A stretch of DNA of 64,000 nt from Streptomyces armeniacus (GTDB taxonomy: Bacteria > Actinomycetota > Actinomycetes > Streptomycetales > Streptomycetaceae). Positions 1-64,000 of this stretch are shown one piece after another. Made by a program: the position numbers and the translations under genes. The stretch is taken from positions 2,094,369-2,158,368 of the forward strand of contig NZ_CP031320.1 of the NCBI RefSeq assembly GCF_003355155.1, given 5' to 3'. The stretch's first letter is position 1, and each line of letters starts with the position of its first letter. Below the pieces are notes generated by a model that was given only the letters and a program-made list of their open reading frames with translations, ran no database searches and had not been told where the DNA came from.

Positions 1-1386
1 GCCCACCACCTCACCAGTGCGGGGCTGGCGGTGGTCGTGCTCGAAGCCCAGTCACACGTCGGCGGCCGGATGGCGACCGACCACGTCGACGGCTTCCGGC
101 TGGACCGCGGCGCCGGACTGCTGTGCTCCGACTGGCCGGAGCTGGCCGGGCTGCCCGGCCTGGGCCTCGGTTCCGCCCTGGCGCTGCGGCCGTTCACGCC
201 GGGCGCCCTGATGCGTACGGGCGACCGCTGCCTGCCCGTCGGCGACCTGCGGGCGGGCACGGGGCGGCACGCACGCGCCGTACGGCAGGGGCGGGAGGGG
301 CGCCAGGGGCGCGTGCCGTACCCGTACTCGTACGCGTACCAGATGCGGAGCACGAAGCAGGCGCTCAGCGCGGCGCGTTCGTTCGGCGGCGGACGCGGAC
401 TGGGGCGTACGGCCCGCACCACCCGTACGACCATGAGCGACGCGCTCGACCTCGCCCGGCTGCGCGCCGGGTTCGCCCGGCTGGCCAACACCCCCGCCGA
501 ACGACTGCGGGCCCGCGCCGAACTCCCCGCCGGCGAGGCCCTGTCGGCGCGAGGGCTCCCGACCCGTACGGCCGACACGCTCGTCGGGCCGCTGCTCGCC
601 GCCCTGTTGTGCGATCCGGAGCTGACGACGTCCAGCCGCGTCGCCGATCTGGCGCTGCGCAGCTTCGTACGCTCCGGCCTGTGCCTGCCCGCGGGCGGCG
701 CCTCCACACTGCCCGAACTGCTCGCGGCGGGGCTGCCGAAGGGCACCGTACGGAGGGGCGTACGTGCCACCTCCGTCGCGGCCAACGCCGTGAACACGGA
801 CGGCCACGGCGTCCTCGGCTGCCGCGCCGCACTGATCGCCACGGGCGCGCGGGACGCGGCGCGGCTGCTGCCGGGGCTGCGCGTCCCGGACTTCCACCCC
901 GTGACGGTCCTGCACCACGCCGCGCAGGAACCGCCGATGACCGCGCCCGCGCTGGTCGTCGACGCCGACCGGCACGGGCCGGTCTCGCACACGTGGGTCA
1001 CCTCGGCGGTGGACCCGTCCCGGGCACGCCCCGACCGGACGCTGATCAGCTCGGTGGTGCTCGGCCCGGCCGCCGCCGACCCGGTCGGCCCGCTGGACAA
1101 GGCCGCCCGTACCCAACTCGCCGAGCTGTACGGCGTTCCGACGGACCGCTGGGAGCTGCTGCGCAGCCACCACGACCCGCGCGCCGTGCCCGCGATGCCG
1201 ACGCCGCACGACGGGCGGCGGCCCGTACGGGTGCTGTGCGGGCTGTACGTGTGCGGGGACCACCGCGACACGTCCAGCACCCAGGGCGCGCTGTCCTCGG
1301 CCCGGCGCGCGGCCGTCGAGGTGCTGCGCGACTTCGGGCTGCGGACGGCGGGCGTCGGGGAGCGGGAACTGCTCGCGGTCGCGTGA
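1..1386 (+). CDS. FAD-dependent amine-oxidase-like oxidoreductase, 5' partial
   Basis: The reading frame is open from base 1 and stops at 1386, so the start lies left of the window; about 461 residues are visible. VVVLEAQSHVGGRMAT near the beginning is the end of the N-terminal Rossmann FAD-binding fold (the E that binds ribose, then the GGR motif of the amine oxidase/phytoene desaturase group). GLYVCGDHRDTSSTQGAL near the C-terminus is the second FAD-contacting segment of the same families. The substrate cannot be told. Residues roughly 85-140 are basic, repetitive and unlike the family; the DNA there contains iterated CGTAC words, so this may be an expansion inside the gene. No partner gene is obvious. 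Confidence 0.8.
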   Translation, partial: AHHLTSAGLAVVVLEAQSHVGGRMATDHVDGFRLDRGAGLLCSDWPELAGLPGLGLGSALALRPFTPGALMRTGDRCLPVGDLRAGTGRHARAVRQGREGRQGRVPYPYSYAYQMRSTKQALSAARSFGGGRGLGRTARTTRTTMSDALDLARLRAGFARLANTPAERLRARAELPAGEALSARGLPTRTADTLVGPLLAALLCDPELTTSSRVADLALRSFVRSGLCLPAGGASTLPELLAAGLPKGTVRRGVRATSVAANAVNTDGHGVLGCRAALIATGARDAARLLPGLRVPDFHPVTVLHHAAQEPPMTAPALVVDADRHGPVSHTWVTSAVDPSRARPDRTLISSVVLGPAAADPVGPLDKAARTQLAELYGVPTDRWELLRSHHDPRAVPAMPTPHDGRRPVRVLCGLYVCGDHRDTSSTQGALSSARRAAVEVLRDFGLRTAGVGERELLAVA

Positions 1387-1584
1387 CGGGCTGACGCGAA
1401 GGGCTGACGCGAGGGGCGGGTGCGGCGGCCCGTGCGGCCGTTTCCGGTGGGTGCTCATGGGGCGCGCGGGAGGGGGCGTTGCGGAGCGCGTAACTCCGCT
1501 GCGACCAGGGCGTCTTGTCAGTGGGCGGCGATAAGCTGGAAGCAGTTCACAGCCGCGGAAGTCCATGGCCCATGGAGGTCCCTG

Positions 1585-1974
1585 ATGGCCACTGTCCGCC
1601 CACTGACGAGCCGTCCCCAGACAACCCGTCCCGCGACAAGAACCGTTCCGGCAAAGGCCGTTCGGCCGGAGGCCCTCCGGTCGGCGTTCGTGCCCGCGCG
1701 GTCCGGTCCGGCAGGATCCGTGCCCGCGCGGTCCGTGCCCAAGGTGCCGCTGCCCGCCGGGCAGCCGCGCGAGTGGTACGAGACGCACAACCGGCAGCTC
1801 AAGGCGATGCGGCTGGCGATAGCCCTGCTCGACTCGGGGGTTTACACCCCGGAGCGGGCCACCGACCAGAGGATCAGCGGCACCGCCGCCCGTATCGGCG
1901 TACGCCCGCCGTCACGCGCCACGTGCCGCCTGGTGCGCTCGCTGCTGCCCGCGGCGCGCGACAGCGCGCGGTAG
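1585..1974 (+). CDS. Small conserved actinobacterial protein of unknown function
   Basis: A 129-residue protein I do not recognise by function. The start ATG at 1585 follows a GGAGG at 1574-1578 with normal spacing; the frame is open further upstream but has no ribosome site there. The N-terminal half is low-complexity, rich in Arg, Pro, Ser and Val. The C-terminal half (from EWYETHNRQLKAMRLAIALL) looks folded and is probably the conserved part. The stretch just before the ribosome site contains the near-palindrome CCATGGCCCATGG (1564-1576), which could fold and mask it. No neighbour suggests a role. Confidence 0.6.
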   Translation: MATVRPLTSRPQTTRPATRTVPAKAVRPEALRSAFVPARSGPAGSVPARSVPKVPLPAGQPREWYETHNRQLKAMRLAIALLDSGVYTPERATDQRISGTAARIGVRPPSRATCRLVRSLLPAARDSAR

Positions 1975-2134
1975 GCCGCGCTGCGGGCGCGTACGGCCGC
2001 CATGCGTGCGCGGGGGCGTACGGCGGTCGTACGCACCGTGGATTGTCAGACCCCTCGTGCAGGATCGTCGTCGGGGCCCGCTCCGCCGGCCCCGGCTCCC
2101 GTCCACGCGGGGGTCTTTTCCACGGGAGGCGTTC

Positions 2135-2584
2135 ATGGCGACCACGATGCAGCTGTCGATCGACTGCGCGGACCCGGAGTGCCTTGTGCGCTTCTGGGCG
2201 ACCGCGCTCGGATACGTGGCGGAGGCACCGCCGGAAGGCTTCCCCGACTGGCGGGCGTACTGGCTGCATCACGGCGTGCCCGAAGAGGAGCTCGGCGACG
2301 GCGACTGCGCCGACTCGGTGGTCGACCCGGACGGCGTCGGCCCGCGGCTGTGGTTCCAGCAGGTGCCCGAGGGCAAGTCCGTGAAGAACCGGCTGCATCT
2401 CGATCTGAAGGTGGGCGGCGGCCTCTCCGTCCCGCTGGAGACCCGCAGACAGCGGGTCGACGCCGAGGTGGAGCGTCTGCTGGCGGCGGGCGCCAGCAGA
2501 CAGCGCGTGCTGTTCACCGAGGGCTCCGACCACTACGGGGTGACGATGCAGGACCCGGAGGGCAACGAGTTCTGCCTGTGCTGA
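2135..2584 (+). CDS. VOC-family (glyoxalase-like) protein
   Basis: 149 residues. The start ATG at 2135 has GGGAGGC at 2124-2130 in front. The protein shows the vicinal oxygen chelate pattern: an opening beta strand MQLSIDCADPECLVRFWATAL, a VDPDGVGPRLWFQQVPEGK centre, a second module beginning KNRLHLDLKVGG, and the typical ending VTMQDPEGNEFCL with its Glu. This arrangement is that of the small glyoxalase-like domain proteins of actinobacteria, which include resistance proteins and many of unknown substrate. Single-gene unit followed by a hairpin terminator. Confidence 0.85.
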   Translation: MATTMQLSIDCADPECLVRFWATALGYVAEAPPEGFPDWRAYWLHHGVPEEELGDGDCADSVVDPDGVGPRLWFQQVPEGKSVKNRLHLDLKVGGGLSVPLETRRQRVDAEVERLLAAGASRQRVLFTEGSDHYGVTMQDPEGNEFCLC

Positions 2585-2590
2585 CGTCCG

Positions 2591-2623
2591 GCCGCGCACC
2601 GCGGCGGTGCGGCGGTGCGCGGC
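2591..2623. terminator. GC hairpin between convergent genes
   Basis: GCCGCGCACCGC (2591-2602) and GCGGTGCGCGGC (2612-2623) form a perfect 12-bp stem with a 9-nt loop just after the VOC gene and before the end of the leftward regulator. A second, weaker stem (ACGGGGCC with GGCCCCGT) and iterated GGCCAG words follow up to 2720. There is no U tract, as usual for Streptomyces. Confidence 0.65.
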
Positions 2624-2725
2624 GGCGCCGGCCGGGAGGCACGGGGCCCGGTGCCGACCGGGAGGCCGGGGCCCCGTTCGGTGCCGGGCCTGGCCAGGCC
2701 AGACCAGGCCAGGCCAGGAGCGGTG

Positions 2726-4390
2726 TCAGCCCAGGGCGGCCACCCGGTCCCGGTAGCCGCGTACGGGCGCCGCGTCGCGGTACGGCTCGAGCCGGCGCTC
2801 GAAGTCCCGTACGTACTCGTGCGCGCGGGCCGAGCGCATCTCCGCCGCCTGCTGGGCGGCCTCCGCGCCCAGCGCACACGCCTGCTCCACCTCGCCCAGC
2901 GCCAGCCGCGCCGTCGCCAGCACGACCCGGCAGAAGAGGCGGCTGCGCGCGTACCCGGCACCGCGCAGCTGGAGCGACCGTTCGGCGTGCTGCGCGGCCG
3001 CCCGGTACTGCTGGAGGTCTCGGTGGCAGTGGCCGAACTCGTCGGCCAGCTGCGCCTCGTCGAAGAACCGCGCCCACTGCGGCACGTCCTCCCCCGGCCG
3101 GGCCGTCTCCAGGGCCCGTTCGGCCCGCGCCAGGGAGGTCGTACAGGCCCGCACCTCGTTCAGCACGCCGTGCCCGCGTGCCTCCGCCGCGTGCAGCAGC
3201 GCCTGCACGACGGGTGGCGCCGCCGCGCCGACGCCCTGCTGCGCCACGCGCGCGAGCTGCACGGCCTCCCGGCCGTGCCCGAGGTACACGGCCTGGCGGC
3301 TCATCGTGACCAGCACGTAGCTGCCGTACGCGCGGTCGCCCGCGGCCTGTGCCAGCCGCAGCGACTGCACGAAGTAGCGCTGGGCGAGACCGTGCGCGGC
3401 GATGTCGTACGACGTCCACCCGGCCAGCCGGGTCAGGTCCGCGACGGCCGCGAAGAGCCGCCGCCCGGCCTGCTCGCCGTAGACGCCGCGGAGCAGCGGC
3501 TCGGCCTCGTGCTCCAGATACCGGACCAGGGCCTGCCGGGCGTGGCCGCCGCCGAAGGCGTGGTCGAGGGCGCGGAAGAGGTCGCCGACGGAACGCAGGG
3601 CGGCGATGTCCCCGTTGGTGACACGCTGGCCGGGGCCGCGTTCGATGCGGTCCAGCAGCGGTGTCGGCGGCACCGGCGCACGCACCTGCCCGACGCCGCC
3701 GGGACCGCCGGGACCGCCCGGACCGCCCTGCCCCGGAACGGCCGCGCCGCCGGGCGCGCGCCCCGGGACCGGCGTGCCCGTTCCGCGTGCCTGTGCGGGC
3801 ACCCGTACGGGCGTCTCCCCCGGCCGCGGGGTGCCGTCCGCCCGGCCCCCGGCGCCCGGGCCTGCTCCCGCGCCGGGCCCGGCGCCCGTACCGGAACCGG
3901 CACCGGCGCCCGGCTCCGGGCCGCGGGCGACCCGGTCGTCGGGCCGCCCGATGAGCCAGTCGCGGCTGGGCACCACCAGCCCGGCCGGGGTGAAGGCGAT
4001 CTTGCGCAGCTCGGCGTGGCTCCCGGAGTCCTTCCGCCACAACCCGCTCACGATGTCCACGGCCTCGGCGGGCGTCGCGGCGAACTCCAGTCCCGCGTAG
4101 ACCGGAGCGCACGCGTCCAGCCCCAGGTCCTGCGCGGACAGCCGCCGCCCCAGCCTGCGTGTGAACACCTCCGCGATCAGCGCGGGCGTCGTCCCGCGTG
4201 GCTGCTGACCGCGCAGCCAGCGGGTCACGGAAGTCTTGTCGTACCGGAGGTCGAGACCGTGCTCGAGGCCGAGCTGGTCCACGCGCCGGGCGAGACCGGC
4301 GTTGGAGAACCCGGCCTCGGCGATCAGTGCTGCGAGCTGGCGGTTGGGAGTGCGCTGCTGGGTTGAGCCCCCAGGTCGTTCCGTCGTCAT
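2726..4390 (-). CDS. HTH/TPR transcriptional regulator
   Basis: 554 residues. Residues about 15-95 resemble an XRE-type helix-turn-helix (NRQLAALIAEAGFSNAGLAR, then a segment ending in KTSVTRWLRGQ). Residues 153-240 are a Gly/Pro/Ala-rich linker with GAGPGAGAGPGAG and GGPGGPGGPGG runs. The C-terminal 300 residues are alpha-helical with tetratricopeptide-like pairs. A regulator of this type sits next to lipB in Streptomyces chromosomes. The start ATG at 4390 was chosen because the HTH begins soon after it and AGGAGA lies upstream; earlier codons in frame read through promoter-like DNA. It is divergent from lipB, sharing a 204-bp promoter region, so it could control lipoate genes, but that is inference. 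Confidence 0.8.
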   Translation of the reverse strand: MTTERPGGSTQQRTPNRQLAALIAEAGFSNAGLARRVDQLGLEHGLDLRYDKTSVTRWLRGQQPRGTTPALIAEVFTRRLGRRLSAQDLGLDACAPVYAGLEFAATPAEAVDIVSGLWRKDSGSHAELRKIAFTPAGLVVPSRDWLIGRPDDRVARGPEPGAGAGSGTGAGPGAGAGPGAGGRADGTPRPGETPVRVPAQARGTGTPVPGRAPGGAAVPGQGGPGGPGGPGGVGQVRAPVPPTPLLDRIERGPGQRVTNGDIAALRSVGDLFRALDHAFGGGHARQALVRYLEHEAEPLLRGVYGEQAGRRLFAAVADLTRLAGWTSYDIAAHGLAQRYFVQSLRLAQAAGDRAYGSYVLVTMSRQAVYLGHGREAVQLARVAQQGVGAAAPPVVQALLHAAEARGHGVLNEVRACTTSLARAERALETARPGEDVPQWARFFDEAQLADEFGHCHRDLQQYRAAAQHAERSLQLRGAGYARSRLFCRVVLATARLALGEVEQACALGAEAAQQAAEMRSARAHEYVRDFERRLEPYRDAAPVRGYRDRVAALG

Positions 4391-4594
4391 CAGCTTTACG
4401 GTCTCCTGCCTCACGGCTTGCGGCAGACGCCGGGGCGCCCTGTTGGAACGGCGCGAATGTAATGGCCAGCGGCACACTCCTCGCCCCCTCCGACCGCGTA
4501 TTCATCCATACGTGTGAGGAGGCTCCCGGCGGCCACCACTCCCCCGGCCACCCGTACAGTGGCTCTCGTGCGCGACAGACGTGAAGGAGCTGCC

Positions 4595-5395
4595 ATGGGC
4601 GAGTTGCGCTTTGTGACGCTGGGACTGGGCGCGGAGGCGGTCGAGTACACCGAGGCGCTGGCCGAACAGCGCCGCGTGCACGCCGCCCGCTTCGCGGACG
4701 AGGTCCCGGACACCTGTCTCCTGCTGGAACACCAGCCGGTGTACACCGCGGGCCGTCGTACGGAGGACAGCGAGCGCCCGTTGGACGGCACCCCGGTGGT
4801 GGACGTCGACCGCGGCGGCAAGATCACCTGGCATGGCCCCGGACAGCTGGTCGGCTATCCGATCCTCAAACTGCCGCGCCCCGTCGACGTCGTCGCGCAC
4901 GTCCGCCGCATCGAGGAGGCGCTGCTCGGCGTCTGCGCCGAGTTCGGCCTGGAGACGACCCGTATCGAGGGCCGCAGCGGCGTGTGGGTGCTCGGCGACC
5001 CGGTGGCGGAACGGCAGTCGCCCGGCGGCGGCACGGACGGGCTCGGCGGGCTGTCGCTCGACTTCGACCCGCGCACCGACGACGAGTTCGACTCGCGGCT
5101 CAGCGGCCCCGAGTACGCCCCCTCCAACGCGGGCCAGCGCGGCGAGGACCGCAAGCTGGTCAACATCGGCATCCGCGTCGCCAAGGGCGTCACGATGCAC
5201 GGCTTCGCGCTGAACTGCGACTCGGACAACACCTCGTACGACCGCATCGTGCCGTGCGGCATCCGGGACGCGGGCGTCACGTCGCTCTCGGAGGAGCTGG
5301 GCAGGAATGTTCCGGTGACGGAAGTGCTTCCCGTAGTGGAGAAGCACCTGCGTGCGGTGCTCGAGACGGCAGTCCCACTGCCCCGCGCCGTCTGA
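4595..5395 (+). CDS. lipB: Octanoyl-[acyl carrier protein]:protein N-octanoyltransferase
   Basis: LipB moves the octanoyl group from acyl carrier protein to the lipoyl domains of 2-oxoacid dehydrogenases and GcvH in the cytoplasm, the first step of de novo lipoylation. 266 residues. Family marks visible: [14 protein letters not shown], the [20 protein letters not shown] block, the [20 protein letters not shown] segment carrying the catalytic Lys, and [13 protein letters not shown] with the catalytic Cys. An insertion of about 35 residues ([10 protein letters not shown]... to SNAGQRGED) lies before the Lys motif. The start ATG at 4595 follows AAGGAG. TACAGT at 4554-4559 could be a -10 box. lipA follows after 72 bp, the usual pair. 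Confidence 0.96.
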
Positions 5396-5467
5396 GCCGC
5401 ACAAGCACAGGCGTACGCTGGTGCACGCCGATGAATCGAAAGTACGAAGGTACGTAGGGAGCCGGAC

Positions 5468-6409
5468 GTGTCCGCTGTCGCACCCGACGGTCGCAAGATG
5501 CTCCGCCTGGAGGTCCGCAACAGCGAGACCCCCATCGAGCGCAAGCCCGAGTGGATCAAGACCCGCGCGAAAATGGGCCCCGAGTACAACGCGCTGCAGA
5601 GCCTCGTGAAGCGCGAGGGCCTGCACACGGTGTGCCAGGAAGCGGGCTGTCCGAACATCTTCGAGTGCTGGGAGGACCGCGAGGCCACGTTCCTCATCGG
5701 CGGCGAGCAGTGCACCCGGCGCTGCGACTTCTGCCAGATCGACACCGGCAAGCCCGCCGAGCTGGACCGCGACGAGCCGCGCCGCGTCGCCGAGTCCGTA
5801 CAGCAGATGGAGCTCCGGTACGCGACGATCACCGGCGTCGCCCGCGACGACCTCGACGACGGCGGCGCCTGGCTGTACGCGGAGACCGTCCGGCAGATCC
5901 ACGCGATGATGCCGGACACCGGCGTCGAGCTGCTGATCCCGGACTTCAACGCCGTTCCGGAACAGCTCGCCGAGGTCTTCTCGTCCCGCCCCGAGGTGCT
6001 CGCGCACAACGTCGAGACGGTGCCCCGGATCTTCAAGCGCATCCGGCCCGCGTTCCGCTACGAGCGCTCCCTGGAGGTCATCACCAAGGCGCGCGAGGAC
6101 GGGCTGGTCACCAAGTCCAACCTGATCCTGGGCCTCGGCGAGACCCGCGAGGAGGTCAGCCAGGCACTGCGCGACCTGCACGGCGCGGGCTGCGAGCTGA
6201 TCACCATCACCCAGTACCTGCGCCCGACGCCGCGGCACCACCCCGTCGAACGCTGGGTCAAGCCGCACGAGTTCGTGGAGCTGCAGGAGGAGTCGGAGGA
6301 GATCGGCTTCGCCGGTGTCATGTCCGGACCGCTGGTGCGCTCCTCGTACCGGGCGGGCCGGCTGTACCAGCAGGCGGTCGCGGCGCGGAGCGGCGCGCGG
6401 GTGGCGTGA
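5468..6409 (+). CDS. lipA: Lipoyl synthase, radical SAM
   Basis: LipA inserts two sulfurs into protein-bound octanoate using S-adenosylmethionine and two iron-sulfur clusters. 313 residues. The auxiliary cluster cysteines are C56, C61 and C67 ([13 protein letters not shown]); the radical-SAM cluster is C82, C86 and C89 (CTRRCDFC). The conserved ending [12 protein letters not shown] supplies the serine that also binds the auxiliary cluster. The GTG start at 5468 has TAGGGAG upstream (5456-5462). It works directly on the product of lipB, located 72 bp upstream. After the stop, 6410-6490 is occupied by degenerate copies of GGCGTACGGGCC rather than a clear terminator. Confidence 0.97.
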
Positions 6410-6525
6410 GCGGGTGGCGTACGGGCCTGGTGTGCGGATCCGGTGTACGAGCCTGGCGTACGGGCCCGGCGTACGGCTGCTGCTGGGCAGGTCGCGTGAG
6501 CTTCGCCTCAGGAGCCGTTGCTGGT

Positions 6526-6554
6526 TTGACCCCCCTGACATCCGCTGGTAACAC
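6526..6554 (+). promoter_or_regulatory. Putative housekeeping sigma promoter for the 56-residue gene
   Basis: TTGACC (6526-6531), a 17-bp spacer and TAACAC (6549-6554) lie about 50 bp ahead of the ATG at 6607. The -35 hexamer matches the HrdB-type consensus well, the -10 only in part. The 118 bp between lipA and this site hold repeats but no gene. Confidence 0.45.
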
Positions 6555-6606
6555 CGTTCTGTGATGGTGGAATCACCCATCGCTGCCACTCGGAGGGGAC
6601 GATCTG

Positions 6607-6777
6607 ATGCGTACGACGCTGCGCGCGCTGGAGGGACTGCTGCTGAGCGGCGGACAGCGGACCGCGCGCCGTAACGCCTGGACGGCGGTCCTCGACGACC
6701 GCCGCCGGGCGACGGCACGGGCCGAGGCCCAGCACGTACTGGAGACCCGCAAGCCGGTCGCACGCCCCGGCACGTAG
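6607..6777 (+). CDS. Small conserved hypothetical protein of the lipA-glnA interval
   Basis: 56 residues, beginning MRTTLRALEGLLLSGGQR and ending TRKPVARPGT. The ATG at 6607 has an excellent GGAGGGG (6592-6598) and its own promoter-like sequence. Codon use is like that of the neighbours. It is basic and helical and has no membrane segment or known motif. In Streptomyces a small ORF sits at this place between lipA and the DUF4191 membrane protein, which supports its being real. Function unknown. Confidence 0.75.
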   Translation: MRTTLRALEGLLLSGGQRTARRNAWTAVLDDRRRATARAEAQHVLETRKPVARPGT

Positions 6778-6879
6778 CCGCCGTTCCCGGGGCCCCGGCC
6801 GCTGCCACTTCCCGGGGGACAACCCCCGAACCCCCGGCCGGGACACCCGCCCTCGGCGGGGACACGTAAACTTCCTCCT

Positions 6880-7569
6880 ATGGCGAGGAAGGAAACATCC
6901 GAGAATCCAGGGCGGCTCAAGCAGATCGCCCTGACGTACAAGATGACCCGGCGTGCTGACCGGTGGATCGGCTGGATTCTTGCCGGCGTGGGGCTCGTCA
7001 CCTTGGGCGTCCTCCTCGCGTTCGGCTTCTGGATCGGGCACCCCGTCTATCTGGGCATCCTGGGCTTCCTGCTGGCCTTCCTCGCGATGGCGATCGTCTT
7101 CGGACGGCGCGCGGAGCGGGCGGCGTTCGGGCAGATGGAAGGCCAGCCGGGCGCCGCGGCCGCGGTGCTGGAGAACATCGGGCGCGGCTGGAACGTGACG
7201 CCGGCCGTCGCGATCAACCGCCAGCAGGACGTCGTTCACCGCGCCGTCGGCAAGGCGGGCATCGTGCTCGTCGGCGAGGGCAACCCGAACCGCGTCCGCT
7301 CCCTGCTGGCATCCGAGAAGAAGCGGATGGCGCGGGTCGTCTCCGACGTCCCGGTGCACGACCTGATCGTGGGCAACGACGAGGGCCAGGTCGAGCTGAA
7401 GAAGCTGCGGTCGAAGATGCTCAAGCTGCCGCGCGTGCTGGCGGGCGGGCAGGTCACCGAGACCAACGACCGGCTGCGGGCGATGGGCGACCTGATGAAG
7501 AACATGCCGATCCCGAAGGGCCCGATGCCCAAGGGCATGCGGCTGCCGAAGGGACAGGGCGGCCGCTGA
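6880..7569 (+). CDS. DUF4191 family membrane protein
   Basis: 229 residues. A charged N-terminus is followed by two adjacent membrane segments (about residues 27-49 and 53-73, WIGWILAGVGLVTLGVLLAF and a second VYLGILGFLLAFLAMAIVF), then a soluble domain with KAGIVLVGEG and a basic tail with PKGPMPKGM repeats. This is the actinobacterial DUF4191 family, conserved beside lipA and glnA; its function is not known. No Shine-Dalgarno sequence precedes the ATG. Instead TAAACT (6867-6872) ends 7 nt before it, so the mRNA may be leaderless. Convergent with the RDD gene. Confidence 0.88.
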   Translation: MARKETSENPGRLKQIALTYKMTRRADRWIGWILAGVGLVTLGVLLAFGFWIGHPVYLGILGFLLAFLAMAIVFGRRAERAAFGQMEGQPGAAAAVLENIGRGWNVTPAVAINRQQDVVHRAVGKAGIVLVGEGNPNRVRSLLASEKKRMARVVSDVPVHDLIVGNDEGQVELKKLRSKMLKLPRVLAGGQVTETNDRLRAMGDLMKNMPIPKGPMPKGMRLPKGQGGR

Positions 7570-7694
7570 GCCTCCGGGCGGCGGCAGCGAGGACGAGGGT
7601 ACGGGCGCGCGGCGCCGTGTCGGTCACGTACGGGCACGGGTACGCGCGCCCGTCTGCGTGTACGCGGGGCGGGCGCGCGCCTCAGCTACGGCAG

Positions 7695-7772
7695 CGGGGT
7701 CTCACGTCCGGTCAGCCCCGGCAGCGGGGTTTCACATACGGGGTCTCACGCCCGGACGGGTCTCACATACGG
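7695..7772. repeat. Four degenerate 17-bp repeats at the 3' end of the RDD gene
   Basis: Copies at 7695-7711, 7725-7741, 7739-7755 and 7756-7772 fit the pattern (C/A)(G/C)GGGT(C/T)TCAC(A/G)(T/C)(A/C)CGG; the first two belong to a 30-bp unit starting GCAGCGGGG. The stop codon of the RDD gene lies inside the last copy. The rest of the interval 7570-7694 is CGTACG-rich and holds no gene. Confidence 0.65.
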
Positions 7773-8233
7773 ACCTGCACCGCGCCCGCGAGCCGGTCGT
7801 GCAGGCCACGGCCGTCGCGGTCCCAGACGAGCGCGGGGAGCGCGAGGCCCAGCAGGACCGTACGGACCAGGACGCGCCACGGCACGAGCCTCCCGGCCCC
7901 GTCCGCGGCGACGACGCGCAGCCCGAGCAGCCGCTTGCCCGGCGTGCACCCCACCGTGCCCACGGTGAGCAGGCTCATCACCAGGAAGACGCCGAGCGTC
8001 CAGGTGTCCGCGGCCGACAGGTCACGGCCGGACAGCAGACCGTAACCGATGACGGCAGCCAGCCCCCAGTCGATGAAGATGGCCCCGAACCGCCGCCCGA
8101 GCGGCGCGATCGAGCCCGTTCCCTCGCGTGGGAGGCCGAGGCGCTCCCCGCGGTAGCCGAAGTCCGCGCCCATGTTCTCGGCTGTGGCGCGCGGGCCGGA
8201 GAGCCACGATCCGATCGCTTCCCTGTTGTCCAC
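7763..8233 (-). CDS. RDD family membrane protein
   Basis: 156 residues. RRFGAIFIDWGLAAVIGYGL carries the Arg-x-x-Asp arrangement that names the RDD family, followed by a second membrane segment (WTLGVFLVMSLLTVGTVG), the conserved CTPGKRLLGLRVV loop and a third segment (VLLGLALPALVW) ending DRDGRGLHDRLAG. Known RDD proteins are cation or small-molecule transport related, but most are undefined. It begins with GTG at 8233. No ribosome site is visible, and TACCGT on the minus strand (8240-8245) ends 6 nt before it, so leaderless translation is likely. Divergent from glnA. Confidence 0.9.
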   Translation of the reverse strand: MDNREAIGSWLSGPRATAENMGADFGYRGERLGLPREGTGSIAPLGRRFGAIFIDWGLAAVIGYGLLSGRDLSAADTWTLGVFLVMSLLTVGTVGCTPGKRLLGLRVVAADGAGRLVPWRVLVRTVLLGLALPALVWDRDGRGLHDRLAGAVQVRM

Positions 8234-8312
8234 GCATCAACGGTATCGCGGCGAAAAACGACCTTGCCGGCCGGAGTGCCCTGACGTGCGCTCGGCCAGG
8301 GGTGCGAGCCGG

Positions 8313-8350
8313 TTAACATCGGCGAAACAAATGGGTCATGCCCGAGAAAT
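8313..8350 (+). promoter_or_regulatory. GlnR double binding site upstream of glnA
   Basis: TTAAC-n6-GAAAC-n6-GTCAT-n6-GAAAT reads out at 8313-8317, 8324-8328, 8335-8339 and 8346-8350 with every spacer exactly 6 nt. This matches the known actinomycete GlnR a-site/b-site pattern gTnAc-n6-GaAAc-n6-GtnAC-n6-GAAAc. A TATGGT at 8361-8366 may be the -10 box, which would place GlnR at the -35 region, consistent with activation under nitrogen limitation. Confidence 0.8.
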
Positions 8351-8458
8351 GCCCTCTGCCTATGGTCGGGCGTCAGCGCGGCTCGTACAGGCAAGGTACA
8401 GGCTGAGCGCTCCAAGGCAGCAAGCCCGTCCCCTCGCGGCGGGACTAGGAGGAGTTGG

Positions 8459-9874
8459 ATGTTCCAGAACGCCGACGAGGCCCAGGGGTTCATCGCGGAC
8501 AACGATGTGAAGTTCGTCGATGTCCGCTTCTGTGATCTGCCGGGCATCATGCAGCACTTCACGATTCCGGCCGAGACCTTCGACCCCGGCGAGAGCCTGA
8601 TGTTCGACGGCTCGTCGATCCGCGGCTTCCAGGCCATCCACGAGTCCGACATGGCGCTCGTACCGGACCTGTCGACGGCCCGTATGGACGCGTTCCGCAA
8701 GGACAAGACGCTCAACATCAACTTCTTCATCCACGACCCGATCACCGGCGAGCAGTACAGCCGCGACCCGCGGAACGTGGCGAAGAAGGCCGAGGCGTAC
8801 CTCGCCTCCTCCGGTGTCGCCGACACCGCCTTCTTCGGCCCCGAGGCCGAGTTCTACGTCTTCGACGACGTGCGCTTCGAGACGAAGGCGAACGCCGGCT
8901 ACTACCACATCGACTCCGAGGCGGGCGCCTGGAACACCGGCGCCATCGAGGACGGCGGCAACCGCGGCTACAAGGTCCGCTACAAGGGCGGTTACTTCCC
9001 CGCCCCGCCCGTCGACCACTTCGCGGACCTGCGCGCCGAGATCTCCCTCGAGCTGATGAAGAACGGCCTCCAGGTCGAGCGCCAGCACCACGAGGTCGGC
9101 ACGGCCGGCCAGGCGGAGATCAACTACAAGTTCAACACGCTGCTCGCCGCGGCCGACGACCTGATGCTCTTCAAGTACATCGTGAAGAACGTCGCCTGGC
9201 GCAACGGCAAGACCGCCACCTTCATGCCCAAGCCGATCTTCGGCGACAACGGCTCGGGCATGCACGTCCACCAGTCCCTGTGGAACGGCGGCGAGCCCCT
9301 CTTCTACGACGAGCAGGGTTACGCGGGCCTCTCCGACACCGCCCGCTACTACATCGGCGGCATCCTCAAGCACGCCCCGTCGCTGCTGGCCTTCACGAAC
9401 CCGACGGTCAACTCGTACCACCGCCTGGTCCCCGGCTTCGAGGCCCCGGTCAACCTGGTCTACTCGCAGCGCAACCGCTCGGCGGCGATGCGTATCCCGA
9501 TCACGGGTGCGAACCCGAAGGCCAAGCGCGTCGAGTTCCGCGCCCCGGACCCGTCCTCGAACCCGTACCTCGCCTTCTCGGCCCTGCTCCTCGCGGGCCT
9601 CGACGGGGTCAAGAACAAGATCGAGCCGGCGGAGCCGATCGACAAGGACCTCTACGAGCTCGCCCCGGAAGAGCACGCGGGCGTCCCCCAGGTCCCCACC
9701 TCCCTCCCGGCGGTCCTCGAGGCCCTCGAGTCGGACAACGAGTACCTCCAGGCGGGCGGGGTCTTCACCTCGGACCTCATCGAGACCTGGATCGACTACA
9801 AGCGGACGAACGAGATCGCACCGATGCAACTGCGTCCGCACCCGCACGAGTTCGAGCTGTACTTCGACATCTAA
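8459..9874 (+). CDS. glnA: Glutamine synthetase type I
   Basis: Makes glutamine from glutamate, ammonia and ATP, the main ammonium entry. 471 residues, normal length for GSI. Signature DGSSIRGF about residue 50, [12 protein letters not shown] about 265, and adenylylation Tyr399 in [11 protein letters not shown], so control by GlnE-type adenylylation is expected. Start ATG at 8459 with AGGAGGAG upstream. A 5-bp hairpin GTCCC/GGGAC (8428-8445) sits directly before the ribosome site in the leader. GlnR boxes lie at 8313-8350. Codon use is extremely GC-biased, as expected for a highly expressed gene. The downstream neighbour is a perfect terminator and then the foreign-looking island. Confidence 0.98.
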
Positions 9875-9920
9875 ACCGAAGGAAGCCGGTCGACCCGGCC
9901 TCCGACGGTGATTGACCTCC

Positions 9921-9963
9921 GGTGACCCGCGGAAACGCCCTCTGGCGTCTTCCGCGGGTCACC
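9921..9963 (+). terminator. glnA terminator hairpin
   Basis: GGTGACCCGCGGAA (9921-9934) pairs perfectly with TTCCGCGGGTCACC (9950-9963); inside, ACGCC pairs with GGCGT around a CTCT loop, with one bulged C. It lies 46 bp after the glnA stop. It marks the left edge of the island; 9964-10165 beyond it contains no supported gene. Confidence 0.92.
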
Positions 9964-10165
9964 GTTCGTTTCCGCCGTGGGCACACTCCCAACAAGGGAC
10001 CGGCGCAGGGCTTCTGCAATCCACCGTTACTCTCCCCGGTATCGACAGCCGAGTCGGTACTGGCACGCACCGCACTCGGGGAGTTGCGGAACATGAGACA
10101 TGGGCCAGCGGAGCAGGAGTGTCGCGTAGGCGGGCGTTGACGCACGAGAGAAAGCCGGGAACCTG

Positions 10166-10852
10166 ATGAGTCGTCAGACGCAATACGGGGATCGCACTGC
10201 CTCGGATGGGACCGGGGACACCGAACGGGTACGGCAGCTCGGCGAGTCGCTGCTTGGCGACCTGCGACCCGGTACGCGGATCGCGGACATGTGTGTACGT
10301 GACGTGCAGGTATGGATCTTCTACCGCCTGAACGAGGGCGAGGACGCGCGGCGTCGAGCCTGTGCGGCAGGGTTGTTGAGTAACGAAGCCGCGGACATGG
10401 GCAGGGAGATGAGCGTCTTCAGGGCACTGCTCGGCCTGCCTGCCAGGATTCCGGTGCCGCTGTCTTCCATCACCGAGCGGGACCGGAGGCTGTTGCGGCG
10501 TTGTCCTGTGGGTTCAGTACGAGTGGCTGCAGGAGCAGCAGAGCGCCTGGCCGTGCCTCCAGTGCAAGTGGACCTGGCCATGGTCCAGGCCCAAAGGCTG
10601 ACGACTGGCGCAGTGTCGCGTGCCGGGAGATTCGGCTCGTACGCCCCCTCGACAGCCATCAGGGTCACGGGGCCTGTGGTCGACTCACTCGTCGGCCTGC
10701 AAGCCGAGTGGTTCGGACACGGAGTCGTGCACGACAATGCCGTGGTGGGCTGTCGGCTCGTGGCGCTGCCACGGGTCTTGACGAACAGCCGCCATACGGA
10801 GGCCGCATGGAGGTTCTCGGAGCAGGTTTACGGACGTCTACGGCCCCGATAA
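10166..10852 (+). CDS. Hypothetical protein of the 10-20 kb island
   Basis: 228 residues, unrecognised. The ATG at 10166 has only a weak AAAGCCGGGA upstream. The N-terminal 100 residues are charged and helical (ERVRQLGESLLGDLRPGTR, then VWIFYRLNEGEDARRRACAA); from about residue 100 there are short beta-like stretches (PVGSVRVAAGAAERLAVPPV) and a conserved-looking FGHGVVHDNAVVGCRLVALP near the end. No signal peptide or membrane segment. Base composition is less GC-rich than glnA. It ends 12 bp from the end of the convergent zinc-motif gene, so the two probably share the same foreign origin. Confidence 0.65.
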   Translation: MSRQTQYGDRTASDGTGDTERVRQLGESLLGDLRPGTRIADMCVRDVQVWIFYRLNEGEDARRRACAAGLLSNEAADMGREMSVFRALLGLPARIPVPLSSITERDRRLLRRCPVGSVRVAAGAAERLAVPPVQVDLAMVQAQRLTTGAVSRAGRFGSYAPSTAIRVTGPVVDSLVGLQAEWFGHGVVHDNAVVGCRLVALPRVLTNSRHTEAAWRFSEQVYGRLRPR

Positions 10853-10864
10853 ACGCCTGCCCTA

Positions 10865-12070
10865 TCAGCGAATTCCCGCCCATTCTCTGAGCGCGGGATC
10901 TGGTTTGAAGACGCTCCGCCTCAGTTGCCGGTTGATCTCCTCGTGGGAGGCGACGGCTTGCTCACAGAGTGAGCGCCACATGCTGCGCCGCACGTTCTTG
11001 TCAGGCTCTGCCTGCAATTGAGCAGCCCAAGGAGCCCAGACCGCAATGTTGTGCAGATCAGCCTGGCCAACCCCTTCCACGGTGTCCTCGAATCTGCCCA
11101 GTGCTCGACCATCGCAATACGTGCAAGAGCAGTATGGGGTGCCTTGAGCCCCGTATACCTCGTGCAAGGTGCTGCACCGGAAGTACCGCATGAGTTGCGG
11201 ATGCAGCACCGTGGCTCTGCGCCCGGTGGGCGGCGGCCCGCCGTCGCTGGGCGGTCGGCCGTGCCGCATCGAGGTTTGGACACCGATCGCCGAGAACACC
11301 GCCCCGTGCGCAAGAGCGTCCAGACCGGCGAGGTCAGTGCGGAGCAGTCCGGTACGGGGCACCCTGACGAGTTCGCGCAGCGCAGTGGCCGCTCCCCTCC
11401 GTTCAAGGGGATTGCGAGTGTCGCACAGAACGAGCGCCTTGGTCACCGGCAGAGCGGAGAGTTGCGTCGTGAGGAAGTCAAGATGGCGCTCTCGGAGCCA
11501 CCCCTTGTCTATTGGCAGCACCACAATGTCCTCAGCCCCGTTCAGCTCGCTCGCGCGCTCCATGACTGCACGAAGGGCGCCGCAATCGTCCGCTCCCACG
11601 TAGCCGGTGGGCGTGAGCGCGATCCCGCTTCCGCCCCCGCGTTGGCCCTGCAACAACCCGTCGAGTTGATCATCTGCTTCTCCGAGCAGCGATAGCTGGC
11701 CGGTGCCGCCTCCCTTCGGCAGACAGAAGGGCTCCGCGATGGTGGCTCGGTGATGCACGTAGCGCTCCGGATCGACCACGACCGCCTCTACAGCGCCGCG
11801 CCTGCGCTGCGACTCCTCGCGGGCCTTGGCTCCGCAGAAGACGATGCCACTCTCCACGCCGTGCAGTACGTCCGACAGCACGACGTCGACGGGGGCACCG
11901 GGACGAGAGTGGAGGAGGACTCGGTCAAGCAGCAAACTCCAATCAGACTGATATCCACCCCGAAGCATGCGATCGTGCATATGACCCCCAGGCTGATGGG
12001 TTGCACTTGTCATGACCAGCGTGGGATTGCCTATATCTCGCCACAAGGGCGCGAAAAGGCCATACTCCAT
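10865..12070 (-). CDS. Putative tRNA-guanine-transglycosylase-like zinc protein
   Basis: 401 residues from ATG at 12070; a later ATG at 12013 (MTSATHQPGG) is possible, since neither start has a good ribosome site. The clearest feature is C314-x-C316-x-x-C319 followed by H340 in ADLHNIAVW, the arrangement of the structural zinc site of tRNA-guanine transglycosylases (CxCxxC then His-Asn), the family that swaps guanine for 7-deazaguanine in tRNA and, in the DpdA branch, in DNA. The N-terminal APLWRDIGNPTLVMTSATHQ could be the opening strands of that barrel. I cannot identify the catalytic aspartates with certainty, so the assignment is tentative. No queuosine or deazaguanine pathway gene is near. 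Confidence 0.55.
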   Translation of the reverse strand: MEYGLFAPLWRDIGNPTLVMTSATHQPGGHMHDRMLRGGYQSDWSLLLDRVLLHSRPGAPVDVVLSDVLHGVESGIVFCGAKAREESQRRRGAVEAVVVDPERYVHHRATIAEPFCLPKGGGTGQLSLLGEADDQLDGLLQGQRGGGSGIALTPTGYVGADDCGALRAVMERASELNGAEDIVVLPIDKGWLRERHLDFLTTQLSALPVTKALVLCDTRNPLERRGAATALRELVRVPRTGLLRTDLAGLDALAHGAVFSAIGVQTSMRHGRPPSDGGPPPTGRRATVLHPQLMRYFRCSTLHEVYGAQGTPYCSCTYCDGRALGRFEDTVEGVGQADLHNIAVWAPWAAQLQAEPDKNVRRSMWRSLCEQAVASHEEINRQLRRSVFKPDPALREWAGIR

Positions 12071-12286
12071 CCCAGGCGCCGAGTAGCAGGCCCGGGCGTC
12101 AAGCCCCCAAGCGAGGCAAGCGCCTGGCCAGGCAGTCCGGAGCGAAGCACTAAAACGACCTCAACCCGGGCGGCAGAATCCGCTCTGCGGTAGCAAGGTT
12201 TCCGCAAGGCACATGCAAGCAATCCGCCAAAGGCCGCCGGGCAGCCCCTCTCTCGAAGGAATGTAGCCGACGTACAGGGGGATGTC

Positions 12287-12430
12287 GTGATCACGTTCGA
12301 CAGGCGTGGAGAAGCGACCCAGGTTGTTCTCGCAGAGGGCTCCCGGCACGGGGGCGAAGGGCTACCGCGCGGCGCAGGTCTGCCCGCATCGTCGGGCCGG
12401 CTCGGCTCGCGCTTGGGGGGCGTCCGTTGA
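12287..12430 (+). CDS. Possible 47-residue ORF coupled to the GT-B-like gene
   Basis: A GTG at 12287 has AGGGGG at a spacing of about 5-6 nt and opens a frame of 47 codons (starting MITFDRRGEATQVVLAEG) whose TGA at 12428-12430 overlaps the ATG of the next gene at 12430. Such TGATG overlaps are typical of translational coupling. The protein is unknown. The upstream 12071-12286 holds no gene and must contain the divergent promoters for both directions. Could also be a leader peptide or chance. Confidence 0.35.
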   Translation: MITFDRRGEATQVVLAEGSRHGGEGLPRGAGLPASSGRLGSRLGGVR

Positions 12431-13686
12431 TGGCGGGGGGCTTATGGCTGAACAGTCCGGTCGGTTTGGGCGCGAACAGCCGGGTGCTGCGCCGGGGATG
12501 CCGCAACGTGCTGGTCGTGGTTCCGTTCATGGTCGCTGGCATCCGGCTGATGGACGTTCTGGCGCTGCTGGAGTCCGATCACCGTGTGGTGGTGATGTTC
12601 ACCGTGGCGCCCGCGCGGAACGGAGCAGTGTGCCACGGAGCGGAAGAGTTCGTGCGAGCACAGGGTGGGTTGCTGCTTCCGTGGCAGCAGGCCGTGCAGT
12701 GCGAGTTCGACCTTGTTCTCGCTGCAAGTGAGACAGCAGTCGAGCAGCTGCACGGACAGGTAATGCTGCTCCCTCACGGGGCCGGAGCGGTGCCATCCAG
12801 GCTCCGTGCCCGGAGTTCCGGTCCGGCTGCGGGTCCGGCGCATGGGCTGGATCGTGGTTCGCTGGTGCACCGTGGGCGGTTGGTACCGGCCGCTTTGCCG
12901 CTCACACACCGGGATGAACTCGCGATTCTGCGCGAGTCATGTCCGGAAGCGGTCCCCGTTGCGGTCGTGGCCGGCGATGTTTGTTTCGACCGGTTGGTGA
13001 CAAGTGTGCCGTGGCGGTCTGCCTACCGGCGCGCACTGGGAGTGCGCCCGGACCAGAAGCTCGTGGTGTTGACCTCCACCTGGCAGCCCGAGTCCGTCCT
13101 GGGGACTCATCCGGATCTACTCGACCGGCTGGTGCGTGAGTTGCCGCGTACTCAATACAGGGTGGCGGCGGTGCTGCACCCAAATATCTGGGGCGTGCAC
13201 GGGGCTTGGCAGGTGCAAGCTTGGTTGGCGGATTGTCTGCGGGAGGGCCTGCTGTTGTTGCCACCGGAGGAGGGCTGGCGGGCCGCACTGGTGTCTGCGG
13301 ACGCGATCATCGGTGATCACGGCTCGGTAACCAGTTATGGAGCGGCAATCGGCTGTCCGGTGATGCTGACTGCTTCCGGCCGCGAGGGGTTTTTGCGGCC
13401 AGGAAGCCTGGCTGACGTGGTACGGCAGGAGGCTGCCCATCTGTGTACTGACATGCCGCTGACCCCGCAGATGGAGGAGATTGCAAACGGACATCACTCG
13501 TGCCGACAGAAAATGGTGTCCGCGCTGATCACTTCCGTACCGGGACAGGCCGCCGGCATCCTGCGGCGGACCATGTATCGCCTGCTGGACCTTCCCGAGC
13601 CTGGCAGGGCGCCGACCAACGCACCGGTGCCACTTCCGGTCCCTGTGGGCTGCCGAGGCGGCCTGGCGATCGAGGAGGTCGGATGA
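12430..13686 (+). CDS. GT-B-fold-like protein related to CDP-glycerol glycerophosphotransferases
   Basis: 418 residues. The N-terminal half has a Rossmann-like strand CRNVLVVVPFMVAGIRLMDVL and ends in VMLLPHGAG; the C-terminal half begins with KLVVLTSTWQPES and contains DAIIGDHGSVTSYGAAIGCPVML. A TSTWxPES strand followed by the D-x-x-I-x-D-x-x-S-x-x-x-Y segment is the layout seen in CDP-glycerol glycerophosphotransferases and other GT-B enzymes. It lacks the usual first HGTP motif, so transfer chemistry is uncertain. ATG at 12430 overlaps the stop of the preceding small ORF; its own TGA overlaps the next ATG (ATGA at 13683). Base composition is less GC-rich than the flanks. Confidence 0.6.
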   Translation: MAGGLWLNSPVGLGANSRVLRRGCRNVLVVVPFMVAGIRLMDVLALLESDHRVVVMFTVAPARNGAVCHGAEEFVRAQGGLLLPWQQAVQCEFDLVLAASETAVEQLHGQVMLLPHGAGAVPSRLRARSSGPAAGPAHGLDRGSLVHRGRLVPAALPLTHRDELAILRESCPEAVPVAVVAGDVCFDRLVTSVPWRSAYRRALGVRPDQKLVVLTSTWQPESVLGTHPDLLDRLVRELPRTQYRVAAVLHPNIWGVHGAWQVQAWLADCLREGLLLLPPEEGWRAALVSADAIIGDHGSVTSYGAAIGCPVMLTASGREGFLRPGSLADVVRQEAAHLCTDMPLTPQMEEIANGHHSCRQKMVSALITSVPGQAAGILRRTMYRLLDLPEPGRAPTNAPVPLPVPVGCRGGLAIEEVG

Positions 13687-14219
13687 GTCTCAGGCCGTGC
13701 CGACACTCGCTCCTCGGCGGGCAGATCGCCGGTAGTACGGGGGAGCGCTTACATGTCACGCGATGCGACTGGCACAGCCGGAACGATGCGGGCGTAGGCG
13801 TGTGGGTCTGGGGAGAAACCGCGAGGCAGCGTTACGAGTGTCCCTGCTCGGGGGCCGACAGGTTCCTGGTGGTGGCGGAAGGAGCTGCGGTCGGGTGGAG
13901 ACACAGTGCTGATGTGGTGATCGGTCGTCCCCAGCCGACGACCAGCCGAGCTGTGCGGGTCGCAGAGTCCTGGCTGGCCGCAGCCCCCGGCTGTTCTCTT
14001 GTCGCTGTCTCAGTGGGCGAGCGTGAGACCCTGCTCCAAACCCAGGCTGGGCAAGTTCTGCACCATCGCGCTCACAGAGCGGCGTGTGCTCAGGCCTGCG
14101 GCGTCTGTGTCTATCCGTGGATTGCTATCGGGGCTCCTGTCGGCCAGCTCCCCGGACTATCCAGTGTGGGTACCGGAAGAGCACACAACGACGGAGAAGA
14201 ATCAGGTGCCGTCGGCTAG
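13683..14219 (+). CDS. Hypothetical protein, translationally coupled
   Basis: 178 residues, unrecognised. It starts in an ATGA overlap with the GT-B-like gene and follows GAGGAGG, so it is almost certainly cotranslated with it. The protein is rich in Cys (RCDWHSRND, YECPCSGADRF, CAQACGVCVYPW), a pattern that could bind metal; it has no membrane segment. Its last 18 bp overlap the 3' end of the convergent STAND gene. Function unknown; the coupling suggests it acts together with the GT-B-like protein. Confidence 0.55.
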   Translation: MSLRPCRHSLLGGQIAGSTGERLHVTRCDWHSRNDAGVGVWVWGETARQRYECPCSGADRFLVVAEGAAVGWRHSADVVIGRPQPTTSRAVRVAESWLAAAPGCSLVAVSVGERETLLQTQAGQVLHHRAHRAACAQACGVCVYPWIAIGAPVGQLPGLSSVGTGRAHNDGEESGAVG

Positions 14220-16613
14220 CTGCGCCTTGATCCTGCCAAGCGCGCGGTCGACTCTCCCTAAGTCCGGCGCACCGGCTTCGCGGTAGAAGGCCCGTGATCG
14301 CCTAAGGAGGTTGCTTGCGACTGACAGCTCCGTGAGCGCTTCAGCGGCTTCGCCCCAAACCATCAGTACTTGAGCCCTGTACTGGCTGGATCCTGATTCG
14401 GCGACGATTGACCATGCTTCCTGGGCCAGTGTGATTGCTTCGGAGGCGTGGCCCGCCCTCGTATATGCGTCAGCCAGCCAGACAGTGGTCATCGCCTTAA
14501 CCATGTTGTCACACAATGACTCGGCCAGGTCGCGCCCACGGGTAAGCTCGCCAATGGCTTCCTCGATCCTCCCGGCGGCCAACAAAGCCTGGCCGAGCCG
14601 ACGTCGGCCGAGTGCCTCTGCTCTTACGCGGCCTGCCTCGCGATCGAGCGCGACACCTTGCCGTAATACCTCTACGGCTTGGTCGAACCGCCCCAGAGAG
14701 CGATACGCCATGCCTAGGAGTCCCAGGGCTTCTGTCTCGGCCAGTTCGTGATTGGCCTCGCGTGCCGCCTCGAGCGAGGCGACCCCTTGTTGGAGGGCCT
14801 CCTGCTTGCGGCTCAGATTGTGAAAGGCGAAGCCGAGATGATGACGCATACGTGAAAGGGCAGCGGGATCGCCGCAGCGTGACGCGGCCTGGATACCGAA
14901 CCCGTATGCGGTCATCCAATCCGGGAAGTGCTTGCGGTGGAGGAACAATGACCACATCGACTCAGCGAGTTGCCATACAAGGGCGTCGAAACCCCGTTCG
15001 TAGCCAGTACGTAGGAGAGCCATCAGGTTTGGCAGCTCTCTTTCGAGCATCGCAAGTGCATCTCTGCTCGTTTGCCAAGCATACGAGACATCACTGTCTC
15101 CATGCTCAGGACGGAGATGCCAATCCAGCGGGGTCACCGCACGGTCACCAGCAGCAGTAAAGGCGAGGTAATACCTCAAGAGGCGACAAACTACTCCATC
15201 GCGCGTGGGCGCACTGTCCTCGGCTTCAGCGCGCTGACACGCATGCAGGCGGACGAGATCGTGGAAGTAATACCGGCCGGAGTTGTCGGAATTGAGGAGG
15301 CTGGCGTCCACGAGGCTCTCCAACACCACTTCCGTGTCGCCCTTCGACACCTGCAGAGCCGCTGCGGCAGCTTCGGGAGAGAAGCCTGGTCCCGGATGCA
15401 GGCCCAGCCATCTGTAGGCTCGTGCCGCCTCCGGTGGCAACCCCTCATACGAAAGGTCGAACACGCTCAAGACTGAGACCTCGTCCATCGCCAGCGCCTG
15501 GAGCCGTCGTTGTTCGTCCTTGAGTTCCCGAACCACCCGGGCGATTGGCCACTGGGGCCGTGTCACCAGTCGCGCTCCTACGATGGACAACGCCAGAGGA
15601 AGCCCTGCGCACAGGGACACAAGGCCGGCAACAGCGTCAGCCTCCGCCGAGACTCGATGCTTCCCGACAGTGGTTGTCAGCAGCTCCCTGCCCGCTTGCT
15701 GGTGCAGCGGAGCGATGTGAAGGAAGTCAGCTCCGTCCATGGTCAAGCCACCCAGGCGCCATCTCGTTGTCACCACAACAGTGCTGGCTACCGAAGAAGG
15801 CAGAAGCGCCCGCACTTGAGCTGCTGAGACCGCGTTATCCAACAGGATTGCGATGCACCCGCGGGCAGTCAGCGAGCGGAAGAGACCGGCTGCTTCCTCG
15901 GCTTCGGCTGGGACTTGATCCCCTTCGACGCCCAGAGCCCGGAGAAATCCCCCCAGCACCGAGCCCATCGGCTCCGGTTCTCCCGCAGCACCTGGCATCA
16001 AGTCGGCATAGAGCTGACCGTCAGGATATTGATCAGCAACTTCGTGCAGCCATCGCAACGCCAAGGTGGTCTTGCCGACGCCTCCGGGACCGCTCATCAC
16101 TGCCAGCGCGGGCCCTCCTTTCCGGGGCGTGTGATGGATGCGGTGCAGTGCGCCGAGCTCTTCGCATCGGTTTGTGAAGTGTGCGGGCGCTGGTCTGAGT
16201 TGTCGTGGTACCAACTGCGGGCGAATCACAGCGTGTTCGGCCTGGTGGAAGTGGACATCCCCGAGGATCGAGCCTGACTGAAGACTCGGGCCGTAGACCT
16301 GCGCTGAGCCGCTGATGCTGTTGGTAGACCTCTGTGGCTCTGTCTGGTGGTGCCGCAGCCACGTGTCCAGGTCTGACCTGAACGCGACGTCGCCAGCGGC
16401 CTCCTCGGCCAACGAACTCGACAGCCGCCACATTGCCTGCAACGGGTCGCCCTGGGCGCGGCAGGCTTCATCCCAGTACCGCGCCGGCTCTTCCCAGGGT
16501 TCATATCGTGTGCCCACAAGCCGATTGAGCGCCTGGCCCGCCGGTGAGCTGTGCAGTGGTCGATTGGCAATCATGGCCGATAACAGCGCAACGACCATCT
16601 CCTCGTCCCGCAC
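14202..16613 (-). CDS. STAND ATPase: unknown N-terminal domain, NB-ARC and TPR repeats
   Basis: 803 residues. Residues 1-100 form a helical domain (MVVALLSAMIANRPLHSSPAG, later LAEEAAGDVAFRSDLDTWL), followed by a beta-rich linker NSISGSAQVYGPSLQSGSIL, resembling the linkers after effector-associated domains in bacterial conflict proteins. The NB-ARC part has Walker A GPGGVGKT (175-182), a Walker B-like AILLDNAVSAAQVRALLP, a sensor VVVTTRWRLG and GLPLAL. The C-terminal 270 residues are TPR repeats. No DNA-binding motif is seen. The GTG at 16613 was chosen for the GGGGGGAG seven nt ahead; an upstream GTG at 16643 has none. Divergent from the SARP-type gene. Such ATPases act as signal switches or in phage defence. 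Confidence 0.8.
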   Translation of the reverse strand: MRDEEMVVALLSAMIANRPLHSSPAGQALNRLVGTRYEPWEEPARYWDEACRAQGDPLQAMWRLSSSLAEEAAGDVAFRSDLDTWLRHHQTEPQRSTNSISGSAQVYGPSLQSGSILGDVHFHQAEHAVIRPQLVPRQLRPAPAHFTNRCEELGALHRIHHTPRKGGPALAVMSGPGGVGKTTLALRWLHEVADQYPDGQLYADLMPGAAGEPEPMGSVLGGFLRALGVEGDQVPAEAEEAAGLFRSLTARGCIAILLDNAVSAAQVRALLPSSVASTVVVTTRWRLGGLTMDGADFLHIAPLHQQAGRELLTTTVGKHRVSAEADAVAGLVSLCAGLPLALSIVGARLVTRPQWPIARVVRELKDEQRRLQALAMDEVSVLSVFDLSYEGLPPEAARAYRWLGLHPGPGFSPEAAAAALQVSKGDTEVVLESLVDASLLNSDNSGRYYFHDLVRLHACQRAEAEDSAPTRDGVVCRLLRYYLAFTAAGDRAVTPLDWHLRPEHGDSDVSYAWQTSRDALAMLERELPNLMALLRTGYERGFDALVWQLAESMWSLFLHRKHFPDWMTAYGFGIQAASRCGDPAALSRMRHHLGFAFHNLSRKQEALQQGVASLEAAREANHELAETEALGLLGMAYRSLGRFDQAVEVLRQGVALDREAGRVRAEALGRRRLGQALLAAGRIEEAIGELTRGRDLAESLCDNMVKAMTTVWLADAYTRAGHASEAITLAQEAWSIVAESGSSQYRAQVLMVWGEAAEALTELSVASNLLRRSRAFYREAGAPDLGRVDRALGRIKAQLADGT

Positions 16614-16842
16614 GGTGCCTCTCCCCCCGGTCCGACTGGACACAACATCAGTTTGGGCGCACGCTGCTGGGTTCCCTCCGAAGCCACACCCGAGCGTTTC
16701 CTACCCGGTGTGAGTGGAGATCGACCGCACCCAATCGCCATGAGACCAATTTCAGACCTCCTTTCACAATGACATGGTCATACGAACCGAGCCCGTGTCA
16801 CTCTCGACCCACGGAACATGCCGAACCGGCGGGAGGGCGCTG

Positions 16843-19800
16843 GTGGAGCTCCGCATACTGCTTCTCGGCGCAGTCGCGTTGCAGGCTGGGAACGAACGCA
16901 GCCCGCTCGGGTCTCCCAAGGAGCGCCTGACACTCGCCTCACTGGCTTGGGATACGGGCAGAACGGTCGGGGTGGACACCCTCGTCCACCGGGTGTGGGA
17001 CGATCACCCGCCAGCGAAACCGCGCGAGGCGTTGTACGTACACATTCACCATATCCGTAAGACTATTTGGGCGCTTGCCGGCCCGAACGCTCCTGCGGTG
17101 ATCAGTCGTACACACACCTATACGCTCCAGGCAGATCCGGACACCGTTGATCTGCGTCACTACCTCAACCTTCTCGACCAGAGCCAGGGCTTGGCCGAAG
17201 GGGGCAGCGAACGAGATGCCCTGAAGGCATACCAGGCGGCGTCACGACTATGGGGTGGCGAGCCGCTGGCCGGACTGCCGGGAGCCTGGGCGACCGAAAT
17301 CCGACGCTTCGTCGTGGAGAAAAACCTTGCGGCCGCCCTGAAACAGGCGGACATAGCGCTGAGGCTCGGCCGTTTCGAGGAGGCCGTTGCCGGCTTACAG
17401 CCACTTGTGGAGCAGCACTCGACGAAGGAGCCCGTCGCGCGGCAACTCGCGCTGGCGCTCCACGGATGCGGGCGCACCGAGGAAGCAGCCCGGTTGATGC
17501 AGCGCACGCTGCATCAACTGCGACGGTCAGGCACTGACCCGAGTGATGACCTCGCTCGCATCCACCAGGGCATCCTGATTGGCACACCGGTCGACGCCCT
17601 GCTGCCCGCCCCGCCCACGTCTCTCGCTCGCAGAAGCAGCTCCGGACCCACGGACTCTCTGCCACCCGAAGGAATCTGGGTCGGCCGCAACTCTGAGCTG
17701 GACAGGATGACTGCCGCCTCTGCCCAAGCAAGCGGCTCGGTGCGCCCCCAGGCCATCACGGGCATGGCCGGCTCTGGAAAGACGGCGCTGGCCGCACGTG
17801 CGGCGCGCCGGATGCATGAACGCTTTCCTGACGGAAGACTGGCTATCAACCTACGGGGGCACTCCCTCCACCAGCCACCGATGGCCCCCGTTGAAGCTCT
17901 CCGAGAGCTTCTGCGGCGCCTCGGCACACCCGTACAAGAGCTTCCTCAGGATCTGGAGAGCCTGGTCACGTTGTGGCGCGCCGAGGCCCGGAACCGCAGG
18001 TTCGTGGCCCTCTTGGACGATGCCGCCGGCGTCGAGCAAGTTGGCCCGCTACTGCCTGGAGAATCCGCTTCTCTGATAATTGTCACCAGCCGCTACCAAC
18101 TGGCCGCCCTGCCCCGTGTCCAGCACATCGCGCTGGACGTGCTCGCCCCCGCCGATGCCGTCGCACTTCTCCGCCACACGCTTGGCGAGGAGCGGACGGC
18201 GAATCAAGTCGAAACGGCCACACTGGCCCGTTTGTGCGGGTACTTGCCCCTAGCATTGGACATCACGGCCAGCCGTCTTCTCGCGCGACCTTCCTGGACT
18301 GTCACCGACCTGGTGAAGCGCTACAACCAAGCACCCAGGAGGCTTCCGGAAATCCGCGACTCCTACCGGGCGATGACCAAAGTACTTGCCGTCTCCTACC
18401 AGGCGCTCACTCCCGTACAGCAGAGGGCATTTCGCTGTCTCGGTCTACACTTCGGCACGGAGTTCGGCCCCGGGGCCGCTGCCGCCCTCAGTGGACTTCC
18501 AGTCGACGAGACAGAATATGTACTGGAGGAACTGCTAATATGCCATCTTATCGCGGAGCCGGCGCCGCATCGCTATCAACTTCACGACCTTTTACGTGAA
18601 TACGCCGCAGGCCTCGCTGAACACGACTCGGCAACGGATAGACACCACTCGCTCGATCGTCTGCTCGACCACTATTTGCGAACCGCAGACCAGGCTGACC
18701 GGCGCGCCTACCCGCATCGTTTGCGCATCGATCTGCCCCCCGCCGCGGCCTCCCTTGTATGGCAGGAGGACGACGCTCAGCGCTGGTTCACCACCGAGGG
18801 CCCGAACCTGTTGGCGGCCCTGGAGTACGCCCGAGCCCACGGCTCACGCGGTCAACTGGCCATGATGGCCCACGCCTTGGCGGGCTTCCTGAGCAGTGAG
18901 GGCTACCTGACCACGGCGATCACCGTGCTCCGCGAAGCCGTTGCGTACTGGCAGACGATCGAAAGTGCAGGAACCACCGGCCGAGCCCTGATCGACTTCG
19001 CCACTGTCTGCGCCAGCGCCGGCACCTACGACACAGCCATCGAGAGCGCCCGTACAGCCTTGGAGATAGCAGAGAACACCGCTGACGTCGCCCTCGAAGC
19101 AGAAGCTCTTCACCAACTGTCCATCGCTTTCTGGCACACGGCCGAGCCTGAAGCCCTTAAGTTGCAACAGCGAGCCCTGCGGCTCCGCCTGGCCAAGTCC
19201 GACCGGCTCCAGCAAGGCAGGAGCTTCAACATGATGGGCACCATCTGCCTCAGCTTCGGGCAACAGAAAGAGGCGCTCAAGTACTTCCTGGACGGTCTCG
19301 CACGTTTCCGAGATGTCGGCGACCGGCGTGGCCAGTTCATCGCACTCAACAATATGGCGGAATTGTACAAAGAGACTGGAAACCTGGACAGCGCCATCAG
19401 CGCCTATCGGCGCTCGATCAAGCTCCTCCAGGCTCTCGGCAGCAAGGGGCAGTACGCGGTTCTTCAGATCAACCTGGCGGACACGCTGCGGGCCAGCGGA
19501 AAACCGAGAGAGGCCCTGGAACTCTACAGGGCGGCCCTACCCGTACTGCGCAGCACAGGAGACCGGCGCAGCGAGGCGATCGCCCGCAATGGAATCGGGA
19601 AAGTCCTCCAGGACACGGGGAGAAGTGAAGAAGCGCTCGCCCACCACGCCGCCGCACTGGCCATCGCTCGGACTATACATTCCACTCTGGAAGAAATCCA
19701 AGCGCTCCGCACGCTGGGCGAGGCGGAAGCCGCCACGGGGCGACTGGCACAAGCCTACGCCCATCTGGAGACAGGGCTCGCTCAGAGCCGCAGAATAGGG

Positions 19801-19869
19801 GTTCGCTCCGAAGAGGACGAGACTTTGGCAGCGCTCGCCCGCATATGGCACGGAAACACACTCTCGTGA
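16843..19869 (+). CDS. AfsR-type SARP regulator with NB-ARC and TPR domains
   Basis: 1008 residues. Order of parts: winged-helix OmpR-like DNA-binding domain (about 1-90, ending VHIHHIRKTIWAL), bacterial transcriptional activator domain (95-250), NB-ARC ATPase with Walker A GMAGSGKT near residue 307 and ALLDDAAGVEQVGPLLPG, GYLPLAL, then many TPRs (650-1000, e.g. FNMMGTICLSFGQQKEALKY). AfsR proteins integrate signals and activate secondary metabolism or local genes. GTG at 16843 was selected because GGGAGGG ends 5 nt before it and the wing begins at once; an earlier GTG/ATG in frame at 16774 lacks a ribosome site. No biosynthetic cluster is adjacent, so its target is probably inside the island. 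Confidence 0.9.
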   Translation: MELRILLLGAVALQAGNERSPLGSPKERLTLASLAWDTGRTVGVDTLVHRVWDDHPPAKPREALYVHIHHIRKTIWALAGPNAPAVISRTHTYTLQADPDTVDLRHYLNLLDQSQGLAEGGSERDALKAYQAASRLWGGEPLAGLPGAWATEIRRFVVEKNLAAALKQADIALRLGRFEEAVAGLQPLVEQHSTKEPVARQLALALHGCGRTEEAARLMQRTLHQLRRSGTDPSDDLARIHQGILIGTPVDALLPAPPTSLARRSSSGPTDSLPPEGIWVGRNSELDRMTAASAQASGSVRPQAITGMAGSGKTALAARAARRMHERFPDGRLAINLRGHSLHQPPMAPVEALRELLRRLGTPVQELPQDLESLVTLWRAEARNRRFVALLDDAAGVEQVGPLLPGESASLIIVTSRYQLAALPRVQHIALDVLAPADAVALLRHTLGEERTANQVETATLARLCGYLPLALDITASRLLARPSWTVTDLVKRYNQAPRRLPEIRDSYRAMTKVLAVSYQALTPVQQRAFRCLGLHFGTEFGPGAAAALSGLPVDETEYVLEELLICHLIAEPAPHRYQLHDLLREYAAGLAEHDSATDRHHSLDRLLDHYLRTADQADRRAYPHRLRIDLPPAAASLVWQEDDAQRWFTTEGPNLLAALEYARAHGSRGQLAMMAHALAGFLSSEGYLTTAITVLREAVAYWQTIESAGTTGRALIDFATVCASAGTYDTAIESARTALEIAENTADVALEAEALHQLSIAFWHTAEPEALKLQQRALRLRLAKSDRLQQGRSFNMMGTICLSFGQQKEALKYFLDGLARFRDVGDRRGQFIALNNMAELYKETGNLDSAISAYRRSIKLLQALGSKGQYAVLQINLADTLRASGKPREALELYRAALPVLRSTGDRRSEAIARNGIGKVLQDTGRSEEALAHHAAALAIARTIHSTLEEIQALRTLGEAEAATGRLAQAYAHLETGLAQSRRIGVRSEEDETLAALARIWHGNTLS

Positions 19870-20110
19870 TGACTGAGTTCAAGTCACCCAGCATATGCCA
19901 GTGACATTCACAGAGAAGCAGAGCGTTACGCGAGCAAAGATTTGCACTACGGTGGACACCCTGTCGCTACATTGACCAGGGGTGCGCCTTCTAGAATTTG
20001 CCTGTTCAGGCACCTACGTGATCTCATACTTGAGCACCAACCACGTCGGGCGAAAACCCTGCAGGTTGGTGTGCGTCAGTAAAACTAGTAATGGCTTCGA
20101 GAGGCGCAAC

Positions 20111-20203
20111 GTGTTCCAAATAGCCAGGCGAGTGCTCTATGCAGCGCTCGTCTGCATTCCATACATCGTCGCTCATGGAGTGCAGCCACCAGGTGCAATG
20201 TAG
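20111..20203 (+). CDS. Possible 30-residue hydrophobic peptide
   Basis: GTG at 20111 has GAGAGG at 20099-20104 with a 6-nt spacer. The peptide reads FQIARRVLYAALVCIPYIVA in its middle: two Arg, then a stretch of about 15 hydrophobic residues, then HGVQPPGAM, like a short membrane-inserted peptide. The stop lies 3 nt before the terminator stem. Small toxins, leader peptides and membrane regulators all fit; nothing proves translation. Confidence 0.4.
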   Translation: MFQIARRVLYAALVCIPYIVAHGVQPPGAM

Positions 20204-20206
20204 GCA

Positions 20207-20248
20207 GCGAGTGTGCCGGGTGCCCAGCTCGGCACACTCGCTTTTTTT
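20207..20248 (+). terminator. Strong intrinsic terminator with U tract
   Basis: GCGAGTGTGCCG (20207-20218) pairs perfectly with CGGCACACTCGC (20230-20241), followed by seven T (20242-20248). Canonical rho-independent terminators with a clean U run are rare in this genome; the other terminators in the window are bare GC hairpins. Confidence 0.93.
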
Positions 20249-20420
20249 GGTGCCTCTCAACCCCGTTCTCCTCGGAGCGCGGGCCGGCGGGGGTTCGACG
20301 GGCCGGGTAGTGGGGGGTTGTCCCGGAAATGGCAACAAGAGTTGTCGTTACGGCGCGCTTGGCCGCAGTCTGGCCGTACGGCCGAGAGACCAGCGGACCC
20401 ATCCGGAACGGGAGTGCCCC

Positions 20421-21404
20421 ATGACCGCACAGCACAGCCACGGCACACAGCACAAGCACCAGCACGAGGACCAGCACCAGCACCACCAGCACGGCCACGG
20501 CGCGCACAACCACCACAACATCGACTGGGAGGCGATGGCCGCACACCTCGAGGCCGAGGCCGAGCTGCTCAGCCCATTCATCGAGAGCGCGGCGGACTGG
20601 CTGCGCCGGGCGATCACCGAAGCCGAAGCCGGGGCCAACGGCGACGGCGCCGACGGCGCCCACGGCGTCCGCCGCGTGCTCGATGTCGGCAGCGGCCCCG
20701 GCGTGGTGACCTGCGTGCTCGCGCGGACCTTCCCGTACGCCGAGACCGTCGCCGTCGACCAGGGCTCCGGGCTGCTGGAGCGGGTCGCGGCGCGCGCCGC
20801 CGAGCAAGGGCTGGGCGACCGCGTACGGACGCGGCAGGCGGATCTGCCGGCGGAGTTCGGCGCGCTGGGCTCGGCCGATGTGATCTGGACAAGCCATGTC
20901 GTGCACCATCTCGGCGACCAGCAGGCGGCGTTGGAGTCCCTCGCCGGCGTGCTGCGCCCCGGCGGGCTGCTCGCGGTCGTCGAACGCGGCCTGCCCGCGC
21001 GCTTCCTGCCCCGCGACATCGGCATCGGCCGTCCGGGCCTGCAGGCGCGGCTGGACGCGGTCGTCGAAGACCGGTTCAGCGAGATGCGGGCCGAACTGCC
21101 CGGCTCGGTCGGCGTGGTCGAGGACTGGCCGGGCATGCTCGCCGCGGCCGGGCTGGTGCCCGCGGGGACGCGTACGTTCCTCACCGACCACCCGGCGCCG
21201 CTCGCCCTGTCCGCACGCGAGTACCTGCACACGCATCTCACACGGCTGCGCGACGGGGTCGGCGAACAGCTCGACGCCGAGGACCGCGAGACGCTGGACC
21301 GCCTGGTGGACGGTGACGCCTGCACGGGCATCCTCTGGCGGCCCGATGCCTTCTACGCCACCGCCACCACCGTGCACACCGCCCGCGCCCCGCACCCCGG
21401 CTGA
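20421..21404 (+). CDS. SAM-dependent methyltransferase with His-rich N-terminus
   Basis: 327 residues. The first 33 residues contain about 14 His, often as HxH pairs with Gln (HEDQHQHHQHGHGAHNHHN), then IDWEAMAAHLEAEAELL. The class I methyltransferase core follows: VLDVGSGPGVVTCVLA (SAM motif I, about residues 91-106), AVDQGSGLLE, ADVIWTSHVVHHLGDQ and LRPGGLLAVVE. Substrate unknown. The His-rich arm could bind nickel, zinc or cobalt, as seen in metallochaperone tails, or be a linker. ATG at 20421 has GGGAG upstream. A short inverted repeat GGCAACAAGAGTTGTC lies at 20331-20346 in its promoter region. Convergent with the XRE-cupin gene. Confidence 0.88.
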   Translation: MTAQHSHGTQHKHQHEDQHQHHQHGHGAHNHHNIDWEAMAAHLEAEAELLSPFIESAADWLRRAITEAEAGANGDGADGAHGVRRVLDVGSGPGVVTCVLARTFPYAETVAVDQGSGLLERVAARAAEQGLGDRVRTRQADLPAEFGALGSADVIWTSHVVHHLGDQQAALESLAGVLRPGGLLAVVERGLPARFLPRDIGIGRPGLQARLDAVVEDRFSEMRAELPGSVGVVEDWPGMLAAAGLVPAGTRTFLTDHPAPLALSAREYLHTHLTRLRDGVGEQLDAEDRETLDRLVDGDACTGILWRPDAFYATATTVHTARAPHPG

Positions 21405-21409
21405 GCGCG

Positions 21410-21442
21410 GCGGGCCGCACGCCCGCGGGCGGCGCGGCCCGC
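21410..21442. terminator. GC hairpin between convergent genes
   Basis: GCGGGCCGC (21410-21418) pairs with GCGGCCCGC (21434-21442), a 9-bp perfect stem, placed between the ends of the methyltransferase and the XRE-cupin regulator, so it can serve both. Confidence 0.5.
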
Positions 21443-21469
21443 GGGCGGCCCGTACGCCGTCCCGTCGCG

Positions 21470-22132
21470 TCAGAAGCTCGGCGGAGTGACCGTCCAGACG
21501 CTGACCGACGGGACGTTGCCCGGGTTCGCGTAGCGGTGCGGGAGCGTCGCGTCGAAGCTCACCGCGTCGCCCTCGCGCAGGGCGTAATGGACGCCGTCGA
21601 CCCAGTAGTCCAGCTCGCCGCTGAGGATCAGGCCGACCTCCTCGCCGGCGTGGGTGTGCGGGTGGCCGCCGGAGGAGGCGCCGGGGGCGACCTCCATGAT
21701 CATGGACTCGAGGCGGCCGTGCGGGTTCGGGTTGAGCAGCTCGTAGCGGACGGCGTCGTTCCCGGTACGGGCGATGACCACGCGCTGGTCGGGCCGGGTC
21801 ACGGCGTGCCGCTCGCCCTCGACGGTGCGGAACAGCTGGCTCAGCGTGACGCCGAGTGCGTCCAGGATGGTGCGCAGCGTGCTGATCGTGGGGCTGTTCT
21901 TGTTGTGCTCGACGTTGCTGAGGTAACTCCGGGACAGGCCGGTGGCCTTGGCGAGCGCCTCCAGCGTGAGGCCGCGCTGCACGCGGGCGTCGCGGATGTG
22001 GCGCCCGAGATCGTCGTCGCCGGGCGGCCCCGCCGCCGCGGCCGTCTCACCCGTCTCAAACGCTGCCTGCGCTGCCTTCGCTGCCTTCTCCGCCACCGCC
22101 ACGTCCCGGTCCCGCTTCTCCGTCGCCGTCAT
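21470..22132 (-). CDS. XRE-family regulator with C-terminal cupin domain
   Basis: 220 residues. An Ala/Lys/Glu-rich leader (AEKAAKAAQAAFETGETAAA) precedes a helix-turn-helix (LTLEALAKATGLSRSYLSNVE, about 60-85) and a double-stranded beta-helix cupin (GGHPHTHAGEEVGLILSGEL, about 155-175, with the His-His-Glu metal-like motif). This two-part build is that of regulators sensing amines or amino acids. ATG at 22132 was chosen because it begins the low-complexity leader; upstream codons cover the shared promoter. It is divergent from the dialkylglycine decarboxylase gene, 187 bp away, and is very probably its repressor; inverted repeats lie between them. Confidence 0.85.
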   Translation of the reverse strand: MTATEKRDRDVAVAEKAAKAAQAAFETGETAAAAGPPGDDDLGRHIRDARVQRGLTLEALAKATGLSRSYLSNVEHNKNSPTISTLRTILDALGVTLSQLFRTVEGERHAVTRPDQRVVIARTGNDAVRYELLNPNPHGRLESMIMEVAPGASSGGHPHTHAGEEVGLILSGELDYWVDGVHYALREGDAVSFDATLPHRYANPGNVPSVSVWTVTPPSF

Positions 22133-22211
22133 GTCCCGTACGCCCGTCCTGTCACGTGCGCCGTCCTGGCTCGTACGTCTCGCGTCAAGGTACCGGGCGC
22201 CTCGGACAGCG

Positions 22212-22293
22212 TCCACTAAACGCGACACCTCGTCGTACTTAATGGTTGACGACTGCGACCAGCATCCTCGACAGTGTGTCGCGGATAGTGGCC
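22212..22293. promoter_or_regulatory. Inverted 16-bp repeats, candidate operators of the XRE-cupin regulator
   Basis: GTCCACTAAACGCGAC (22212-22227) and GTCGCGGATAGTGGCC (22278-22293) are reverse complements at 13 of 16 positions, 66 bp apart centre to centre, in the shared promoter region. TTGACG near 22247 could be the -35 box of the aminotransferase-type gene, placing it between the two arms. Confidence 0.45.
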
Positions 22294-22319
22294 GCAGCAG
22301 AAGTGGACTGGAGTGACGC

Positions 22320-23642
22320 ATGGCGCACGACGAGCGCGAGAAGTACCTGATCCGTTACGCCGGCGACTTCGCCCCGTTCGTCGTCGAGAGCGCCGAGGGC
22401 TCCTGGGTGACGACCACCGAGGGGCAGCGCATCCTCGACTTCACCTCGGGGCAGATCAGCTCGACGCTGGGCCACAACCACCCCCGCATCGTCGCCGCCG
22501 TCGAACGGTCCCTGCGCGAGGTCATCCACCTCAACTCGTGGATGGTCAGCGAGGACGTCCTCGAACTGGCCCGGCGGCTGGCCGGGTTGCTGCCGGAGCC
22601 GCTGGCGCGCTCCATCCTGCTGAACACCGGCTCGGAGACGAACGAGATCGCGTTCCGGCTGGCGAAGGCGTACACGGGCAAGTTCGAGATGGTCGGCGTC
22701 ACCCGCAGCTTCCACGGGCTGCTGGCCGGCACGAACTCGCTGACGTACTCCATGGGCCACAAGGGCAACGGGCCGCTGATGCCCGGCAGCTTCGCGATCC
22801 CGGCGCCGTACGAGTACCGCTGCCCGATCCGGCACTGCGTGAACGCCTGCGACAAGCTCTGCCTCGACGTCGGCTTCGAGACCGTCGACCAGTCCTCGGT
22901 CGGCTCGCTCGCCGCGATGGTGGTGGAGCCGGTGCTGTCCACTGGCGGGATCATTCCGCTTCCGGACGGGTATCTGGCGGCGGCGAAGCAGAAGTGCGAG
23001 GAGCGCGACATGCTGCTGATCGTCGACGAGGCGCAGACCGGGTTCGGCCGTGTCGGCTCGATGTTCGCCTTCGAGCAGGACGGCGTCGTGCCCGACATCC
23101 TGACCGTCTCGAAGACGCTCGGCGGCGGGGTGCCGCTCGGCGCCACCGTCACCAGCGCGGAGATCGAGGAACGCTGCGCGGACCAGGGCTTCCTGCACAT
23201 CACGACGCACGTGTCCGACCCGATGCCCGCCGCCGCGGGCCTCGCCGTCCTGGACGTCATCGCCGAGGAGGAGCTGGTCGCGCGGGCCGCCGCCACCGGC
23301 GAGTACCTGTTCGCGCGGCTCCGCGAACTCCAGGAGCGGCACGAGGAGATCGGCGACGTACGCGGGCGCGGCCTGCTGGTCGGGCTGGAGCTGGTGACCG
23401 ACCGCGAGACCAAGGAGCCGGCGAGCGCGCTCGGCGCGGCCGTGACCTCCGAATGCCTGCGGCTGGGGCTGTCGATGAACATCGTCAAGGGCGACGGCTC
23501 GCAGACGAACTGCCTGCGCATGGCGCCGCCGTTGGCGGTGACGCACGAGGAGGTCGACACGGCGGTGGACATCCTGGACCGCGCCCTCACGAACTGCAAG
23601 AAGGCCGCGGCCGGGCGGCCCGCCGACCAGACGTACGACTGA
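22320..23642 (+). CDS. Dialkylglycine decarboxylase-like class III PLP enzyme
   Basis: 440 residues. Fold type I, class III aminotransferase: LNTGSETNEIAFRLAKAYTGK, TYSMGHKGNGPLMPGSFAIP, VVEPVLSTGGIIPLPDGYLA, LLIVDEAQTGFGRVGSMFA and PLP Lys265 in TVSKTLGGG. The blocks IPAPYEYR, TTHVSDPMPAA, RGRGLLVGLELVTDR and ECLRLGLSMNIV match 2,2-dialkylglycine decarboxylase, which decarboxylates amino acids such as aminoisobutyrate and transaminates pyruvate. One difference from the characterised enzyme: SFHG where the family has SWHG near the active site, which could change substrate. The ATG at 22320 is close to GGAG. It is divergent from the XRE-cupin regulator. Confidence 0.85.
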   Translation: MAHDEREKYLIRYAGDFAPFVVESAEGSWVTTTEGQRILDFTSGQISSTLGHNHPRIVAAVERSLREVIHLNSWMVSEDVLELARRLAGLLPEPLARSILLNTGSETNEIAFRLAKAYTGKFEMVGVTRSFHGLLAGTNSLTYSMGHKGNGPLMPGSFAIPAPYEYRCPIRHCVNACDKLCLDVGFETVDQSSVGSLAAMVVEPVLSTGGIIPLPDGYLAAAKQKCEERDMLLIVDEAQTGFGRVGSMFAFEQDGVVPDILTVSKTLGGGVPLGATVTSAEIEERCADQGFLHITTHVSDPMPAAAGLAVLDVIAEEELVARAAATGEYLFARLRELQERHEEIGDVRGRGLLVGLELVTDRETKEPASALGAAVTSECLRLGLSMNIVKGDGSQTNCLRMAPPLAVTHEEVDTAVDILDRALTNCKKAAAGRPADQTYD

Positions 23643-23742
23643 TCGGCGGGCCGCCGCCACAGAGGACGGAGCGTTACGGGCACAGCCCGCGCGGCCAGGC
23701 CCCTACGGGCGCGGCGAGCGAGCCGAGCACAGGAAGGCAGCG

Positions 23743-24981
23743 CTACGAGAGGGAGCCGCAGTCCGAGGACGGCTCTTTGCCCGCGAAGCGGTCCTCCAGC
23801 CACAGGAACACCCGCGGGAACGAGGCCACCGCGCCGCCGACATGCGTCGGCGTGGCGAGTGTCGCGAACTCGACGTCCGGGGCGCCCCGTTCGCACCAGC
23901 CCGCGACCATGTCCCGGCCGACCTCGTACGGGATCACGTCGTCCAGCCGGCTGTGGGTGACCAGCGTGGGCACGTTCGGCGCGCGCTCGCCGATGCGCTG
24001 CTCGTTCACCATCCGCTGGAACGGCTCCTCGTCCAGGTAGTCCGTCAGCGGACGGCCGTCCTCCGTGAGCGTCTTGCTCTTGATGAACGGGAACTTCAGC
24101 ACCGCCTCGGCCGTGCACGCCTTCTCCGCGTCGGCCATGAACCGCTCGCCCTTGTCGTTGAGATACGGCCCCAGGTCGAGGTCGTAGCCCGCGGCGAGGC
24201 CGGCGACGGCGTAGCCGAGGAAGCCGACGTACAGCGAACCGTCCAGGTTCTCGGCCACCTTCGCGAGATCCGCCGGCGGCGCACCGGCCGACACGCCCTT
24301 CAGGTCCAGCTCGGGCGCGTACTCCGGGGCGAGTTCGGCGGCGGCCGCGGTGGCGCCGCCGCCCTGGGAGTAGCCGGTGAGGGCGACGGGCCCGGCGTCG
24401 GGCAGCCCGGCCTCGGGGAGGCGCTGGGCGGCGCGTACGGCGTCGATGACGGCGTTGCCGGACACCGCGCGGTTGACGTACGTGTGCACGCCGGGCGTGC
24501 CGAGGCCCTCGTAGTCGGTCATGGCGACGGCGTAGCCGCGGGCGAGCAGGCCCTTGACGAACAGGCCCTCGTACTCGGTGCCGTTGGCGAGCTGGCGGGA
24601 CGGCGCACAGGGGTCGCCGATGCCCTGGGTGCCGGGGGCGTAGCCGATGACGGGGCGGTCGCCCTTGCCGGACCAGCCGGTCTTGGGGGTGATGACGGTG
24701 CCGGTGACGGCGACGGGCTCGCCGTTGCCGTCGGTGGACCGGTACATGACCCGGTTCACGTGGGCGTCGACCTTGATCGCTTTGAGCGGGTCGAGGTAGT
24801 AGTCGGAGGGTTCGGAGCGGATCACGTCGCCGTTGTTCGCGGGCAGCGTGGCGGGCGGCTCGTAGAACGGCGGCCGGGTGTCCTCCGCCTGGGCCGAGGG
24901 CACGGCGACGCCGCCGACGGTCACGGCGGTGGCGAGGGCGAGCAGTGCGGTGACCGCTCTCCTGTACGGACGGGACTTCAC
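23743..24981 (-). CDS. Secreted LIP-type lipase/esterase
   Basis: 412 residues. A classical signal peptide, RRAVTALLALATAVTVGGVA with cleavage after AQA, about residue 32. An alpha/beta hydrolase follows: PVIGYAPGTQGIGDPCAPS, the nucleophile elbow GYSQGG with Ser205, TLVTHSRLDDVIPYEVGRDM carrying the Asp, and TPTHVGGAVASFPRVFLWL carrying the His. This is the secretory LIP lipase family of actinobacteria. GTG at 24981 has GAGGAG 7 nt upstream; other in-frame codons upstream lie in the promoter region. Secreted and probably used to free fatty acids from lipids. Convergent with the aminotransferase-type gene. Confidence 0.9.
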   Translation of the reverse strand: MKSRPYRRAVTALLALATAVTVGGVAVPSAQAEDTRPPFYEPPATLPANNGDVIRSEPSDYYLDPLKAIKVDAHVNRVMYRSTDGNGEPVAVTGTVITPKTGWSGKGDRPVIGYAPGTQGIGDPCAPSRQLANGTEYEGLFVKGLLARGYAVAMTDYEGLGTPGVHTYVNRAVSGNAVIDAVRAAQRLPEAGLPDAGPVALTGYSQGGGATAAAAELAPEYAPELDLKGVSAGAPPADLAKVAENLDGSLYVGFLGYAVAGLAAGYDLDLGPYLNDKGERFMADAEKACTAEAVLKFPFIKSKTLTEDGRPLTDYLDEEPFQRMVNEQRIGERAPNVPTLVTHSRLDDVIPYEVGRDMVAGWCERGAPDVEFATLATPTHVGGAVASFPRVFLWLEDRFAGKEPSSDCGSLS

Positions 24982-25095
24982 GGGCGACTCCTCGCGGAGC
25001 GATGGGGGATGCCTGGTGGGCGGTGCCTGGAGGTGCGTGGGGGTGCGTGGGCTGCGTGCGGATGCCTGCTGGGAATGCGAGCAGGCCAAGGAAGT

Positions 25096-25106
25096 TACCG
25101 CCGGTA
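25096..25106. promoter_or_regulatory. Palindrome TACCGCCGGTA between lipase and SnoaL-like gene
   Basis: TACCG-C-CGGTA is a perfect 11-bp palindrome followed by TACCGAGTAG, lying 115 bp upstream of the lipase start and 177 bp upstream of the SnoaL-like start. It may be an operator. The remaining parts of the 300-bp gap hold no gene; 24982-25080 is GGTGCGTGG-like repeated sequence. Confidence 0.35.
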
Positions 25107-25282
25107 GCCTACCGAGTAGTAAGTACGATGTGAGGATGCTCACCGGCGGGCCGCCCCGTCAATACCCGGGAGTAGGTTCGTTTCTCCGCGCCCCGCGTGC
25201 GGCGCACCCGATGCCCGCCGATCATGGCTGTGAGAACACCCCACGCGACCACACGGCACAGCCCTTCCGGCAGGAGCACAGC

Positions 25283-25600
25283 ATGAGCGTCACCCCCACC
25301 GACCCGGCCGTACGCGCCCTTGTCGACGCCGTCAACGCGGGCGACCGCACCGCGTTCCTCGACCTGCTCACCCCGGGCGCCACCCTGTCCGACGACGGCA
25401 CCGAGCGGGACCTCCAACAGTGGATCGACCGCGAGATCTTCCACGCCAACGGCCGTATGGACGTCCTGTCCGAGACCGACGGCGGGCGCTCCCTGACCGC
25501 TGACTTCCGCAACGACACCTGGGGCGCGATGCGCACCTCCTGGCGCTTCACCGTCGACGACGGCGGAAAGATCCGCCGCATCACCACCGGCCAGGCCTGA
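25283..25600 (+). CDS. SnoaL/NTF2-like small protein
   Basis: 105 residues. PAVRALVDAVNAGDRTAFLDLLTPGATLSDDG is the opening helix pair of the NTF2/SnoaL fold; QQWIDREIFHANGRMDVL and WRFTVDDGGKIRRITTGQA supply the closing beta sheet. Such domains act as small isomerases, hydrolases or ligand-binding shells. ATG at 25283 follows AGGAG with normal spacing. It is followed by a broken dehydrogenase gene. No other clue to substrate. Confidence 0.8.
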   Translation: MSVTPTDPAVRALVDAVNAGDRTAFLDLLTPGATLSDDGTERDLQQWIDREIFHANGRMDVLSETDGGRSLTADFRNDTWGAMRTSWRFTVDDGGKIRRITTGQA

Positions 25601-25741
25601 CCGCCCGCCGTACGCCTCCGGCACCCGGCGTACGCCTGACCGCCCCCGTACGTCCACGGAACGGGGCTCTGGCAGGGATTTCCCTACTCCGCGGGACACC
25701 TTCCGGACGGATGACGCACACGCAGCACGGAAGCAGGGAAG

Positions 25742-26046
25742 ATGAGCTCGAGCATCAGCCTGGAAGGCCGTACCGCCGTCGTCACCGGCGCCGCCGCGGG
25801 CCTGGGGCGGAGCAAGGCGCTGGCGCTCGCGGCGCGGCGGCGCACTGGAAGGCCGCCAACGAGGCGGCCGGCGGCCCCGTCTACGGGCGTCTCATCAAGA
25901 TCACCGCGGCGGACGGGACGTTCACCGCGGAGGAGATCGACGCGCAGCTCACGCCGTACTTCGCCGACCGCGACCCGCACCGTACCTTCGTCGCCCGCAG
26001 CGTCGCCGACCTCGACCCGGACAGGGCGCGGCTGCCCACCTCGTAG
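25742..26046 (+). pseudogene. Short-chain dehydrogenase remnant with internal deletion and frameshift
   Basis: Beginning at ATG 25742 the frame encodes SLEGRTAVVTGAAAGLGRSK, the NAD-binding start of a short-chain dehydrogenase with the TGxxxGxG motif. Near 25835 the family sequence jumps to another frame: HWKAANEAAGGPVYGRLIKI continuing to a stop at 26046, which looks like the C-terminal end of the same family. The NAD-binding core, the catalytic Ser and the YxxxK are all missing, an internal loss of several hundred bases. A GGAAG ribosome site is still present. Not functional as a dehydrogenase. Confidence 0.75.
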
Positions 26047-26052
26047 GGCCGA

Positions 26053-26628
26053 CTACGCGCCGGACTCCGGTTCCGGCTCCGGTTCGGGCTCCGGCTCCAC
26101 CAGCCGCCGCGCGTAGTTGGCCATCGAGCGCTGGTAGCGCGGCAGATGGCGCGCCAGCGCGCCCACTGCGAGCGACACCGCCTCCCGCTCCCCTCCGACG
26201 TCCGTGAGCGCCAGTGCGAGGGTGGCGCGTACGGCGTCGTCCAGGGCGCGTTCGGCGTCGTCCAACGCGTCGTACGGGACCGCCAGTTCGGCGCGGAGCA
26301 GCTCCACGCTCTCCTGCGGGCGGCCGATGTTCCGCAGGGAGCTGGACATCTGGATCACCGCCCGCCGTCTGCGCAGCCCGGTCAGTCCGGTCTCCAGCGC
26401 CTGCCGGTACAGCGGAACGGCCCGGTCCGAGTGACCTGTCGAGTCGAACGCGCACGCGCGCTCGAAGTCCGCGAGGGCGCTTCCGTGCGGCAGTTCGGCG
26501 GCGAGTCCGTCGATCAGCGCCCGGAACTCCGCCTCGCCATACGTGTCGATCGCCGCCCAGGCGTCCGCGACCCGCCGCTCCCAGTCCGCCGCCGCGGCGC
26601 TTCCGTACGCCCCATCCGTCTCGTTCAT
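26053..26628 (-). CDS. Tetratricopeptide repeat protein
   Basis: 191 residues. Pairs of helices with the TPR pattern occur: ALADFERACAFDSTGHSDRA, AVPLYRQALETGLTGL, IQMSSSLRNIGRPQESVELL and ATLALALTDVGGEREAVSLA. The C-terminus ends in a run of four Glu-Pro pairs, encoded by an imperfect GGTTCC/GGCTCC hexamer repeat at 26064-26098. ATG at 26628 starts MNETDGAYGSAAAADWE. This resembles the tetratricopeptide proteins of about 180-200 residues found widely in Streptomyces. Function unknown; likely a protein-binding scaffold. Confidence 0.75.
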   Translation of the reverse strand: MNETDGAYGSAAAADWERRVADAWAAIDTYGEAEFRALIDGLAAELPHGSALADFERACAFDSTGHSDRAVPLYRQALETGLTGLRRRRAVIQMSSSLRNIGRPQESVELLRAELAVPYDALDDAERALDDAVRATLALALTDVGGEREAVSLAVGALARHLPRYQRSMANYARRLVEPEPEPEPEPESGA

Positions 26629-26817
26629 GCGCACAGCTTCACACACGGCCCGCGCCGGCGCGGAGTTGTGAAGATCCCGGACACGTCGCCGAACTGCGCT
26701 TATGTACCGAGTTGTTGGAGAAGCGGGGGCGGCTGCGACCCCCTGTGCACGCAGGAGTACGGTTCTGTGCTCGTACCACACCCATGACCGCAAGCACTCC
26801 TCGACCCGGAGGCCACT

Positions 26818-27459
26818 TTGAAAGCACCGCACCACAGACGTCGCCGTTCCGTCACCCTCGTCGCGGCCGGAGTGGCCGCCATGGTCGGCACGGGGATGTT
26901 CGCCGCCGCACCCGCCTCCGCCCACACACCGCAGTGGTCGGTGGACTGCTCGACGGTGACAGTCGACCTGAAGAACTACAGCTCCGACCCCACCAACACG
27001 GTCACCGTGCAGGCGGAGGGCAAGGATCTGCTGAACGAGAAGTTCGGCGGCGACTTCAGCAAGAAGCTGAAGCTCGCGGACCACGACAAGCCCGTCGAGG
27101 TCCGGCTGATCGTCAAGGCCAACGACGGCGACCAGCACAACCGGGACGAGACCAAGACCGCCCCGGTGTGCGACGAGTCCCCGGAGCCGACCCCGACCCC
27201 GACGCCGACCGACACGCCGTCGGAGACGCCCTCGCCCAGCGAGAGCAGCACTCCCCCGGCGACGGGCACGCCGAGCAGCAGCGCGCCCGCCAGCAGCGAG
27301 GCGGCGCCCGCGCCCAGCACTTCCGAGCCCTCCACCGACCTCGCCGAGACGGGTTCGTCCAGCTCGACGCCGCTCATCGCAGGCATCGCCGCAGCCGTGG
27401 TGCTCGTGGGCGGTGCGCTGCTGATGCTGGCGCGCAAGCGCCGCTCCGCCCAGCAGTGA
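26818..27459 (+). CDS. Sortase-anchored cell-wall protein with LAETG motif
   Basis: 213 residues. TTG start at 26818 preceded by GGAGG with 6-nt spacing. A signal peptide (SVTLVAAGVAAMVGTGMFAA, cut after ASA) leads into a compact domain of about 85 residues with two Cys (VDCSTV and PVCDES), then a Pro/Thr/Ser stalk (PEPTPTPTPTDTPSETPSPS). The sorting signal LAETG (175-179) is followed by a membrane segment and ARKRR tail. LAxTG is the motif used by class E sortases of Streptomyces, so the protein is probably covalently attached to peptidoglycan. Ligand unknown. Confidence 0.85.
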   Translation: MKAPHHRRRRSVTLVAAGVAAMVGTGMFAAAPASAHTPQWSVDCSTVTVDLKNYSSDPTNTVTVQAEGKDLLNEKFGGDFSKKLKLADHDKPVEVRLIVKANDGDQHNRDETKTAPVCDESPEPTPTPTPTDTPSETPSPSESSTPPATGTPSSSAPASSEAAPAPSTSEPSTDLAETGSSSSTPLIAGIAAAVVLVGGALLMLARKRRSAQQ

Positions 27460-27509
27460 CGCACGGTCGCTGACAGGCGGTCACACACCGCCGACGCGAC
27501 GGGGGAACG

Positions 27510-27550
27510 GGCCGGGGCCGGCGCCGCACTACGGGCGCCGGGCCCCGGCC
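27510..27550 (+). terminator. Long GC hairpin after the wall-protein gene
   Basis: GGCCGGGGCC plus GGCGCC (27510-27525) pair with GGCGCC and GGCCCCGGCC (27534-27550) with one bulged G and an 8-nt loop. Downstream, 27551-27769 holds CGTACG-rich direct repeats (GCGCTCCGTACGAGG twice near 27581-27613) and then the sialidase ribosome site; no gene is seen. Confidence 0.75.
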
Positions 27551-27769
27551 GTCGTACGTACGGGGAGCGGGCGCGTACGGGAGCGCTCCGTACGAGGGCG
27601 CTCCGTACGAGGGCGGCGCGCGGCCGGGTGGTCGCGCTCGATTCACCCGACGACCGCCCTTGATGTACGTGAACCGTACGACTTGTGACGTTATCGTCCG
27701 GACCGCTGCTGTCTCCCCCTCCCCCGCCGCTCCGTGCGGCCGGTCGGCAAGCCCGTAGGAGTGTGGCCT

Positions 27770-29341
27770 GTGCGTCGTCGTATGCGCCCAGTACGCCGTG
27801 TGCGCCGCGTGCGCCGTGTGCACCGCGTGCGCCGTGTCCCGGAAAGCGTCAGATCCTGGCTCGCGTGCGGCGCGGCCGCCGTCACGCTCGGCGCGGCGCT
27901 CCCCGCGCTCGCGCCCTCCGCCGCGTACGCCGGTGTCGAAGGGCTCTCCGCACGGGTGAGCGCCGACTGCACGGAGGACAGGCTGCAGCTTTTCCTCGGG
28001 AACGCCACGGACGCCGAGCAGACGTTCACCGTGAACGGCCCCGACCCCGGCGTCACTTCCACCGAGACCGTCCCCGCCGGCGGCAGCGCGACGGTGCAGT
28101 GGGACCGCGCGCGCGGCGCCGCGTACGCGCTGCGCGTCAGCACCCCGGGCGGCTACCGCAAGTCCGCCTCCGGCACCTTCGGCTGCGGACTGCGGCGCGG
28201 CGAGCCGCGGATGACGACCACGACGGTGTTCACCACGGGCACGCGCTTCAAGGGCCTGGTGGACGCGCACGGCAAGGAGTACGACGGCACCTCGGCGTCC
28301 GTCCGCATCCCCGCGATGGCGGTCACGAACGACGGCACGATCCTCGCCGTCACGGACGCCCGTGTGACCGGCCCCGGCGACCTGGGCGTGGGCGACAACA
28401 ACATCCAGCTCGGCCTGCGGCGCAGCACCGACCGCGGCGCCACCTGGACCGCCCCGGAGATCGTCGCGCACGGCGCCACCAGCGAGACGGGCAAGGGCGA
28501 CGCCAGCCTGCTGGTCGACCGGCAGCGGGACCGGGTCTACCTCTTCTACAACAGGGCACGGAAGGGGGTCGGTTACCACCGGCCGCCGGACGGTTCCGGT
28601 TCCAATTCCGCGGACGATCCGGACAGCATGCACGTCGAGTACGTCACCAGCGACGACGCCGGCGTGACCTGGAGCGAGCCGCGCGATCTCAACCCGTACG
28701 TCAAGGACCCCTCCTGGAAGGGTGTTCTCTCCGCTTCCGGGCACGGCATCCAGACGAGCGGCGGGCGGCTGCTGCAGCCGATCGTCTACCGGGACGACAA
28801 GGGCGGCCACCCCCTGAACGTCTACAGCGACGACCACGGCCGCACCTGGCACGCGGGCAGCGCCGCCGGCAACGGCTACAACGAGAGCAAGCCCGTCGAG
28901 CGCTCCGACGGCCGTATCGCCCAGAACATGCGCTCGGACCTGCAGTTGAGGCGCTTCTACGCGGTGTCGCCCGACGGCATCAGCCGCTTCGGCGAGCCGA
29001 CGGCCTCCGAGCTGATCGACCCGCGGGTGAACGCCGACGAGATCTCGTACGTGCAGCCCGACGCGGACGGCGTGGACCCGCGTACGAAGGCACCACTCCG
29101 GACCGCCACGGTCCTCTTCAGCAACCCGGCGAGCAGCACGTCCCGTACGGACCTGACCGTACGGCTCAGCGAGGACGACGGGGCGAGCTGGCCGTACGCG
29201 GCGCTGCTCAAGCCCGGCACGGCCGGTTACTCGACGATGGCCGTGCTGGACGACGGCTCGGTCGGCGCGCTGTACGAGATCGGCGGCACGGGAGGCATCC
29301 GCTTCGCGCGCTTCACGCTGGACTGGATCCGCGAGCCGTGA
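27770..29341 (+). CDS. Secreted exo-alpha-sialidase (neuraminidase family)
   Basis: 523 residues. GTG at 27770 has AGGAG 8 nt upstream. The N-terminus is unusually long and Arg-rich, with a VRR/VHR repeat, before the hydrophobic part of the signal peptide (WLACGAAAVTLGAALPALAP, AYA). A small beta domain (about 55-140) precedes the six-bladed propeller: RIPAMAV is the Arg triad RIP motif, and Asp boxes occur at STDRGATW, SDDAGVTW, SDDHGRTW and SEDDGASW (about 219, 294, 353 and 467). Residues typical of the active site appear in AMAVTNDGTILAVTDAR and in the GIQTSGGRLLQPIV block. Cleaves terminal sialic acids or related sugars outside the cell. Confidence 0.9.
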   Translation: MRRRMRPVRRVRRVRRVHRVRRVPESVRSWLACGAAAVTLGAALPALAPSAAYAGVEGLSARVSADCTEDRLQLFLGNATDAEQTFTVNGPDPGVTSTETVPAGGSATVQWDRARGAAYALRVSTPGGYRKSASGTFGCGLRRGEPRMTTTTVFTTGTRFKGLVDAHGKEYDGTSASVRIPAMAVTNDGTILAVTDARVTGPGDLGVGDNNIQLGLRRSTDRGATWTAPEIVAHGATSETGKGDASLLVDRQRDRVYLFYNRARKGVGYHRPPDGSGSNSADDPDSMHVEYVTSDDAGVTWSEPRDLNPYVKDPSWKGVLSASGHGIQTSGGRLLQPIVYRDDKGGHPLNVYSDDHGRTWHAGSAAGNGYNESKPVERSDGRIAQNMRSDLQLRRFYAVSPDGISRFGEPTASELIDPRVNADEISYVQPDADGVDPRTKAPLRTATVLFSNPASSTSRTDLTVRLSEDDGASWPYAALLKPGTAGYSTMAVLDDGSVGALYEIGGTGGIRFARFTLDWIREP

Positions 29342-29472
29342 CGCTCGTACCGCCACCGGGCGGGCCCGGACGGCGCCCCTGGGGCGGAGTGACGGGAGGG
29401 GCGGCGGCGCGCAGGTGACGGCGGTGGCGGGGTTTGCGGCGAGTGTCTGCGGTTGTCGATGTTGTTGGCGTA

Positions 29473-29501
29473 TTGGCCTTTCGCGCAGGGGGGCCTAGGT
29501 T
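29473..29501 (+). promoter_or_regulatory. Putative promoter of the ECF sigma gene
   Basis: TTGGCC (29473-29478), a 17-bp spacer and TAGGTT (29496-29501) lie 127 bp before the sigma gene start. The -10 fits the Streptomyces TANNNT consensus. No anti-sigma gene is near. The rest of 29342-29627 shows nothing. Confidence 0.4.
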
Positions 29502-29627
29502 CGAGTCAGGTGTGCATACGGGGGCCGCCGCGAAAGCTCATCGACGGTCCGCAGAAATCCCGTTGTCAGACCCCGCTGCCAAGATGTGGTCAACGGCAAC
29601 AGGCCCGGTGATGTGAGAGGCGAAACC

Positions 29628-30611
29628 ATGGCGGAGAACCTGGTCAGCGAGGACTTCCCGAAGCTGGCCGACCCCTTCCGGCGCGAGCTGCTGGCCCACT
29701 GCTACCGCATGCTGGGCTCGGTGCACGACGCCGAGGACCTGGTGCAGGAGACGTATCTGCGCGCCTGGCGGTCGTACGACAAGTTCGAGGGCCGCTCCTC
29801 GATGCGCACGTGGCTGCACCGGATCGCGACCAACACGTGTCTGGACGCGCTGGAGAGCCGCAGCAAGAGACCGTTGCCGACGGGGCTGGGGGCGCCGAGC
29901 GCCGACCCGTCGGAGGCCCTCGTCGAGCAGCGTGAGGTGCCGTGGCTGGAGCCGGTCCCGGACGCCATGGTCGGGGCCGACGGCGCCGACCCGGCCGCGA
30001 TCGTCACGTCGCGTGAGAGCATCCGGCTCGCGTTCGTCGCCGCCCTGCAGCACCTGCCGCCGCGGCAGCGCGCGGTGCTGATCCTGCGGGACGTGCTCCG
30101 CTGGAAGGCCGCCGAGGTCGCGGAGCTGCTCGACACGACGACGGCTTCGGTGAACAGCGCGCTGCAGCGCGCGCGGGCGCAGATCGAGAAGGTGGCCCCG
30201 AGCGAGGACGCCGCCACCGAGCCGCTCTCCGAGGAGAACCGCGAGCTGCTGGACCGCTATGTCGCGGCCTTCGAGGTCAAGGACATGAGCGCCATCGTGA
30301 AGCTGTTCACGGAGGAGGCCGTCTGGGAGATGCCGCCGTTCACGGGTTGGTACCAGGGCCCGCAGGACATCGGCACGCTCATCGACACGAAGTGCCCCGC
30401 CGGCCCCGGCGACCTGCGGCTGATAAGCACCACGATGAACGGGCAGCCCGCCTTCGGGATGTACATGCGGGGCGAGGACGACGTCTTCCGGCCGTTCAAC
30501 CTGATGGTGCTCACGCTCAGCGGCGCGCACGTCTCGCACGTGGTGGCGTTCTTCGAGACGCGGCTGTTCGCCGACTTCGGGCTGCCGGAGACGCTGCCGG
30601 CGCCCGAGTGA
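29628..30611 (+). CDS. ECF sigma factor with SnoaL-like C-terminal domain
   Basis: 327 residues. Region 2 (about 15-85): YRMLGSVHDAEDLVQETYLR and MRTWLHRIATNTCLDALE. Region 4 (about 135-190): ALQHLPPRQRAVLILRDVL and VAELLDTTTASVNSALQRAR. The C-terminal 120 residues (ELLDRYVAAFEVKDMSAIVK to FNLMVLTLSGAHVSHVVAFF) form an NTF2/SnoaL-like domain, as in the sigma-70 family TIGR02960. In such sigmas the added domain takes over the role of an anti-sigma factor. ATG at 29628 has GAGAGG upstream; an earlier GTG/ATG lacks one. Convergent with the NmrA-like gene through a strong terminator. Confidence 0.92.
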   Translation: MAENLVSEDFPKLADPFRRELLAHCYRMLGSVHDAEDLVQETYLRAWRSYDKFEGRSSMRTWLHRIATNTCLDALESRSKRPLPTGLGAPSADPSEALVEQREVPWLEPVPDAMVGADGADPAAIVTSRESIRLAFVAALQHLPPRQRAVLILRDVLRWKAAEVAELLDTTTASVNSALQRARAQIEKVAPSEDAATEPLSEENRELLDRYVAAFEVKDMSAIVKLFTEEAVWEMPPFTGWYQGPQDIGTLIDTKCPAGPGDLRLISTTMNGQPAFGMYMRGEDDVFRPFNLMVLTLSGAHVSHVVAFFETRLFADFGLPETLPAPE

Positions 30612-30630
30612 GGCCCCGGCTCGGGACCGC

Positions 30631-30672
30631 GCGTACGGGCGTGGGCGCGGGCCCTCGCCCACGCCCGTACGC
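30631..30672. terminator. Perfect 17-bp hairpin after the sigma gene
   Basis: GCGTACGGGCGTGGGCG (30631-30647) and CGCCCACGCCCGTACGC (30656-30672) pair without mismatch around an 8-nt loop, 19 bp after the sigma stop. The convergent NmrA-like gene ends 84 bp further on, so it can serve both strands. Confidence 0.88.
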
Positions 30673-30755
30673 AGGGCCGTGCGGCACCCGCAGCCGTACG
30701 CCGTACGGGACCCGCGCCCGGCCCCCCGTACCGGACGCGGGCCCCGGCCGGTGGG

Positions 30756-31607
30756 CTACGCCCCCGCCGCCGGACCGCGGAACGCGTCGGCGTGCTCGGC
30801 CGCCCACTGGGCGAACGTGCGTGCCGGGCGGCCCGTGACCTCCTCGACGGTGGGGACCACGGTGTAGCCGATCTCCGGGGTGTTCCCGTGCACCCAGACG
30901 AAGAACTCGATCGTCTCCGGCGAGTGCCCCTCCGCCGCCCAGGCCGCGCGCGCCTGCTCCTCGGTGAGCTCGACGTAGCGGATGTCGCGGCCGACGGCCT
31001 CCGCGAGCACACGTACCTTCTCGGGCCGGGTCAGCGCCTCGGGCCCGGTCAGCGTGTACGTCCTGCCGCCGTGCCCGTCCTCCGTCAGTGCGGCCACCGC
31101 CACCGCGGCGATGTCGGCCTCGTGCACCATCGCGCTGCGGGTGTGCGCGAACGCCGCGCGCACCTCGCCCTCGGCGCGTACGGACTCCGCCCAGTCCAGC
31201 GCGTTCGCCATGAACTCGACGGGCTGCAGATGCGTCCAGGCCATGCCGCTCGCCTCGACCGCCTGCTCCACGGGCCCCTTCTCGCCGCCGAGGAGCATCG
31301 TGACCCGGCGCACCCCGGCCTTCTCGGCGAGCCGTACGAGTTCGGCGCCGGCGCCGTCCAGCGGCGCGTAGTCGTCCCCGCCGAAGTTGATCAGGTGCAG
31401 TCCGGTGGCGCCCTCCAGCGCCCCGAGCACGGTCTCGGGCCGGGTGAGGTCGCCCGCGACGGCGGCCACGCCCTCCGGCAGCCGGCCCTCGGCCTCGGCC
31501 CGCGCGGGGTCGCGGGTCAGGGCGCGCACCCGGTGCCCCGCCGCGGCGAGCTGTCGTGCGACCTCGTGGCCCACGGTTCCGGTCGCTCCGGTCACGAGAA
31601 TGGTCAC
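30756..31607 (-). CDS. NmrA/SDR-like NAD(P)-binding protein
   Basis: 283 residues. ILVTGATGTVGHEVARQLAA is the Rossmann GxxGxxG of the atypical short-chain dehydrogenases; ALTRDPARAEAE and VAGDLTRPETVLGAL follow as in NAD(P)H-quinone oxidoreductase 2-like and NmrA proteins. MAWTHLQPVEFMANALDWAE and YTLTGPEALTRPEKV are also typical. No YxxxK is seen, so it may sense or reduce small quinones rather than act as a classical dehydrogenase. The GTG at 31607 has GAGGAG 6 nt upstream. Convergent with the ECF sigma gene. Confidence 0.85.
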   Translation of the reverse strand: MTILVTGATGTVGHEVARQLAAAGHRVRALTRDPARAEAEGRLPEGVAAVAGDLTRPETVLGALEGATGLHLINFGGDDYAPLDGAGAELVRLAEKAGVRRVTMLLGGEKGPVEQAVEASGMAWTHLQPVEFMANALDWAESVRAEGEVRAAFAHTRSAMVHEADIAAVAVAALTEDGHGGRTYTLTGPEALTRPEKVRVLAEAVGRDIRYVELTEEQARAAWAAEGHSPETIEFFVWVHGNTPEIGYTVVPTVEEVTGRPARTFAQWAAEHADAFRGPAAGA

Positions 31608-31855
31608 GGCTGTCTCCTCGGTTCTGCGTGCTTGGGCTTGGCTCGGCTCGGTCCCGCCCGGGTTTCCGCACGGTTCCGTCGACCGGTTTTCCGGCTGTGC
31701 CCAGCACGCTAGGAGGCGTTGCGGACGGTTTCCGTCCTCGTTGCCGCGGAGATGCGCGGACGCGGGCGGACGGACGGACGGACGTACGGGCCGCAGGGGT
31801 GCGTCACCAGCACGGGTGCGGTGCCGCGCGCGTGCGCTGCCGCTACGGTGACGGC

Positions 31856-32224
31856 ATGGAGATCTGGCTCAACCCCGCCTGCTCGAAGTGCCGCAGCGCC
31901 AAGAAGCTGCTGGACGAGGACGGCGCGGAGTACACCGTCCGCCGCTACCTCGACGACCCGCCGACCGAGGCCGAGCTGCGCTCGGTGCTCGACCGGCTCG
32001 GCCTGGAGCCGTGGGACATCGTCCGTACCCAGGAGGCCGACGCGAAGACACTCGGGCTCAAGGACTGGCCGCGCGAGCCGGCCGAACGGCCGCGCTGGAT
32101 CGAGGCGCTGGCCGCCCACCCCAAGCTGATCCAGCGCCCCATCATCACCGCGGACGACGGGACAGCCGTGGTCGCGCGCACGGACGACGCCGTACGCGAC
32201 GCGCTGTCCCGCCGCCCCTCGTGA
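31856..32224 (+). CDS. ArsC-family (thioredoxin-fold) protein
   Basis: 122 residues. EIWLNPACSKCRSAKKLLDE carries the ArsC/Spx active-site loop, here CxxC; YLDDPPTEAELRSVLDRLGL, LGLKDWPREPAERPRWIEAL and KLIQRPIITADDGTAVVART complete the ArsC fold. The family includes glutaredoxin-type arsenate reductases and redox proteins of unknown role. No arsenic genes are adjacent. ATG at 31856 has no Shine-Dalgarno sequence; TACGGT (31844-31849) ends 6 nt before it, suggesting a leaderless mRNA. Confidence 0.87.
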   Translation: MEIWLNPACSKCRSAKKLLDEDGAEYTVRRYLDDPPTEAELRSVLDRLGLEPWDIVRTQEADAKTLGLKDWPREPAERPRWIEALAAHPKLIQRPIITADDGTAVVARTDDAVRDALSRRPS

Positions 32225-32297
32225 CCACCCGGCCGCAGCTACTCGGCCGTACGCCCCCAGCCGTAACCCGTTGCCGTACCCCCTGAGCCGTACGCCC

Positions 32298-33182
32298 TCA
32301 GCCGCCGGCCTTCAGCGACTCCTCCGCCCGCGCCAGGATGTCGGTGACGCGGGCGCCGAAGCGGATGTCGTACGGGTGCGGTTCGCCCGTGCGCACCGAC
32401 GCGAGCAGCGCGTCGACGGCCCGCCCGAACGCCTCCGCCGCGTCCGACTCCCGTACCGGCAGGGCCGCCACCCCGCCCGTGCCGCGCAGCTCGGCGGTGA
32501 CGCCCGCCGCCTCCGGCGGCATGGTGTGGCTGACGGCGACGGTGCTGGAGGCGCCGCCCTCGTGCCGCAGCGCGAGGTGCACGGTGTCGCCGGGCCCGGC
32601 TGCCGCGCGTACGGCGGTCACGTCGCCGAGCACCGGGAGCAGTACGGACAGCGCGTGCGGCCCGACGTCCCAGAGCGCGCCGCGCTCGCGCCGCCAGGGC
32701 GAGTCGGCGAACGGCGAGTCGCTGCCGCCGAAGACCGGCGACAGCCAGTCGGCGCGGCCGACCAGCCAGCCGTCGGTCGCGGCCTGTTCCCGCACCCAGG
32801 ACGCGGTCGGCTCGCTGAAGTGCAGCGTGAAGAAGACCACCGAGGCCACGCCGGCGGCGCTCGCCGCGTCCACGGCGAGCGCCGCCGCCTCCGGTGTGGT
32901 GGCGACGGGCTTGTCGAGGAGCAGATGGCAGCCCGCCTCGGCGGCCCGTGCGGCCAGCGGCGCCTGGATGTCCGGGGGCAGCGCGATGGCGACGGCGTCG
33001 CTGTCGGCGAACAGCGCGTCGGGGTCGTCGTACGCCTCGGTGCCGAAGCGTGCCGCGAGGTCGGCGGCGGCCTCGGGCCGGCGGCCCCAGACTCCGGTCA
33101 GTTCCACCTCGGGGTGTGCGTGCAGGGCGGGTCCGTGTGCGAGGGAGGCCCAGGGGCCGGTGCCGAGGAGTCCGATTCTCAT
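32298..33182 (-). CDS. Gfo/Idh/MocA-family oxidoreductase
   Basis: 294 residues. MRIGLLGTGPWASLAHGPAL is the NAD(P)-binding strand with GxGxxA-like loop; LLLDKPVATTPEAAALAVDA holds the conserved KPxA motif with the catalytic Lys; WRRERGALWDVGPHALSVLL supplies the later D-x-x-x-H active-site pair. Shorter than the usual 330-380 residues of the family. Substrate probably a sugar or polyol. Its ATG overlaps the stop of the upstream tautomerase-like gene (ATGA at 33179-33182), so the two are translationally coupled. Confidence 0.88.
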   Translation of the reverse strand: MRIGLLGTGPWASLAHGPALHAHPEVELTGVWGRRPEAAADLAARFGTEAYDDPDALFADSDAVAIALPPDIQAPLAARAAEAGCHLLLDKPVATTPEAAALAVDAASAAGVASVVFFTLHFSEPTASWVREQAATDGWLVGRADWLSPVFGGSDSPFADSPWRRERGALWDVGPHALSVLLPVLGDVTAVRAAAGPGDTVHLALRHEGGASSTVAVSHTMPPEAAGVTAELRGTGGVAALPVRESDAAEAFGRAVDALLASVRTGEPHPYDIRFGARVTDILARAEESLKAGG

Positions 33183-33556
33183 GCCGTCGCTGCTTCCTGG
33201 TCGTGGTGGCTGGAGTAGCAGCCACGGTCGAGTTCGCTCACGTCAACGGACGCGTGCAGGGCGTGTCCGGGTGTCGGGCCGACGTAGCCGCGGAGGAGTT
33301 GCAGCACCGACCGCGACAGCTCGCCCTTGACCTCGGGGGTGCGCCCGGAGAGCAGCGCGACCTCGACGTGCACCATGGCGATGTCGGTCTCGCCGTCCGC
33401 GATGACGCATTCCTCGGCACGGCGGAAGCGGGTCTTGCACGCGGCGACGCTGCCGTCCACGGCCTTGGCGACCAGGGGGTGGAGGGCCCGGCCGAAGCCG
33501 CGGCGGTCGAAGGTATCGGTGAGGACGTCGGAGTAGTCGACGGTGATGTGCGGCAT
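33179..33556 (-). CDS. 5-carboxymethyl-2-hydroxymuconate isomerase-like tautomerase
   Basis: 125 residues. MPHITVDYSDVLTD retains Pro1, the catalytic base of the tautomerase superfamily; the length and the IAMVHVEVALLSGRTPEVKG and LSRSVLQLLRGY blocks fit the CHMI family of homoprotocatechuate degradation. No other gene of that pathway is present. No ribosome site precedes the ATG; TACGGT on the minus strand (33563-33568) ends 6 nt before it, so translation is probably leaderless. Its TGA overlaps the ATG of the Gfo/Idh/MocA gene. Confidence 0.82.
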   Translation of the reverse strand: MPHITVDYSDVLTDTFDRRGFGRALHPLVAKAVDGSVAACKTRFRRAEECVIADGETDIAMVHVEVALLSGRTPEVKGELSRSVLQLLRGYVGPTPGHALHASVDVSELDRGCYSSHHDQEAATA

Positions 33557-33813
33557 GGGGACACCGTAATGCGACGGCGGGGTGCCGCCCCAGCGGCCGG
33601 TCGCGGGTACTGCCGCACGCGGCGGCCCGGCCGCCGGCGGCAACCGGACGGCACGCGGCCGCATGCTCGGCGGTGGTGCCAGATACACCCCCTGCCGGGT
33701 GCCCGTCCCCAGTGTCATACGCCGGCACGCACAGGAAACTGGAGTCACCCGCGAGGGCGGGGGCGACAACGGGGGCCCGAGGTACGTCGTACGGGCCGGA
33801 AGAGGAGCATCCA

Positions 33814-35115
33814 GTGAGCAGCATCGTGGACACGCCGAGGTCGTGGCGGCCGCCGGTACGGGAGTCGCTGCAGGCGGCGGCCCGCGGGGTGGGGCTGGCC
33901 GCGCTGTCGATCGGGGCGTCCCTGGCGCTGTTCATCGTCACGGTCCTGTCCGTCGTGTTCGTCGTGCTCGGAGTGGGCGCCTTCACGACGCCTGCGGTGC
34001 TCAACACGGTGCGGGCGCACGCGAACCGGCGGCGCCTCCTCGCCTCCGAGTGGGCGGGCATCGCGATCCCCTCGCCGTACCGCCCGCTGCCGGAGCAGCG
34101 TCCCGGCGCCGTCGGCCTCGTGGAGCGCACCAGCCAGCTGCTGAAGGACCCGGCGACATGGCGGGACATCCTCTGGCTGCTGGTCGACGCGGTCGCGGGC
34201 TTCGTGACGGCGCTGCTGTCGTTCGCCGTGCTCGTGTACGGCGTCGAGGGCGTGATCATGATGTTCGGCCTGTGGGAGGCTGTGAACAACGGGTACTGGT
34301 ACGCCTTCATCCCCATCAAGGGCTACGGCAGCGCCGTCCAGGCCGCCCTCCTCGGACTGGCCCTGATCGCGGCCAGCTTCTACGTCAACCGGTATCCCCT
34401 CCAGGCCCACTTCATGATCGCCAGGCTGCTCATCGGCCCGACCCGCGGTGCCCAGCTCGAGCAGCGCGTGGAGCGGCTGTACGAGACCCGGCACGACGCC
34501 GTGGACTCCTCCGCGGCGGAGCTGCGCCGCATCGAACGCGACCTGCACGACGGCGCGCAGGCGCGGCTGGTCGCGATGGGCATGAGCCTGGGCACGGTGG
34601 AGGCGCTGATCGAACGCGATCCGGCCAAGGCCAAGGAGATCCTCGCGCAGGCCCGTTCGTCGTCCGCCGAGGCGCTGACCGAGCTGCGTGACCTCGTACG
34701 CGGCATCCACCCGCCCGTACTCGCCGAACGCGGCCTGGGCGATGCCGCGAAGGCGCTCGCGCTGCGGATGCAGATCCCCGTCGAGGTGGACGTGGAGCTG
34801 ACGGGCCGGTTCCAGGAACCGGTGGAGTCCGCCGCGTACTTCGCGATCAGCGAGGTGCTCACGAACGCGGCGAAGCACTCCGGCGCCGACCGGATCTGGC
34901 TGGACATCCACCACAGCCGGGACGCGGGCGGCATGCTGCGCATCGCCGTCACCGACAACGGCCGAGGCGGCGCCGACCTGGAGAAGGGCACTGGCATGAA
35001 GGGCATCGAGCGGCGGCTCGGCGCGCTGGACGGCGTGCTCGCCCTCAGCAGTCCGGAGGGCGGCCCGACGATGGTCACCATCGAGATCCCCTGCGAGCAG
35101 ACCGAGCCCAGGTGA
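33814..35115 (+). CDS. Sensor histidine kinase, NarL/DesK type
   Basis: 433 residues. The N-terminal 200 residues contain about four membrane segments (GLAALSIGASLALFIVTVLS, a second with VFVVLGVGAF, LWLLVDAVAGFVTALLSFAV, and one near LLGLALIAASFYV) of the putative sensor type. HisKA_3 dimerisation domain: RIERDLHDGAQARLVAMGMS with phosphoacceptor His245. ATPase: SEVLTNAAKHSGADRIWLD, VTDNGRGGADLEKGTGMKGI. The GTG at 33814 has AGAGGAG upstream. The response regulator gene follows after about 115 bp. Signal unknown; probably a cell-envelope stress. Confidence 0.93.
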   Translation: MSSIVDTPRSWRPPVRESLQAAARGVGLAALSIGASLALFIVTVLSVVFVVLGVGAFTTPAVLNTVRAHANRRRLLASEWAGIAIPSPYRPLPEQRPGAVGLVERTSQLLKDPATWRDILWLLVDAVAGFVTALLSFAVLVYGVEGVIMMFGLWEAVNNGYWYAFIPIKGYGSAVQAALLGLALIAASFYVNRYPLQAHFMIARLLIGPTRGAQLEQRVERLYETRHDAVDSSAAELRRIERDLHDGAQARLVAMGMSLGTVEALIERDPAKAKEILAQARSSSAEALTELRDLVRGIHPPVLAERGLGDAAKALALRMQIPVEVDVELTGRFQEPVESAAYFAISEVLTNAAKHSGADRIWLDIHHSRDAGGMLRIAVTDNGRGGADLEKGTGMKGIERRLGALDGVLALSSPEGGPTMVTIEIPCEQTEPR

Positions 35116-35231
35116 CGTACGGGACGTACGGGACGGCGTACGAGGTGGTGCGGGCGGGCTGAGCCGGTGTGGGGCACACGGTAGATTCGTCGGTGATCGG
35201 CCCCGTATCAGCCGTCCTGATGGAGATTCCG

Positions 35232-35879
35232 TTGCGCGTTGTCCTGGCAGAAGACCTCTTTCTCCTGAGGGACGGGCTCGTCCGCATGCTGGAGGCGTAC
35301 GAGTTCGAGATCGCCGCGGCGGTGGACAACGGCCCGGAGCTGACGCGGGCGCTGGAGGAACTGCAGCCCGATGTCGCGGTGGTCGACGTACGGCTGCCGC
35401 CCTCGTTCAGCGACGAGGGGCTGCAGTGCGCGCTGGAGGCCCGCCGCAAGCGGCCGGGGCTGCCGGTGCTGGTGCTGTCGCAGCACGTCGAGCAGTTGTA
35501 CGCGCGTGAGCTGCTCGCCGACGGCAACGGCGGGGTCGGCTATCTGCTGAAGGACCGGGTCTTCGAGGCCGAGCAGTTCATCGACGGGGTGCGGCGGGTG
35601 GCGTCCGGCGGTACGGCCATGGACCCGCAGGTCATCCAGCAGCTGGTGTCGCGGCGTGCGCAGGACAAGCCGATGGCCAACCTGACTTCGCGGGAGAAGG
35701 AGGTCATGGAGCTGATGGCGCAGGGCCGTTCGAACGCGGCGATCGCGCAGCAGCTGTTCATCACCGAACGGGCCGTCGCCAAGCACACGTCCAACATTTT
35801 CGGCAAGCTGCGGCTGCCGCCGTCCGACGACGACAACCGGCGCGTGCTGGCGGTGCTGGCCTATCTCGACCAGGGCTGA
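35232..35879 (+). CDS. NarL/FixJ response regulator
   Basis: 215 residues from TTG at 35232. RVVLAEDLFLLRDGLVRMLE opens the receiver domain with the acidic pair; the phosphoacceptor is Asp52 in VAVVDVRLPP; LVLSQHVEQLYA and GYLLKDRV carry the switch Ser and the Lys. The LuxR-type HTH is LTSREKEVMELMAQGRSNAA with TERAVAKHTSNIFGKL. TTG was chosen because GGAG lies 6 nt before it; ATG at 35220, four codons earlier, has no ribosome site but is the alternative. Pairs with the kinase upstream. TAGATT near 35182 may be a separate -10 box. Confidence 0.93.
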   Translation: MRVVLAEDLFLLRDGLVRMLEAYEFEIAAAVDNGPELTRALEELQPDVAVVDVRLPPSFSDEGLQCALEARRKRPGLPVLVLSQHVEQLYARELLADGNGGVGYLLKDRVFEAEQFIDGVRRVASGGTAMDPQVIQQLVSRRAQDKPMANLTSREKEVMELMAQGRSNAAIAQQLFITERAVAKHTSNIFGKLRLPPSDDDNRRVLAVLAYLDQG

Positions 35880-35990
35880 CCGGTCGCTGCCCGAGAGCCG
35901 CCCGAGTGTTGGCCGGCACCCGTACGAGAGGGCCGGAACCGGACGGTCCGCAGTCAACCACCGTACGGTTCGCGTCGTTAAGGTTGGCTT

Positions 35991-36752
35991 ATGACGACCA
36001 CCACGACCCCCGGTGCGCGCCGCAGGATGGGCGTCGAGGAACGGCGGGAGCAGCTGATCGCCGTGGCGCTGGAGCTGTTCAGCCAGCGCTCTCCGGAAAA
36101 GGTCTCGATCGACGACATCGCGAACGCGGCCGGGATCTCCCGGCCCCTCGTCTACCACTACTTCCCCGGCAAGCACAGCCTCTACGAGGCGGCCGTCCGG
36201 CGGGCCGCCGACGAGCTCGCCGCGCGCTTCTCCGAGCCGCACAGCGGCCCGTTGAGCGACCGCCTGCTGCGCGTCATGGGCCGCTACTTCGACTTCGTCT
36301 CCGACCACGGGCCCGGCTTCTCCGCGCTGCTGCGCGGCGGCGCCGCGGTGGGCTCGGCGGAGGCCAACGCGGTGATCGACGACGTGCGGCAGGCGGCGTA
36401 CGAACAGGTGCTGGCGCACCTGGAGATCGACGCGCCGGGGCCGCGGCTCGCCCTGGTCGTACGGTCCTGGGTGGGCCTCGCCGAGACCACCGCCCTCACC
36501 TGGCTCGACGGCCGCCGCATACCGCGCGGCGACCTCGAACTCCAGCTGGTGCACGGCTTCATGGCGCTGGCCGCCGTGACGGCCGCCGACGACGAGGAGA
36601 CGGCCGCGGCGATCCGCCGCATAGTCGCGCAGGAGCCACCGGACGGCCTGGTCGCCCGCCTGGTGACCAGCCTGCTGGGGCTCGTCCCGGGCGAGCTCCT
36701 CATCCCCCGGCAGGGCGGCGCCGCCGCCGCGGGCGGCCACCCAGAGCGGTGA
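35991..36752 (+). CDS. TetR-family transcriptional regulator
   Basis: 253 residues. HTH in the first 60 residues: QLIAVALELFSQRSPEKVSI, DDIANAAGISRPLVYHYFPG, KHSLYEAAVRRAADELAARF. The C-terminal ligand domain is helical. ATG at 35991 has no good ribosome site; TAAGGT (35979-35984) ends 6 nt before it, so the mRNA is probably leaderless. ACCGTACGGT (35960-35969), a 10-bp palindrome, lies at the -35 position and could be the operator for autoregulation, though CGTACG is common here. No divergent target gene. Confidence 0.92.
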   Translation: MTTTTTPGARRRMGVEERREQLIAVALELFSQRSPEKVSIDDIANAAGISRPLVYHYFPGKHSLYEAAVRRAADELAARFSEPHSGPLSDRLLRVMGRYFDFVSDHGPGFSALLRGGAAVGSAEANAVIDDVRQAAYEQVLAHLEIDAPGPRLALVVRSWVGLAETTALTWLDGRRIPRGDLELQLVHGFMALAAVTAADDEETAAAIRRIVAQEPPDGLVARLVTSLLGLVPGELLIPRQGGAAAAGGHPER

Positions 36753-36777
36753 GCCGCACCGCCCCGTGCACGACGGG

Positions 36778-36813
36778 CGTCCGGCGGGTGCGTGTGACGG
36801 CACCCGCCGGACG
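36778..36813. terminator. Perfect 14-bp hairpin between TetR and pullulanase genes
   Basis: CGTCCGGCGGGTGC (36778-36791) and GCACCCGCCGGACG (36800-36813) pair perfectly around an 8-nt loop in the 81-bp gap between two convergent genes. It probably ends both transcripts. Confidence 0.85.
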
Positions 36814-36833
36814 ACGCCGGCGTACGGGGGCGC

Positions 36834-39449
36834 CTACCGGCCGGTGAACACCGCCACCGTCCGCCCCGGCACCGTGAAGGTGCCCGTACGGGCGTCGTAC
36901 GAGGCCGACTTGACCGTCTCGTCCGCGCCGCCCGCCTGCACCGGGTGCAGCGCGTGGTCCTGCCCGGCCAGTGCGCGTACGGGCTGCTTCTGCTCCTCCG
37001 GGGTCGCGTTGAAGACGACCGTCAGATCGCCCGCCCGCATCACGACGACGCCCGGTGTCTGCTCCGTGCCGCCCGACACCGGGAACGACACCTCGCGCTG
37101 CACCTCGGCCGCGCTGTCCAGCGAGAACGCGTCCTCCGTGGCCCGTATCCGCAGCAGGTCGCGGTAGGCCGCGGAGGTGCCGTCGATGTCCGTGCAGGAC
37201 GGCGCGAGCGCGGGCGCGGTGAGCAGCGGCTTCGCGTACGGCCACTTGTCCTCGTTGTCCCAGGCGGGCGGGAGTCCGCGGCCGAAGCCGTTGCCCGCGC
37301 GACAGTCCCAGTGGAGGGCGTTGAACCAGTCGCCGGAGTCGAACGAGTTACGGTCCAGCGACTTGGAACGGAGCCGTTCGCTGCCCGCCTGGCTGAGCGC
37401 CGGGCCCTGCGAGAGAACGGCCGTGCCCAGCGCGATCACCTGCATGCGGGCGCGTTCGGCGGTGGTGGTGTCCGCGGGGAGCTTGTATGCGAGAGCGTCG
37501 TACAGCGTCTCGTTGTCGTGCGCGTCGGCGTACGCGACGGCCTCCTCGGGCGACGCCGTGTAGCCCGCGGGTGCGCCGTTGTAGTCCACTTCGGAGCCCT
37601 TCACGCGCTTCCCGCCGGAGTCGGTGAAGGTGTAGTCGGCGAGGCTGCCGGTGAGGCCGACGGCGAGCAGGTCCTGGTAGTGCAGCAGCCGCTTGCGCTG
37701 CTCCTCCTGGCTGCCGTTGGCCGGCGAGGAGTTGGGGTCGGTGTAGAGGCCGGTGGCGAAGCCCTGGACGCGGGGGTCCTCGTCGAAGGGGCCGCCGCCG
37801 CGTACGGCGTCGCGGGCCCGGTCGGAGAACGTGGCGACGCCCGTACCGGCCATGTTCCGCTGCGTGGCCTGCTCGAACCGGGCGTCGTCCGCGACCTCGC
37901 CGAAGTTCCAGCCCTCGCCGTACAGCACGATCCGCTTCCCGTCGACGCCGTCCTTCTCCGGCGTCAGCCGGTCCAGGGCGGCGCGCACGGTCTCGATGTT
38001 CGCCTTCGGGTGGTGGCCCATCAGGTCGAACCGGAAGCCGTCGATCTTGTACTCCCTGGCCCAGGTCACCACCGAGTCCACCACCAGCTTGCCCATCATG
38101 GTGTGCTCGGGCGCGGTGTTGGCGCAGCAGGTGGAGGTCGCCACGCTGCCGTCGGCCAGCAGCCGGTGGTAGTAGCCGGGCACGATCCGGTCCAGGACGG
38201 AACGCGGGTCCTGGCCCGCGGCGACAGTGTGGTTGTAGACGACGTCCTGGACGACGCGCAGCCCGGACTCGTTCAGCCCGCGCACCATCTCGCGGTATTC
38301 GAGGGTGCGTTGCGGCCCGTCCGGATCGGTCGCGTACGAGCCCTCGGGCACGGTGTAGTGCAGCGGGTCGTAGCCCCAGTTGTACGCGTCCTTGTCGCGC
38401 ACCTCGCCGACGCACTTCTGCTGCTCGGCGGAGTCGGCTGGCAGCGCGCCCAGGTCGCAGCCGGGCCGCGCCTGGTCGCGGGTGCGCTCCGGGATGCTGG
38501 CGATGTCGTACGTCGGCAGCAGGTGCACGTACGAGGTCCCGGCGCGGGCCAGTTCGCGCAGCTTCCGCATGCCGTCCGAGCCGCCGTCGGTGAACGCGCC
38601 GTAACGGCCGGGCTGCCGAGCCGTCTTGTCCGCGACGGAGAAGTCCCGTACGTGCAGTTCCTGGATGCGCGCGTCCCCCAGCGGCGTCGCCGCCGGCTTC
38701 CGCAGCCCGTCCCAGCCGCGCGGCGCGAGCCGGCGGTCGGACAGGTCGACGACGAGGCTGCGGCGCGAATCGGCGGTCAGCGCCGTGGAGTACGGGTCGG
38801 TGACCTCGTTCGTCACCACCTTCCGTACGGACGGCGCCCACACCTGCACCCGGAAGCGGTACGGCTTGCCGCGCCAGCCGTGCTCCCCCCGTACGCTCCA
38901 CACGCCCGTCGCGTCGTCGCGCCGCATCTGTACGGTCTCGCCGTCCAGTTCCAGCTCGACGTGGCGCGCGGTGGGCGCCCAGACGGACAGCGTGGGGCGG
39001 CCGTCGGCGCCGAAGACGGGGCCGAGGGCGGCCTTCGCGGCGCGCGCGCCGTACAGGTCGTCGAGCACGCCGGGTATCTGCACGCCGGTGGACTTCCGCA
39101 CGGTGCCGTCGGCCGCGCGCTGCGTCACGACGAGCCGCCCGCGTACGGCCTCGGGGACGCGGGCGCGGTCGCGGGGGTCGACGGTGAAGGCGGCGTACTC
39201 CTTCAGATGCGGGTACTTGGCGCGCTGCTCGTCGGTGAGGCCGCCCCGTACGGGGGTGAGGCGGAGGTGGTCGCCGTCGGGGCCGCCGTAGTCGAGCCGC
39301 GTACGGGTGCCGGCGGGGGCGTCGTCCGCCTTCCAGGCGAGGGTGTGCCGGTCGATCCACTGGGCGGCGGCCTCGGGCTGGGCATTGGCCTCTGCCTGTG
39401 TGGTGGCGTCGGGGGCCTCCGGGGGGCGCACCGCCGAAGCACTGCCCAT
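36834..39449 (-). CDS. Pullulanase-type alpha-1,6-glucosidase, N-terminally truncated
   Basis: 871 residues readable from ATG at 39449. Blocks of the pullulanase family: LGPVFGADGRPTLSVWAPTA (CBM48-like), the YNWGYDP motif of type I pullulanases, DVVYNHT, GFRFDLMGHH with nucleophile Asp475, VLYGEGWNFGE with acid Glu512, and YADAHDNETL with Asp645; DUF3372-like end. Streptomyces homologues are about 1800 residues with a signal peptide and an extra alpha-amylase part upstream of the segment EANAQPEAAAQW. Here the gene breaks off about 20 residues before that segment, and the first about 8 codons are antisense cysN. No signal peptide and no ribosome site exist, so the enzyme is probably not made or not secreted. 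Confidence 0.85.
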   Translation of the reverse strand: MGSASAVRPPEAPDATTQAEANAQPEAAAQWIDRHTLAWKADDAPAGTRTRLDYGGPDGDHLRLTPVRGGLTDEQRAKYPHLKEYAAFTVDPRDRARVPEAVRGRLVVTQRAADGTVRKSTGVQIPGVLDDLYGARAAKAALGPVFGADGRPTLSVWAPTARHVELELDGETVQMRRDDATGVWSVRGEHGWRGKPYRFRVQVWAPSVRKVVTNEVTDPYSTALTADSRRSLVVDLSDRRLAPRGWDGLRKPAATPLGDARIQELHVRDFSVADKTARQPGRYGAFTDGGSDGMRKLRELARAGTSYVHLLPTYDIASIPERTRDQARPGCDLGALPADSAEQQKCVGEVRDKDAYNWGYDPLHYTVPEGSYATDPDGPQRTLEYREMVRGLNESGLRVVQDVVYNHTVAAGQDPRSVLDRIVPGYYHRLLADGSVATSTCCANTAPEHTMMGKLVVDSVVTWAREYKIDGFRFDLMGHHPKANIETVRAALDRLTPEKDGVDGKRIVLYGEGWNFGEVADDARFEQATQRNMAGTGVATFSDRARDAVRGGGPFDEDPRVQGFATGLYTDPNSSPANGSQEEQRKRLLHYQDLLAVGLTGSLADYTFTDSGGKRVKGSEVDYNGAPAGYTASPEEAVAYADAHDNETLYDALAYKLPADTTTAERARMQVIALGTAVLSQGPALSQAGSERLRSKSLDRNSFDSGDWFNALHWDCRAGNGFGRGLPPAWDNEDKWPYAKPLLTAPALAPSCTDIDGTSAAYRDLLRIRATEDAFSLDSAAEVQREVSFPVSGGTEQTPGVVVMRAGDLTVVFNATPEEQKQPVRALAGQDHALHPVQAGGADETVKSASYDARTGTFTVPGRTVAVFTGR

Positions 39450-39612
39450 CGACCCCTACGCCGACTCCCGCCGCACCGGCTCCTTCCTCCTCATCGACCC
39501 CGCCGACGGCACCACCCTCACCGCCGGCATGGCCGGCAACGCCTTCGCCGAAGCGGCACAGGAGGCGAAGGGCGCGCAGCCCGAAGCGGACGACGAGGGC
39601 TGGGACTTCTAG
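39427..39612 (+). pseudogene. cysN: cysN 3' fragment (sulfate adenylyltransferase large subunit)
   Basis: From about 39427 the plus strand reads RTAEALPIDPYADSRRTGSF, LLIDPADGTTLTAGMAGNAF and on to a stop at 39612. This is the C-terminal end of CysN, the GTPase subunit of ATP sulfurylase: the family ends in a DPYxxNRxTGSFILID-like strand and GAGM. All upstream GTPase domains are absent, and the upstream DNA belongs to the opposite-strand pullulanase. It marks a breakpoint. The next gene, a sirohydrochlorin chelatase, is a normal neighbour of sulfate assimilation genes. Confidence 0.85.
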
Positions 39613-39681
39613 CCGACGCTCCCGTATCCGCCACGCCCCGCCGCAACCCCGTTTCCGTACGACACGAAGGAAGCTCCGCCC

Positions 39682-40503
39682 GTGCACACCCCGCTCACCG
39701 CCCCCGCGCTGCTGATCGTCGCGCACGGCAGCCGCGACCCGCGGCACGCCGCGACGGTCACGGCGCTGTGCGCGCGGGTGCGGGCGGGCAACCCGGGTGT
39801 GCGGGTCGAGGTGGGATACCTCGACTTCAACGCGCCGAGCGTCCCGCGCGTGCTGGAGCGGCTGGCGGCGGAGGGCGTACGGGACGTGATCGCGCTGCCG
39901 CTGCTGCTCACGCGCGCGTTCCACGCCAAGTCCGACATCCCGGCCGTGCTCCGCGAGTCGGCCCGCCGGCTGCCCCTGCTGAACGTGCGGCAGGCCCCGG
40001 TCCTCGGCCCGCACCCGCTGCTCGTACGGGCGCTGGAACGGCGCCTCCACGAGGCGGGGTTGGACGAGGCGGGGTTGGACGAGGCGGGACTGGACGCGCA
40101 GGGCGCGGCGGCCGGCCGCGGCAACGGCTCGACCGGGGTCGTCCTGGCCTCGGCGGGCTCCACCGACCCGGAGGCGATCGCAGTGATCGCTGAAATCGCG
40201 CGGGAGTGGCGGCGTACCAGCAACTGGTACGCCGTGCGGCCTGCGTTCGCCTCCGCATCACTGCCGCGTACGGCCGACGCCGTACGCGCCCTGCGGGCGG
40301 AGGGCGCCGCCCGCGTGGTCGTCGCGCCGTACGTGATCGCGCCGGGGCGGCTCCCGGACCGCATCGCCGAGGGCGCGCGGGAGGCCGGGGCCGACCTGCT
40401 GGCGCCGGTCCTCGGCCCGTCCCCCGAGCTGGCCCGGCTGCTCCTGCTGCGCTACGCGCAGGCCCGGCAGGCCGCCGAACTGCCCCTGGCCCAGCCCGCG
40501 TAG
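39682..40503 (+). CDS. Sirohydrochlorin chelatase-family protein (CbiX/SirB)
   Basis: 273 residues. ALLIVAHGSRDPRHAATVTA holds the catalytic His and the HGSRDP motif; VRVEVGYLDFNAPSVPRVLE and VIALPLLLTRAFHAKSDIPA supply the second His. The second half is a weaker copy (GVVLASAGSTDPEAIAVIAE, RVVVAPYVIAPGRLPDRIAE), so it is a two-domain chelatase that puts iron (siroheme) or cobalt into the ring. Siroheme serves sulfite reductase, fitting the cysN fragment upstream. Three tandem EAGLD units between the halves (residues 124-138) come from a 15-bp repeat. GTG at 39682 has GAAGGAAG upstream. Confidence 0.9.
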   Translation: MHTPLTAPALLIVAHGSRDPRHAATVTALCARVRAGNPGVRVEVGYLDFNAPSVPRVLERLAAEGVRDVIALPLLLTRAFHAKSDIPAVLRESARRLPLLNVRQAPVLGPHPLLVRALERRLHEAGLDEAGLDEAGLDAQGAAAGRGNGSTGVVLASAGSTDPEAIAVIAEIAREWRRTSNWYAVRPAFASASLPRTADAVRALRAEGAARVVVAPYVIAPGRLPDRIAEGAREAGADLLAPVLGPSPELARLLLLRYAQARQAAELPLAQPA

Positions 40504-40577
40504 GGCCGCGTACGCCTGAGCCCGCGTGCACCACGGTCACGTACGCCGGGCCGCGTACGCCGCGTGCCCGGCCGCGG

Positions 40578-41588
40578 TCAGCCGCCGGCCAGGACGGCCG
40601 CCTCGCGTTCCGGATCCAGGCCCTTGCTCGTACGGTCCGGGCGCTGCGGGGCCACGCCGCCGATTCCGCACAGCCACGCCCAGGTGTCCCGTACGGTCTC
40701 GGCGACCGGGCGGCAGCGGAGCCCCGCCGCCAGCGCCCGGGACACGTCCAGCCGCTGCATCGCGTCGTACACCGGGCCGGGCGGAAGCCAGACGGGCAGC
40801 TCGGTCCAGGGCTCGATGCCGGCGGCCTCGATGGTCCCCGGGTCCGTCCAGCGGAGCCGCGCGGCGGAGCCGGTGACGGACACGCAGGTCTCCAGCAGTT
40901 CGCCCATGGTCGTGTGGCCGGGCGCGCTGACCAGGTTGTACGGGCCGTGGCGACCCGCCTCCAGGGCGTCGAGGGTCCACACGGCGAGGTCGCGGACGTC
41001 GACGTACTGCAGCTCATGCCCGTACGGGCCCGGTGCCAGCACCTCGCCTCCCCGCGCCATGCGGCCGAGCCACCAGGGCAGCCGCCCCACGTTCTCGTAC
41101 GGGCCGAGGATCAGTCCGGCCCGTACGAGCAGCGAGCGGTCCGCGCCGAACGCCCCGGTCGCCGCCAGCTCTCCGCCCCGCTTGTCGGCGGCGTAGTCGG
41201 TCGGGCCCGCGTCCGGCGAGCCGTCCACCACATCGGCGTGCTCGTCGTGGCCGGGCGGCGCGGGGAACGCGTAGACCGAGCAGCTCGACACGTACGCGTA
41301 CCGCGCGGCGCGGCCGGCCAGCAGCGCGGCGGCGTCCCGTACGGCGGTCGGCGCGCCGGACCACGTGTCGACGACGGCGTCCCACCCGCCCGAGCCCGCG
41401 CCCTCCCCCTCCCGCAGTGCGGCGAGCCCTTCGGGGCCGCCCGTACGGTCGCCGTACAGCGCCGTCGCGCCCTCGGGCACGGGGTGGCGGCCCCGGTTGA
41501 AGACCGTCACCTCCCACTGCCGCGCGAGCGCCTCCTCCACGACGGCGCGGCCCACGAATTCCGTTCCACCCAGCACGAGAAGTCTCAT
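40578..41588 (-). CDS. NAD-dependent epimerase/dehydratase family protein
   Basis: 336 residues. MRLLVLGGTEFVGRAVVEEA is the NAD-binding motif of the extended short-chain dehydrogenase group; VTVFNRGRHPVPEGATALYG and YVSSCSVYAFP follow. The catalytic Tyr-Lys appears as DYAADKRGGEL (YxxxK). LLVRAGLILGPYENVGRLPW, YVDVRDLAVWTLDALEAGRH and YNLVSAPGHTTMGELL are the substrate-binding part. Sugar nucleotide specificity is not clear; related proteins are reductases. ATG at 41588 starts just before the motif. The next gene is 120 bp away. Confidence 0.88.
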   Translation of the reverse strand: MRLLVLGGTEFVGRAVVEEALARQWEVTVFNRGRHPVPEGATALYGDRTGGPEGLAALREGEGAGSGGWDAVVDTWSGAPTAVRDAAALLAGRAARYAYVSSCSVYAFPAPPGHDEHADVVDGSPDAGPTDYAADKRGGELAATGAFGADRSLLVRAGLILGPYENVGRLPWWLGRMARGGEVLAPGPYGHELQYVDVRDLAVWTLDALEAGRHGPYNLVSAPGHTTMGELLETCVSVTGSAARLRWTDPGTIEAAGIEPWTELPVWLPPGPVYDAMQRLDVSRALAAGLRCRPVAETVRDTWAWLCGIGGVAPQRPDRTSKGLDPEREAAVLAGG

Positions 41589-41708
41589 GGGGGCGACTCT
41601 GCCCCGCGCGTGCCGCCGGCGGGAGTGCAGCACGCTGACAGCGGAATCGCTCTCAGCGCAAGGCGTTCAACGCCCGCCCCCGGCCCGGCGGATCACGCCG
41701 TCACGCCG

Positions 41709-42311
41709 TCACGCCGTCAGCTCGATCAGCTTGGTGACCGTGCGCCAGTTCCGCCCGGTCGACGTCAGTTGCGGGCGGACCGTGCCCAGCGCGTCGGGGA
41801 GCTTGCTGCTGCCCATGCCGTCGGGGAAGTAGCAGTACACCGCACGGCCGATGTGCCGGAAGGTGTCGGGGGCGTACGCCTCGGGGTCGAGGGACGCGAA
41901 GTGCCCGGGGTCCGGCGTCTCGTCCAGGAAGAGGACCAGCAGCTTGGCCGGGTCCAGCTCGGCGGCCGGATACGGGCAGGCGTCGGCGATCTCGCGCAAC
42001 TCCGTGTGTGTACGCACCAGGCAGGGCACCTCGAACCCGAAGTGCCCGGCGATGGCACGCTCCAGCCGCGTCCGCGGCGTCTCCTCCGCGCCGCCCTCGC
42101 CCGTGCCCGTCCCGGAGTCCGGCCCGGAGCCCGCCCCGGAGACCTGGTCAGGGTCCTCGTCGGGGGTGGTGAAGACGGCGTTCCCGCTCTGCAGATAGGT
42201 GCGTACGTCGGTCCAGCCGAGGCCCTTCATGAGCTCCCTCAGCTCCGCCATCGGGATCTTCTTGTGCCCGCCCACATTGATCCCGCGCAGTAGTGCCGCG
42301 TAAGTCGTCAT
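41709..42311 (-). CDS. DUF1697 family protein
   Basis: 200 residues. TTYAALLRGINVGGHKKIPM, AELRELMKGLGWTDVRTYLQ and SGNAVFTTP are the hallmark of DUF1697 (VPA0405-like), a widespread small fold of unknown function. A Gly/Ser/Thr-rich insertion (about 53-75, SGAGSGPDSGTGTGEGG) breaks the usual sequence. The C-terminal YFPDGMGSSKLP and TGRNWRTVTKL are also typical. ATG at 42311 lacks a ribosome site; TAGGGT on the minus strand (42318-42323) ends 6 nt before it, another likely leaderless start. Divergent from the MMPL gene. Confidence 0.9.
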   Translation of the reverse strand: MTTYAALLRGINVGGHKKIPMAELRELMKGLGWTDVRTYLQSGNAVFTTPDEDPDQVSGAGSGPDSGTGTGEGGAEETPRTRLERAIAGHFGFEVPCLVRTHTELREIADACPYPAAELDPAKLLVLFLDETPDPGHFASLDPEAYAPDTFRHIGRAVYCYFPDGMGSSKLPDALGTVRPQLTSTGRNWRTVTKLIELTA

Positions 42312-42360
42312 ACTCGCACCCTATGCGGTGGGTCTGACACAGCGTGTGTCCACGGGGGAG

Positions 42361-42397
42361 TTACATGTAAGGGGCACGGCACATCCCCCGGTAGGGT
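42361..42397 (+). promoter_or_regulatory. Palindromic operator and -10 box of the MMPL gene
   Basis: TTACATGTAA (42361-42370) is a perfect 10-bp palindrome; TAGGGT (42392-42397) is a TANNNT -10 hexamer. A -35 box 17-18 bp upstream of the latter would overlap the palindrome, as expected for a repressor site. No regulator gene is adjacent. Confidence 0.4.
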
Positions 42398-42532
42398 TCT
42401 CTCCCCTCGAAAGGTGTAGCTGGCCACCCCCCGACTCACCAGACAGCAGGATGGAGCGGAGCCTCCCGCGGCCATAGCGTCTTCACAAGGGTGGCAGCAG
42501 TGGGCGGCCACCACGTGCGAGGGGGCACAGAA

Positions 42533-44797
42533 GTGGTCGGGAAACGCGGAATCGCCGCCAGAGCCGGAAGCTGGAGCGTGCGGCACAGGTGGGCCGCCGT
42601 CGGAATCTGGATGCTGTTCGTGGTGCTGGCCATGGTCGCCGGTTCCGCGACCGGCACCCAGGAGGTCAAGGACAGCGAGCAGCTGCCCGGCACCGAGACC
42701 GGCCGGACGATGCAGATCATCGAGGACGCGGGGCTGGACGAGCCGGCCGGCGAATCGGTGCTCGTGCAGGCGAAGGACGGCGGCCCGAAGGCCGAGTCGG
42801 CCGACTTCCGCGCCGCGGTCGACCAGGTCGTCAAGGCGGTGCAGGGCACCGGTGAGGTGACCGCGCCGGCCTCGCCGTACGACACCGACACGATCTCCGA
42901 GGACGGGCGGAGCGCGCTCGTCCAGTTCAACATCCGCGGCGATCCGGAGACCGCGGGCGACCGTGTGCAGCCGGTGCTGGACGCGGTGCAGGGCGTGCAG
43001 GACAAGCACGAGGACACGCTGCTGATCGAGGAGATCGGCGACGCGAGCATGAACAAGACGTTCGACGACGCCTTCGGCGACGACTTCAAGCAGGCCGAGT
43101 TCTCGGCGGTGCCCATCGCGTTCGGCATCCTGCTGATCGCGTTCGGCGCGCTGGTCGCCGCGCTGCTGCCGGTTCTGCTGGCGATCACCGCGATCATGGC
43201 CACGATGGGCCTGATGGGCGTGGCCAGCCAGTTCCAGCCGATGAGCGAGACCGCCAACTCCGTGATGCTGCTGGTCGGTCTGGCCGTCGGCGTCGACTAC
43301 TGCCTGTTCTATCTGCGGCGTGAGCGCGAGGAGCGTGCCAAGGGCCGGGATTCGCAGTCCGCGATCGACGTCGCGGCGGCCACCTCCGGGCGTGCCGTGC
43401 TGATCTCGGGTGTGACCGTGATCGTGGCGATGTGCGGGATGCTGTTCACCGGGCTCTCCGAGTTCGAGGCGATGGGCCTGGCCTCGCTGATGGTCGTGGC
43501 CGTGGCCATGGTCGGCTCCGTGACGGTGCTGCCCGCGCTGCTGTCGCTGCTGGGCGAGCGCGTGGAGAAGGGCCGGGTGCCGTTCCTCAACCGCATCAAG
43601 CGCGGCCCGACGAACGAGAACGGCGAGAGCCGCGTATGGCGTGCGGTGCTGGACAAGGTGCTGCGCCGCCCGAAGGCGTCCATCGTGCTGGCGGCCGGTG
43701 TGCTCGCGGCGATCGCCGTGCCCGCCGTCGGGATGAACACCGCGAACCTCACGCTGGACCAGGAGTTCGGCGACTCGCTGCCGATCGTGCAGACCTACGA
43801 GCGGGTCAACTCCGAGTTCCCGGGCGGTTCGGACCCGGCACGCGTGGTGGTGAAGGCGGAGGACATCAACGCCGGACCGGTGCGTTCCGCGATCTCCGAC
43901 TTCCGTGCCCAGGCGGTGAGCGAGGGCGCGTCCAAGGGCCCGGTGGAGGTCGAGACGCACGACAAGGAGAACGTCGCGACCATCGAGGTCCCGCTGATCG
44001 GCGGCTCCGACCAGGACAAGGCGGAGAAGAGCCTCAACATCCTGCGCGACCAGGTGCGTCCGGACACGCTGGACAAGGTGGAAGGCGTGGAGGCGCCGAT
44101 CGGCGGCTCGGTCGCCGGCTCGAAGGACTTCAACGACCAGCTGGTGGGCGCCGTCGCGCCGGTCTTCGCCTTCGTCGTGATCTTCGCCTTCATCCTGATG
44201 CTGCTGTCGTTCCGCTCGCTGACGATCGCGGTCACCTCGATCGTGCTCAACCTGCTGTCGGTCGGGGCGGCTTACGGCATCCTCACGATGGTCTTCCAGC
44301 ACGGCTGGGGTGCCGGGCTGGTCGGCGCCGAGGGCATCGGGGCGATCATCTCGTGGCTGCCGCTGTTCCTGTTCGTGATCCTCTTCGGACTGAGCATGGA
44401 CTACCACGTGTTCGTCGTCTCGCGGATCCGCGAGGCGCGGATGACCGGGCGGAGCACGGCCGACGCCATCCGGCACGGTGTCATCACCACGGCCGGCGTG
44501 GTCACCAGCGCCGCCGTCATCATGGTCGCGGTCTTCGCGATCTTCGGCACGCTGTCCATGCAGAGCATGAAGCAGATGGGCGTGGGCCTGGCGGCCGCGG
44601 TCCTCATCGACGCGACCATCATCCGCGGCGTGCTGCTGCCCGCCGTGATGGCGCTGCTCGACGACCGCAACTGGTATCTGCCCAAGTGGCTGCACTGGCT
44701 GCCCGACATGACCCACGACGAGGAGGTCGCCGAGCAGCCGGGCCCGCCGCCGCAGGTCCAGGGTCACGGCACGGACGAGCCGACCGTACGGGTGTGA
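42533..44797 (+). CDS. MMPL-family RND-type membrane transporter
   Basis: 754 residues. One N-terminal membrane segment (AAVGIWMLFVVLAMVAGSAT), a periplasmic loop, five membrane segments from about residue 195 (IAFGILLIAFGALVAALLPV and on) with the family motif SVMLLVGLAVGVDYCLFYLR, then a repeat of the same plan ending with LFLFVILFGLSMDYHVFVVS and IREARMTGRSTADAIRHGVI. The Asp-Tyr pairs in both halves are the proton-relay residues of MMPL exporters, which move lipids or drugs. GTG at 42533 has GAGGGGG upstream; the frame is open to 42491 but without a ribosome site. Terminated by a hairpin. Confidence 0.93.
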   Translation: MVGKRGIAARAGSWSVRHRWAAVGIWMLFVVLAMVAGSATGTQEVKDSEQLPGTETGRTMQIIEDAGLDEPAGESVLVQAKDGGPKAESADFRAAVDQVVKAVQGTGEVTAPASPYDTDTISEDGRSALVQFNIRGDPETAGDRVQPVLDAVQGVQDKHEDTLLIEEIGDASMNKTFDDAFGDDFKQAEFSAVPIAFGILLIAFGALVAALLPVLLAITAIMATMGLMGVASQFQPMSETANSVMLLVGLAVGVDYCLFYLRREREERAKGRDSQSAIDVAAATSGRAVLISGVTVIVAMCGMLFTGLSEFEAMGLASLMVVAVAMVGSVTVLPALLSLLGERVEKGRVPFLNRIKRGPTNENGESRVWRAVLDKVLRRPKASIVLAAGVLAAIAVPAVGMNTANLTLDQEFGDSLPIVQTYERVNSEFPGGSDPARVVVKAEDINAGPVRSAISDFRAQAVSEGASKGPVEVETHDKENVATIEVPLIGGSDQDKAEKSLNILRDQVRPDTLDKVEGVEAPIGGSVAGSKDFNDQLVGAVAPVFAFVVIFAFILMLLSFRSLTIAVTSIVLNLLSVGAAYGILTMVFQHGWGAGLVGAEGIGAIISWLPLFLFVILFGLSMDYHVFVVSRIREARMTGRSTADAIRHGVITTAGVVTSAAVIMVAVFAIFGTLSMQSMKQMGVGLAAAVLIDATIIRGVLLPAVMALLDDRNWYLPKWLHWLPDMTHDEEVAEQPGPPPQVQGHGTDEPTVRV

Positions 44798-44857
44798 ACG
44801 CGCAGGTGTGACCGTACGAGTGTGAACGTACGGGTGTGACGCGCCCGTAAGTGACCG

Positions 44858-44898
44858 CGCCAGGGCCGGGCCCCACGGAGGAGGGTCCGGCCCTGGCG
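44858..44898. terminator. 16-bp hairpin after the MMPL gene
   Basis: CGCCAGGGCCGG (44858-44869) and CCGGCCCTGGCG (44887-44898) pair perfectly, and GCCC/GGGT continue the stem inside. It lies between the convergent MMPL and GDSL genes. The 60 bp before it repeat GTGTGAACGTACGGGTGTGA-like words. Confidence 0.85.
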
Positions 44899-44913
44899 TG
44901 CGCCTGCCCGCGG

Positions 44914-46098
44914 TCAGGCGCCGCGGCCCGCGAAGGGGCCGCCCGCGGCGAAGGCCGCCTTGGCGAAGCGCTCGCCGATACGGCGGTGGGTGGCGGCGTC
45001 GGGGTGGAGCTGGTCCGGGAGCGGCAGTTCGGCGAAGTCGGCCTCGCCGTAGAGCGCGCAGCCGTCGAGGTAGTGGAGATGCGGGTCGTCGGCCGCCCGC
45101 TGCGCCACGATCCGCGCCAGCTCCTCGCGGATGACGCCCAACGTCAGCTTCCCCATGGCGCGTTCGGCCGGATCCCCCGTGGCGCGGAACCGCAGCTCTC
45201 CCTCGCTCAGCGCGCTGAGGTCGAAGGCGCCGGGGCCCGGGGTGTCTTCGTGGATGGGGCAGTGGATCGGCGAGACGACGAGCAGCGGCGCGGTGGGGTG
45301 GCCGTCGCGGAGGGTGTCGAGGAAGCCGTGTACGGCCGGGCCGAAGGCGCGCAGGCGCATCAGGTCGGCGTTGACGACGTTGATGCCGATCTTGATGCTG
45401 AGCAGGTCGGCGGGGGTGTCCCGCATGGCGCGCGCGGTGAACGGGTCGAGCAGGGCGCCGCCGCCCAGGCCGAGGTTGACCAGTTCCACGCCGCCGAGCG
45501 ACGCGGCGAGCGCCGGCCAGGTGCCGGTGGGCCCGTCGGCGTCGGAGCCGTGGCTGATCGAACTGCCGTGGTGCAGCCACACCTTGCGGCCCCGGTCGGG
45601 CAGGGGCTCGACGGACGCGTTGGTGCGCAGGGCGACGAGTTCGGTGGTCTCCCGGTGCGGCAGCCAGATCTCGACGTCCTTGGCGGCGTCGGACAGGCCG
45701 TCGAAGCGGAGGGTGCCGACGGGCCCGGACGCGTGCTCGGCGGTCCCGGTGGCCAGGTCGACGGTCATGGTGTTGCCGCCGGTCACGGCGGTCCGCGCGG
45801 TCAGCCGGCCGTCCACCAGCAGGTCGTACATGCCCTCCGGGCGGGGCGGCGCGCCCGTGTAGACCCGCTTGGTGGGGAGCGTGTCGAGCTCGACGGCGGT
45901 GGCGCGGGTGCGGAAGGCGAGCCGTACGCCGGAGGGCTGGGACTCGGCCATGGCCAGCTGCGGGTCGTCGCACTGGGCGCGGGCACGGGCGGGCAGCCGG
46001 TGCAGCAGGACGCCGTGCGCGGTGCGCTCCAGGTCGAGGGCGCCGCGCAGGAGTTCCGCGGTGAGGGGTGTGGTGATCCAGTCGTGCTCGGTGCTCAT
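44914..46098 (-). CDS. GDSL/SGNH-family hydrolase
   Basis: 394 residues. An N-terminal beta-sandwich (about 1-170) with VRLAFRTRATAVELDTLPTK precedes the SGNH domain. The nucleophile block I is WLHHGSSISHGSDADGPT (Ser in place of GDS), ELVNLGLGGGALLDPFTARA gives the oxyanion Gly, INVVNADLMRLR gives the Asn block, and LPDQLHPDAATHRRIGERFA carries the Asp-x-x-His pair. This two-domain build occurs in actinobacterial SGNH proteins of unknown substrate, probably carbohydrate esterases. No signal peptide. ATG at 46098. A triple GGTACG repeat lies at 46137-46155 between it and the TetR gene. Confidence 0.87.
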   Translation of the reverse strand: MSTEHDWITTPLTAELLRGALDLERTAHGVLLHRLPARARAQCDDPQLAMAESQPSGVRLAFRTRATAVELDTLPTKRVYTGAPPRPEGMYDLLVDGRLTARTAVTGGNTMTVDLATGTAEHASGPVGTLRFDGLSDAAKDVEIWLPHRETTELVALRTNASVEPLPDRGRKVWLHHGSSISHGSDADGPTGTWPALAASLGGVELVNLGLGGGALLDPFTARAMRDTPADLLSIKIGINVVNADLMRLRAFGPAVHGFLDTLRDGHPTAPLLVVSPIHCPIHEDTPGPGAFDLSALSEGELRFRATGDPAERAMGKLTLGVIREELARIVAQRAADDPHLHYLDGCALYGEADFAELPLPDQLHPDAATHRRIGERFAKAAFAAGGPFAGRGA

Positions 46099-46182
46099 CG
46101 TCTGTCCTGCCTCAGCTGCTGTTCGGGTGTCGAATCGGTACGGGTACGGGTACGGGGTGCGGGCTCCGTGCGCCGGTACGGC

Positions 46183-46761
46183 TTACGGCGACGGCGGCGC
46201 GGGCCAGTTCCGGAGCAGGGCGTCGAGGGCGTCCAGGGCCCGGATCCAGCTCTCCTGCGAGTCCGGCTCGCTGTGGCTGAACCCTCCTCCCGCCTCCAGG
46301 CTCACGAAGCCGTGGAAGACGCTGCCCAGGAGCCGTACCGCGTGCGTCTGGTCCGGCTCGGCCAGGTCGTAGCCGCGCAGGATCGCCCGCGTCATCTGCG
46401 CGTGCCGTACGCCGGCGCTGGCGGCGGCCGTCTCCGGGTCGAGCGGCGCACGGGCGGCGGTGTAGCGGCCGGGGTGCTCGCGCGCGTAGTCGCGGTAGAC
46501 GTGGGCGAAGGCGGTCAGGGCGTCCTTGCCGGCCCGGCCGGCCAGGGCCTCGGCGGCCCGGTCGGCGAGCTCCTCCAGGGCGAGCAGCGTGATCCGGGTC
46601 TTGAGGTCCTGGGAGCTCCTGAGGTGCGAGTAGAGGCTCGCGACCTTGACGTCGAACCGCCTGGCCAGCGCCGAGAGGGTCACCTGGTCGAAGCCGAGCT
46701 CGTCGGCGAGCTCCGCCCCCGCCTGGGTGAGGCGTGCCGTGGTGAGTCCCGCGCGTGCCAT
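46183..46761 (-). CDS. TetR-family transcriptional regulator
   Basis: 192 residues. HTH: AELADELGFDQVTLSALARR, FDVKVASLYSHLRSSQDLKT. The C-terminal half (YAREHPGRYTAARAPLD, LLGSVFHGFVSLEAGGGFSH) has the WHG-type TetR C-terminal domain. ATG at 46761 has GGAAGGGAAG upstream. A perfect palindrome CCTAAAGCCTTTAGG lies 41 bp upstream (46802-46816), plus a degenerate half copy ACCTGAAGCC closer in, so it most likely represses itself and the divergent small gene at 46997. Confidence 0.92.
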   Translation of the reverse strand: MARAGLTTARLTQAGAELADELGFDQVTLSALARRFDVKVASLYSHLRSSQDLKTRITLLALEELADRAAEALAGRAGKDALTAFAHVYRDYAREHPGRYTAARAPLDPETAAASAGVRHAQMTRAILRGYDLAEPDQTHAVRLLGSVFHGFVSLEAGGGFSHSEPDSQESWIRALDALDALLRNWPAPPSP

Positions 46762-46780
46762 GGGGTCTTCCCTTCCTCTA

Positions 46781-46816
46781 CCTGAAGCCATTATGCGTTT
46801 ACCTAAAGCCTTTAGG
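46781..46816. promoter_or_regulatory. TetR operator: perfect palindrome plus degenerate half site
   Basis: CCTAAAG-C-CTTTAGG (46802-46816) is a perfect 7-1-7 palindrome. ACCTGAAGCC (46781-46790) repeats its left arm about 20 bp nearer the TetR start. Both lie in the divergent promoter region and are the likely binding site of the adjacent TetR regulator. Confidence 0.65.
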
Positions 46817-46996
46817 CAAATGGGTAGACGTTAATGGTTTTCCCTCCCGCGGGGCGTGCCCTAGGGTGCCGTCCGCGTCGGGCGTCGGCCCGGCCGTACT
46901 CGAGCCCCGGAAGGAGCGTGGCGCCATGCGGCGGTTGCCCTAGCCGCCCGCCCGGACGGTCCGGGGGTACGGGCGGCGGGTTCCGGAAGGAACGAG

Positions 46997-47299
46997 ATGT
47001 CCCGTACGGACAAGACCAAGCCGCTGTGGGTGCGCTGTGCCGAGCACCGCCCCCTGCCTGCGCACGATCACCGCTTCGGCCCCTGCGACCTGCCGCCGGA
47101 GTCGGGGCCGACCCGCGAGGACCCCGGCACGCGGTGCCGGTGGGTGTACGCCGAGTTCGGCAACACGTGCTGCTCCGGCCCCAACGGGCGCGCGGCCAAG
47201 AAGGAGATGGGCGAGATGAACCGGGCGGAGAACCGCAGGGACCGCTACGCGGCCCGGCTCGCGGCCCGCCGCTATGCCACCGGTGAGGACCGCGACTGA
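46997..47299 (+). CDS. Small basic conserved protein
   Basis: 100 residues, unrecognised by function. MSRTDKTKPLWVRCAEHRPL opens it; HDHRFGPCDLP, TRCRWVYAEFGNTCCSGPNG and AENRRDRYAARLAARRYATG follow. Four Cys and several His suggest metal binding. Related short proteins beginning SRTDKT occur in actinobacteria. ATG at 46997 has GGAAGGAACGAG upstream. Its promoter region carries the TetR operator, so it may be the regulated gene. Its last 28 bp overlap the convergent acyltransferase gene. Confidence 0.7.
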   Translation: MSRTDKTKPLWVRCAEHRPLPAHDHRFGPCDLPPESGPTREDPGTRCRWVYAEFGNTCCSGPNGRAAKKEMGEMNRAENRRDRYAARLAARRYATGEDRD

Positions 47300-48537
47300 C
47301 CGCTGTCCCGATCGCCGTCGCCCTGGACGTCACCCTGGACGCGCCGCCGGGCCTGGGCCACCGGGTCCGGCCGGAACAGCCAGTCCATCCGCGGCTCCAC
47401 CGCGAAGCGGAACACCCGGCGTACGGGCTCCGTGCAGAGCAGCGTGATCACGACTCCCGCGACCAGGGTGACGGCGACCATGCCGAGCGGCGTGTGGGGC
47501 CAGTCCGCGTGCGGCCAGTCCGTGTCGTACCAGCCCCACCACACGGAGCCCTTCACCAGGAAGCCGTGCAGCAGGTAGCCGTACAGCGTGCCCGCCCCCA
47601 GTGCCGTGAACCACATGCGGCGCCGCGGCACCCACGCCAGGAAGCACGCCGTCAGCAGCATCGAGCAGGCGAACAGGCCGACGCTCATGGCGCCGCCGGC
47701 CCAGGCCTGGACTCCCAGGTCCTGGCCGCTGTCGCGGCGGTAGAACCACTGGTAGTTCAGCCGGGGCGCCGCCCAGTACGCGAAGACGAGCGCGGTGGCG
47801 CCCACCGGCAGCGCCGCCAGCCGTACCGCGCGGCGCCGCAGGAGCGCGAAGTGCTCGGGGTTCAGGACGAGTCCGAGCACGAAGAAGGGCAGGAACTGGA
47901 GCACCCGCTGCAGGTCCAGGTTCGAGTCGACGTCCGGGGTCACCGCGCTCAGCAGGGCGATGCCGACGGCGATCGGCACCGGCCAGCGCAGCGTCCGCCA
48001 GATCGGGGTGGTGAGCCGCCACACGAAGAGGGCGACCAGGAACCAGTTCAGGAAGTACGGATCCACCAGGTTGACCGGGTACGTCGGGTCGTCGTCGGCC
48101 CAGCGGCGGAAGAAGGCGTACGCGAACTCGAAGAGGACGTACGGCACCAGGATGCCCGTGACCAGCCGGTGCAGCCTGCGCGGGCTGAGGTCGAAGCCGC
48201 GCGAGAAGTACCCGGAGATCACGATGAACGCGGGCATGTGGAAGGTGTAGACGAACATGTAGAGCGCCGTCGCCGCGCGGCTGTCGTTCCGGAACGGCTC
48301 CCAGGAGTGGGCGCACGCGACGAGGACGATGGCGAGGTACTTGGCGTTGTCGAAGAACGGGTCGCGACCCGCCGTATCCGTCTTGTCCGGCTTCTTCGCC
48401 TTGCCGGACGTGCCCGGCATGCTCGGTGTACCGGACACATCCGGTGTGTCCGTCGTACGGGTTGAATCCGGCGCATCCGATGTGCCCGGCGGTTTCCGCT
48501 CCGGCGGGAGCGGTGCATGCGAGCGGGGCCCCTGCAT
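47272..48537 (-). CDS. Acyltransferase-3 family membrane protein
   Basis: 421 residues. A long disordered Pro/Thr/Asp-rich N-terminus (about 1-60) precedes about ten membrane segments. DNAKYLAIVLVACAHSWEPF carries the conserved His of the acyltransferase-3 family; HMPAFIVISGYFSRGFDLSP and LVPYVLFEFAYAFFRRW follow. These enzymes move acetyl or other acyl groups onto sugars of envelope polymers. It starts 2 bp after the stop of the large transferase gene, so it is the last gene of the wall-polymer operon; a role in acylating the polymer is inferred. Confidence 0.9.
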   Translation of the reverse strand: MQGPRSHAPLPPERKPPGTSDAPDSTRTTDTPDVSGTPSMPGTSGKAKKPDKTDTAGRDPFFDNAKYLAIVLVACAHSWEPFRNDSRAATALYMFVYTFHMPAFIVISGYFSRGFDLSPRRLHRLVTGILVPYVLFEFAYAFFRRWADDDPTYPVNLVDPYFLNWFLVALFVWRLTTPIWRTLRWPVPIAVGIALLSAVTPDVDSNLDLQRVLQFLPFFVLGLVLNPEHFALLRRRAVRLAALPVGATALVFAYWAAPRLNYQWFYRRDSGQDLGVQAWAGGAMSVGLFACSMLLTACFLAWVPRRRMWFTALGAGTLYGYLLHGFLVKGSVWWGWYDTDWPHADWPHTPLGMVAVTLVAGVVITLLCTEPVRRVFRFAVEPRMDWLFRPDPVAQARRRVQGDVQGDGDRDSGQSRSSPVA

Positions 48538-48539
48538 CG

Positions 48540-51326
48540 TCAGCGGTCTACCTCCAGCATCCTGTCGACGACCCGCCGGGTGGCCAGTCCGTCCGCGGGC
48601 TCGCAGAAGTCCCGTACGAACTCCGCGTACCGGTCACCGTACTCGGCGCGGACCGTGTCGAGCTCGCGCAGGGCCCGTACGAGCTCCTCCGACGTCTTGA
48701 CGAGCGGGCCGGGCGCGCGGGCGGCGAAGTCGAAGTAGAAGCCGCGGAGGGTGTCGCGGTAGTGCTCGAGGTCGTAGGTGAAGAACAGCATCGGGCGGCC
48801 GGAGTGCGCGAAGTCGAAGAACGCCGAGGAATAGTCGGTGATCAGCACGTCCGCGATGAGGTACAGCTCCGCGATGTCCGGATACGCCGACACGTCCCAG
48901 ACGAAGCCCTGTCCGGCGCCGGGGATGCTGTCGAGCACCTTCGGGTGCTTGCGGAAGAGGAACACGTGGTCGGCGCCGAGCGCGCGTTCCGCCGCAGCGA
49001 GGTCGACGTGCAGGTCGAGCTTGAACCGCTGCCCGCCGTACCGCTGGTCGTCCCGCCAGGTCGGCGCGTACAGCACCACCTTCCGGCCACTCGGGATGCC
49101 GAGGGTCTCGCGTACGCGCGCGGCGGTCTTGTCCCGGTCCGGGGCATGGAAGATGTCGTTCCGCGGATAGCCGGACTCCAGGATCTCGGTCTCGCAGCAG
49201 AAGGCGTTCCGCATGATGGGTGTCGTGAACGCGTTCGGGGAGACGAGGAAGTCCCACTGCCGGGAGCGGTGCGGCAGGCTCGCGATGTACGCGCGGTTGG
49301 CCTTGGGCGTGCCCAGCAGGTCGGCGCCGATCTTCTTCAGCGGGGTGCCGTGCCAGGTCTGTACGACGCGCTGCCCTTCGCGCCGTTCGAACCAGTCGCC
49401 GATGCCGACGTTGGTGACGACGTAACGGCTGCGGGCCAGCGCCTCGTACCACTCCGCGCTGTGCCACTCCACGGGCCGCGCCCCGGGAGGCAGCGCCACC
49501 TGCTGGTCCGAGACGGACCACAGGTGCTCGACGTCCAGGCCGCGCCGCATCAGCTCCTCGTACACGGCGCGGGGCGAGTCCGAGAACTGCTTGCCGCCGA
49601 AGCTGTTGTAGAAGACGGCGTCGCGCAGGGGCCGCGTCTTGCACTCGGCGGTGAAGTCCTCGCGCAGCAGCCGCTGCCGGTAAGCGCCGCGCTCGCCGTC
49701 CGTGAGCACCGGGCCGGAGGCGAGGAACACGCGGTCGAAGAAGCGCCGTTCGAGGGTGTACGTGCGGTGCGTGCCCGTGTGCTCCAGCGGCAGCCGGTCC
49801 ACGAGATCGGCGCGGATCTTCACCGGCGCGTCCGTCTTGTGACTCCGTGCACCGCGCGCGCGGAACGAGAAGTACCAGCGGCCCTTGCGCAGCGGGAGCC
49901 GTTCGCCGTACGACTCGGTCTCCTCCGGCCGTACGCGTGCGGTGAACCGGCCGTCGGCGAACGTGAGCGGCAGTGCCCGCTCCTCGAAGCGCTCGCCGTG
50001 CCGGAGGATCAGGTCCGTGTTCTCGGCGGGCCCGGAGTAGGCGCCCTCCAGGAGGAGTTCGCCCTCGTCCGTCCACTCCAGCCGGTCGAGCACCGGCTGC
50101 CGCATGCGGTCGTGCAGCTTGAGCAGGCCGGGCCCGTCGGTGGTCACGGCGATCTCGCGGCCCCCGGGCAGCAGGTGGCAGCCCGCGGCGAAGTCCGCGC
50201 CGACGGTGGCGCGGCGGGTGCTGCCGTCGTCGAAGAGGAAGCTCGCGTGGAAGTCGGCGGTCTTCTCGGTCTCGGTGGCCGCGACGTACAGCTCCGGCAC
50301 CGGCACCCGGGCCGCGCAGTGCCGCCAGCCGTCGTCCGCCTTCTCCGCGGACCGGTCCGACGGCTCGCGATCCACCAGCTCGTAGTCCACGGGCTCGTCC
50401 GAACCGGCCCGTACGACCCGCAGCCGTACCGGCCCGGACGCGGCCCACACCGCGTCCCGTACGCGTACGGCCAGCTCCAGGTCGTCGTCCGCCCGCGCGT
50501 GCCCGGTGACTTCGGCCGGCACCCGGTCCACGGTGAACCGCAGCCGGTCCTCGTCGAAGCCCGCGACGAGCCGTACGCCGTCCTCCGGGAACCGCACCTG
50601 CGAGTGCCCGCTGGTGCCGATCTGCGTCTTCAGGACGCCGCCGCGGTGCGCGCCGCCCGGCCCCGGCACGGCGACGGTCAGGACCCACTCCCCCGGCGAC
50701 CAGCCGCCGCCCGTACGGAACTTGGCGGGGTCGACGGCGATCTCGAACCCCGACCAGTCGTAGCAGTGCAGCGCCTGCTTCGAGTCGGCCGTGGCCCGCG
50801 GGTCCCGTACGGTGCGCAGACCGAGCGGCACCCGCCGCTTGCTGCCACGCCGGCGCAGCCAGGCGAGCCGGGGGACGCGGGAGCGGGTGGCGGCGGGGAC
50901 GTTGACGAGGTACGCGTAGCCGCGTACGACGAGCTTGCCGTCCTCCCACGTCATGCCGGTGAGCTTGGCGCGTACGGGCAGCTCGCCCGCGCGCAGCCGC
51001 GTCACCTCCTCCGGCAGCGAACCGGTGTCCAGGCACGGCAGCTCGATACGGGCCCGGCGCAGGCCCCGTACGTGGAACGCCGCCGGGTTCTCCCGCTCGA
51101 ACCGCACCACGCCGACGAGTTCACCGGCGCGTCCCTCTGCCGCCAGATGCCACTTCACGCGCTCCAGCGGCGGCAGCTTCCGCAGGACGCCCGCTCGCGC
51201 CCCGCCGCCGAGCAGGTCCCGTGCCCCCGCGAGGAGCGCGGCGCGCTCCTCGTCGTCCGCTTCGGGGAGGAACTTCATCAGGCGCCGGAGTTCCTCGGGT
51301 ACGGGGTCGGCGGGTTTGGCTGCCAC
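48540..51326 (-). CDS. CDP-glycerol/ribitol glycerophosphotransferase family protein, large
   Basis: 928 residues. The first about 550 residues form beta-rich repeated modules (e.g. FAAGCHLLPGGREIAVTTDG, YGERLPLRKGRWYFSFRARG) of unknown role, common in actinobacterial members. The C-terminal transferase (about 560-928) has VFYNSFGGKQFSDSPRAVYE, VVQTWHGTPLKKIGADLLGT with the catalytic His, VVLYAPTWRDDQ, RKHPKVLDSI and VLITDYSSAFFDFAHSGRPM, the classical TagF/TarL motifs. It polymerises ribitol or glycerol phosphate outside or at the membrane. GTG at 51326 begins MAAKPADPVPEELRRLMKFL after GAAAGG; a longer open frame upstream is antisense of the next gene and was dropped. Confidence 0.88.
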   Translation of the reverse strand: MAAKPADPVPEELRRLMKFLPEADDEERAALLAGARDLLGGGARAGVLRKLPPLERVKWHLAAEGRAGELVGVVRFERENPAAFHVRGLRRARIELPCLDTGSLPEEVTRLRAGELPVRAKLTGMTWEDGKLVVRGYAYLVNVPAATRSRVPRLAWLRRRGSKRRVPLGLRTVRDPRATADSKQALHCYDWSGFEIAVDPAKFRTGGGWSPGEWVLTVAVPGPGGAHRGGVLKTQIGTSGHSQVRFPEDGVRLVAGFDEDRLRFTVDRVPAEVTGHARADDDLELAVRVRDAVWAASGPVRLRVVRAGSDEPVDYELVDREPSDRSAEKADDGWRHCAARVPVPELYVAATETEKTADFHASFLFDDGSTRRATVGADFAAGCHLLPGGREIAVTTDGPGLLKLHDRMRQPVLDRLEWTDEGELLLEGAYSGPAENTDLILRHGERFEERALPLTFADGRFTARVRPEETESYGERLPLRKGRWYFSFRARGARSHKTDAPVKIRADLVDRLPLEHTGTHRTYTLERRFFDRVFLASGPVLTDGERGAYRQRLLREDFTAECKTRPLRDAVFYNSFGGKQFSDSPRAVYEELMRRGLDVEHLWSVSDQQVALPPGARPVEWHSAEWYEALARSRYVVTNVGIGDWFERREGQRVVQTWHGTPLKKIGADLLGTPKANRAYIASLPHRSRQWDFLVSPNAFTTPIMRNAFCCETEILESGYPRNDIFHAPDRDKTAARVRETLGIPSGRKVVLYAPTWRDDQRYGGQRFKLDLHVDLAAAERALGADHVFLFRKHPKVLDSIPGAGQGFVWDVSAYPDIAELYLIADVLITDYSSAFFDFAHSGRPMLFFTYDLEHYRDTLRGFYFDFAARAPGPLVKTSEELVRALRELDTVRAEYGDRYAEFVRDFCEPADGLATRRVVDRMLEVDR

Positions 51327-51382
51327 GTGCGGGCCTTTCGGTGGGTCGGTGCGTGGGGGCGCGGGCGGCGGGCGCGTGAGCG

Positions 51383-53422
51383 CTAGCCGACCCGTTCCAA
51401 GTTGCGGACCTCGGCCTTGGCGCCGAGGGCACGGACCGCGGTGTTGAAGCGCTCGATGGACGGCGGCTCGTCGGGGCCCAGCAGATACGACTTGAGCTCC
51501 GCGCGCGCGGTGGCCAGCGGGTCCGCGGACGGGTCGGCGATCGCGCCGGGCAGCACGCCGAGTTCGGCCGCGTCGTTGGACAGGACGACGGCGGCCCGTA
51601 CGGCGGTGTTCTGCCGCTTGAACTCGACGACGCCGAGCCCCGCGGAGTCCGTGACGGCGTACGGCTTGCCGCTGGCGATGAAGTCGGACACCACGCTGGA
51701 GATGTCCGAGACCATGCCGTCCGACTCGTTGAAGCAGTCGTACAGCGCGGGCCACGAGCCGGTGATCACCCGGTGCTCCCACCAGCCGAACGACCGCCAG
51801 TAGTGCGTGTTCCACTCCGCCCGCAGCGCCGTGATCTCGGCCTCGCGCGCGGGGTCGGCCAGCGCGTCGCGCGCCGTCTGCGCCTCGTCCGCGCCCTGCC
51901 CCGACGTGGCGCTGAGGCACGCCAGCCGGGCGTCGACACGGGCCAGTTCGGCGCGTGCGGCCGCCTGCGCGGCCTCCTCCCGCGCCGCCCGCCGCGCCCA
52001 CTCCGGTTCGGCGGCGCGCTGCCGCGCGGCCTCCTCGACGAGCGCGGTGATCCGCGCGTGCGCGGCGGCGGCCTCGGGGGAACGGGTGCCGGTGAAGGGG
52101 TGCGGCTTGTAGAGGACCCGTACGGGGCGCTCGGACGTGATCAGCCGCCGGACGATGTTCTCGCCGGCCAGGATGAGCGAGGTGTTGCCCGGCTCGTCCG
52201 TCCAGCCCTCCCAGGTGGGCGCGTACAGGACGGTGGGGATGGTGTCCGGCGGCAGCTGCCGCGGCGGCCGGATCGGGGCCAGCTGCGGGCGGCCGACCTC
52301 GACGATGTCCTCGTCGCGTACGCCGACTCCGGCCAGCGCGTACCGGTCCCGGCCCGCCTTGCCCGCCGTCCACACCTCGTCGTAGACCTTGCTGTACGGG
52401 TTGACGCTGGCGATCTTGTCGCTGTCGCCGTGCCCGATGAAGACGTGCTTCATCGTCGGCACCCGCAGCAGGTGGATGTTCTTGCCGACGTTCGCCGGGT
52501 AGAGCGCGACGCGCACCATCGACAGGTCCGAGTTCATCAGGTGCACGGCCGACGGCACGCACGCGACGGGCACGGAGGTGGCGCCGAGGTCGGTGAGCGT
52601 GTGCCGCTCCCGCAGGATCACCAGCGGTCTGCCGTCCAGCTGCTCCAGCGTGCGGAGCCACATGTTGACCTGGTACGTGGACTGGGCGGAGCCGGAGAAG
52701 TACAGCACGGTGGTGGGCCGGTAGGCGCGCAGCCAGCCGTCCCACCACTCCAGGACGGCGTCCGTGTCCGGCGGCAGCTTCCCCTTGCGCAGACAACCGG
52801 TCAGCACGGCGGTGTAGAGCACGGCGAGCGCGAGCGTCACGGCCATGCCGGCGAACCCGTACGCCGTGCGGCCCGTCTGCGCGGACGCCAGCACGCCGGC
52901 GACGGCGGGCAGGTCGAGGTGCAGCATCTTCTCGGCGGCCCGCCGGGTCAGCGGCGCGGGCGGCGCGTCGGCGATCCGCAGCGCGGACAGGTCGATGTTC
53001 CGGGTGATGACCGGCAGTCGGCGGCGCCGGCGCAGCACGGTGGTGAGCGCGCTCTGCGGGGCCTGGAGGCCGTAGAAGAGGATGAAGGCGGCGATGGCCG
53101 TGAACGTCAGCGGGTCGTCGGCCAGTTCCATCCGGGACAGCAGTAGTACGAGCGTGAGCTGCCGTACGAGGAAGCGCAGCGAGAGCCCCGCGCGTACCTT
53201 GCTGAGCTGGCCGACGAGAGGGCTGCCGAGCCGGTGCAGCTGGCTGTCCGCGAGATAGCTGACGGCGCAGACCGCCGCGAAGAACACGGCGTGCGGCAGC
53301 AGTGCCGCGGTCACCAGCAGCGGGTAGCTGAGCAGCATCGTGGCGGCGGCGGCCAGTTCGGCGAAGGAGGCCACCCGGAAGCGGCGCAGGACCGGGCTCT
53401 GCACGTCTTTCAGATCCGTCAC
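51383..53422 (-). CDS. Membrane-anchored CDP-glycerol glycerophosphotransferase family protein
   Basis: 679 residues. Three to four N-terminal membrane segments (ELAAAATMLLSYPLLVTAAL, AVFFAAVCAVSYLA, LTFTAIAAFILFYGLQ) and one near 200 (YGFAGMAVTLALAVLYTAVL). The transferase part has VFIGHGDSDKIASVNPYSKV (HG motif), VLYAPTWEGW, VLYKPHPFTG and DGMVSDISSVVSDFIASGKP. An Ala/Arg/Glu-rich coiled-coil insertion (ARRAAREEAAQAAARAELAR) lies between the two last motifs. GTG at 53422 overlaps the TGA of the upstream cytidylyltransferase gene (GTGA), so they are coupled. Probably makes the first units or linkage of the polymer. Confidence 0.85.
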   Translation of the reverse strand: MTDLKDVQSPVLRRFRVASFAELAAAATMLLSYPLLVTAALLPHAVFFAAVCAVSYLADSQLHRLGSPLVGQLSKVRAGLSLRFLVRQLTLVLLLSRMELADDPLTFTAIAAFILFYGLQAPQSALTTVLRRRRRLPVITRNIDLSALRIADAPPAPLTRRAAEKMLHLDLPAVAGVLASAQTGRTAYGFAGMAVTLALAVLYTAVLTGCLRKGKLPPDTDAVLEWWDGWLRAYRPTTVLYFSGSAQSTYQVNMWLRTLEQLDGRPLVILRERHTLTDLGATSVPVACVPSAVHLMNSDLSMVRVALYPANVGKNIHLLRVPTMKHVFIGHGDSDKIASVNPYSKVYDEVWTAGKAGRDRYALAGVGVRDEDIVEVGRPQLAPIRPPRQLPPDTIPTVLYAPTWEGWTDEPGNTSLILAGENIVRRLITSERPVRVLYKPHPFTGTRSPEAAAAHARITALVEEAARQRAAEPEWARRAAREEAAQAAARAELARVDARLACLSATSGQGADEAQTARDALADPAREAEITALRAEWNTHYWRSFGWWEHRVITGSWPALYDCFNESDGMVSDISSVVSDFIASGKPYAVTDSAGLGVVEFKRQNTAVRAAVVLSNDAAELGVLPGAIADPSADPLATARAELKSYLLGPDEPPSIERFNTAVRALGAKAEVRNLERVG

Positions 53423-54966
53423 ACCACACCCGCGCTCTCGCTCGCCGCGCCGGTGCTGCGGTCCAGGACGGTGGCGAGGGCCTGGTCGAAGGCGGAGGCG
53501 GCGGCCGTACCGCGCATCGGGTCCTGCTGCCGTACGTCGATCACGTGGCCGGTCATGCTGGACAGCAGGACGTCCAGCGAGGTGCGGGCCACGGACTCGG
53601 CGGAGAGCAGCGAACCGTCCGGCTCCCGGCCGAACGCCTTGGTGCGCATGGGTGTCGCGGTGCGTTCCGGGTTGACGCAGTTGACGCGTATGCCGTCGGC
53701 GGCCCATTCGTCGGCGAGGGCCTGGGTGAGGTTGACCATGGCGGCCTTCGTGGAGGAGTAGAGGCTGTAGCCGGCGCGGCCGCGGGTGTAGCTGCTGGAG
53801 GTGTAGAGCAGCAGCTGGCCGCCGGTCTCGGCGAGGTACTTGTGCGCGGCCCGCGCAATCTGCACGGGGGCCAGGAAGTTGACGCGGAGCGCCTCTTCCA
53901 GGCCGGCGTTGTCGGTGTCGGCGAGCTTGCCGATGCGCAGCACCCCGGCGGTGTTCACGACGTGGTCGATGCGCCCGGTCTCGCCGTACGCCAGCGCCAG
54001 CGCGTCCTCGACGTGCCCCGGGTTCTCGACGTGGGTGCCGGTGCTGGAGCGGCCCAGGGCGTAGACGCGGGCGCCGGACGCGCGGGCGAGGGAGGCGATC
54101 TCGGCGCCGATGCCGTACGAGCCGCCGAACACGACCATCGTCCGGCCGTCGAGCAGCCGCCGGTACGCGCTCTCGCCTGCCTGCGCCGGTGCCGCGGTGG
54201 ACGCGAGCTGGAACAGCTTGTCGGCGAGGAAGACGTCGAGCGGCTCCGTCACCTTCATGTTGTACTCGTCGCCGCGGACGACGTGGATCGGCACGTCCGG
54301 CAGGTAGCGCAGCACCACGGAGCAGTCGTCGGTGGCCTGGAAGTGCGGGTCGGCGCCCGCCGCTTCGTACGCGCGGCGGATCGTGGACAGCCGGAACGCC
54401 TGCGGGGTCTGGCCGCGGCGCAGCCGCGAGCGGTCGGGGACGTCCGTGATGAACTCGCCGTCGTCGCCGTGCGTACGGGTGACGATCACGGTGTCGGCGG
54501 ACGGGATCGCCACGTCCACGGCGCCGTAGCGGTCGAGTGCGGCCACGCAGTCGTCGATCACGCGCAGGGAGAGGAACGGCCGTACGGCGTCATGGAAGAG
54601 GACCTTCCGGTCGGCGCCGCCGGCCTGGTCCTCGCTGAGGGCGGCGATGGCGCGCTCGGTGGTCTCGTTGCGGGTCGTGCCGCCCTCAATGATCCGGGTG
54701 ACCTTGGCGAACCCGGCCCTGGCGACGATCCGTTCGACGTCGGCCACGTATCCGGGGGCCATCAGCACGATCACCTCGCCGATGCCGTCGGCCTGTTCGA
54801 AGACGGCGAGGGTGTGCTCGATCACCGTCTTCCCCGCGATCTTCAGCAGTTGCTTCGGTATGGACAGGCCGACTCTCTGGCCCGTCCCTCCCGCGAGAAC
54901 GACCGCTGTGGCACCGGCCGCGGCCGTGCCGGCCGCAGCGTCGTCCCCCCTGGTCTGTGTGGTCAC
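53419..54966 (-). CDS. Bifunctional cytidylyltransferase / SDR reductase, CDP-ribitol type
   Basis: 515 residues. N-terminal half: AVVLAGGTGQRVGLSIPKQL, LFHDAVRPFLSLRVIDDCVA and RGQTPQAFRLSTIRRAYEAA are the IspD/TarI motifs, transferring CMP to a sugar or polyol phosphate. C-terminal half: MVVFGGSYGIGAEIASLARA (NAD(P) binding), NTAGVL and YSLYSSTKAAMVNLTQALAD with the catalytic Tyr-x-x-x-Lys. This fusion is known from CDP-ribitol makers such as Bcs1, which reduce ribulose-5-phosphate and then activate it. GTG at 54966 was chosen for the AGGAG 5 nt upstream; an ATG at 54984 has none. First gene of the operon. Confidence 0.88.
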   Translation of the reverse strand: MTTQTRGDDAAAGTAAAGATAVVLAGGTGQRVGLSIPKQLLKIAGKTVIEHTLAVFEQADGIGEVIVLMAPGYVADVERIVARAGFAKVTRIIEGGTTRNETTERAIAALSEDQAGGADRKVLFHDAVRPFLSLRVIDDCVAALDRYGAVDVAIPSADTVIVTRTHGDDGEFITDVPDRSRLRRGQTPQAFRLSTIRRAYEAAGADPHFQATDDCSVVLRYLPDVPIHVVRGDEYNMKVTEPLDVFLADKLFQLASTAAPAQAGESAYRRLLDGRTMVVFGGSYGIGAEIASLARASGARVYALGRSSTGTHVENPGHVEDALALAYGETGRIDHVVNTAGVLRIGKLADTDNAGLEEALRVNFLAPVQIARAAHKYLAETGGQLLLYTSSSYTRGRAGYSLYSSTKAAMVNLTQALADEWAADGIRVNCVNPERTATPMRTKAFGREPDGSLLSAESVARTSLDVLLSSMTGHVIDVRQQDPMRGTAAASAFDQALATVLDRSTGAASESAGVV

Positions 54967-55010
54967 TGTGGCTCCTGCTGGCATCGCGGATTTGCTCTGG
55001 TCTGTGGTCG

Positions 55011-55054
55011 TGAAGGTGAACCCCGCGCAACAAAGACCATCCAGTCAGGTGAAC
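55011..55054 (-). promoter_or_regulatory. Two GTTCACC motifs 33 bp apart, possible PHO-box elements
   Basis: On the minus strand GTTCACCTGAC (55054-55044) and GTTCACCTTCA (55021-55011) are 33 bp apart, three times the 11-nt period of Streptomyces PHO boxes (direct repeats of GTTCACCCGGC type). The two units between them do not match, so this is a weak call. They lie 45-90 bp upstream of the wall-polymer operon. Confidence 0.3.
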
Positions 55055-55075
55055 AGTTGTAGACGTTAATCAAAC

Positions 55076-55091
55076 GGTGACGGTCGTCACC
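55076..55091. promoter_or_regulatory. 16-bp palindrome upstream of the wall-polymer operon
   Basis: GGTGACG-GT-CGTCACC is perfect on both arms and lies about 115 bp upstream of the GTG at 54966. The gap 54967-55193 has no gene. Candidate repressor or activator site. Confidence 0.45.
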
Positions 55092-55193
55092 TCTACGGGA
55101 CCCGTGACGGGCAAATACCGTTAAATCAGGCGCGGAACGGGCACTCGTACGGCGCCCGCGCTCATCCGTAGCGCGCGGTCCGCGGCGTGGACT

Positions 55194-56438
55194 TCAGGAA
55201 ACGGGCCGCGAGTCGGTCCACACCGACTCGAACTCCTCGCGGTACGTGTCGAACAGCCCGTGCTCCTCGTCGCCCCGCCCGTCCTGTACGAGGTCGCGGC
55301 TGCCGCCCCGGAGCACGAACACCGGCGCCTCCATGCCGCGTACGCGCCGCAGGTACGTCTGCACGACCGCCAGGCCGCCCGCGCTGTCACCGTCCACCAG
55401 GTACGCGGTGAAGCGCGGCGTCTCGTCGAACACGTTGATCTCGAACGCGGCCGGGTCGCGGAGCCGGGCCCGCACCCGGCGCATGTGGAGGATGTTCATC
55501 TCCACCGAGCGGCTCATCTCGCCCTTCTTCAGGCCGAGTTCGCGTTCGCGGCGGCGTACGGCGGTGCTGGCCGGGTTGAGGAACAGCAGCCGCACCCGGC
55601 AGCCGGACTCGGCCAGCCGCACCAAGCGGCGGCCGCTGTAGTTCTGCACCAGCAGGTTCAGTCCGATGCCCACCGCGTCGAGCCGCCGCGCCCCGCCGAA
55701 CAGGTCCTCGGCGGGCAGCTGCCGCTGGAGCCGTACGCGGTCCGAGTGCACGCCCACGACGTCGCCGAAGCGGTCCCCGACGAGCTCCTCGAGCGCGTCA
55801 GCGGGCAGCCGGTGCGCGGACGGCGCGGCGGCGCTGCCGGGGGTGCTGAGCAGTTCGAGGAGGCGCGAGGACATGCGTTCGGCCTGGGCGAGGACCGTCT
55901 CCGACAGGGCACGGTTGCGGGCGACGGCGCTGCGCGCCACTTCCAGCTCGTCCAGGGCGAGTTCGACCTCGCGCCGCTCCACGAAGTACGGCTCGAAGCA
56001 CGGCCAGTGCTGCACCATCAGCTCGCGCAGCTGAGGCAGGGTCAGAAAGGAGAGGACGGTGTCGTCCGCCGGGTCCAGCAGGTAGCCCTTGCGCCTGCTC
56101 ACCTCGCGTACGGCCACGGCCCGCTGCACCCACTCCTGCCCGGCGGGGCCGGCCGCGGCTATCACCCACTCGTCCCCGTGCACGGGCTCGTATATGGGGC
56201 GGAGGACGGCGGCCACGACGGCACGCAGCCGCTGTTCGACGAGATTCAGCCAGATGTACGCCCGCCCGGCGCGCTGCGCGCGGGTGCGCACCTCCGTCCA
56301 CGCGTCCGCGCCCCAGTCCAGGTCCGCGCCGATCTCCATGGGCCGTGCCAGTGACACCGCGCCGGAGGGCACGTCGGCGGCTTCTCCTCCACCGCCGTTG
56401 CCCTCACCTGGAGGGAGTTCAAGCCCTCCCGAGCCCAC
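55194..56438 (-). CDS. SAV_2148-type HEPN-domain protein
   Basis: 414 residues. The sequence from GLELPPGEG through VSLARPMEIG, AGRAYIWLNLVEQRLRAVVA and PIYEPVHGDEWVIAAAGPAG matches what I know of the Streptomyces SAV_2148 family annotated with a HEPN domain. The second half has VHSDRVRLQRQLPAEDLFGG, ARRLDAVGIGLNLLVQNYSG, CRVRLLFLNPASTAVRRRER and FTAYLVDGDSAGGLAVVQTY, resembling a degenerate phospholipase D/DUF5919-like fold without HKD motifs. HEPN domains are often ribonucleases or nucleotidyl-transfer targets; no R-x4-6-H is obvious, so activity is unknown. The GTG at 56438 gives the conserved start. Probably monocistronic. Confidence 0.75.
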   Translation of the reverse strand: MGSGGLELPPGEGNGGGGEAADVPSGAVSLARPMEIGADLDWGADAWTEVRTRAQRAGRAYIWLNLVEQRLRAVVAAVLRPIYEPVHGDEWVIAAAGPAGQEWVQRAVAVREVSRRKGYLLDPADDTVLSFLTLPQLRELMVQHWPCFEPYFVERREVELALDELEVARSAVARNRALSETVLAQAERMSSRLLELLSTPGSAAAPSAHRLPADALEELVGDRFGDVVGVHSDRVRLQRQLPAEDLFGGARRLDAVGIGLNLLVQNYSGRRLVRLAESGCRVRLLFLNPASTAVRRRERELGLKKGEMSRSVEMNILHMRRVRARLRDPAAFEINVFDETPRFTAYLVDGDSAGGLAVVQTYLRRVRGMEAPVFVLRGGSRDLVQDGRGDEEHGLFDTYREEFESVWTDSRPVS

Positions 56439-56589
56439 CTGCGCACCGCCTTCCGGGACCCTGTTGTTCGATCAAGGAAGACTACTGCACCCGGGTGGCG
56501 GTGCGACGGTGTGCCGCCGAGTCCTCACCATTTCTCCGGCTAACTCGCCGGGCCGTAGTGCCCGTTGTGTCCGGACAGCTCCCGGGGAG

Positions 56590-57040
56590 TCAGCGGGTGC
56601 ATCGCGGTGACGTCGCGCGGCGCGAGCCGGAAGCCCCACCAGTGCACCGGCAGCCGCAGTCGCCCACGCTGCGGCCGGCGAACTGCTCGCACCTCTTGCA
56701 GTCGGTGACGTAGACGCGGTGCCTAGTGTGACTACGTCCCACGTACTTGTCGGTGTGGCCGGGGACGATCTCCCGGAGCGCCCGGTCGAGCGCGAGCCGT
56801 CCGGCACGCCGCGTCTCGTCCTCGGTGAGCGGGTCGCGGCCCGTGCCCTTCCCCCCTCCTCGGGTGCCGCCTCGTCGGTGCCGGGCCGCTGCCCGGCCGC
56901 CTGAGCCGGCCCCCGCCCCGCCCGTGCCGCCCGTGCCGCTCCGATGCCCCGTCGCGGTCGCCGCCCGAGGCGCCACCCGGGAGTGTCACCGCGACCATCA
57001 GGGCCGTGCAGGTCACGGCGGTGGCCGAACCCGCCACCAC
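56590..57040 (-). pseudogene. Possible frameshifted secreted-protein gene
   Basis: From ATG at 57040 the minus strand encodes a signal-peptide-like VAGSATAVTCTALMVAVTLP, but that frame then becomes Arg/Gly junk and stops near 56732. In another minus frame, from about 56930 to the stop at 56590, a plausible continuation reads GRDPLTEDETRRAGRLALDR, ALREIVPGHTDKYVGRSHTR, YVTDCKRCEQFAGRSVGDCG. DPLTEDE-x-x-RA resembles a start motif of secreted Streptomyces proteins. One indel in the Gly-rich linker would join them. Low confidence; could be noise. The rest of 56439-57319 shows no gene. Confidence 0.3.
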
Positions 57041-57108
57041 TTTCCCCGGATGGCGGAGCAGCCTTATGCCTACTTACTCCCCCTTGTTTTCATTTGTGTC
57101 CCATTTGC

Positions 57109-57126
57109 CTGCATACTCTTATGCAG
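57109..57126. promoter_or_regulatory. Inverted repeat CTGCATA-CTCT-TATGCAG upstream of glgX
   Basis: A perfect 7-bp inverted repeat with a 4-bp centre, 194 bp before the glgX start, inside a stretch (57060-57130) that is AT-rich for this genome (TTGTTTTCATTTGTG). TACTCT (57114-57119) overlapping it could be a -10 box. Likely the glgX promoter with an operator. Confidence 0.4.
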
Positions 57127-57319
57127 CTGTCGACCAGCAGGACGGGCCGAACTCGGCCGGGGTTGCCTCGCGGACGAAGGGAGATGCGGTGAAAGCGCCG
57201 CCCAGCGGCTTCGGTTGGACGAATGCCCCCCTTCGACCGCGTTCGTCCGGCACGGCGCGCACCACGTACACCACGTGCGTGCGCAGTGCCCCCACCCTTC
57301 TCAGTGGAAGAGTCATCGC

Positions 57320-59434
57320 ATGCAGGTCTGGCCGGGACACGCGTATCCGCTTGGCGCCACCTACGACGGGGCGGGCACGAACTTCGCGGTCTTCTCCGAG
57401 GCCGCCGACCGCGTCGAGCTGTGCCTGCTGCACGAGGACGGCTCGGAGACGGCGGTCGAGCTGCGCGAGTCCGACGCCTTCGTACGCCACGCCTATCTGC
57501 CGGGGGTGATGCCGGGTCAGCGGTACGGCTACCGGGTGCACGGCCCGTACGAGCCCGAGCGCGGCCACCGCTGCAACAGCGCCAAGCTGCTGCTCGACCC
57601 GTACGCCAAGGCGGTCAGCGGCCGCATCGACTGGGACGAGGCCGTCTACGGCTACCACTTCGGCGCCCCCGACCGGCGCAACGACCTCGACTCGGCGCCG
57701 CACACCGTCTCGGCGGTGGTCGTCAACCCGTACTTCGACTGGGGCCACGACCGGCTCCCGCGCACCGACTACCACCACACGGTGATCTACGAGGCCCACG
57801 TCAAGGGCCTCACCATGCTGCATCCGAAGCTGCCGCGGGAGCTGCGCGGCACGTACGCGGCGCTCGCCCACCCGGCCGTCATCGACCATCTGACCGGCCT
57901 CGGGGTGACCGCGCTGGAACTGATGCCGGTGCACCAGTTCGTGACGGACAACCGGCTCGCGGACAGCGGTCTCACCAACTACTGGGGCTACAACACCCTC
58001 GGCTACTTCGCCCCGCACAACGCGTACGCCTCCTGGGGCGACCGCGGCCAGCAGGTGCTCGAGTTCAAGCAGGCCGTACGCGCGCTGCACGAGGCCGGCA
58101 TCGAGGTGATCCTCGACGTCGTCTACAACCACACCGCCGAGGGCAGCCACCTCGGCCCCACGCTGTCCTTCCGCGGCCTGGACAACGCCTCGTACTACCG
58201 GCTCGCGGACGACCCCCGCTACTACATGGACACCACCGGCACCGGCAATTCCCTGCTCATGCGCAGCCCGCACGTGCTGCAACTGATCATGGACTCGCTG
58301 CGGTACTGGGTGACCGAGATGCACGTGGACGGCTTCCGCTTCGACCTCGCCGCCACCCTGGCCCGGCAGTTCCACGAGGTGGACCGGCTGTCGTCGTTCT
58401 TCGACCTGGTGCAGCAGGACCCGGTGGTCAGCCAGGTCAAGCTGATCGCGGAGCCCTGGGACGTGGGCGAGGGCGGCTACCAGGTGGGGAACTTCCCGCC
58501 GCTGTGGACCGAGTGGAACGGCCGCTACCGCGACACCGTACGGGACCTGTGGCGCGGCGAGCCGCGCACGCTGGCCGAGTTCGGCTCCCGGCTCACCGGC
58601 TCCTCCGACCTCTACCAGGACGACGGACGGCGCCCGCTCGCCTCCATCAATTTCGTCACCTGCCACGACGGCTTCACCCTGCACGACCTGGTGGCGTACG
58701 ACGGCAAGCACAACGAGGCCAACGGCGAGCACAACCGCGACGGCGAGAGCCACAACCGGTCCTGGAACTGCGGCGCCGAGGGCGCCACGGACGATCCGGC
58801 GGTGCTGCGGCTGCGCCGGCGGCAGATGCGGAACTTCATCGCCACGCTCATGCTGTCCCAGGGCGTGCCGATGCTCAGCCACGGCGACGAGTTCGCCCGT
58901 ACGCAGCACGGCAACAACAACGCGTACTGCCAGGACAGCGAGCTGTCCTGGGTGCACTGGCCGGCGCCGGGCGAGGAGGACGAGATGTGCGCGTTCGTCC
59001 GCGCGATGGTCCGGCTGCGCCGCGACCACCCGGTCTTCCGGCGCCGCCGCTTCTTCCACGGCCGCCCGGTGGAGGGCACGCACGACGAGCTGTCCGACAT
59101 CGCCTGGTTCACTCCGCAGGGCGACGCGATGGTGCAGCGCGACTGGCAGGAGGCGCAGGCCAAGTCGCTGACGGTGTTCCTGAACGGCAGCGCGATCTCC
59201 GAGCCGGGCCCGCGCGGCGAACGCGTCACGGACGACTCGTTCCTGCTGATGTTCCACGCCCGGCACGCGCCGCAGGAGTTCGTCGTCCCGGTGGACCACG
59301 GACGCCAGTGGCAGGTCATCGTGGACACGGCCGACGAGGACCCGGTGCCGGAGGGCGGCGGCGCCAAGGTCATCGCGGGCGACCGCCTCACCCTCACCGA
59401 CCGCAGCCTGGTCGTCCTCCAGCGGCCGGGCTGA
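57320..59434 (+). CDS. glgX: Glycogen debranching enzyme GlgX
   Basis: 704 residues. MQVWPGHAYPLGATYDGAGT opens the CBM48 domain; the GH13 barrel follows with YWGYNTLGYFAPHNAYAS, EVILDVVYNHTAEGSHLGP, GFRFDLAATLAR with nucleophile Asp342, LIAEPWDVGEGGYQVGNFPP with Glu378, and TCHDGFTLHDLV with Asp450. Hydrolyses alpha-1,6 branches of glycogen, giving linear maltooligosaccharides. ATG at 57320 has GGAAG upstream; the frame is open far upstream but without family sequence. Its product feeds treY, 124 bp downstream, so the two form the glycogen-to-trehalose route; treZ is not in the window. Confidence 0.96.
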   Translation: MQVWPGHAYPLGATYDGAGTNFAVFSEAADRVELCLLHEDGSETAVELRESDAFVRHAYLPGVMPGQRYGYRVHGPYEPERGHRCNSAKLLLDPYAKAVSGRIDWDEAVYGYHFGAPDRRNDLDSAPHTVSAVVVNPYFDWGHDRLPRTDYHHTVIYEAHVKGLTMLHPKLPRELRGTYAALAHPAVIDHLTGLGVTALELMPVHQFVTDNRLADSGLTNYWGYNTLGYFAPHNAYASWGDRGQQVLEFKQAVRALHEAGIEVILDVVYNHTAEGSHLGPTLSFRGLDNASYYRLADDPRYYMDTTGTGNSLLMRSPHVLQLIMDSLRYWVTEMHVDGFRFDLAATLARQFHEVDRLSSFFDLVQQDPVVSQVKLIAEPWDVGEGGYQVGNFPPLWTEWNGRYRDTVRDLWRGEPRTLAEFGSRLTGSSDLYQDDGRRPLASINFVTCHDGFTLHDLVAYDGKHNEANGEHNRDGESHNRSWNCGAEGATDDPAVLRLRRRQMRNFIATLMLSQGVPMLSHGDEFARTQHGNNNAYCQDSELSWVHWPAPGEEDEMCAFVRAMVRLRRDHPVFRRRRFFHGRPVEGTHDELSDIAWFTPQGDAMVQRDWQEAQAKSLTVFLNGSAISEPGPRGERVTDDSFLLMFHARHAPQEFVVPVDHGRQWQVIVDTADEDPVPEGGGAKVIAGDRLTLTDRSLVVLQRPG

Positions 59435-59558
59435 GGGGCGTACGCCGCAGGCGGGCGCGGCGGCGGGAACGGGCGCGGCGGCGGGAACGCGCATGTGGGC
59501 GTGCACCGGGCGGGTGGCGCTGCGTACCGGGGGCACGCGGCGGGGTACGTAGGCGCGT

Positions 59559-62003
59559 ATGACACCGACCGCCACCTACCGGCTGCAGCTCCGGCCGGAG
59601 TTCCCGTTCGCCGCCGCCGAGGAAGCCGTGCCGCGGCTCGCCCGGCTCGGCGTGTCGCACCTGCACCTGTCCCCCGTGCTGACCGCCGTGCCCGGCTCCG
59701 CGCACGGCTACGACGTCACCGACCACGGCACCGTACGCGCCGAGCTGGGCGGCGAGGCGGGACTGCGCGCGCTCTCCGACGCGGCACGGCGGCACGGGCT
59801 GGGGCTGGTGCTGGACATCGTGCCGAACCACATGGCGGTGCCCGCCGACGTACGGCTCAACCTCCCGCTGTGGGAGACGCTGCGGGAGGGGCCGGGCTCG
59901 CCGTACGGGCGCTGGTTCGACGTGGACTGGGCGGCGGGCGGCGGGCGGATGCTGCTGCCCGTGCTCGCGGGGCCGCTCCGTACGGAGCAGGACGCGCTGC
60001 GGGTGGAGGGCGGCGTGCTGCGGTACGGGCCGCACGTGCTCCCGCTGCGGGACGGTACGGACGGGCTGCCGCTGCCGGAGCTGCTGGACGCCCAGCACTA
60101 CCGGCTGGCCTGGTGGCGGCTGGCCCGCAGCGAGCTGAACTACCGGCGGTTCTTCACCGTTTCGGAGCTGATCGGCGTCCGCGTCGAGGACCCGGCGGTG
60201 TTCGACGCGACCCACGCCACCGTGCTGCGGCTGCTCCGCGACGGCGTGGCGGACGGGCTGCGCGTCGACCACCCGGACGGTCTCGCCGACCCGGCCGGCT
60301 ATCTGCGGCGGCTGCACAAGGCGACCGGCGGCCGCTGGACGGTCGTCGAGAAGATCCTCGCCCGCGACGAGACGCTGCCCGCCCGCTGGCCGGTCGACGG
60401 CACCACCGGATACGACGCCCTGCACCGCGTCGACGGCCTGTTCACCGACCCGTACGGGCACGCCGAACTCACCGCCCACTACCGCGAGTTCACCGGCGTG
60501 CCCGACGACCGGGGCGGCGACTGGCACGCCACCGTACGGCGCGCCGCGTACAAGGTGCTCACGGGCGAGCTCGCCGCGGAGACCGACCGGCTGACCCGTA
60601 CGGCCGTCCGCGCCTGCGAGGAGGCCGACGGGCTGCGGCTGCGCGACCACGCGCCGCCCGCGCTCCGTACGGCGCTGCGCGAGGTACTCGTACGGCTGCC
60701 GGTCTACCGCCCGTACGCCACCGCCGGGCGCCCGGCCGGCGAGGCCGACACGCGGACGCTGGAGACGGCGGCGGAAAAGGCGCGCGCGGCGTTCGCCCGC
60801 GCGCACGCCGCTGATGGCGGGGGCGGCGGGGGCGGCACGTACGGCGACCCGCGCGAGGCGGAGGCGGTGGACGTCGTACGGGACCTGGCGCTCGGGCGGC
60901 TCGGCGACGGGCCCGCGCCGCGCGACTTCGCTGCCCGCTTCGCCCAGGTGTCGTCCGCGCTGCGGGCCAAGGCCGTCGAGGACACCGCGTTCTACCGGTA
61001 CGCGCCGCTGCTCTCCGCCTGCGAGGTGGGCGGCGACCCGGGGCACCCGTACGTGTCACCGGAGGAGTTCCACGCGTACTGCGCGCGCGTCCAGCGCGAC
61101 TGGCCGACCACCGCCACCGCGCTGTCCACGCACGACACGAAGCGCAGCGCCGACGCGCGTGCGGCGGTCACCGCGCTCACCGAGTGCCCGGAGCGGTGGC
61201 GCGACCTGCTGACGGCCGTCACCCGGCAGACCGCCCGCGCCACCGGCCGCGACGCGCCCGACCCGCACCTCGCGTGGACCGCCTGGCAGACGGCGGTGGC
61301 ACTGGGCACCCCCAGCGTGGAACGTCTGACGGAGGCGCTGCTGAAGGCCGTACGGGAGGCCGCGCTGCGGACCGGCTGGACGGCGCCGGACGAGGCGTAC
61401 GAGAGCGCGGTCGCGGAGTTCGCGGCGGACGGCCCCTGCGGGCCCGCGCTCTACGCGCTGGCGGAGTGGGCCAAGGAGGCGTGGCCGTACGTGCGCGCCA
61501 ACCAGCTGGGCATGGCGCTGCTCCAGCTGACGATGCCGGGCGTCCCGGACCTGTACATGGGCACGGAGCGCCCGTACCACGCCCTCGTCGACCCCGACAA
61601 CCGGCGCCCGCCCGGCGCGCTCGGCGTCCCGGACGACTTCGACGGTGCGGCAGCGGGCAGGGGCGCGGACCGGGAGAAGCTGCGGCTGACCTGTACGGCG
61701 CTGCGGCTGCGCCGCGACCGCCCGGAACTGTTCCTGGACACCGCCTCCTACGCCCCGCTGCGCGCCACCGGCCCGGCCGCCGGGCACTGCGTGGCGTTCG
61801 TGCGCTCCGGCGCGGTCGCCAGCGTCGTCACACGGCTGGCGCGGCGACTGCACGACGCGGGCGGCTGGCGCGGCACGGAACTGCCGCTGCCGGACGGGCG
61901 TTGGCGCGAACTGCTGACGGACCGCGCGGTGGAAGGGGGCGGCACGCGGGACGTCGCGGAGCTGCTGGACGACGCCCCGGTGGCACTGCTCCTCCGGGAG
62001 TGA
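59559..62003 (+). CDS. treY: Maltooligosyl trehalose synthase
   Basis: 814 residues. GH13 enzyme that turns the reducing end of maltooligosaccharides into a trehalose unit. TATYRLQLRPEFPFAAAEEA, LSPVLTAVPGSAHGYDVTDH, LGLVLDIVPNHMAV, DGLRVDHPDGLADPAGYLRR, VVEKILARDETLP and TTGYDALHRVDGLF are the TreY motifs, with catalytic Asp and Glu in DHPDGL and EKIL. STHDTKRSADARA and PGVPDLYMGTERPYHALVDP close the family pattern. A Gly run (about 424-429) is an extra loop. ATG at 59559; only a weak ribosome site. The 3' partner treZ is absent; the gene after it is unrelated. Confidence 0.95.
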   Translation: MTPTATYRLQLRPEFPFAAAEEAVPRLARLGVSHLHLSPVLTAVPGSAHGYDVTDHGTVRAELGGEAGLRALSDAARRHGLGLVLDIVPNHMAVPADVRLNLPLWETLREGPGSPYGRWFDVDWAAGGGRMLLPVLAGPLRTEQDALRVEGGVLRYGPHVLPLRDGTDGLPLPELLDAQHYRLAWWRLARSELNYRRFFTVSELIGVRVEDPAVFDATHATVLRLLRDGVADGLRVDHPDGLADPAGYLRRLHKATGGRWTVVEKILARDETLPARWPVDGTTGYDALHRVDGLFTDPYGHAELTAHYREFTGVPDDRGGDWHATVRRAAYKVLTGELAAETDRLTRTAVRACEEADGLRLRDHAPPALRTALREVLVRLPVYRPYATAGRPAGEADTRTLETAAEKARAAFARAHAADGGGGGGGTYGDPREAEAVDVVRDLALGRLGDGPAPRDFAARFAQVSSALRAKAVEDTAFYRYAPLLSACEVGGDPGHPYVSPEEFHAYCARVQRDWPTTATALSTHDTKRSADARAAVTALTECPERWRDLLTAVTRQTARATGRDAPDPHLAWTAWQTAVALGTPSVERLTEALLKAVREAALRTGWTAPDEAYESAVAEFAADGPCGPALYALAEWAKEAWPYVRANQLGMALLQLTMPGVPDLYMGTERPYHALVDPDNRRPPGALGVPDDFDGAAAGRGADREKLRLTCTALRLRRDRPELFLDTASYAPLRATGPAAGHCVAFVRSGAVASVVTRLARRLHDAGGWRGTELPLPDGRWRELLTDRAVEGGGTRDVAELLDDAPVALLLRE

Positions 62004-62113
62004 CCGGCCCCCGGCCCGCCCCCGGGCCGCGCCCGGCGCGACGGAGGCCCTGGGGGCCCGCCCTGGCTTCCGCCTCTCCGTAGCGGCAGATGGAAAGCGC
62101 ACCTCAGCAAACC

Positions 62114-62246
62114 CAGCCCGTCCGGCGATTGAGGACGAACCCCGGCCCTCACGCGCCGCGCCCGGCGCACGATTCGGTGACCGCCCACCGGCGACTGCCC
62201 CACATCCCTGGCTGAGGGCCGTCCTCAAACGCCCCGGACGGGCTTG
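62114..62246. repeat. Inverted pair of a Streptomyces-type intergenic repeat
   Basis: CAGCCCGTCCGGCGATTGAG continuing GAC (62114-62136) and its near reverse complement GTCCTCAAACGCCCCGGACG continuing GGCTTG (62221-62246) flank 84 bp. Elements of this type (GTCCGGCGATTGAGGAC) recur between genes in Streptomyces genomes; function unknown. The pair could fold as a long hairpin and ends the treY transcript. No gene lies in 62004-62271. Confidence 0.7.
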
Positions 62247-62271
62247 AAAGAGCGGACCGGCCGGGGAACCG

Positions 62272-62817
62272 TCAGGGTGCCGTCAGCCGGTAGCCGACCT
62301 GTCCGAACCGGACCTCGTCCCCCGGCCGTACGACCGTCGTGCCCGTGACGCGGCGCCCGTTGACCCAGGTGCCGTTGCTGGAGCCGAGGTCGCGCAGCGT
62401 CCAGCCGTCGTCCGTGCTGCGCAGCTGCGCGTGCAGCCGGGAGACGGAGAAGTCGTTCAGCCGCAGCACCGAGCCGGGCGCCCGGCCGATCGACAGCGGG
62501 TACGGGCCGGGCTGCGGCAGGAGAAGCTCGGGCAGCCGCTCCTTCTGCCACGCCCTGCGCACCATCATGGGGAACGAGGACAGCGCCCCGACCGCCCGGA
62601 ACACCCAGCGGGTGCCCCGCCGGCGGCTGTGCAGGTCCCGTACGGCGGCGTCCAGCTCGTCGTGCTGGTGCGCCTGGAGGATCACTTCCATCCGGCGCAG
62701 GAACGTGTCCTGCGAAACCCGGCCCGCCACCGCGCTCTCACGCAGCACCTCGAGGGCACGCTCCCGGTCCGCGTCCGACACACGCGGAGGTTGCGCACGG
62801 TACTCGAGTGGGGTCAT
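62272..62817 (-). CDS. DUF1707 and FHA domain protein
   Basis: 181 residues. The N-terminal VSDADRERALEVLRESAVAG, RVSQDTFLRRMEVILQAHQH is the DUF1707 domain (helical, probably oligomerising). The C-terminal FHA domain has SIGRAPGSVLRLNDFSVSRL, HAQLRSTDDGWTLRDLGSSN and GTWVNGRRV with the phosphothreonine-binding Gly-Arg, Ser-x-x-His and Asn residues all present. It should bind phospho-Thr proteins, for example substrates or kinases of the PknB type. ATG at 62817; TCCG/GGAG a little upstream. Divergent from the GNAT gene. Confidence 0.92.
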   Translation of the reverse strand: MTPLEYRAQPPRVSDADRERALEVLRESAVAGRVSQDTFLRRMEVILQAHQHDELDAAVRDLHSRRRGTRWVFRAVGALSSFPMMVRRAWQKERLPELLLPQPGPYPLSIGRAPGSVLRLNDFSVSRLHAQLRSTDDGWTLRDLGSSNGTWVNGRRVTGTTVVRPGDEVRFGQVGYRLTAP

Positions 62818-63036
62818 CGGCTCATTCTCCGTAGGGCTGTAATTCCTGTCCAGGCTGCTGATCGCCGCAGAATCTCCGCCGGATGTCAGACACGGCGGAC
62901 GGCCCTGAGGCGATCAACGTCGCGGCCGCCCCGGTGGGTTCGGCCCTGACCAGTACAGACAGCGAACAGCACCGGTCCGGTTCCGGCCGCGCGACGCCGA
63001 ACTCCGCCGCCGAACTCCGCCGCCGCGGAAACCCCG

Positions 63037-63066
63037 TGGACACGCCCCGCGGGCGGCGGCTACCGT
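63037..63066 (+). promoter_or_regulatory. Putative promoter of the GNAT gene
   Basis: TGGACA (63037-63042), an 18-bp spacer and TACCGT (63061-63066). The expected start is near 63073, giving a leader of about 150 nt. The part 62818-63036 of this gap contains a CGCCGCCGAACTC-like repeat (62997-63025) and no gene. Confidence 0.5.
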
Positions 63067-63106
63067 ACGGACACGCCCGCGAACGGACGGAAGGAGGCGA
63101 GAGCAG

Positions 63107-63181
63107 ATGCACCGCGGCACCGAACACCGCAGCACGACACCGCGCTCCCGCCTCACCCCCCGGGCGTCAACTCACGGCTGA
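63107..63181 (+). CDS. Possible 24-residue leader peptide
   Basis: ATG at 63107 is preceded by GGAAGGAGG, among the best ribosome sites of the window, with the sequence GCGAGAGCAG between. The peptide reads MHRGTEHRSTTPRSRLTPRA plus STHG: polar, with five Arg and three Thr-containing pairs. It lies between the promoter and the acetyltransferase start 40 bp further on, so it may attenuate or couple translation. Confidence 0.4.
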   Translation: MHRGTEHRSTTPRSRLTPRASTHG

Positions 63182-63221
63182 CCGGGAGCGCTTCGACGCC
63201 TTCCGGAAGGAACTTCTCTCC

Positions 63222-64000
63222 ATGACCGACACGGTCATCCACCCGCTCGTCGAAGCCGACGCGCGCGCTCTCTTCACCTCCCTGGACGACCCGGGGACCG
63301 TCGGCCGCGCACTGCTCGGCCGCCCGTACACCACCGTCGCCGAGGGCGGCGAGTACCGCCCCGAGTGGACCTGGGTCGCGCTCCGCGGCGGCCGCGCCGT
63401 CGCACGTGCCGCCTTCTGGGCGCCGCCCGGCGCGACGGAACCGCTGCTGCTCGACTGGTTCGACTTCGCGCCCGGCGAGCACGACACCGCCGTACGGCTG
63501 CTGCGCGAGGCCACCCCGCGCGTCGAATACGAACTGATCCTGCCGCCGGGCTGGCGTGACACGCCCGGCACGCGTGCCGCCGCCGAGGCCCGTATCGGCG
63601 CGGCGGAGGCCGCCGGGTACCGGCTGCTCGTGGAGCGGTTCCGGTACGACTGGACGCCGGACCGCGGGCTGCCCGCGCTGCCCGGACGGCTCGTCTTCCG
63701 GCCCGAACCGGACGACGCCGTGATCCTCGACGTGCTGCGCCGCATCACGCGCGGCACGCTCGACGCGCACGCCCTGCACGCCCTCGCCACCGTCGGCCCG
63801 GACGACCCGGAGAAGGGCATCGAGGTGGCCGCGCGGGAGGACATGGACCACCTGCTGCGGATGCGTTCACCGCGCGAGTGGTGGCGCCTGGCGTACACCC
63901 CGGACGGCGAACTGGTCGGGCTGCACGTGCCCGGTCTGATCCCGAGCGGGCCGTGCGTGGCGTTCATCGGTGTCGTACCGGAGCAGCGCGGCCACGGGTA
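63222..64000 (+). CDS. GNAT-family acetyltransferase, 3' partial
   Basis: 259 codons are visible; the gene runs off the right end. ATG at 63222 has GGAAGG 11-12 nt upstream. The protein reads LFTSLDDPGTVGRALLGRPY, WTWVALRGGRAVARAAFWAP in its first part and, near the right edge, LAYTPDGELVGLHVPGLIPS followed by VAFIGVVPEQRGHG, the start of the acetyl-CoA-binding (Q/R)xxGx(G/A) motif A. The long N-terminal part (about 1-215) suggests a two-domain GNAT. Substrate unknown. Confidence 0.85.
   Translation, partial: MTDTVIHPLVEADARALFTSLDDPGTVGRALLGRPYTTVAEGGEYRPEWTWVALRGGRAVARAAFWAPPGATEPLLLDWFDFAPGEHDTAVRLLREATPRVEYELILPPGWRDTPGTRAAAEARIGAAEAAGYRLLVERFRYDWTPDRGLPALPGRLVFRPEPDDAVILDVLRRITRGTLDAHALHALATVGPDDPEKGIEVAAREDMDHLLRMRSPREWWRLAYTPDGELVGLHVPGLIPSGPCVAFIGVVPEQRGHG

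Follow-up and report, generated by a model that had tools for sequence, protein, structure and literature searches.

To our knowledge, the signals sensed by large SARP-STAND regulators and the genes that they control are largely open. In the portions of the published accounts used here, SARPs are presented as activators of antibiotic biosynthesis; the SARP head of AfsR binds two 11-bp repeats, and inhibition by its NOD/TPR part is lifted by ATP (PMC10936776). The main operator of PimR consists of three heptamers with 4-bp spacers and the consensus CGGCAAG (PMC5930380, in the part used). STAND ATPases are also described as central to the conflict systems of multicellular bacteria, some of them carrying glycosyltransferase domains (excerpts of PMC7159879), and BRC systems include a TGT homologue in what is putatively a conflict context (excerpts of PMC12839542).

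The stretch of DNA analysed here (the window; 64,000 nucleotides of Streptomyces armeniacus) belongs to a genome of 8,083,249 bp in a single contig. Its features of interest are the following, with gene limits in the island, as in the related loci L105-L107, set by homology rather than by GC-frame calling.

9964..20350: insert of low GC and low GC3, flanked by the glnA terminator and the methyltransferase gene at 20.4 kb, delimited by composition and by absence in relatives
10166..10852, + strand: 10166 protein (228 aa), encoded convergently to the TGT-fold gene
10865..12070, - strand: TGT-fold protein (401 aa), with zinc ligands C314, C316, C319 and H340 (AlphaFold2 and VIA-align)
12193..12221, + strand: predicted SARP operator, heptamers GCAAGGT, GCAAGGC and GCAAGCA with 4-bp spacers (footprint and enrichment)
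12430..13686, + strand: GT-B-fold enzyme, start probably ATG at 12430 (TTG at 12427 in the ORF list)
13683..14219, + strand: small protein (178 aa), its start overlapping the GT-B stop (family profile)
14202..16643, - strand: STAND ATPase with NB-ARC and TPR (Pfam NB-ARC 9.4e-12), convergent to the GT-B operon
16774..19869, + strand: SARP-STAND regulator with BTAD, NB-ARC and TPR (Pfam BTAD 1.7e-20)
20206..20242, + strand: terminator-like hairpin with a 16-pair stem and a T run, close to the insert's right-hand end

The genes named by an earlier, sequence-only reading of this DNA (orf10166, the TGT-like and GT-B-like genes, the small ORF, the STAND and the SARP-STAND) are all present. The ATPase, TPR and SARP domains that it recognised are detected by Pfam as NB-ARC, TPR and BTAD, the two STAND genes are head to head (14202-16643 on the minus strand, 16774-19869 on the plus strand) with one bearing a SARP head, both proposed folds are borne out by fold comparison, and the right-hand terminator corresponds to the strong hairpin at 20206-20242. 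The three coupled ORFs that it described are reduced to two by conservation.

The island is a horizontally acquired-looking insert downstream of glnA, and it holds two separate modules: module A (the 10166 and TGT-fold genes) and module B (the GT-B operon, the two STAND genes and the predicted operator). The change of composition noted earlier is confirmed, with a GC content of 0.640 over 9964-20350 versus 0.724 elsewhere in the window, a single CGTACG in 10,287 bp of island DNA versus 194 in the other 53,713 bp, and a GC3 of 0.67-0.73 across the six island genes, the median being 0.942 for the 40 called genes outside the island (one of the 40 below 0.87). Comparison of the glnA locus, suggested by the same reading, places the island genes after glnA in 0/16 relatives whose glnA neighbourhood was read (the contig of one, L094, stops about 4 kb past glnA). 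The gene at about 31.85 kb of the window, which by eye we take to be ArsC-like, lies 2.3-15.6 kb after glnA in 10 of these 16 relatives, so the variation extends over the entire interval, of which the low-GC stretch forms a part. Module B of Streptomyces sp. HNM0575 (L105) is likewise located by glnA, about 2.9 kb off and inverted relative to the window. The similarity between the window and L105 over the glnA terminator stops at 9976, and around glnA it is lost just past the terminator in both; together with the position of module B beside glnA in both, this supports a common insertion site.

No mobility gene could be recognised in the insert, and a PHROGs search with the island proteins returned nothing useful. 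As the sequence-only reading had stated, no tRNA was found in the insert; an attachment repeat at its ends was rejected, the direct repeats shared by the two ends not exceeding about 13 bp. The mini RNA/peptide unit that had been proposed (19982-20250) was also rejected as a functional element, since no Rfam family matches the insert and, at the nucleotide level, 19870-20420 matches nothing in the fetched loci but the window's own copy.

The same reading saw one conflict or nucleic-acid-modification island in which the TGT-like enzyme, the transferase and the STAND switch act jointly. The presence of both modules in one insert of the same base composition would agree with it, but co-occurrence, which it had itself suggested examining, rejects a single integrated system: TGT-like or 10166 genes occur in 0/100 GT-B loci (tblastn and profile), GT-B, STAND or SARP genes in 0/30 TGT-like loci (tblastn), and the window is the sole place, among the loci examined, where both modules are seen together. 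Moreover, the predicted operator sits at GT-B, and the genome contains its exact triple just once. We regard the joint system as very improbable. The claim of an acquired functional unit is thus upheld in its first half, by composition and by absence after glnA in the relatives, and fails in its second, because genes found separately in relatives refute a single unit and leave two conserved modules. Among 150 genomes of the genus (the own genome included in each count), 70 have matches to the GT-B protein, 9 to the TGT-like protein and 11 to the 10166 protein, the last including all 9 with a TGT-like match. It is the GT-B operon, rather than the TGT-like gene, that the STANDs and the SARP accompany. 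With moderate confidence, we favour a two-module insert in which module B would be a SARP-STAND switch acting on the GT-B operon and module A a separate, probable conflict system.

Conservation of module B was followed in the best 80 of 540 confirmed GT-B loci, drawn from at least 598 stretches in Streptomyces, Actinomadura, Nonomuraea, Lentzea, Amycolatopsis, Micromonospora and other genera; being the best of 540, this named set leans towards the query. A STAND gene is convergent to the GT-B gene in 68/80 loci; the other 12 have room for it in 9 cases and are cut by a contig end in 3, and the Nonomuraea loci L156, L160, L162 and L172, which have no convergent STAND, carry a STAND match elsewhere in the locus. 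A SARP-STAND gene adjoins GT-B in 72/80 loci (upstream in 57 and downstream in 5; in a further 10 it is upstream, but its predicted start is over-long and overlaps GT-B), both STAND types are found in 63/80, and a small-protein profile match lies downstream of GT-B in 54/80. Among 20 other GT-B loci, those of the own genome included, 19 have a STAND match and 16 a separate SARP-STAND. Loci L021-L040 share sequence with the named set through the pair L021/L106 only. The SARP-STAND of L031 is split. The nearest relatives, L105-L107, have GT-B proteins 74-77% identical, the gene order of the window and a GC3 of 0.72-0.77; GC3 medians over the best 80 of 540 loci are 0.86-0.89. The quartet was not found described in the titles and abstract openings of the open PMC literature.

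The regulator has the domains of a large SARP, with BTAD at 74.3 bits (Pfam cut-off 22.1), NB-ARC at 27.1 bits (23.5) and TPR_12 at 125 bits (30.1), while Trans_reg_C, at 26.1 bits, is just short of its cut-off of 26.2. Against the AfsR equivalog model NF053617, it scores 415.1 for a cut-off of 1430.

The most informative result, in our view, is the conserved predicted operator, which would tie this AfsR-like STAND regulator to the GT-B operon. Aligning the regions upstream of GT-B from four Streptomyces revealed three GCAAG heptamers spaced in an 11-bp register. The pattern (G/T)CAAG-N6-(G/T)CAAG was then counted on the GT-B strand, within 1.5 kb upstream of GT-B, in 81 loci (the window and the best 80 of 540, the four discovery Streptomyces included). 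Exact sites near GT-B number 36, in 32/81 loci, for 0.15 expected and 4 elsewhere; other spacings from 7 to 16 give 0-3 near sites, except spacing 12, which gives 10. Allowing at most one mismatch, 44/81 loci have a site (79 sites versus 4.13 expected). These sites are not independent: among the 36 exact ones, 14 belong to Actinomadura promoters that closely resemble one another, and 6 to loci in which the motif was discovered (the window, L105 and L107). In 19 loci outside the discovery set (L021, which shares sequence with L106, being excluded), 8 have an exact site (15 sites, 0.04 expected) and 16 a site with at most one mismatch (25 sites, 0.74 expected).

This predicted operator is conserved and co-occurs with the SARP gene. 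It is missing in 11 of the 12 loci that have no SARP gene over both sets, the twelfth, L023, having the operator and no SARP gene nearby; the association gives Fisher p values of 0.0012 (81 loci) and 0.0041 (19 loci), uncorrected for relatedness. Even with one mismatch, it is unseen in 37/81 loci (best 80 of 540 plus the window), and 29/73 loci with a SARP gene do not have it, including most Lentzea and Amycolatopsis loci; in the 19-locus set, the top-ranking repeat detected de novo in a locus is often a different one. The GT-B promoter has the only exact triple of the own genome (backwards control 2); the double repeat by itself is not rare in this genome, with 17 occurrences, two of them at the GT-B promoter (backwards control 85). 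No -10 box was identified at this promoter.

Because the predicted operator is conserved and accompanies the SARP gene, and given the PimR and AfsR precedents, we propose that the SARP-STAND drives the GT-B operon. By analogy with these regulators, the NB-ARC/TPR part would keep the protein inactive until a signal and ATP are present; the released SARP head would bind the 7+4-bp direct repeats at 12193-12221 and recruit RNA polymerase to the operon of GT-B and the small protein. The second STAND (14202-16643) may be a cognate sensor or modulator. Together with the small protein, the GT-B enzyme would then move or remodel a nucleotide-activated sugar or polyol phosphate, with an envelope polymer as the most likely target. 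The signal, the part played by the second STAND, the substrate and the envelope role are conjectural steps of this scheme.

Fold comparison places the GT-B protein with both TagF-type GT-B proteins and UDP-GlcNAc 2-epimerases, at 10-15% identity to its fold neighbours, and the GT-B fold alone cannot separate an epimerase from a transferase. The protein matches no Pfam family; with PF04464 (CDP-glycerol glycerophosphotransferase), the window protein is unmatched and 6/47 relatives match weakly (best E 0.017), epimerase families give no match at E 1 in 47 GT-B members, and the family profile returned nothing useful against solved structures. Transfer or remodelling of a nucleotide-activated sugar or polyol phosphate is the activity that we propose, and the NDP-sugar dehydrogenase or PfkB kinase genes carried by some loci agree with it.

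Alternatively, module B may be a specialised-metabolism cassette, in which a cluster-type activator controls a GT-B enzyme that makes or decorates a secreted glycoside and not the cell wall. SARPs do activate antibiotic biosynthesis (PMC10936776, in the part used), natural-product glycosyltransferases are among the GT-B fold neighbours, and NDP-sugar dehydrogenase or PfkB kinase genes accompany the cassette in some loci: one cluster of added genes is represented in 9/80 loci (best 80 of 540), its one tested member being an NDP-sugar dehydrogenase, and both tested representatives of another type, found in some GT-B loci, are PfkB-type kinases. We nevertheless judge this rather unlikely, as no conserved PKS, NRPS or RiPP core was recognised in the best 80 of 540 loci, their flanks being partly annotated, and the cassette can be just four genes.

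An NLR-like anti-phage or stress system, whose STANDs would sense an invader and whose GT-B enzyme would alter an envelope receptor or arrest growth, draws on the central place of STAND ATPases, some with glycosyltransferase domains, in the conflict systems of multicellular bacteria (excerpts of PMC7159879), and on the many paralogous loci per genome, with four GT-B matches in the own genome. PADLOC, however, gives only a generic TPR and a weak helicase for the STANDs, with no match for the 10166, TGT-like and GT-B proteins or the 13500-14219 ORF, and this possibility seems to us unlikely. The switch acting on the GT-B operon, our preferred reading of module B, has one regulator linked by a conserved predicted operator to a two-gene output, which makes signal, operator and output testable in one small cassette. 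It would also give a context to a family of which 1,553 proteins were scored and whose 120 listed members have no Pfam domain and are named only as hypothetical or uncharacterized.

Module A is, on this evidence, a separate system, probably serving phage or mobile-element conflict. A 10166-type gene is convergent with the TGT-fold gene in 20/31 loci; for the 10166 protein itself, Pfam, NCBIfam and PADLOC return nothing at E 0.1. Elsewhere, XRE-ImmA is often a neighbour of the TGT-like gene, and among neighbours hand-picked for PADLOC and Pfam annotation, GajA/GajB occur in a single locus, and other loci have Tn7-like genes. The fold assignment relies on an AlphaFold2 model, for which the 44 best VIA-align rows, a re-ranking of Foldseek's 1000 candidates, all have the TGT fold; plain Foldseek gave no significant match to the model, returning mixed barrel proteins (best E 0.092). 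PF01702 has no match at E 1 in 8 TGT-like members, and the TGT-like and 10166 family profiles returned nothing useful against solved structures. No description of the TGT-fold family was found in the titles and abstract openings of the open PMC literature.

An active Dpd-type base-exchange system modifying DNA or RNA would be in keeping with this fold, with the C-x-C-x2-C...H zinc ligands (C314, C316, C319, H340), invariant in 18/18 sequences, and with GajA/GajB near one locus and Tn7-like genes near others. The catalytic aspartates of TGT are, we take it, D102 and the nucleophile D280 (Zymomonas numbering). D100 of the window protein fits the DSGG aspartate in 17/17 sequences that have the segment, this being the only stretch (14 columns, probability 5%) matched by a profile alignment of 6 full-length sequences to canonical TGTs. 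The position fitting D280, however, mapped manually, is G in 12, A in 4, T in 1 and S in 1 of the 18. No queuosine pathway genes were found in the host: PF01702 matches 0/31 genomes, the own included, and the QueC model TIGR00364, which fires in 12/14 controls, finds nothing in the own genome, arguing against a preQ0 supply. PADLOC gives no match either. Base exchange is accordingly quite unlikely; the most likely role of the TGT-fold protein is to bind nucleic acid, or to modify it with no need of preQ0, and module A may have a defence role. Since searches of these hosts yielded no queuosine genes, one may ask what a TGT-fold family binds or modifies there.

A broader and more tentative proposition, which we consider doubtful, combines an undescribed actinobacterial SARP-STAND/STAND switch for envelope glycans with a recruited TGT-fold family of nucleic-acid sensors or modifiers. 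If true, the SARP-STAND and the second STAND would fire a repeat-operator promoter to produce a TagF/epimerase-fold enzyme with its cognate small protein, and an NLR-like transcriptional switch would remodel envelope glycans upon attack; a TGT-fold family without the catalytic aspartate would have been recruited, with an XRE-ImmA protease regulator, in queuosine-free organisms.

Compared with known systems, the TGT-fold protein shares the fold and the C-x-C-x2-C...H zinc site, and perhaps a DSGG-like aspartate, with TGT, QTRT1, archaeosine TGT and DpdA, but differs by the lack of a sequence-family match, a putative nucleophile position that is not Asp by manual mapping and a host in which no queuosine genes were found. 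BRC systems, in the excerpts of PMC12839542, likewise associate a TGT homologue with putative conflict, whereas the partners in module A are a 10166-type protein and XRE-ImmA. The GT-B fold of module B is common to TagF/TarL (CDP-glycerol and CDP-ribitol polymerases) and the non-hydrolysing UDP-GlcNAc 2-epimerases, from which the window protein differs by having no Pfam match above cut-off, by its 10-15% identity and by its putative STAND regulation. The STAND-centred conflict systems are also compact conserved actinobacterial loci for which glycosyltransferase effectors are mentioned, but the terms SARP and GT-B have 0 occurrences each in the excerpts of PMC7159879. The predicted repeats share their GCAAG core with the CGGCAAG of the PimR SARP-LAL operator. 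AfsR likewise combines a SARP head with NB-ARC and TPR, and it uses direct repeats in an 11-bp register, as the predicted operator of module B does with repeats of about 7 bp; the SARP-STAND of module B is, however, not AfsR itself, and it comes together with a second STAND and a GT-B operon.

In the S. armeniacus genome, the hexamer CGTACG is strikingly frequent, with 194 copies in the 53.6 kb of the window lying outside the low-GC insert (1-9963 and 20351-64000), compared with 43 for the next palindrome of equal composition. Its density reaches 3.0-5.05 per kb in four further stretches of the same genome (L038-L040 and L088), above the 0.5-1.95 per kb found in the glnA regions of 16 relatives. 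A maximal-order Markov model predicts 187 copies for the same 53.6 kb, and the excess is therefore carried by longer context, rather than by the last base. A search of open PMC papers turned up no report of this abundance.

Across 81 loci of the GT-B-fold enzyme gene (the window and the best 80 of 540 confirmed), CAAG repeats at spacing 12 also occur, with 10 near and upstream of GT-B versus 16 elsewhere. In a group of similar Actinomadura loci, the main GT-B gene is preceded by a second GT-B-cluster gene (about 372-404 aa), and it is upstream of this leading gene that the repeat operator, a predicted SARP site, lies:

about 8.0-9.98 kb, extra GT-B-cluster gene (L113-L117, L119, L122, L130 and similar loci)

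In Streptomyces sp. HNM0575 (L105 17415-20173), the cassette adjoins glnA in inverted orientation, across about 2.8 kb of low-GC DNA holding one called gene (269 aa).

Several genomes have the TGT-like ORF and the 10166-type ORF running convergently into each other, with a tail-to-tail overlap of about 56-80 bp:

L223 5528-5607, ORF overlap
L227 8972-9051, ORF overlap
L232 10350-10405, ORF overlap

TniQ and transposase-type genes adjoin the TGT-like genes in L081 (9016-19617) and L243 (4640-8771), as if these two were carried by Tn7-like elements.
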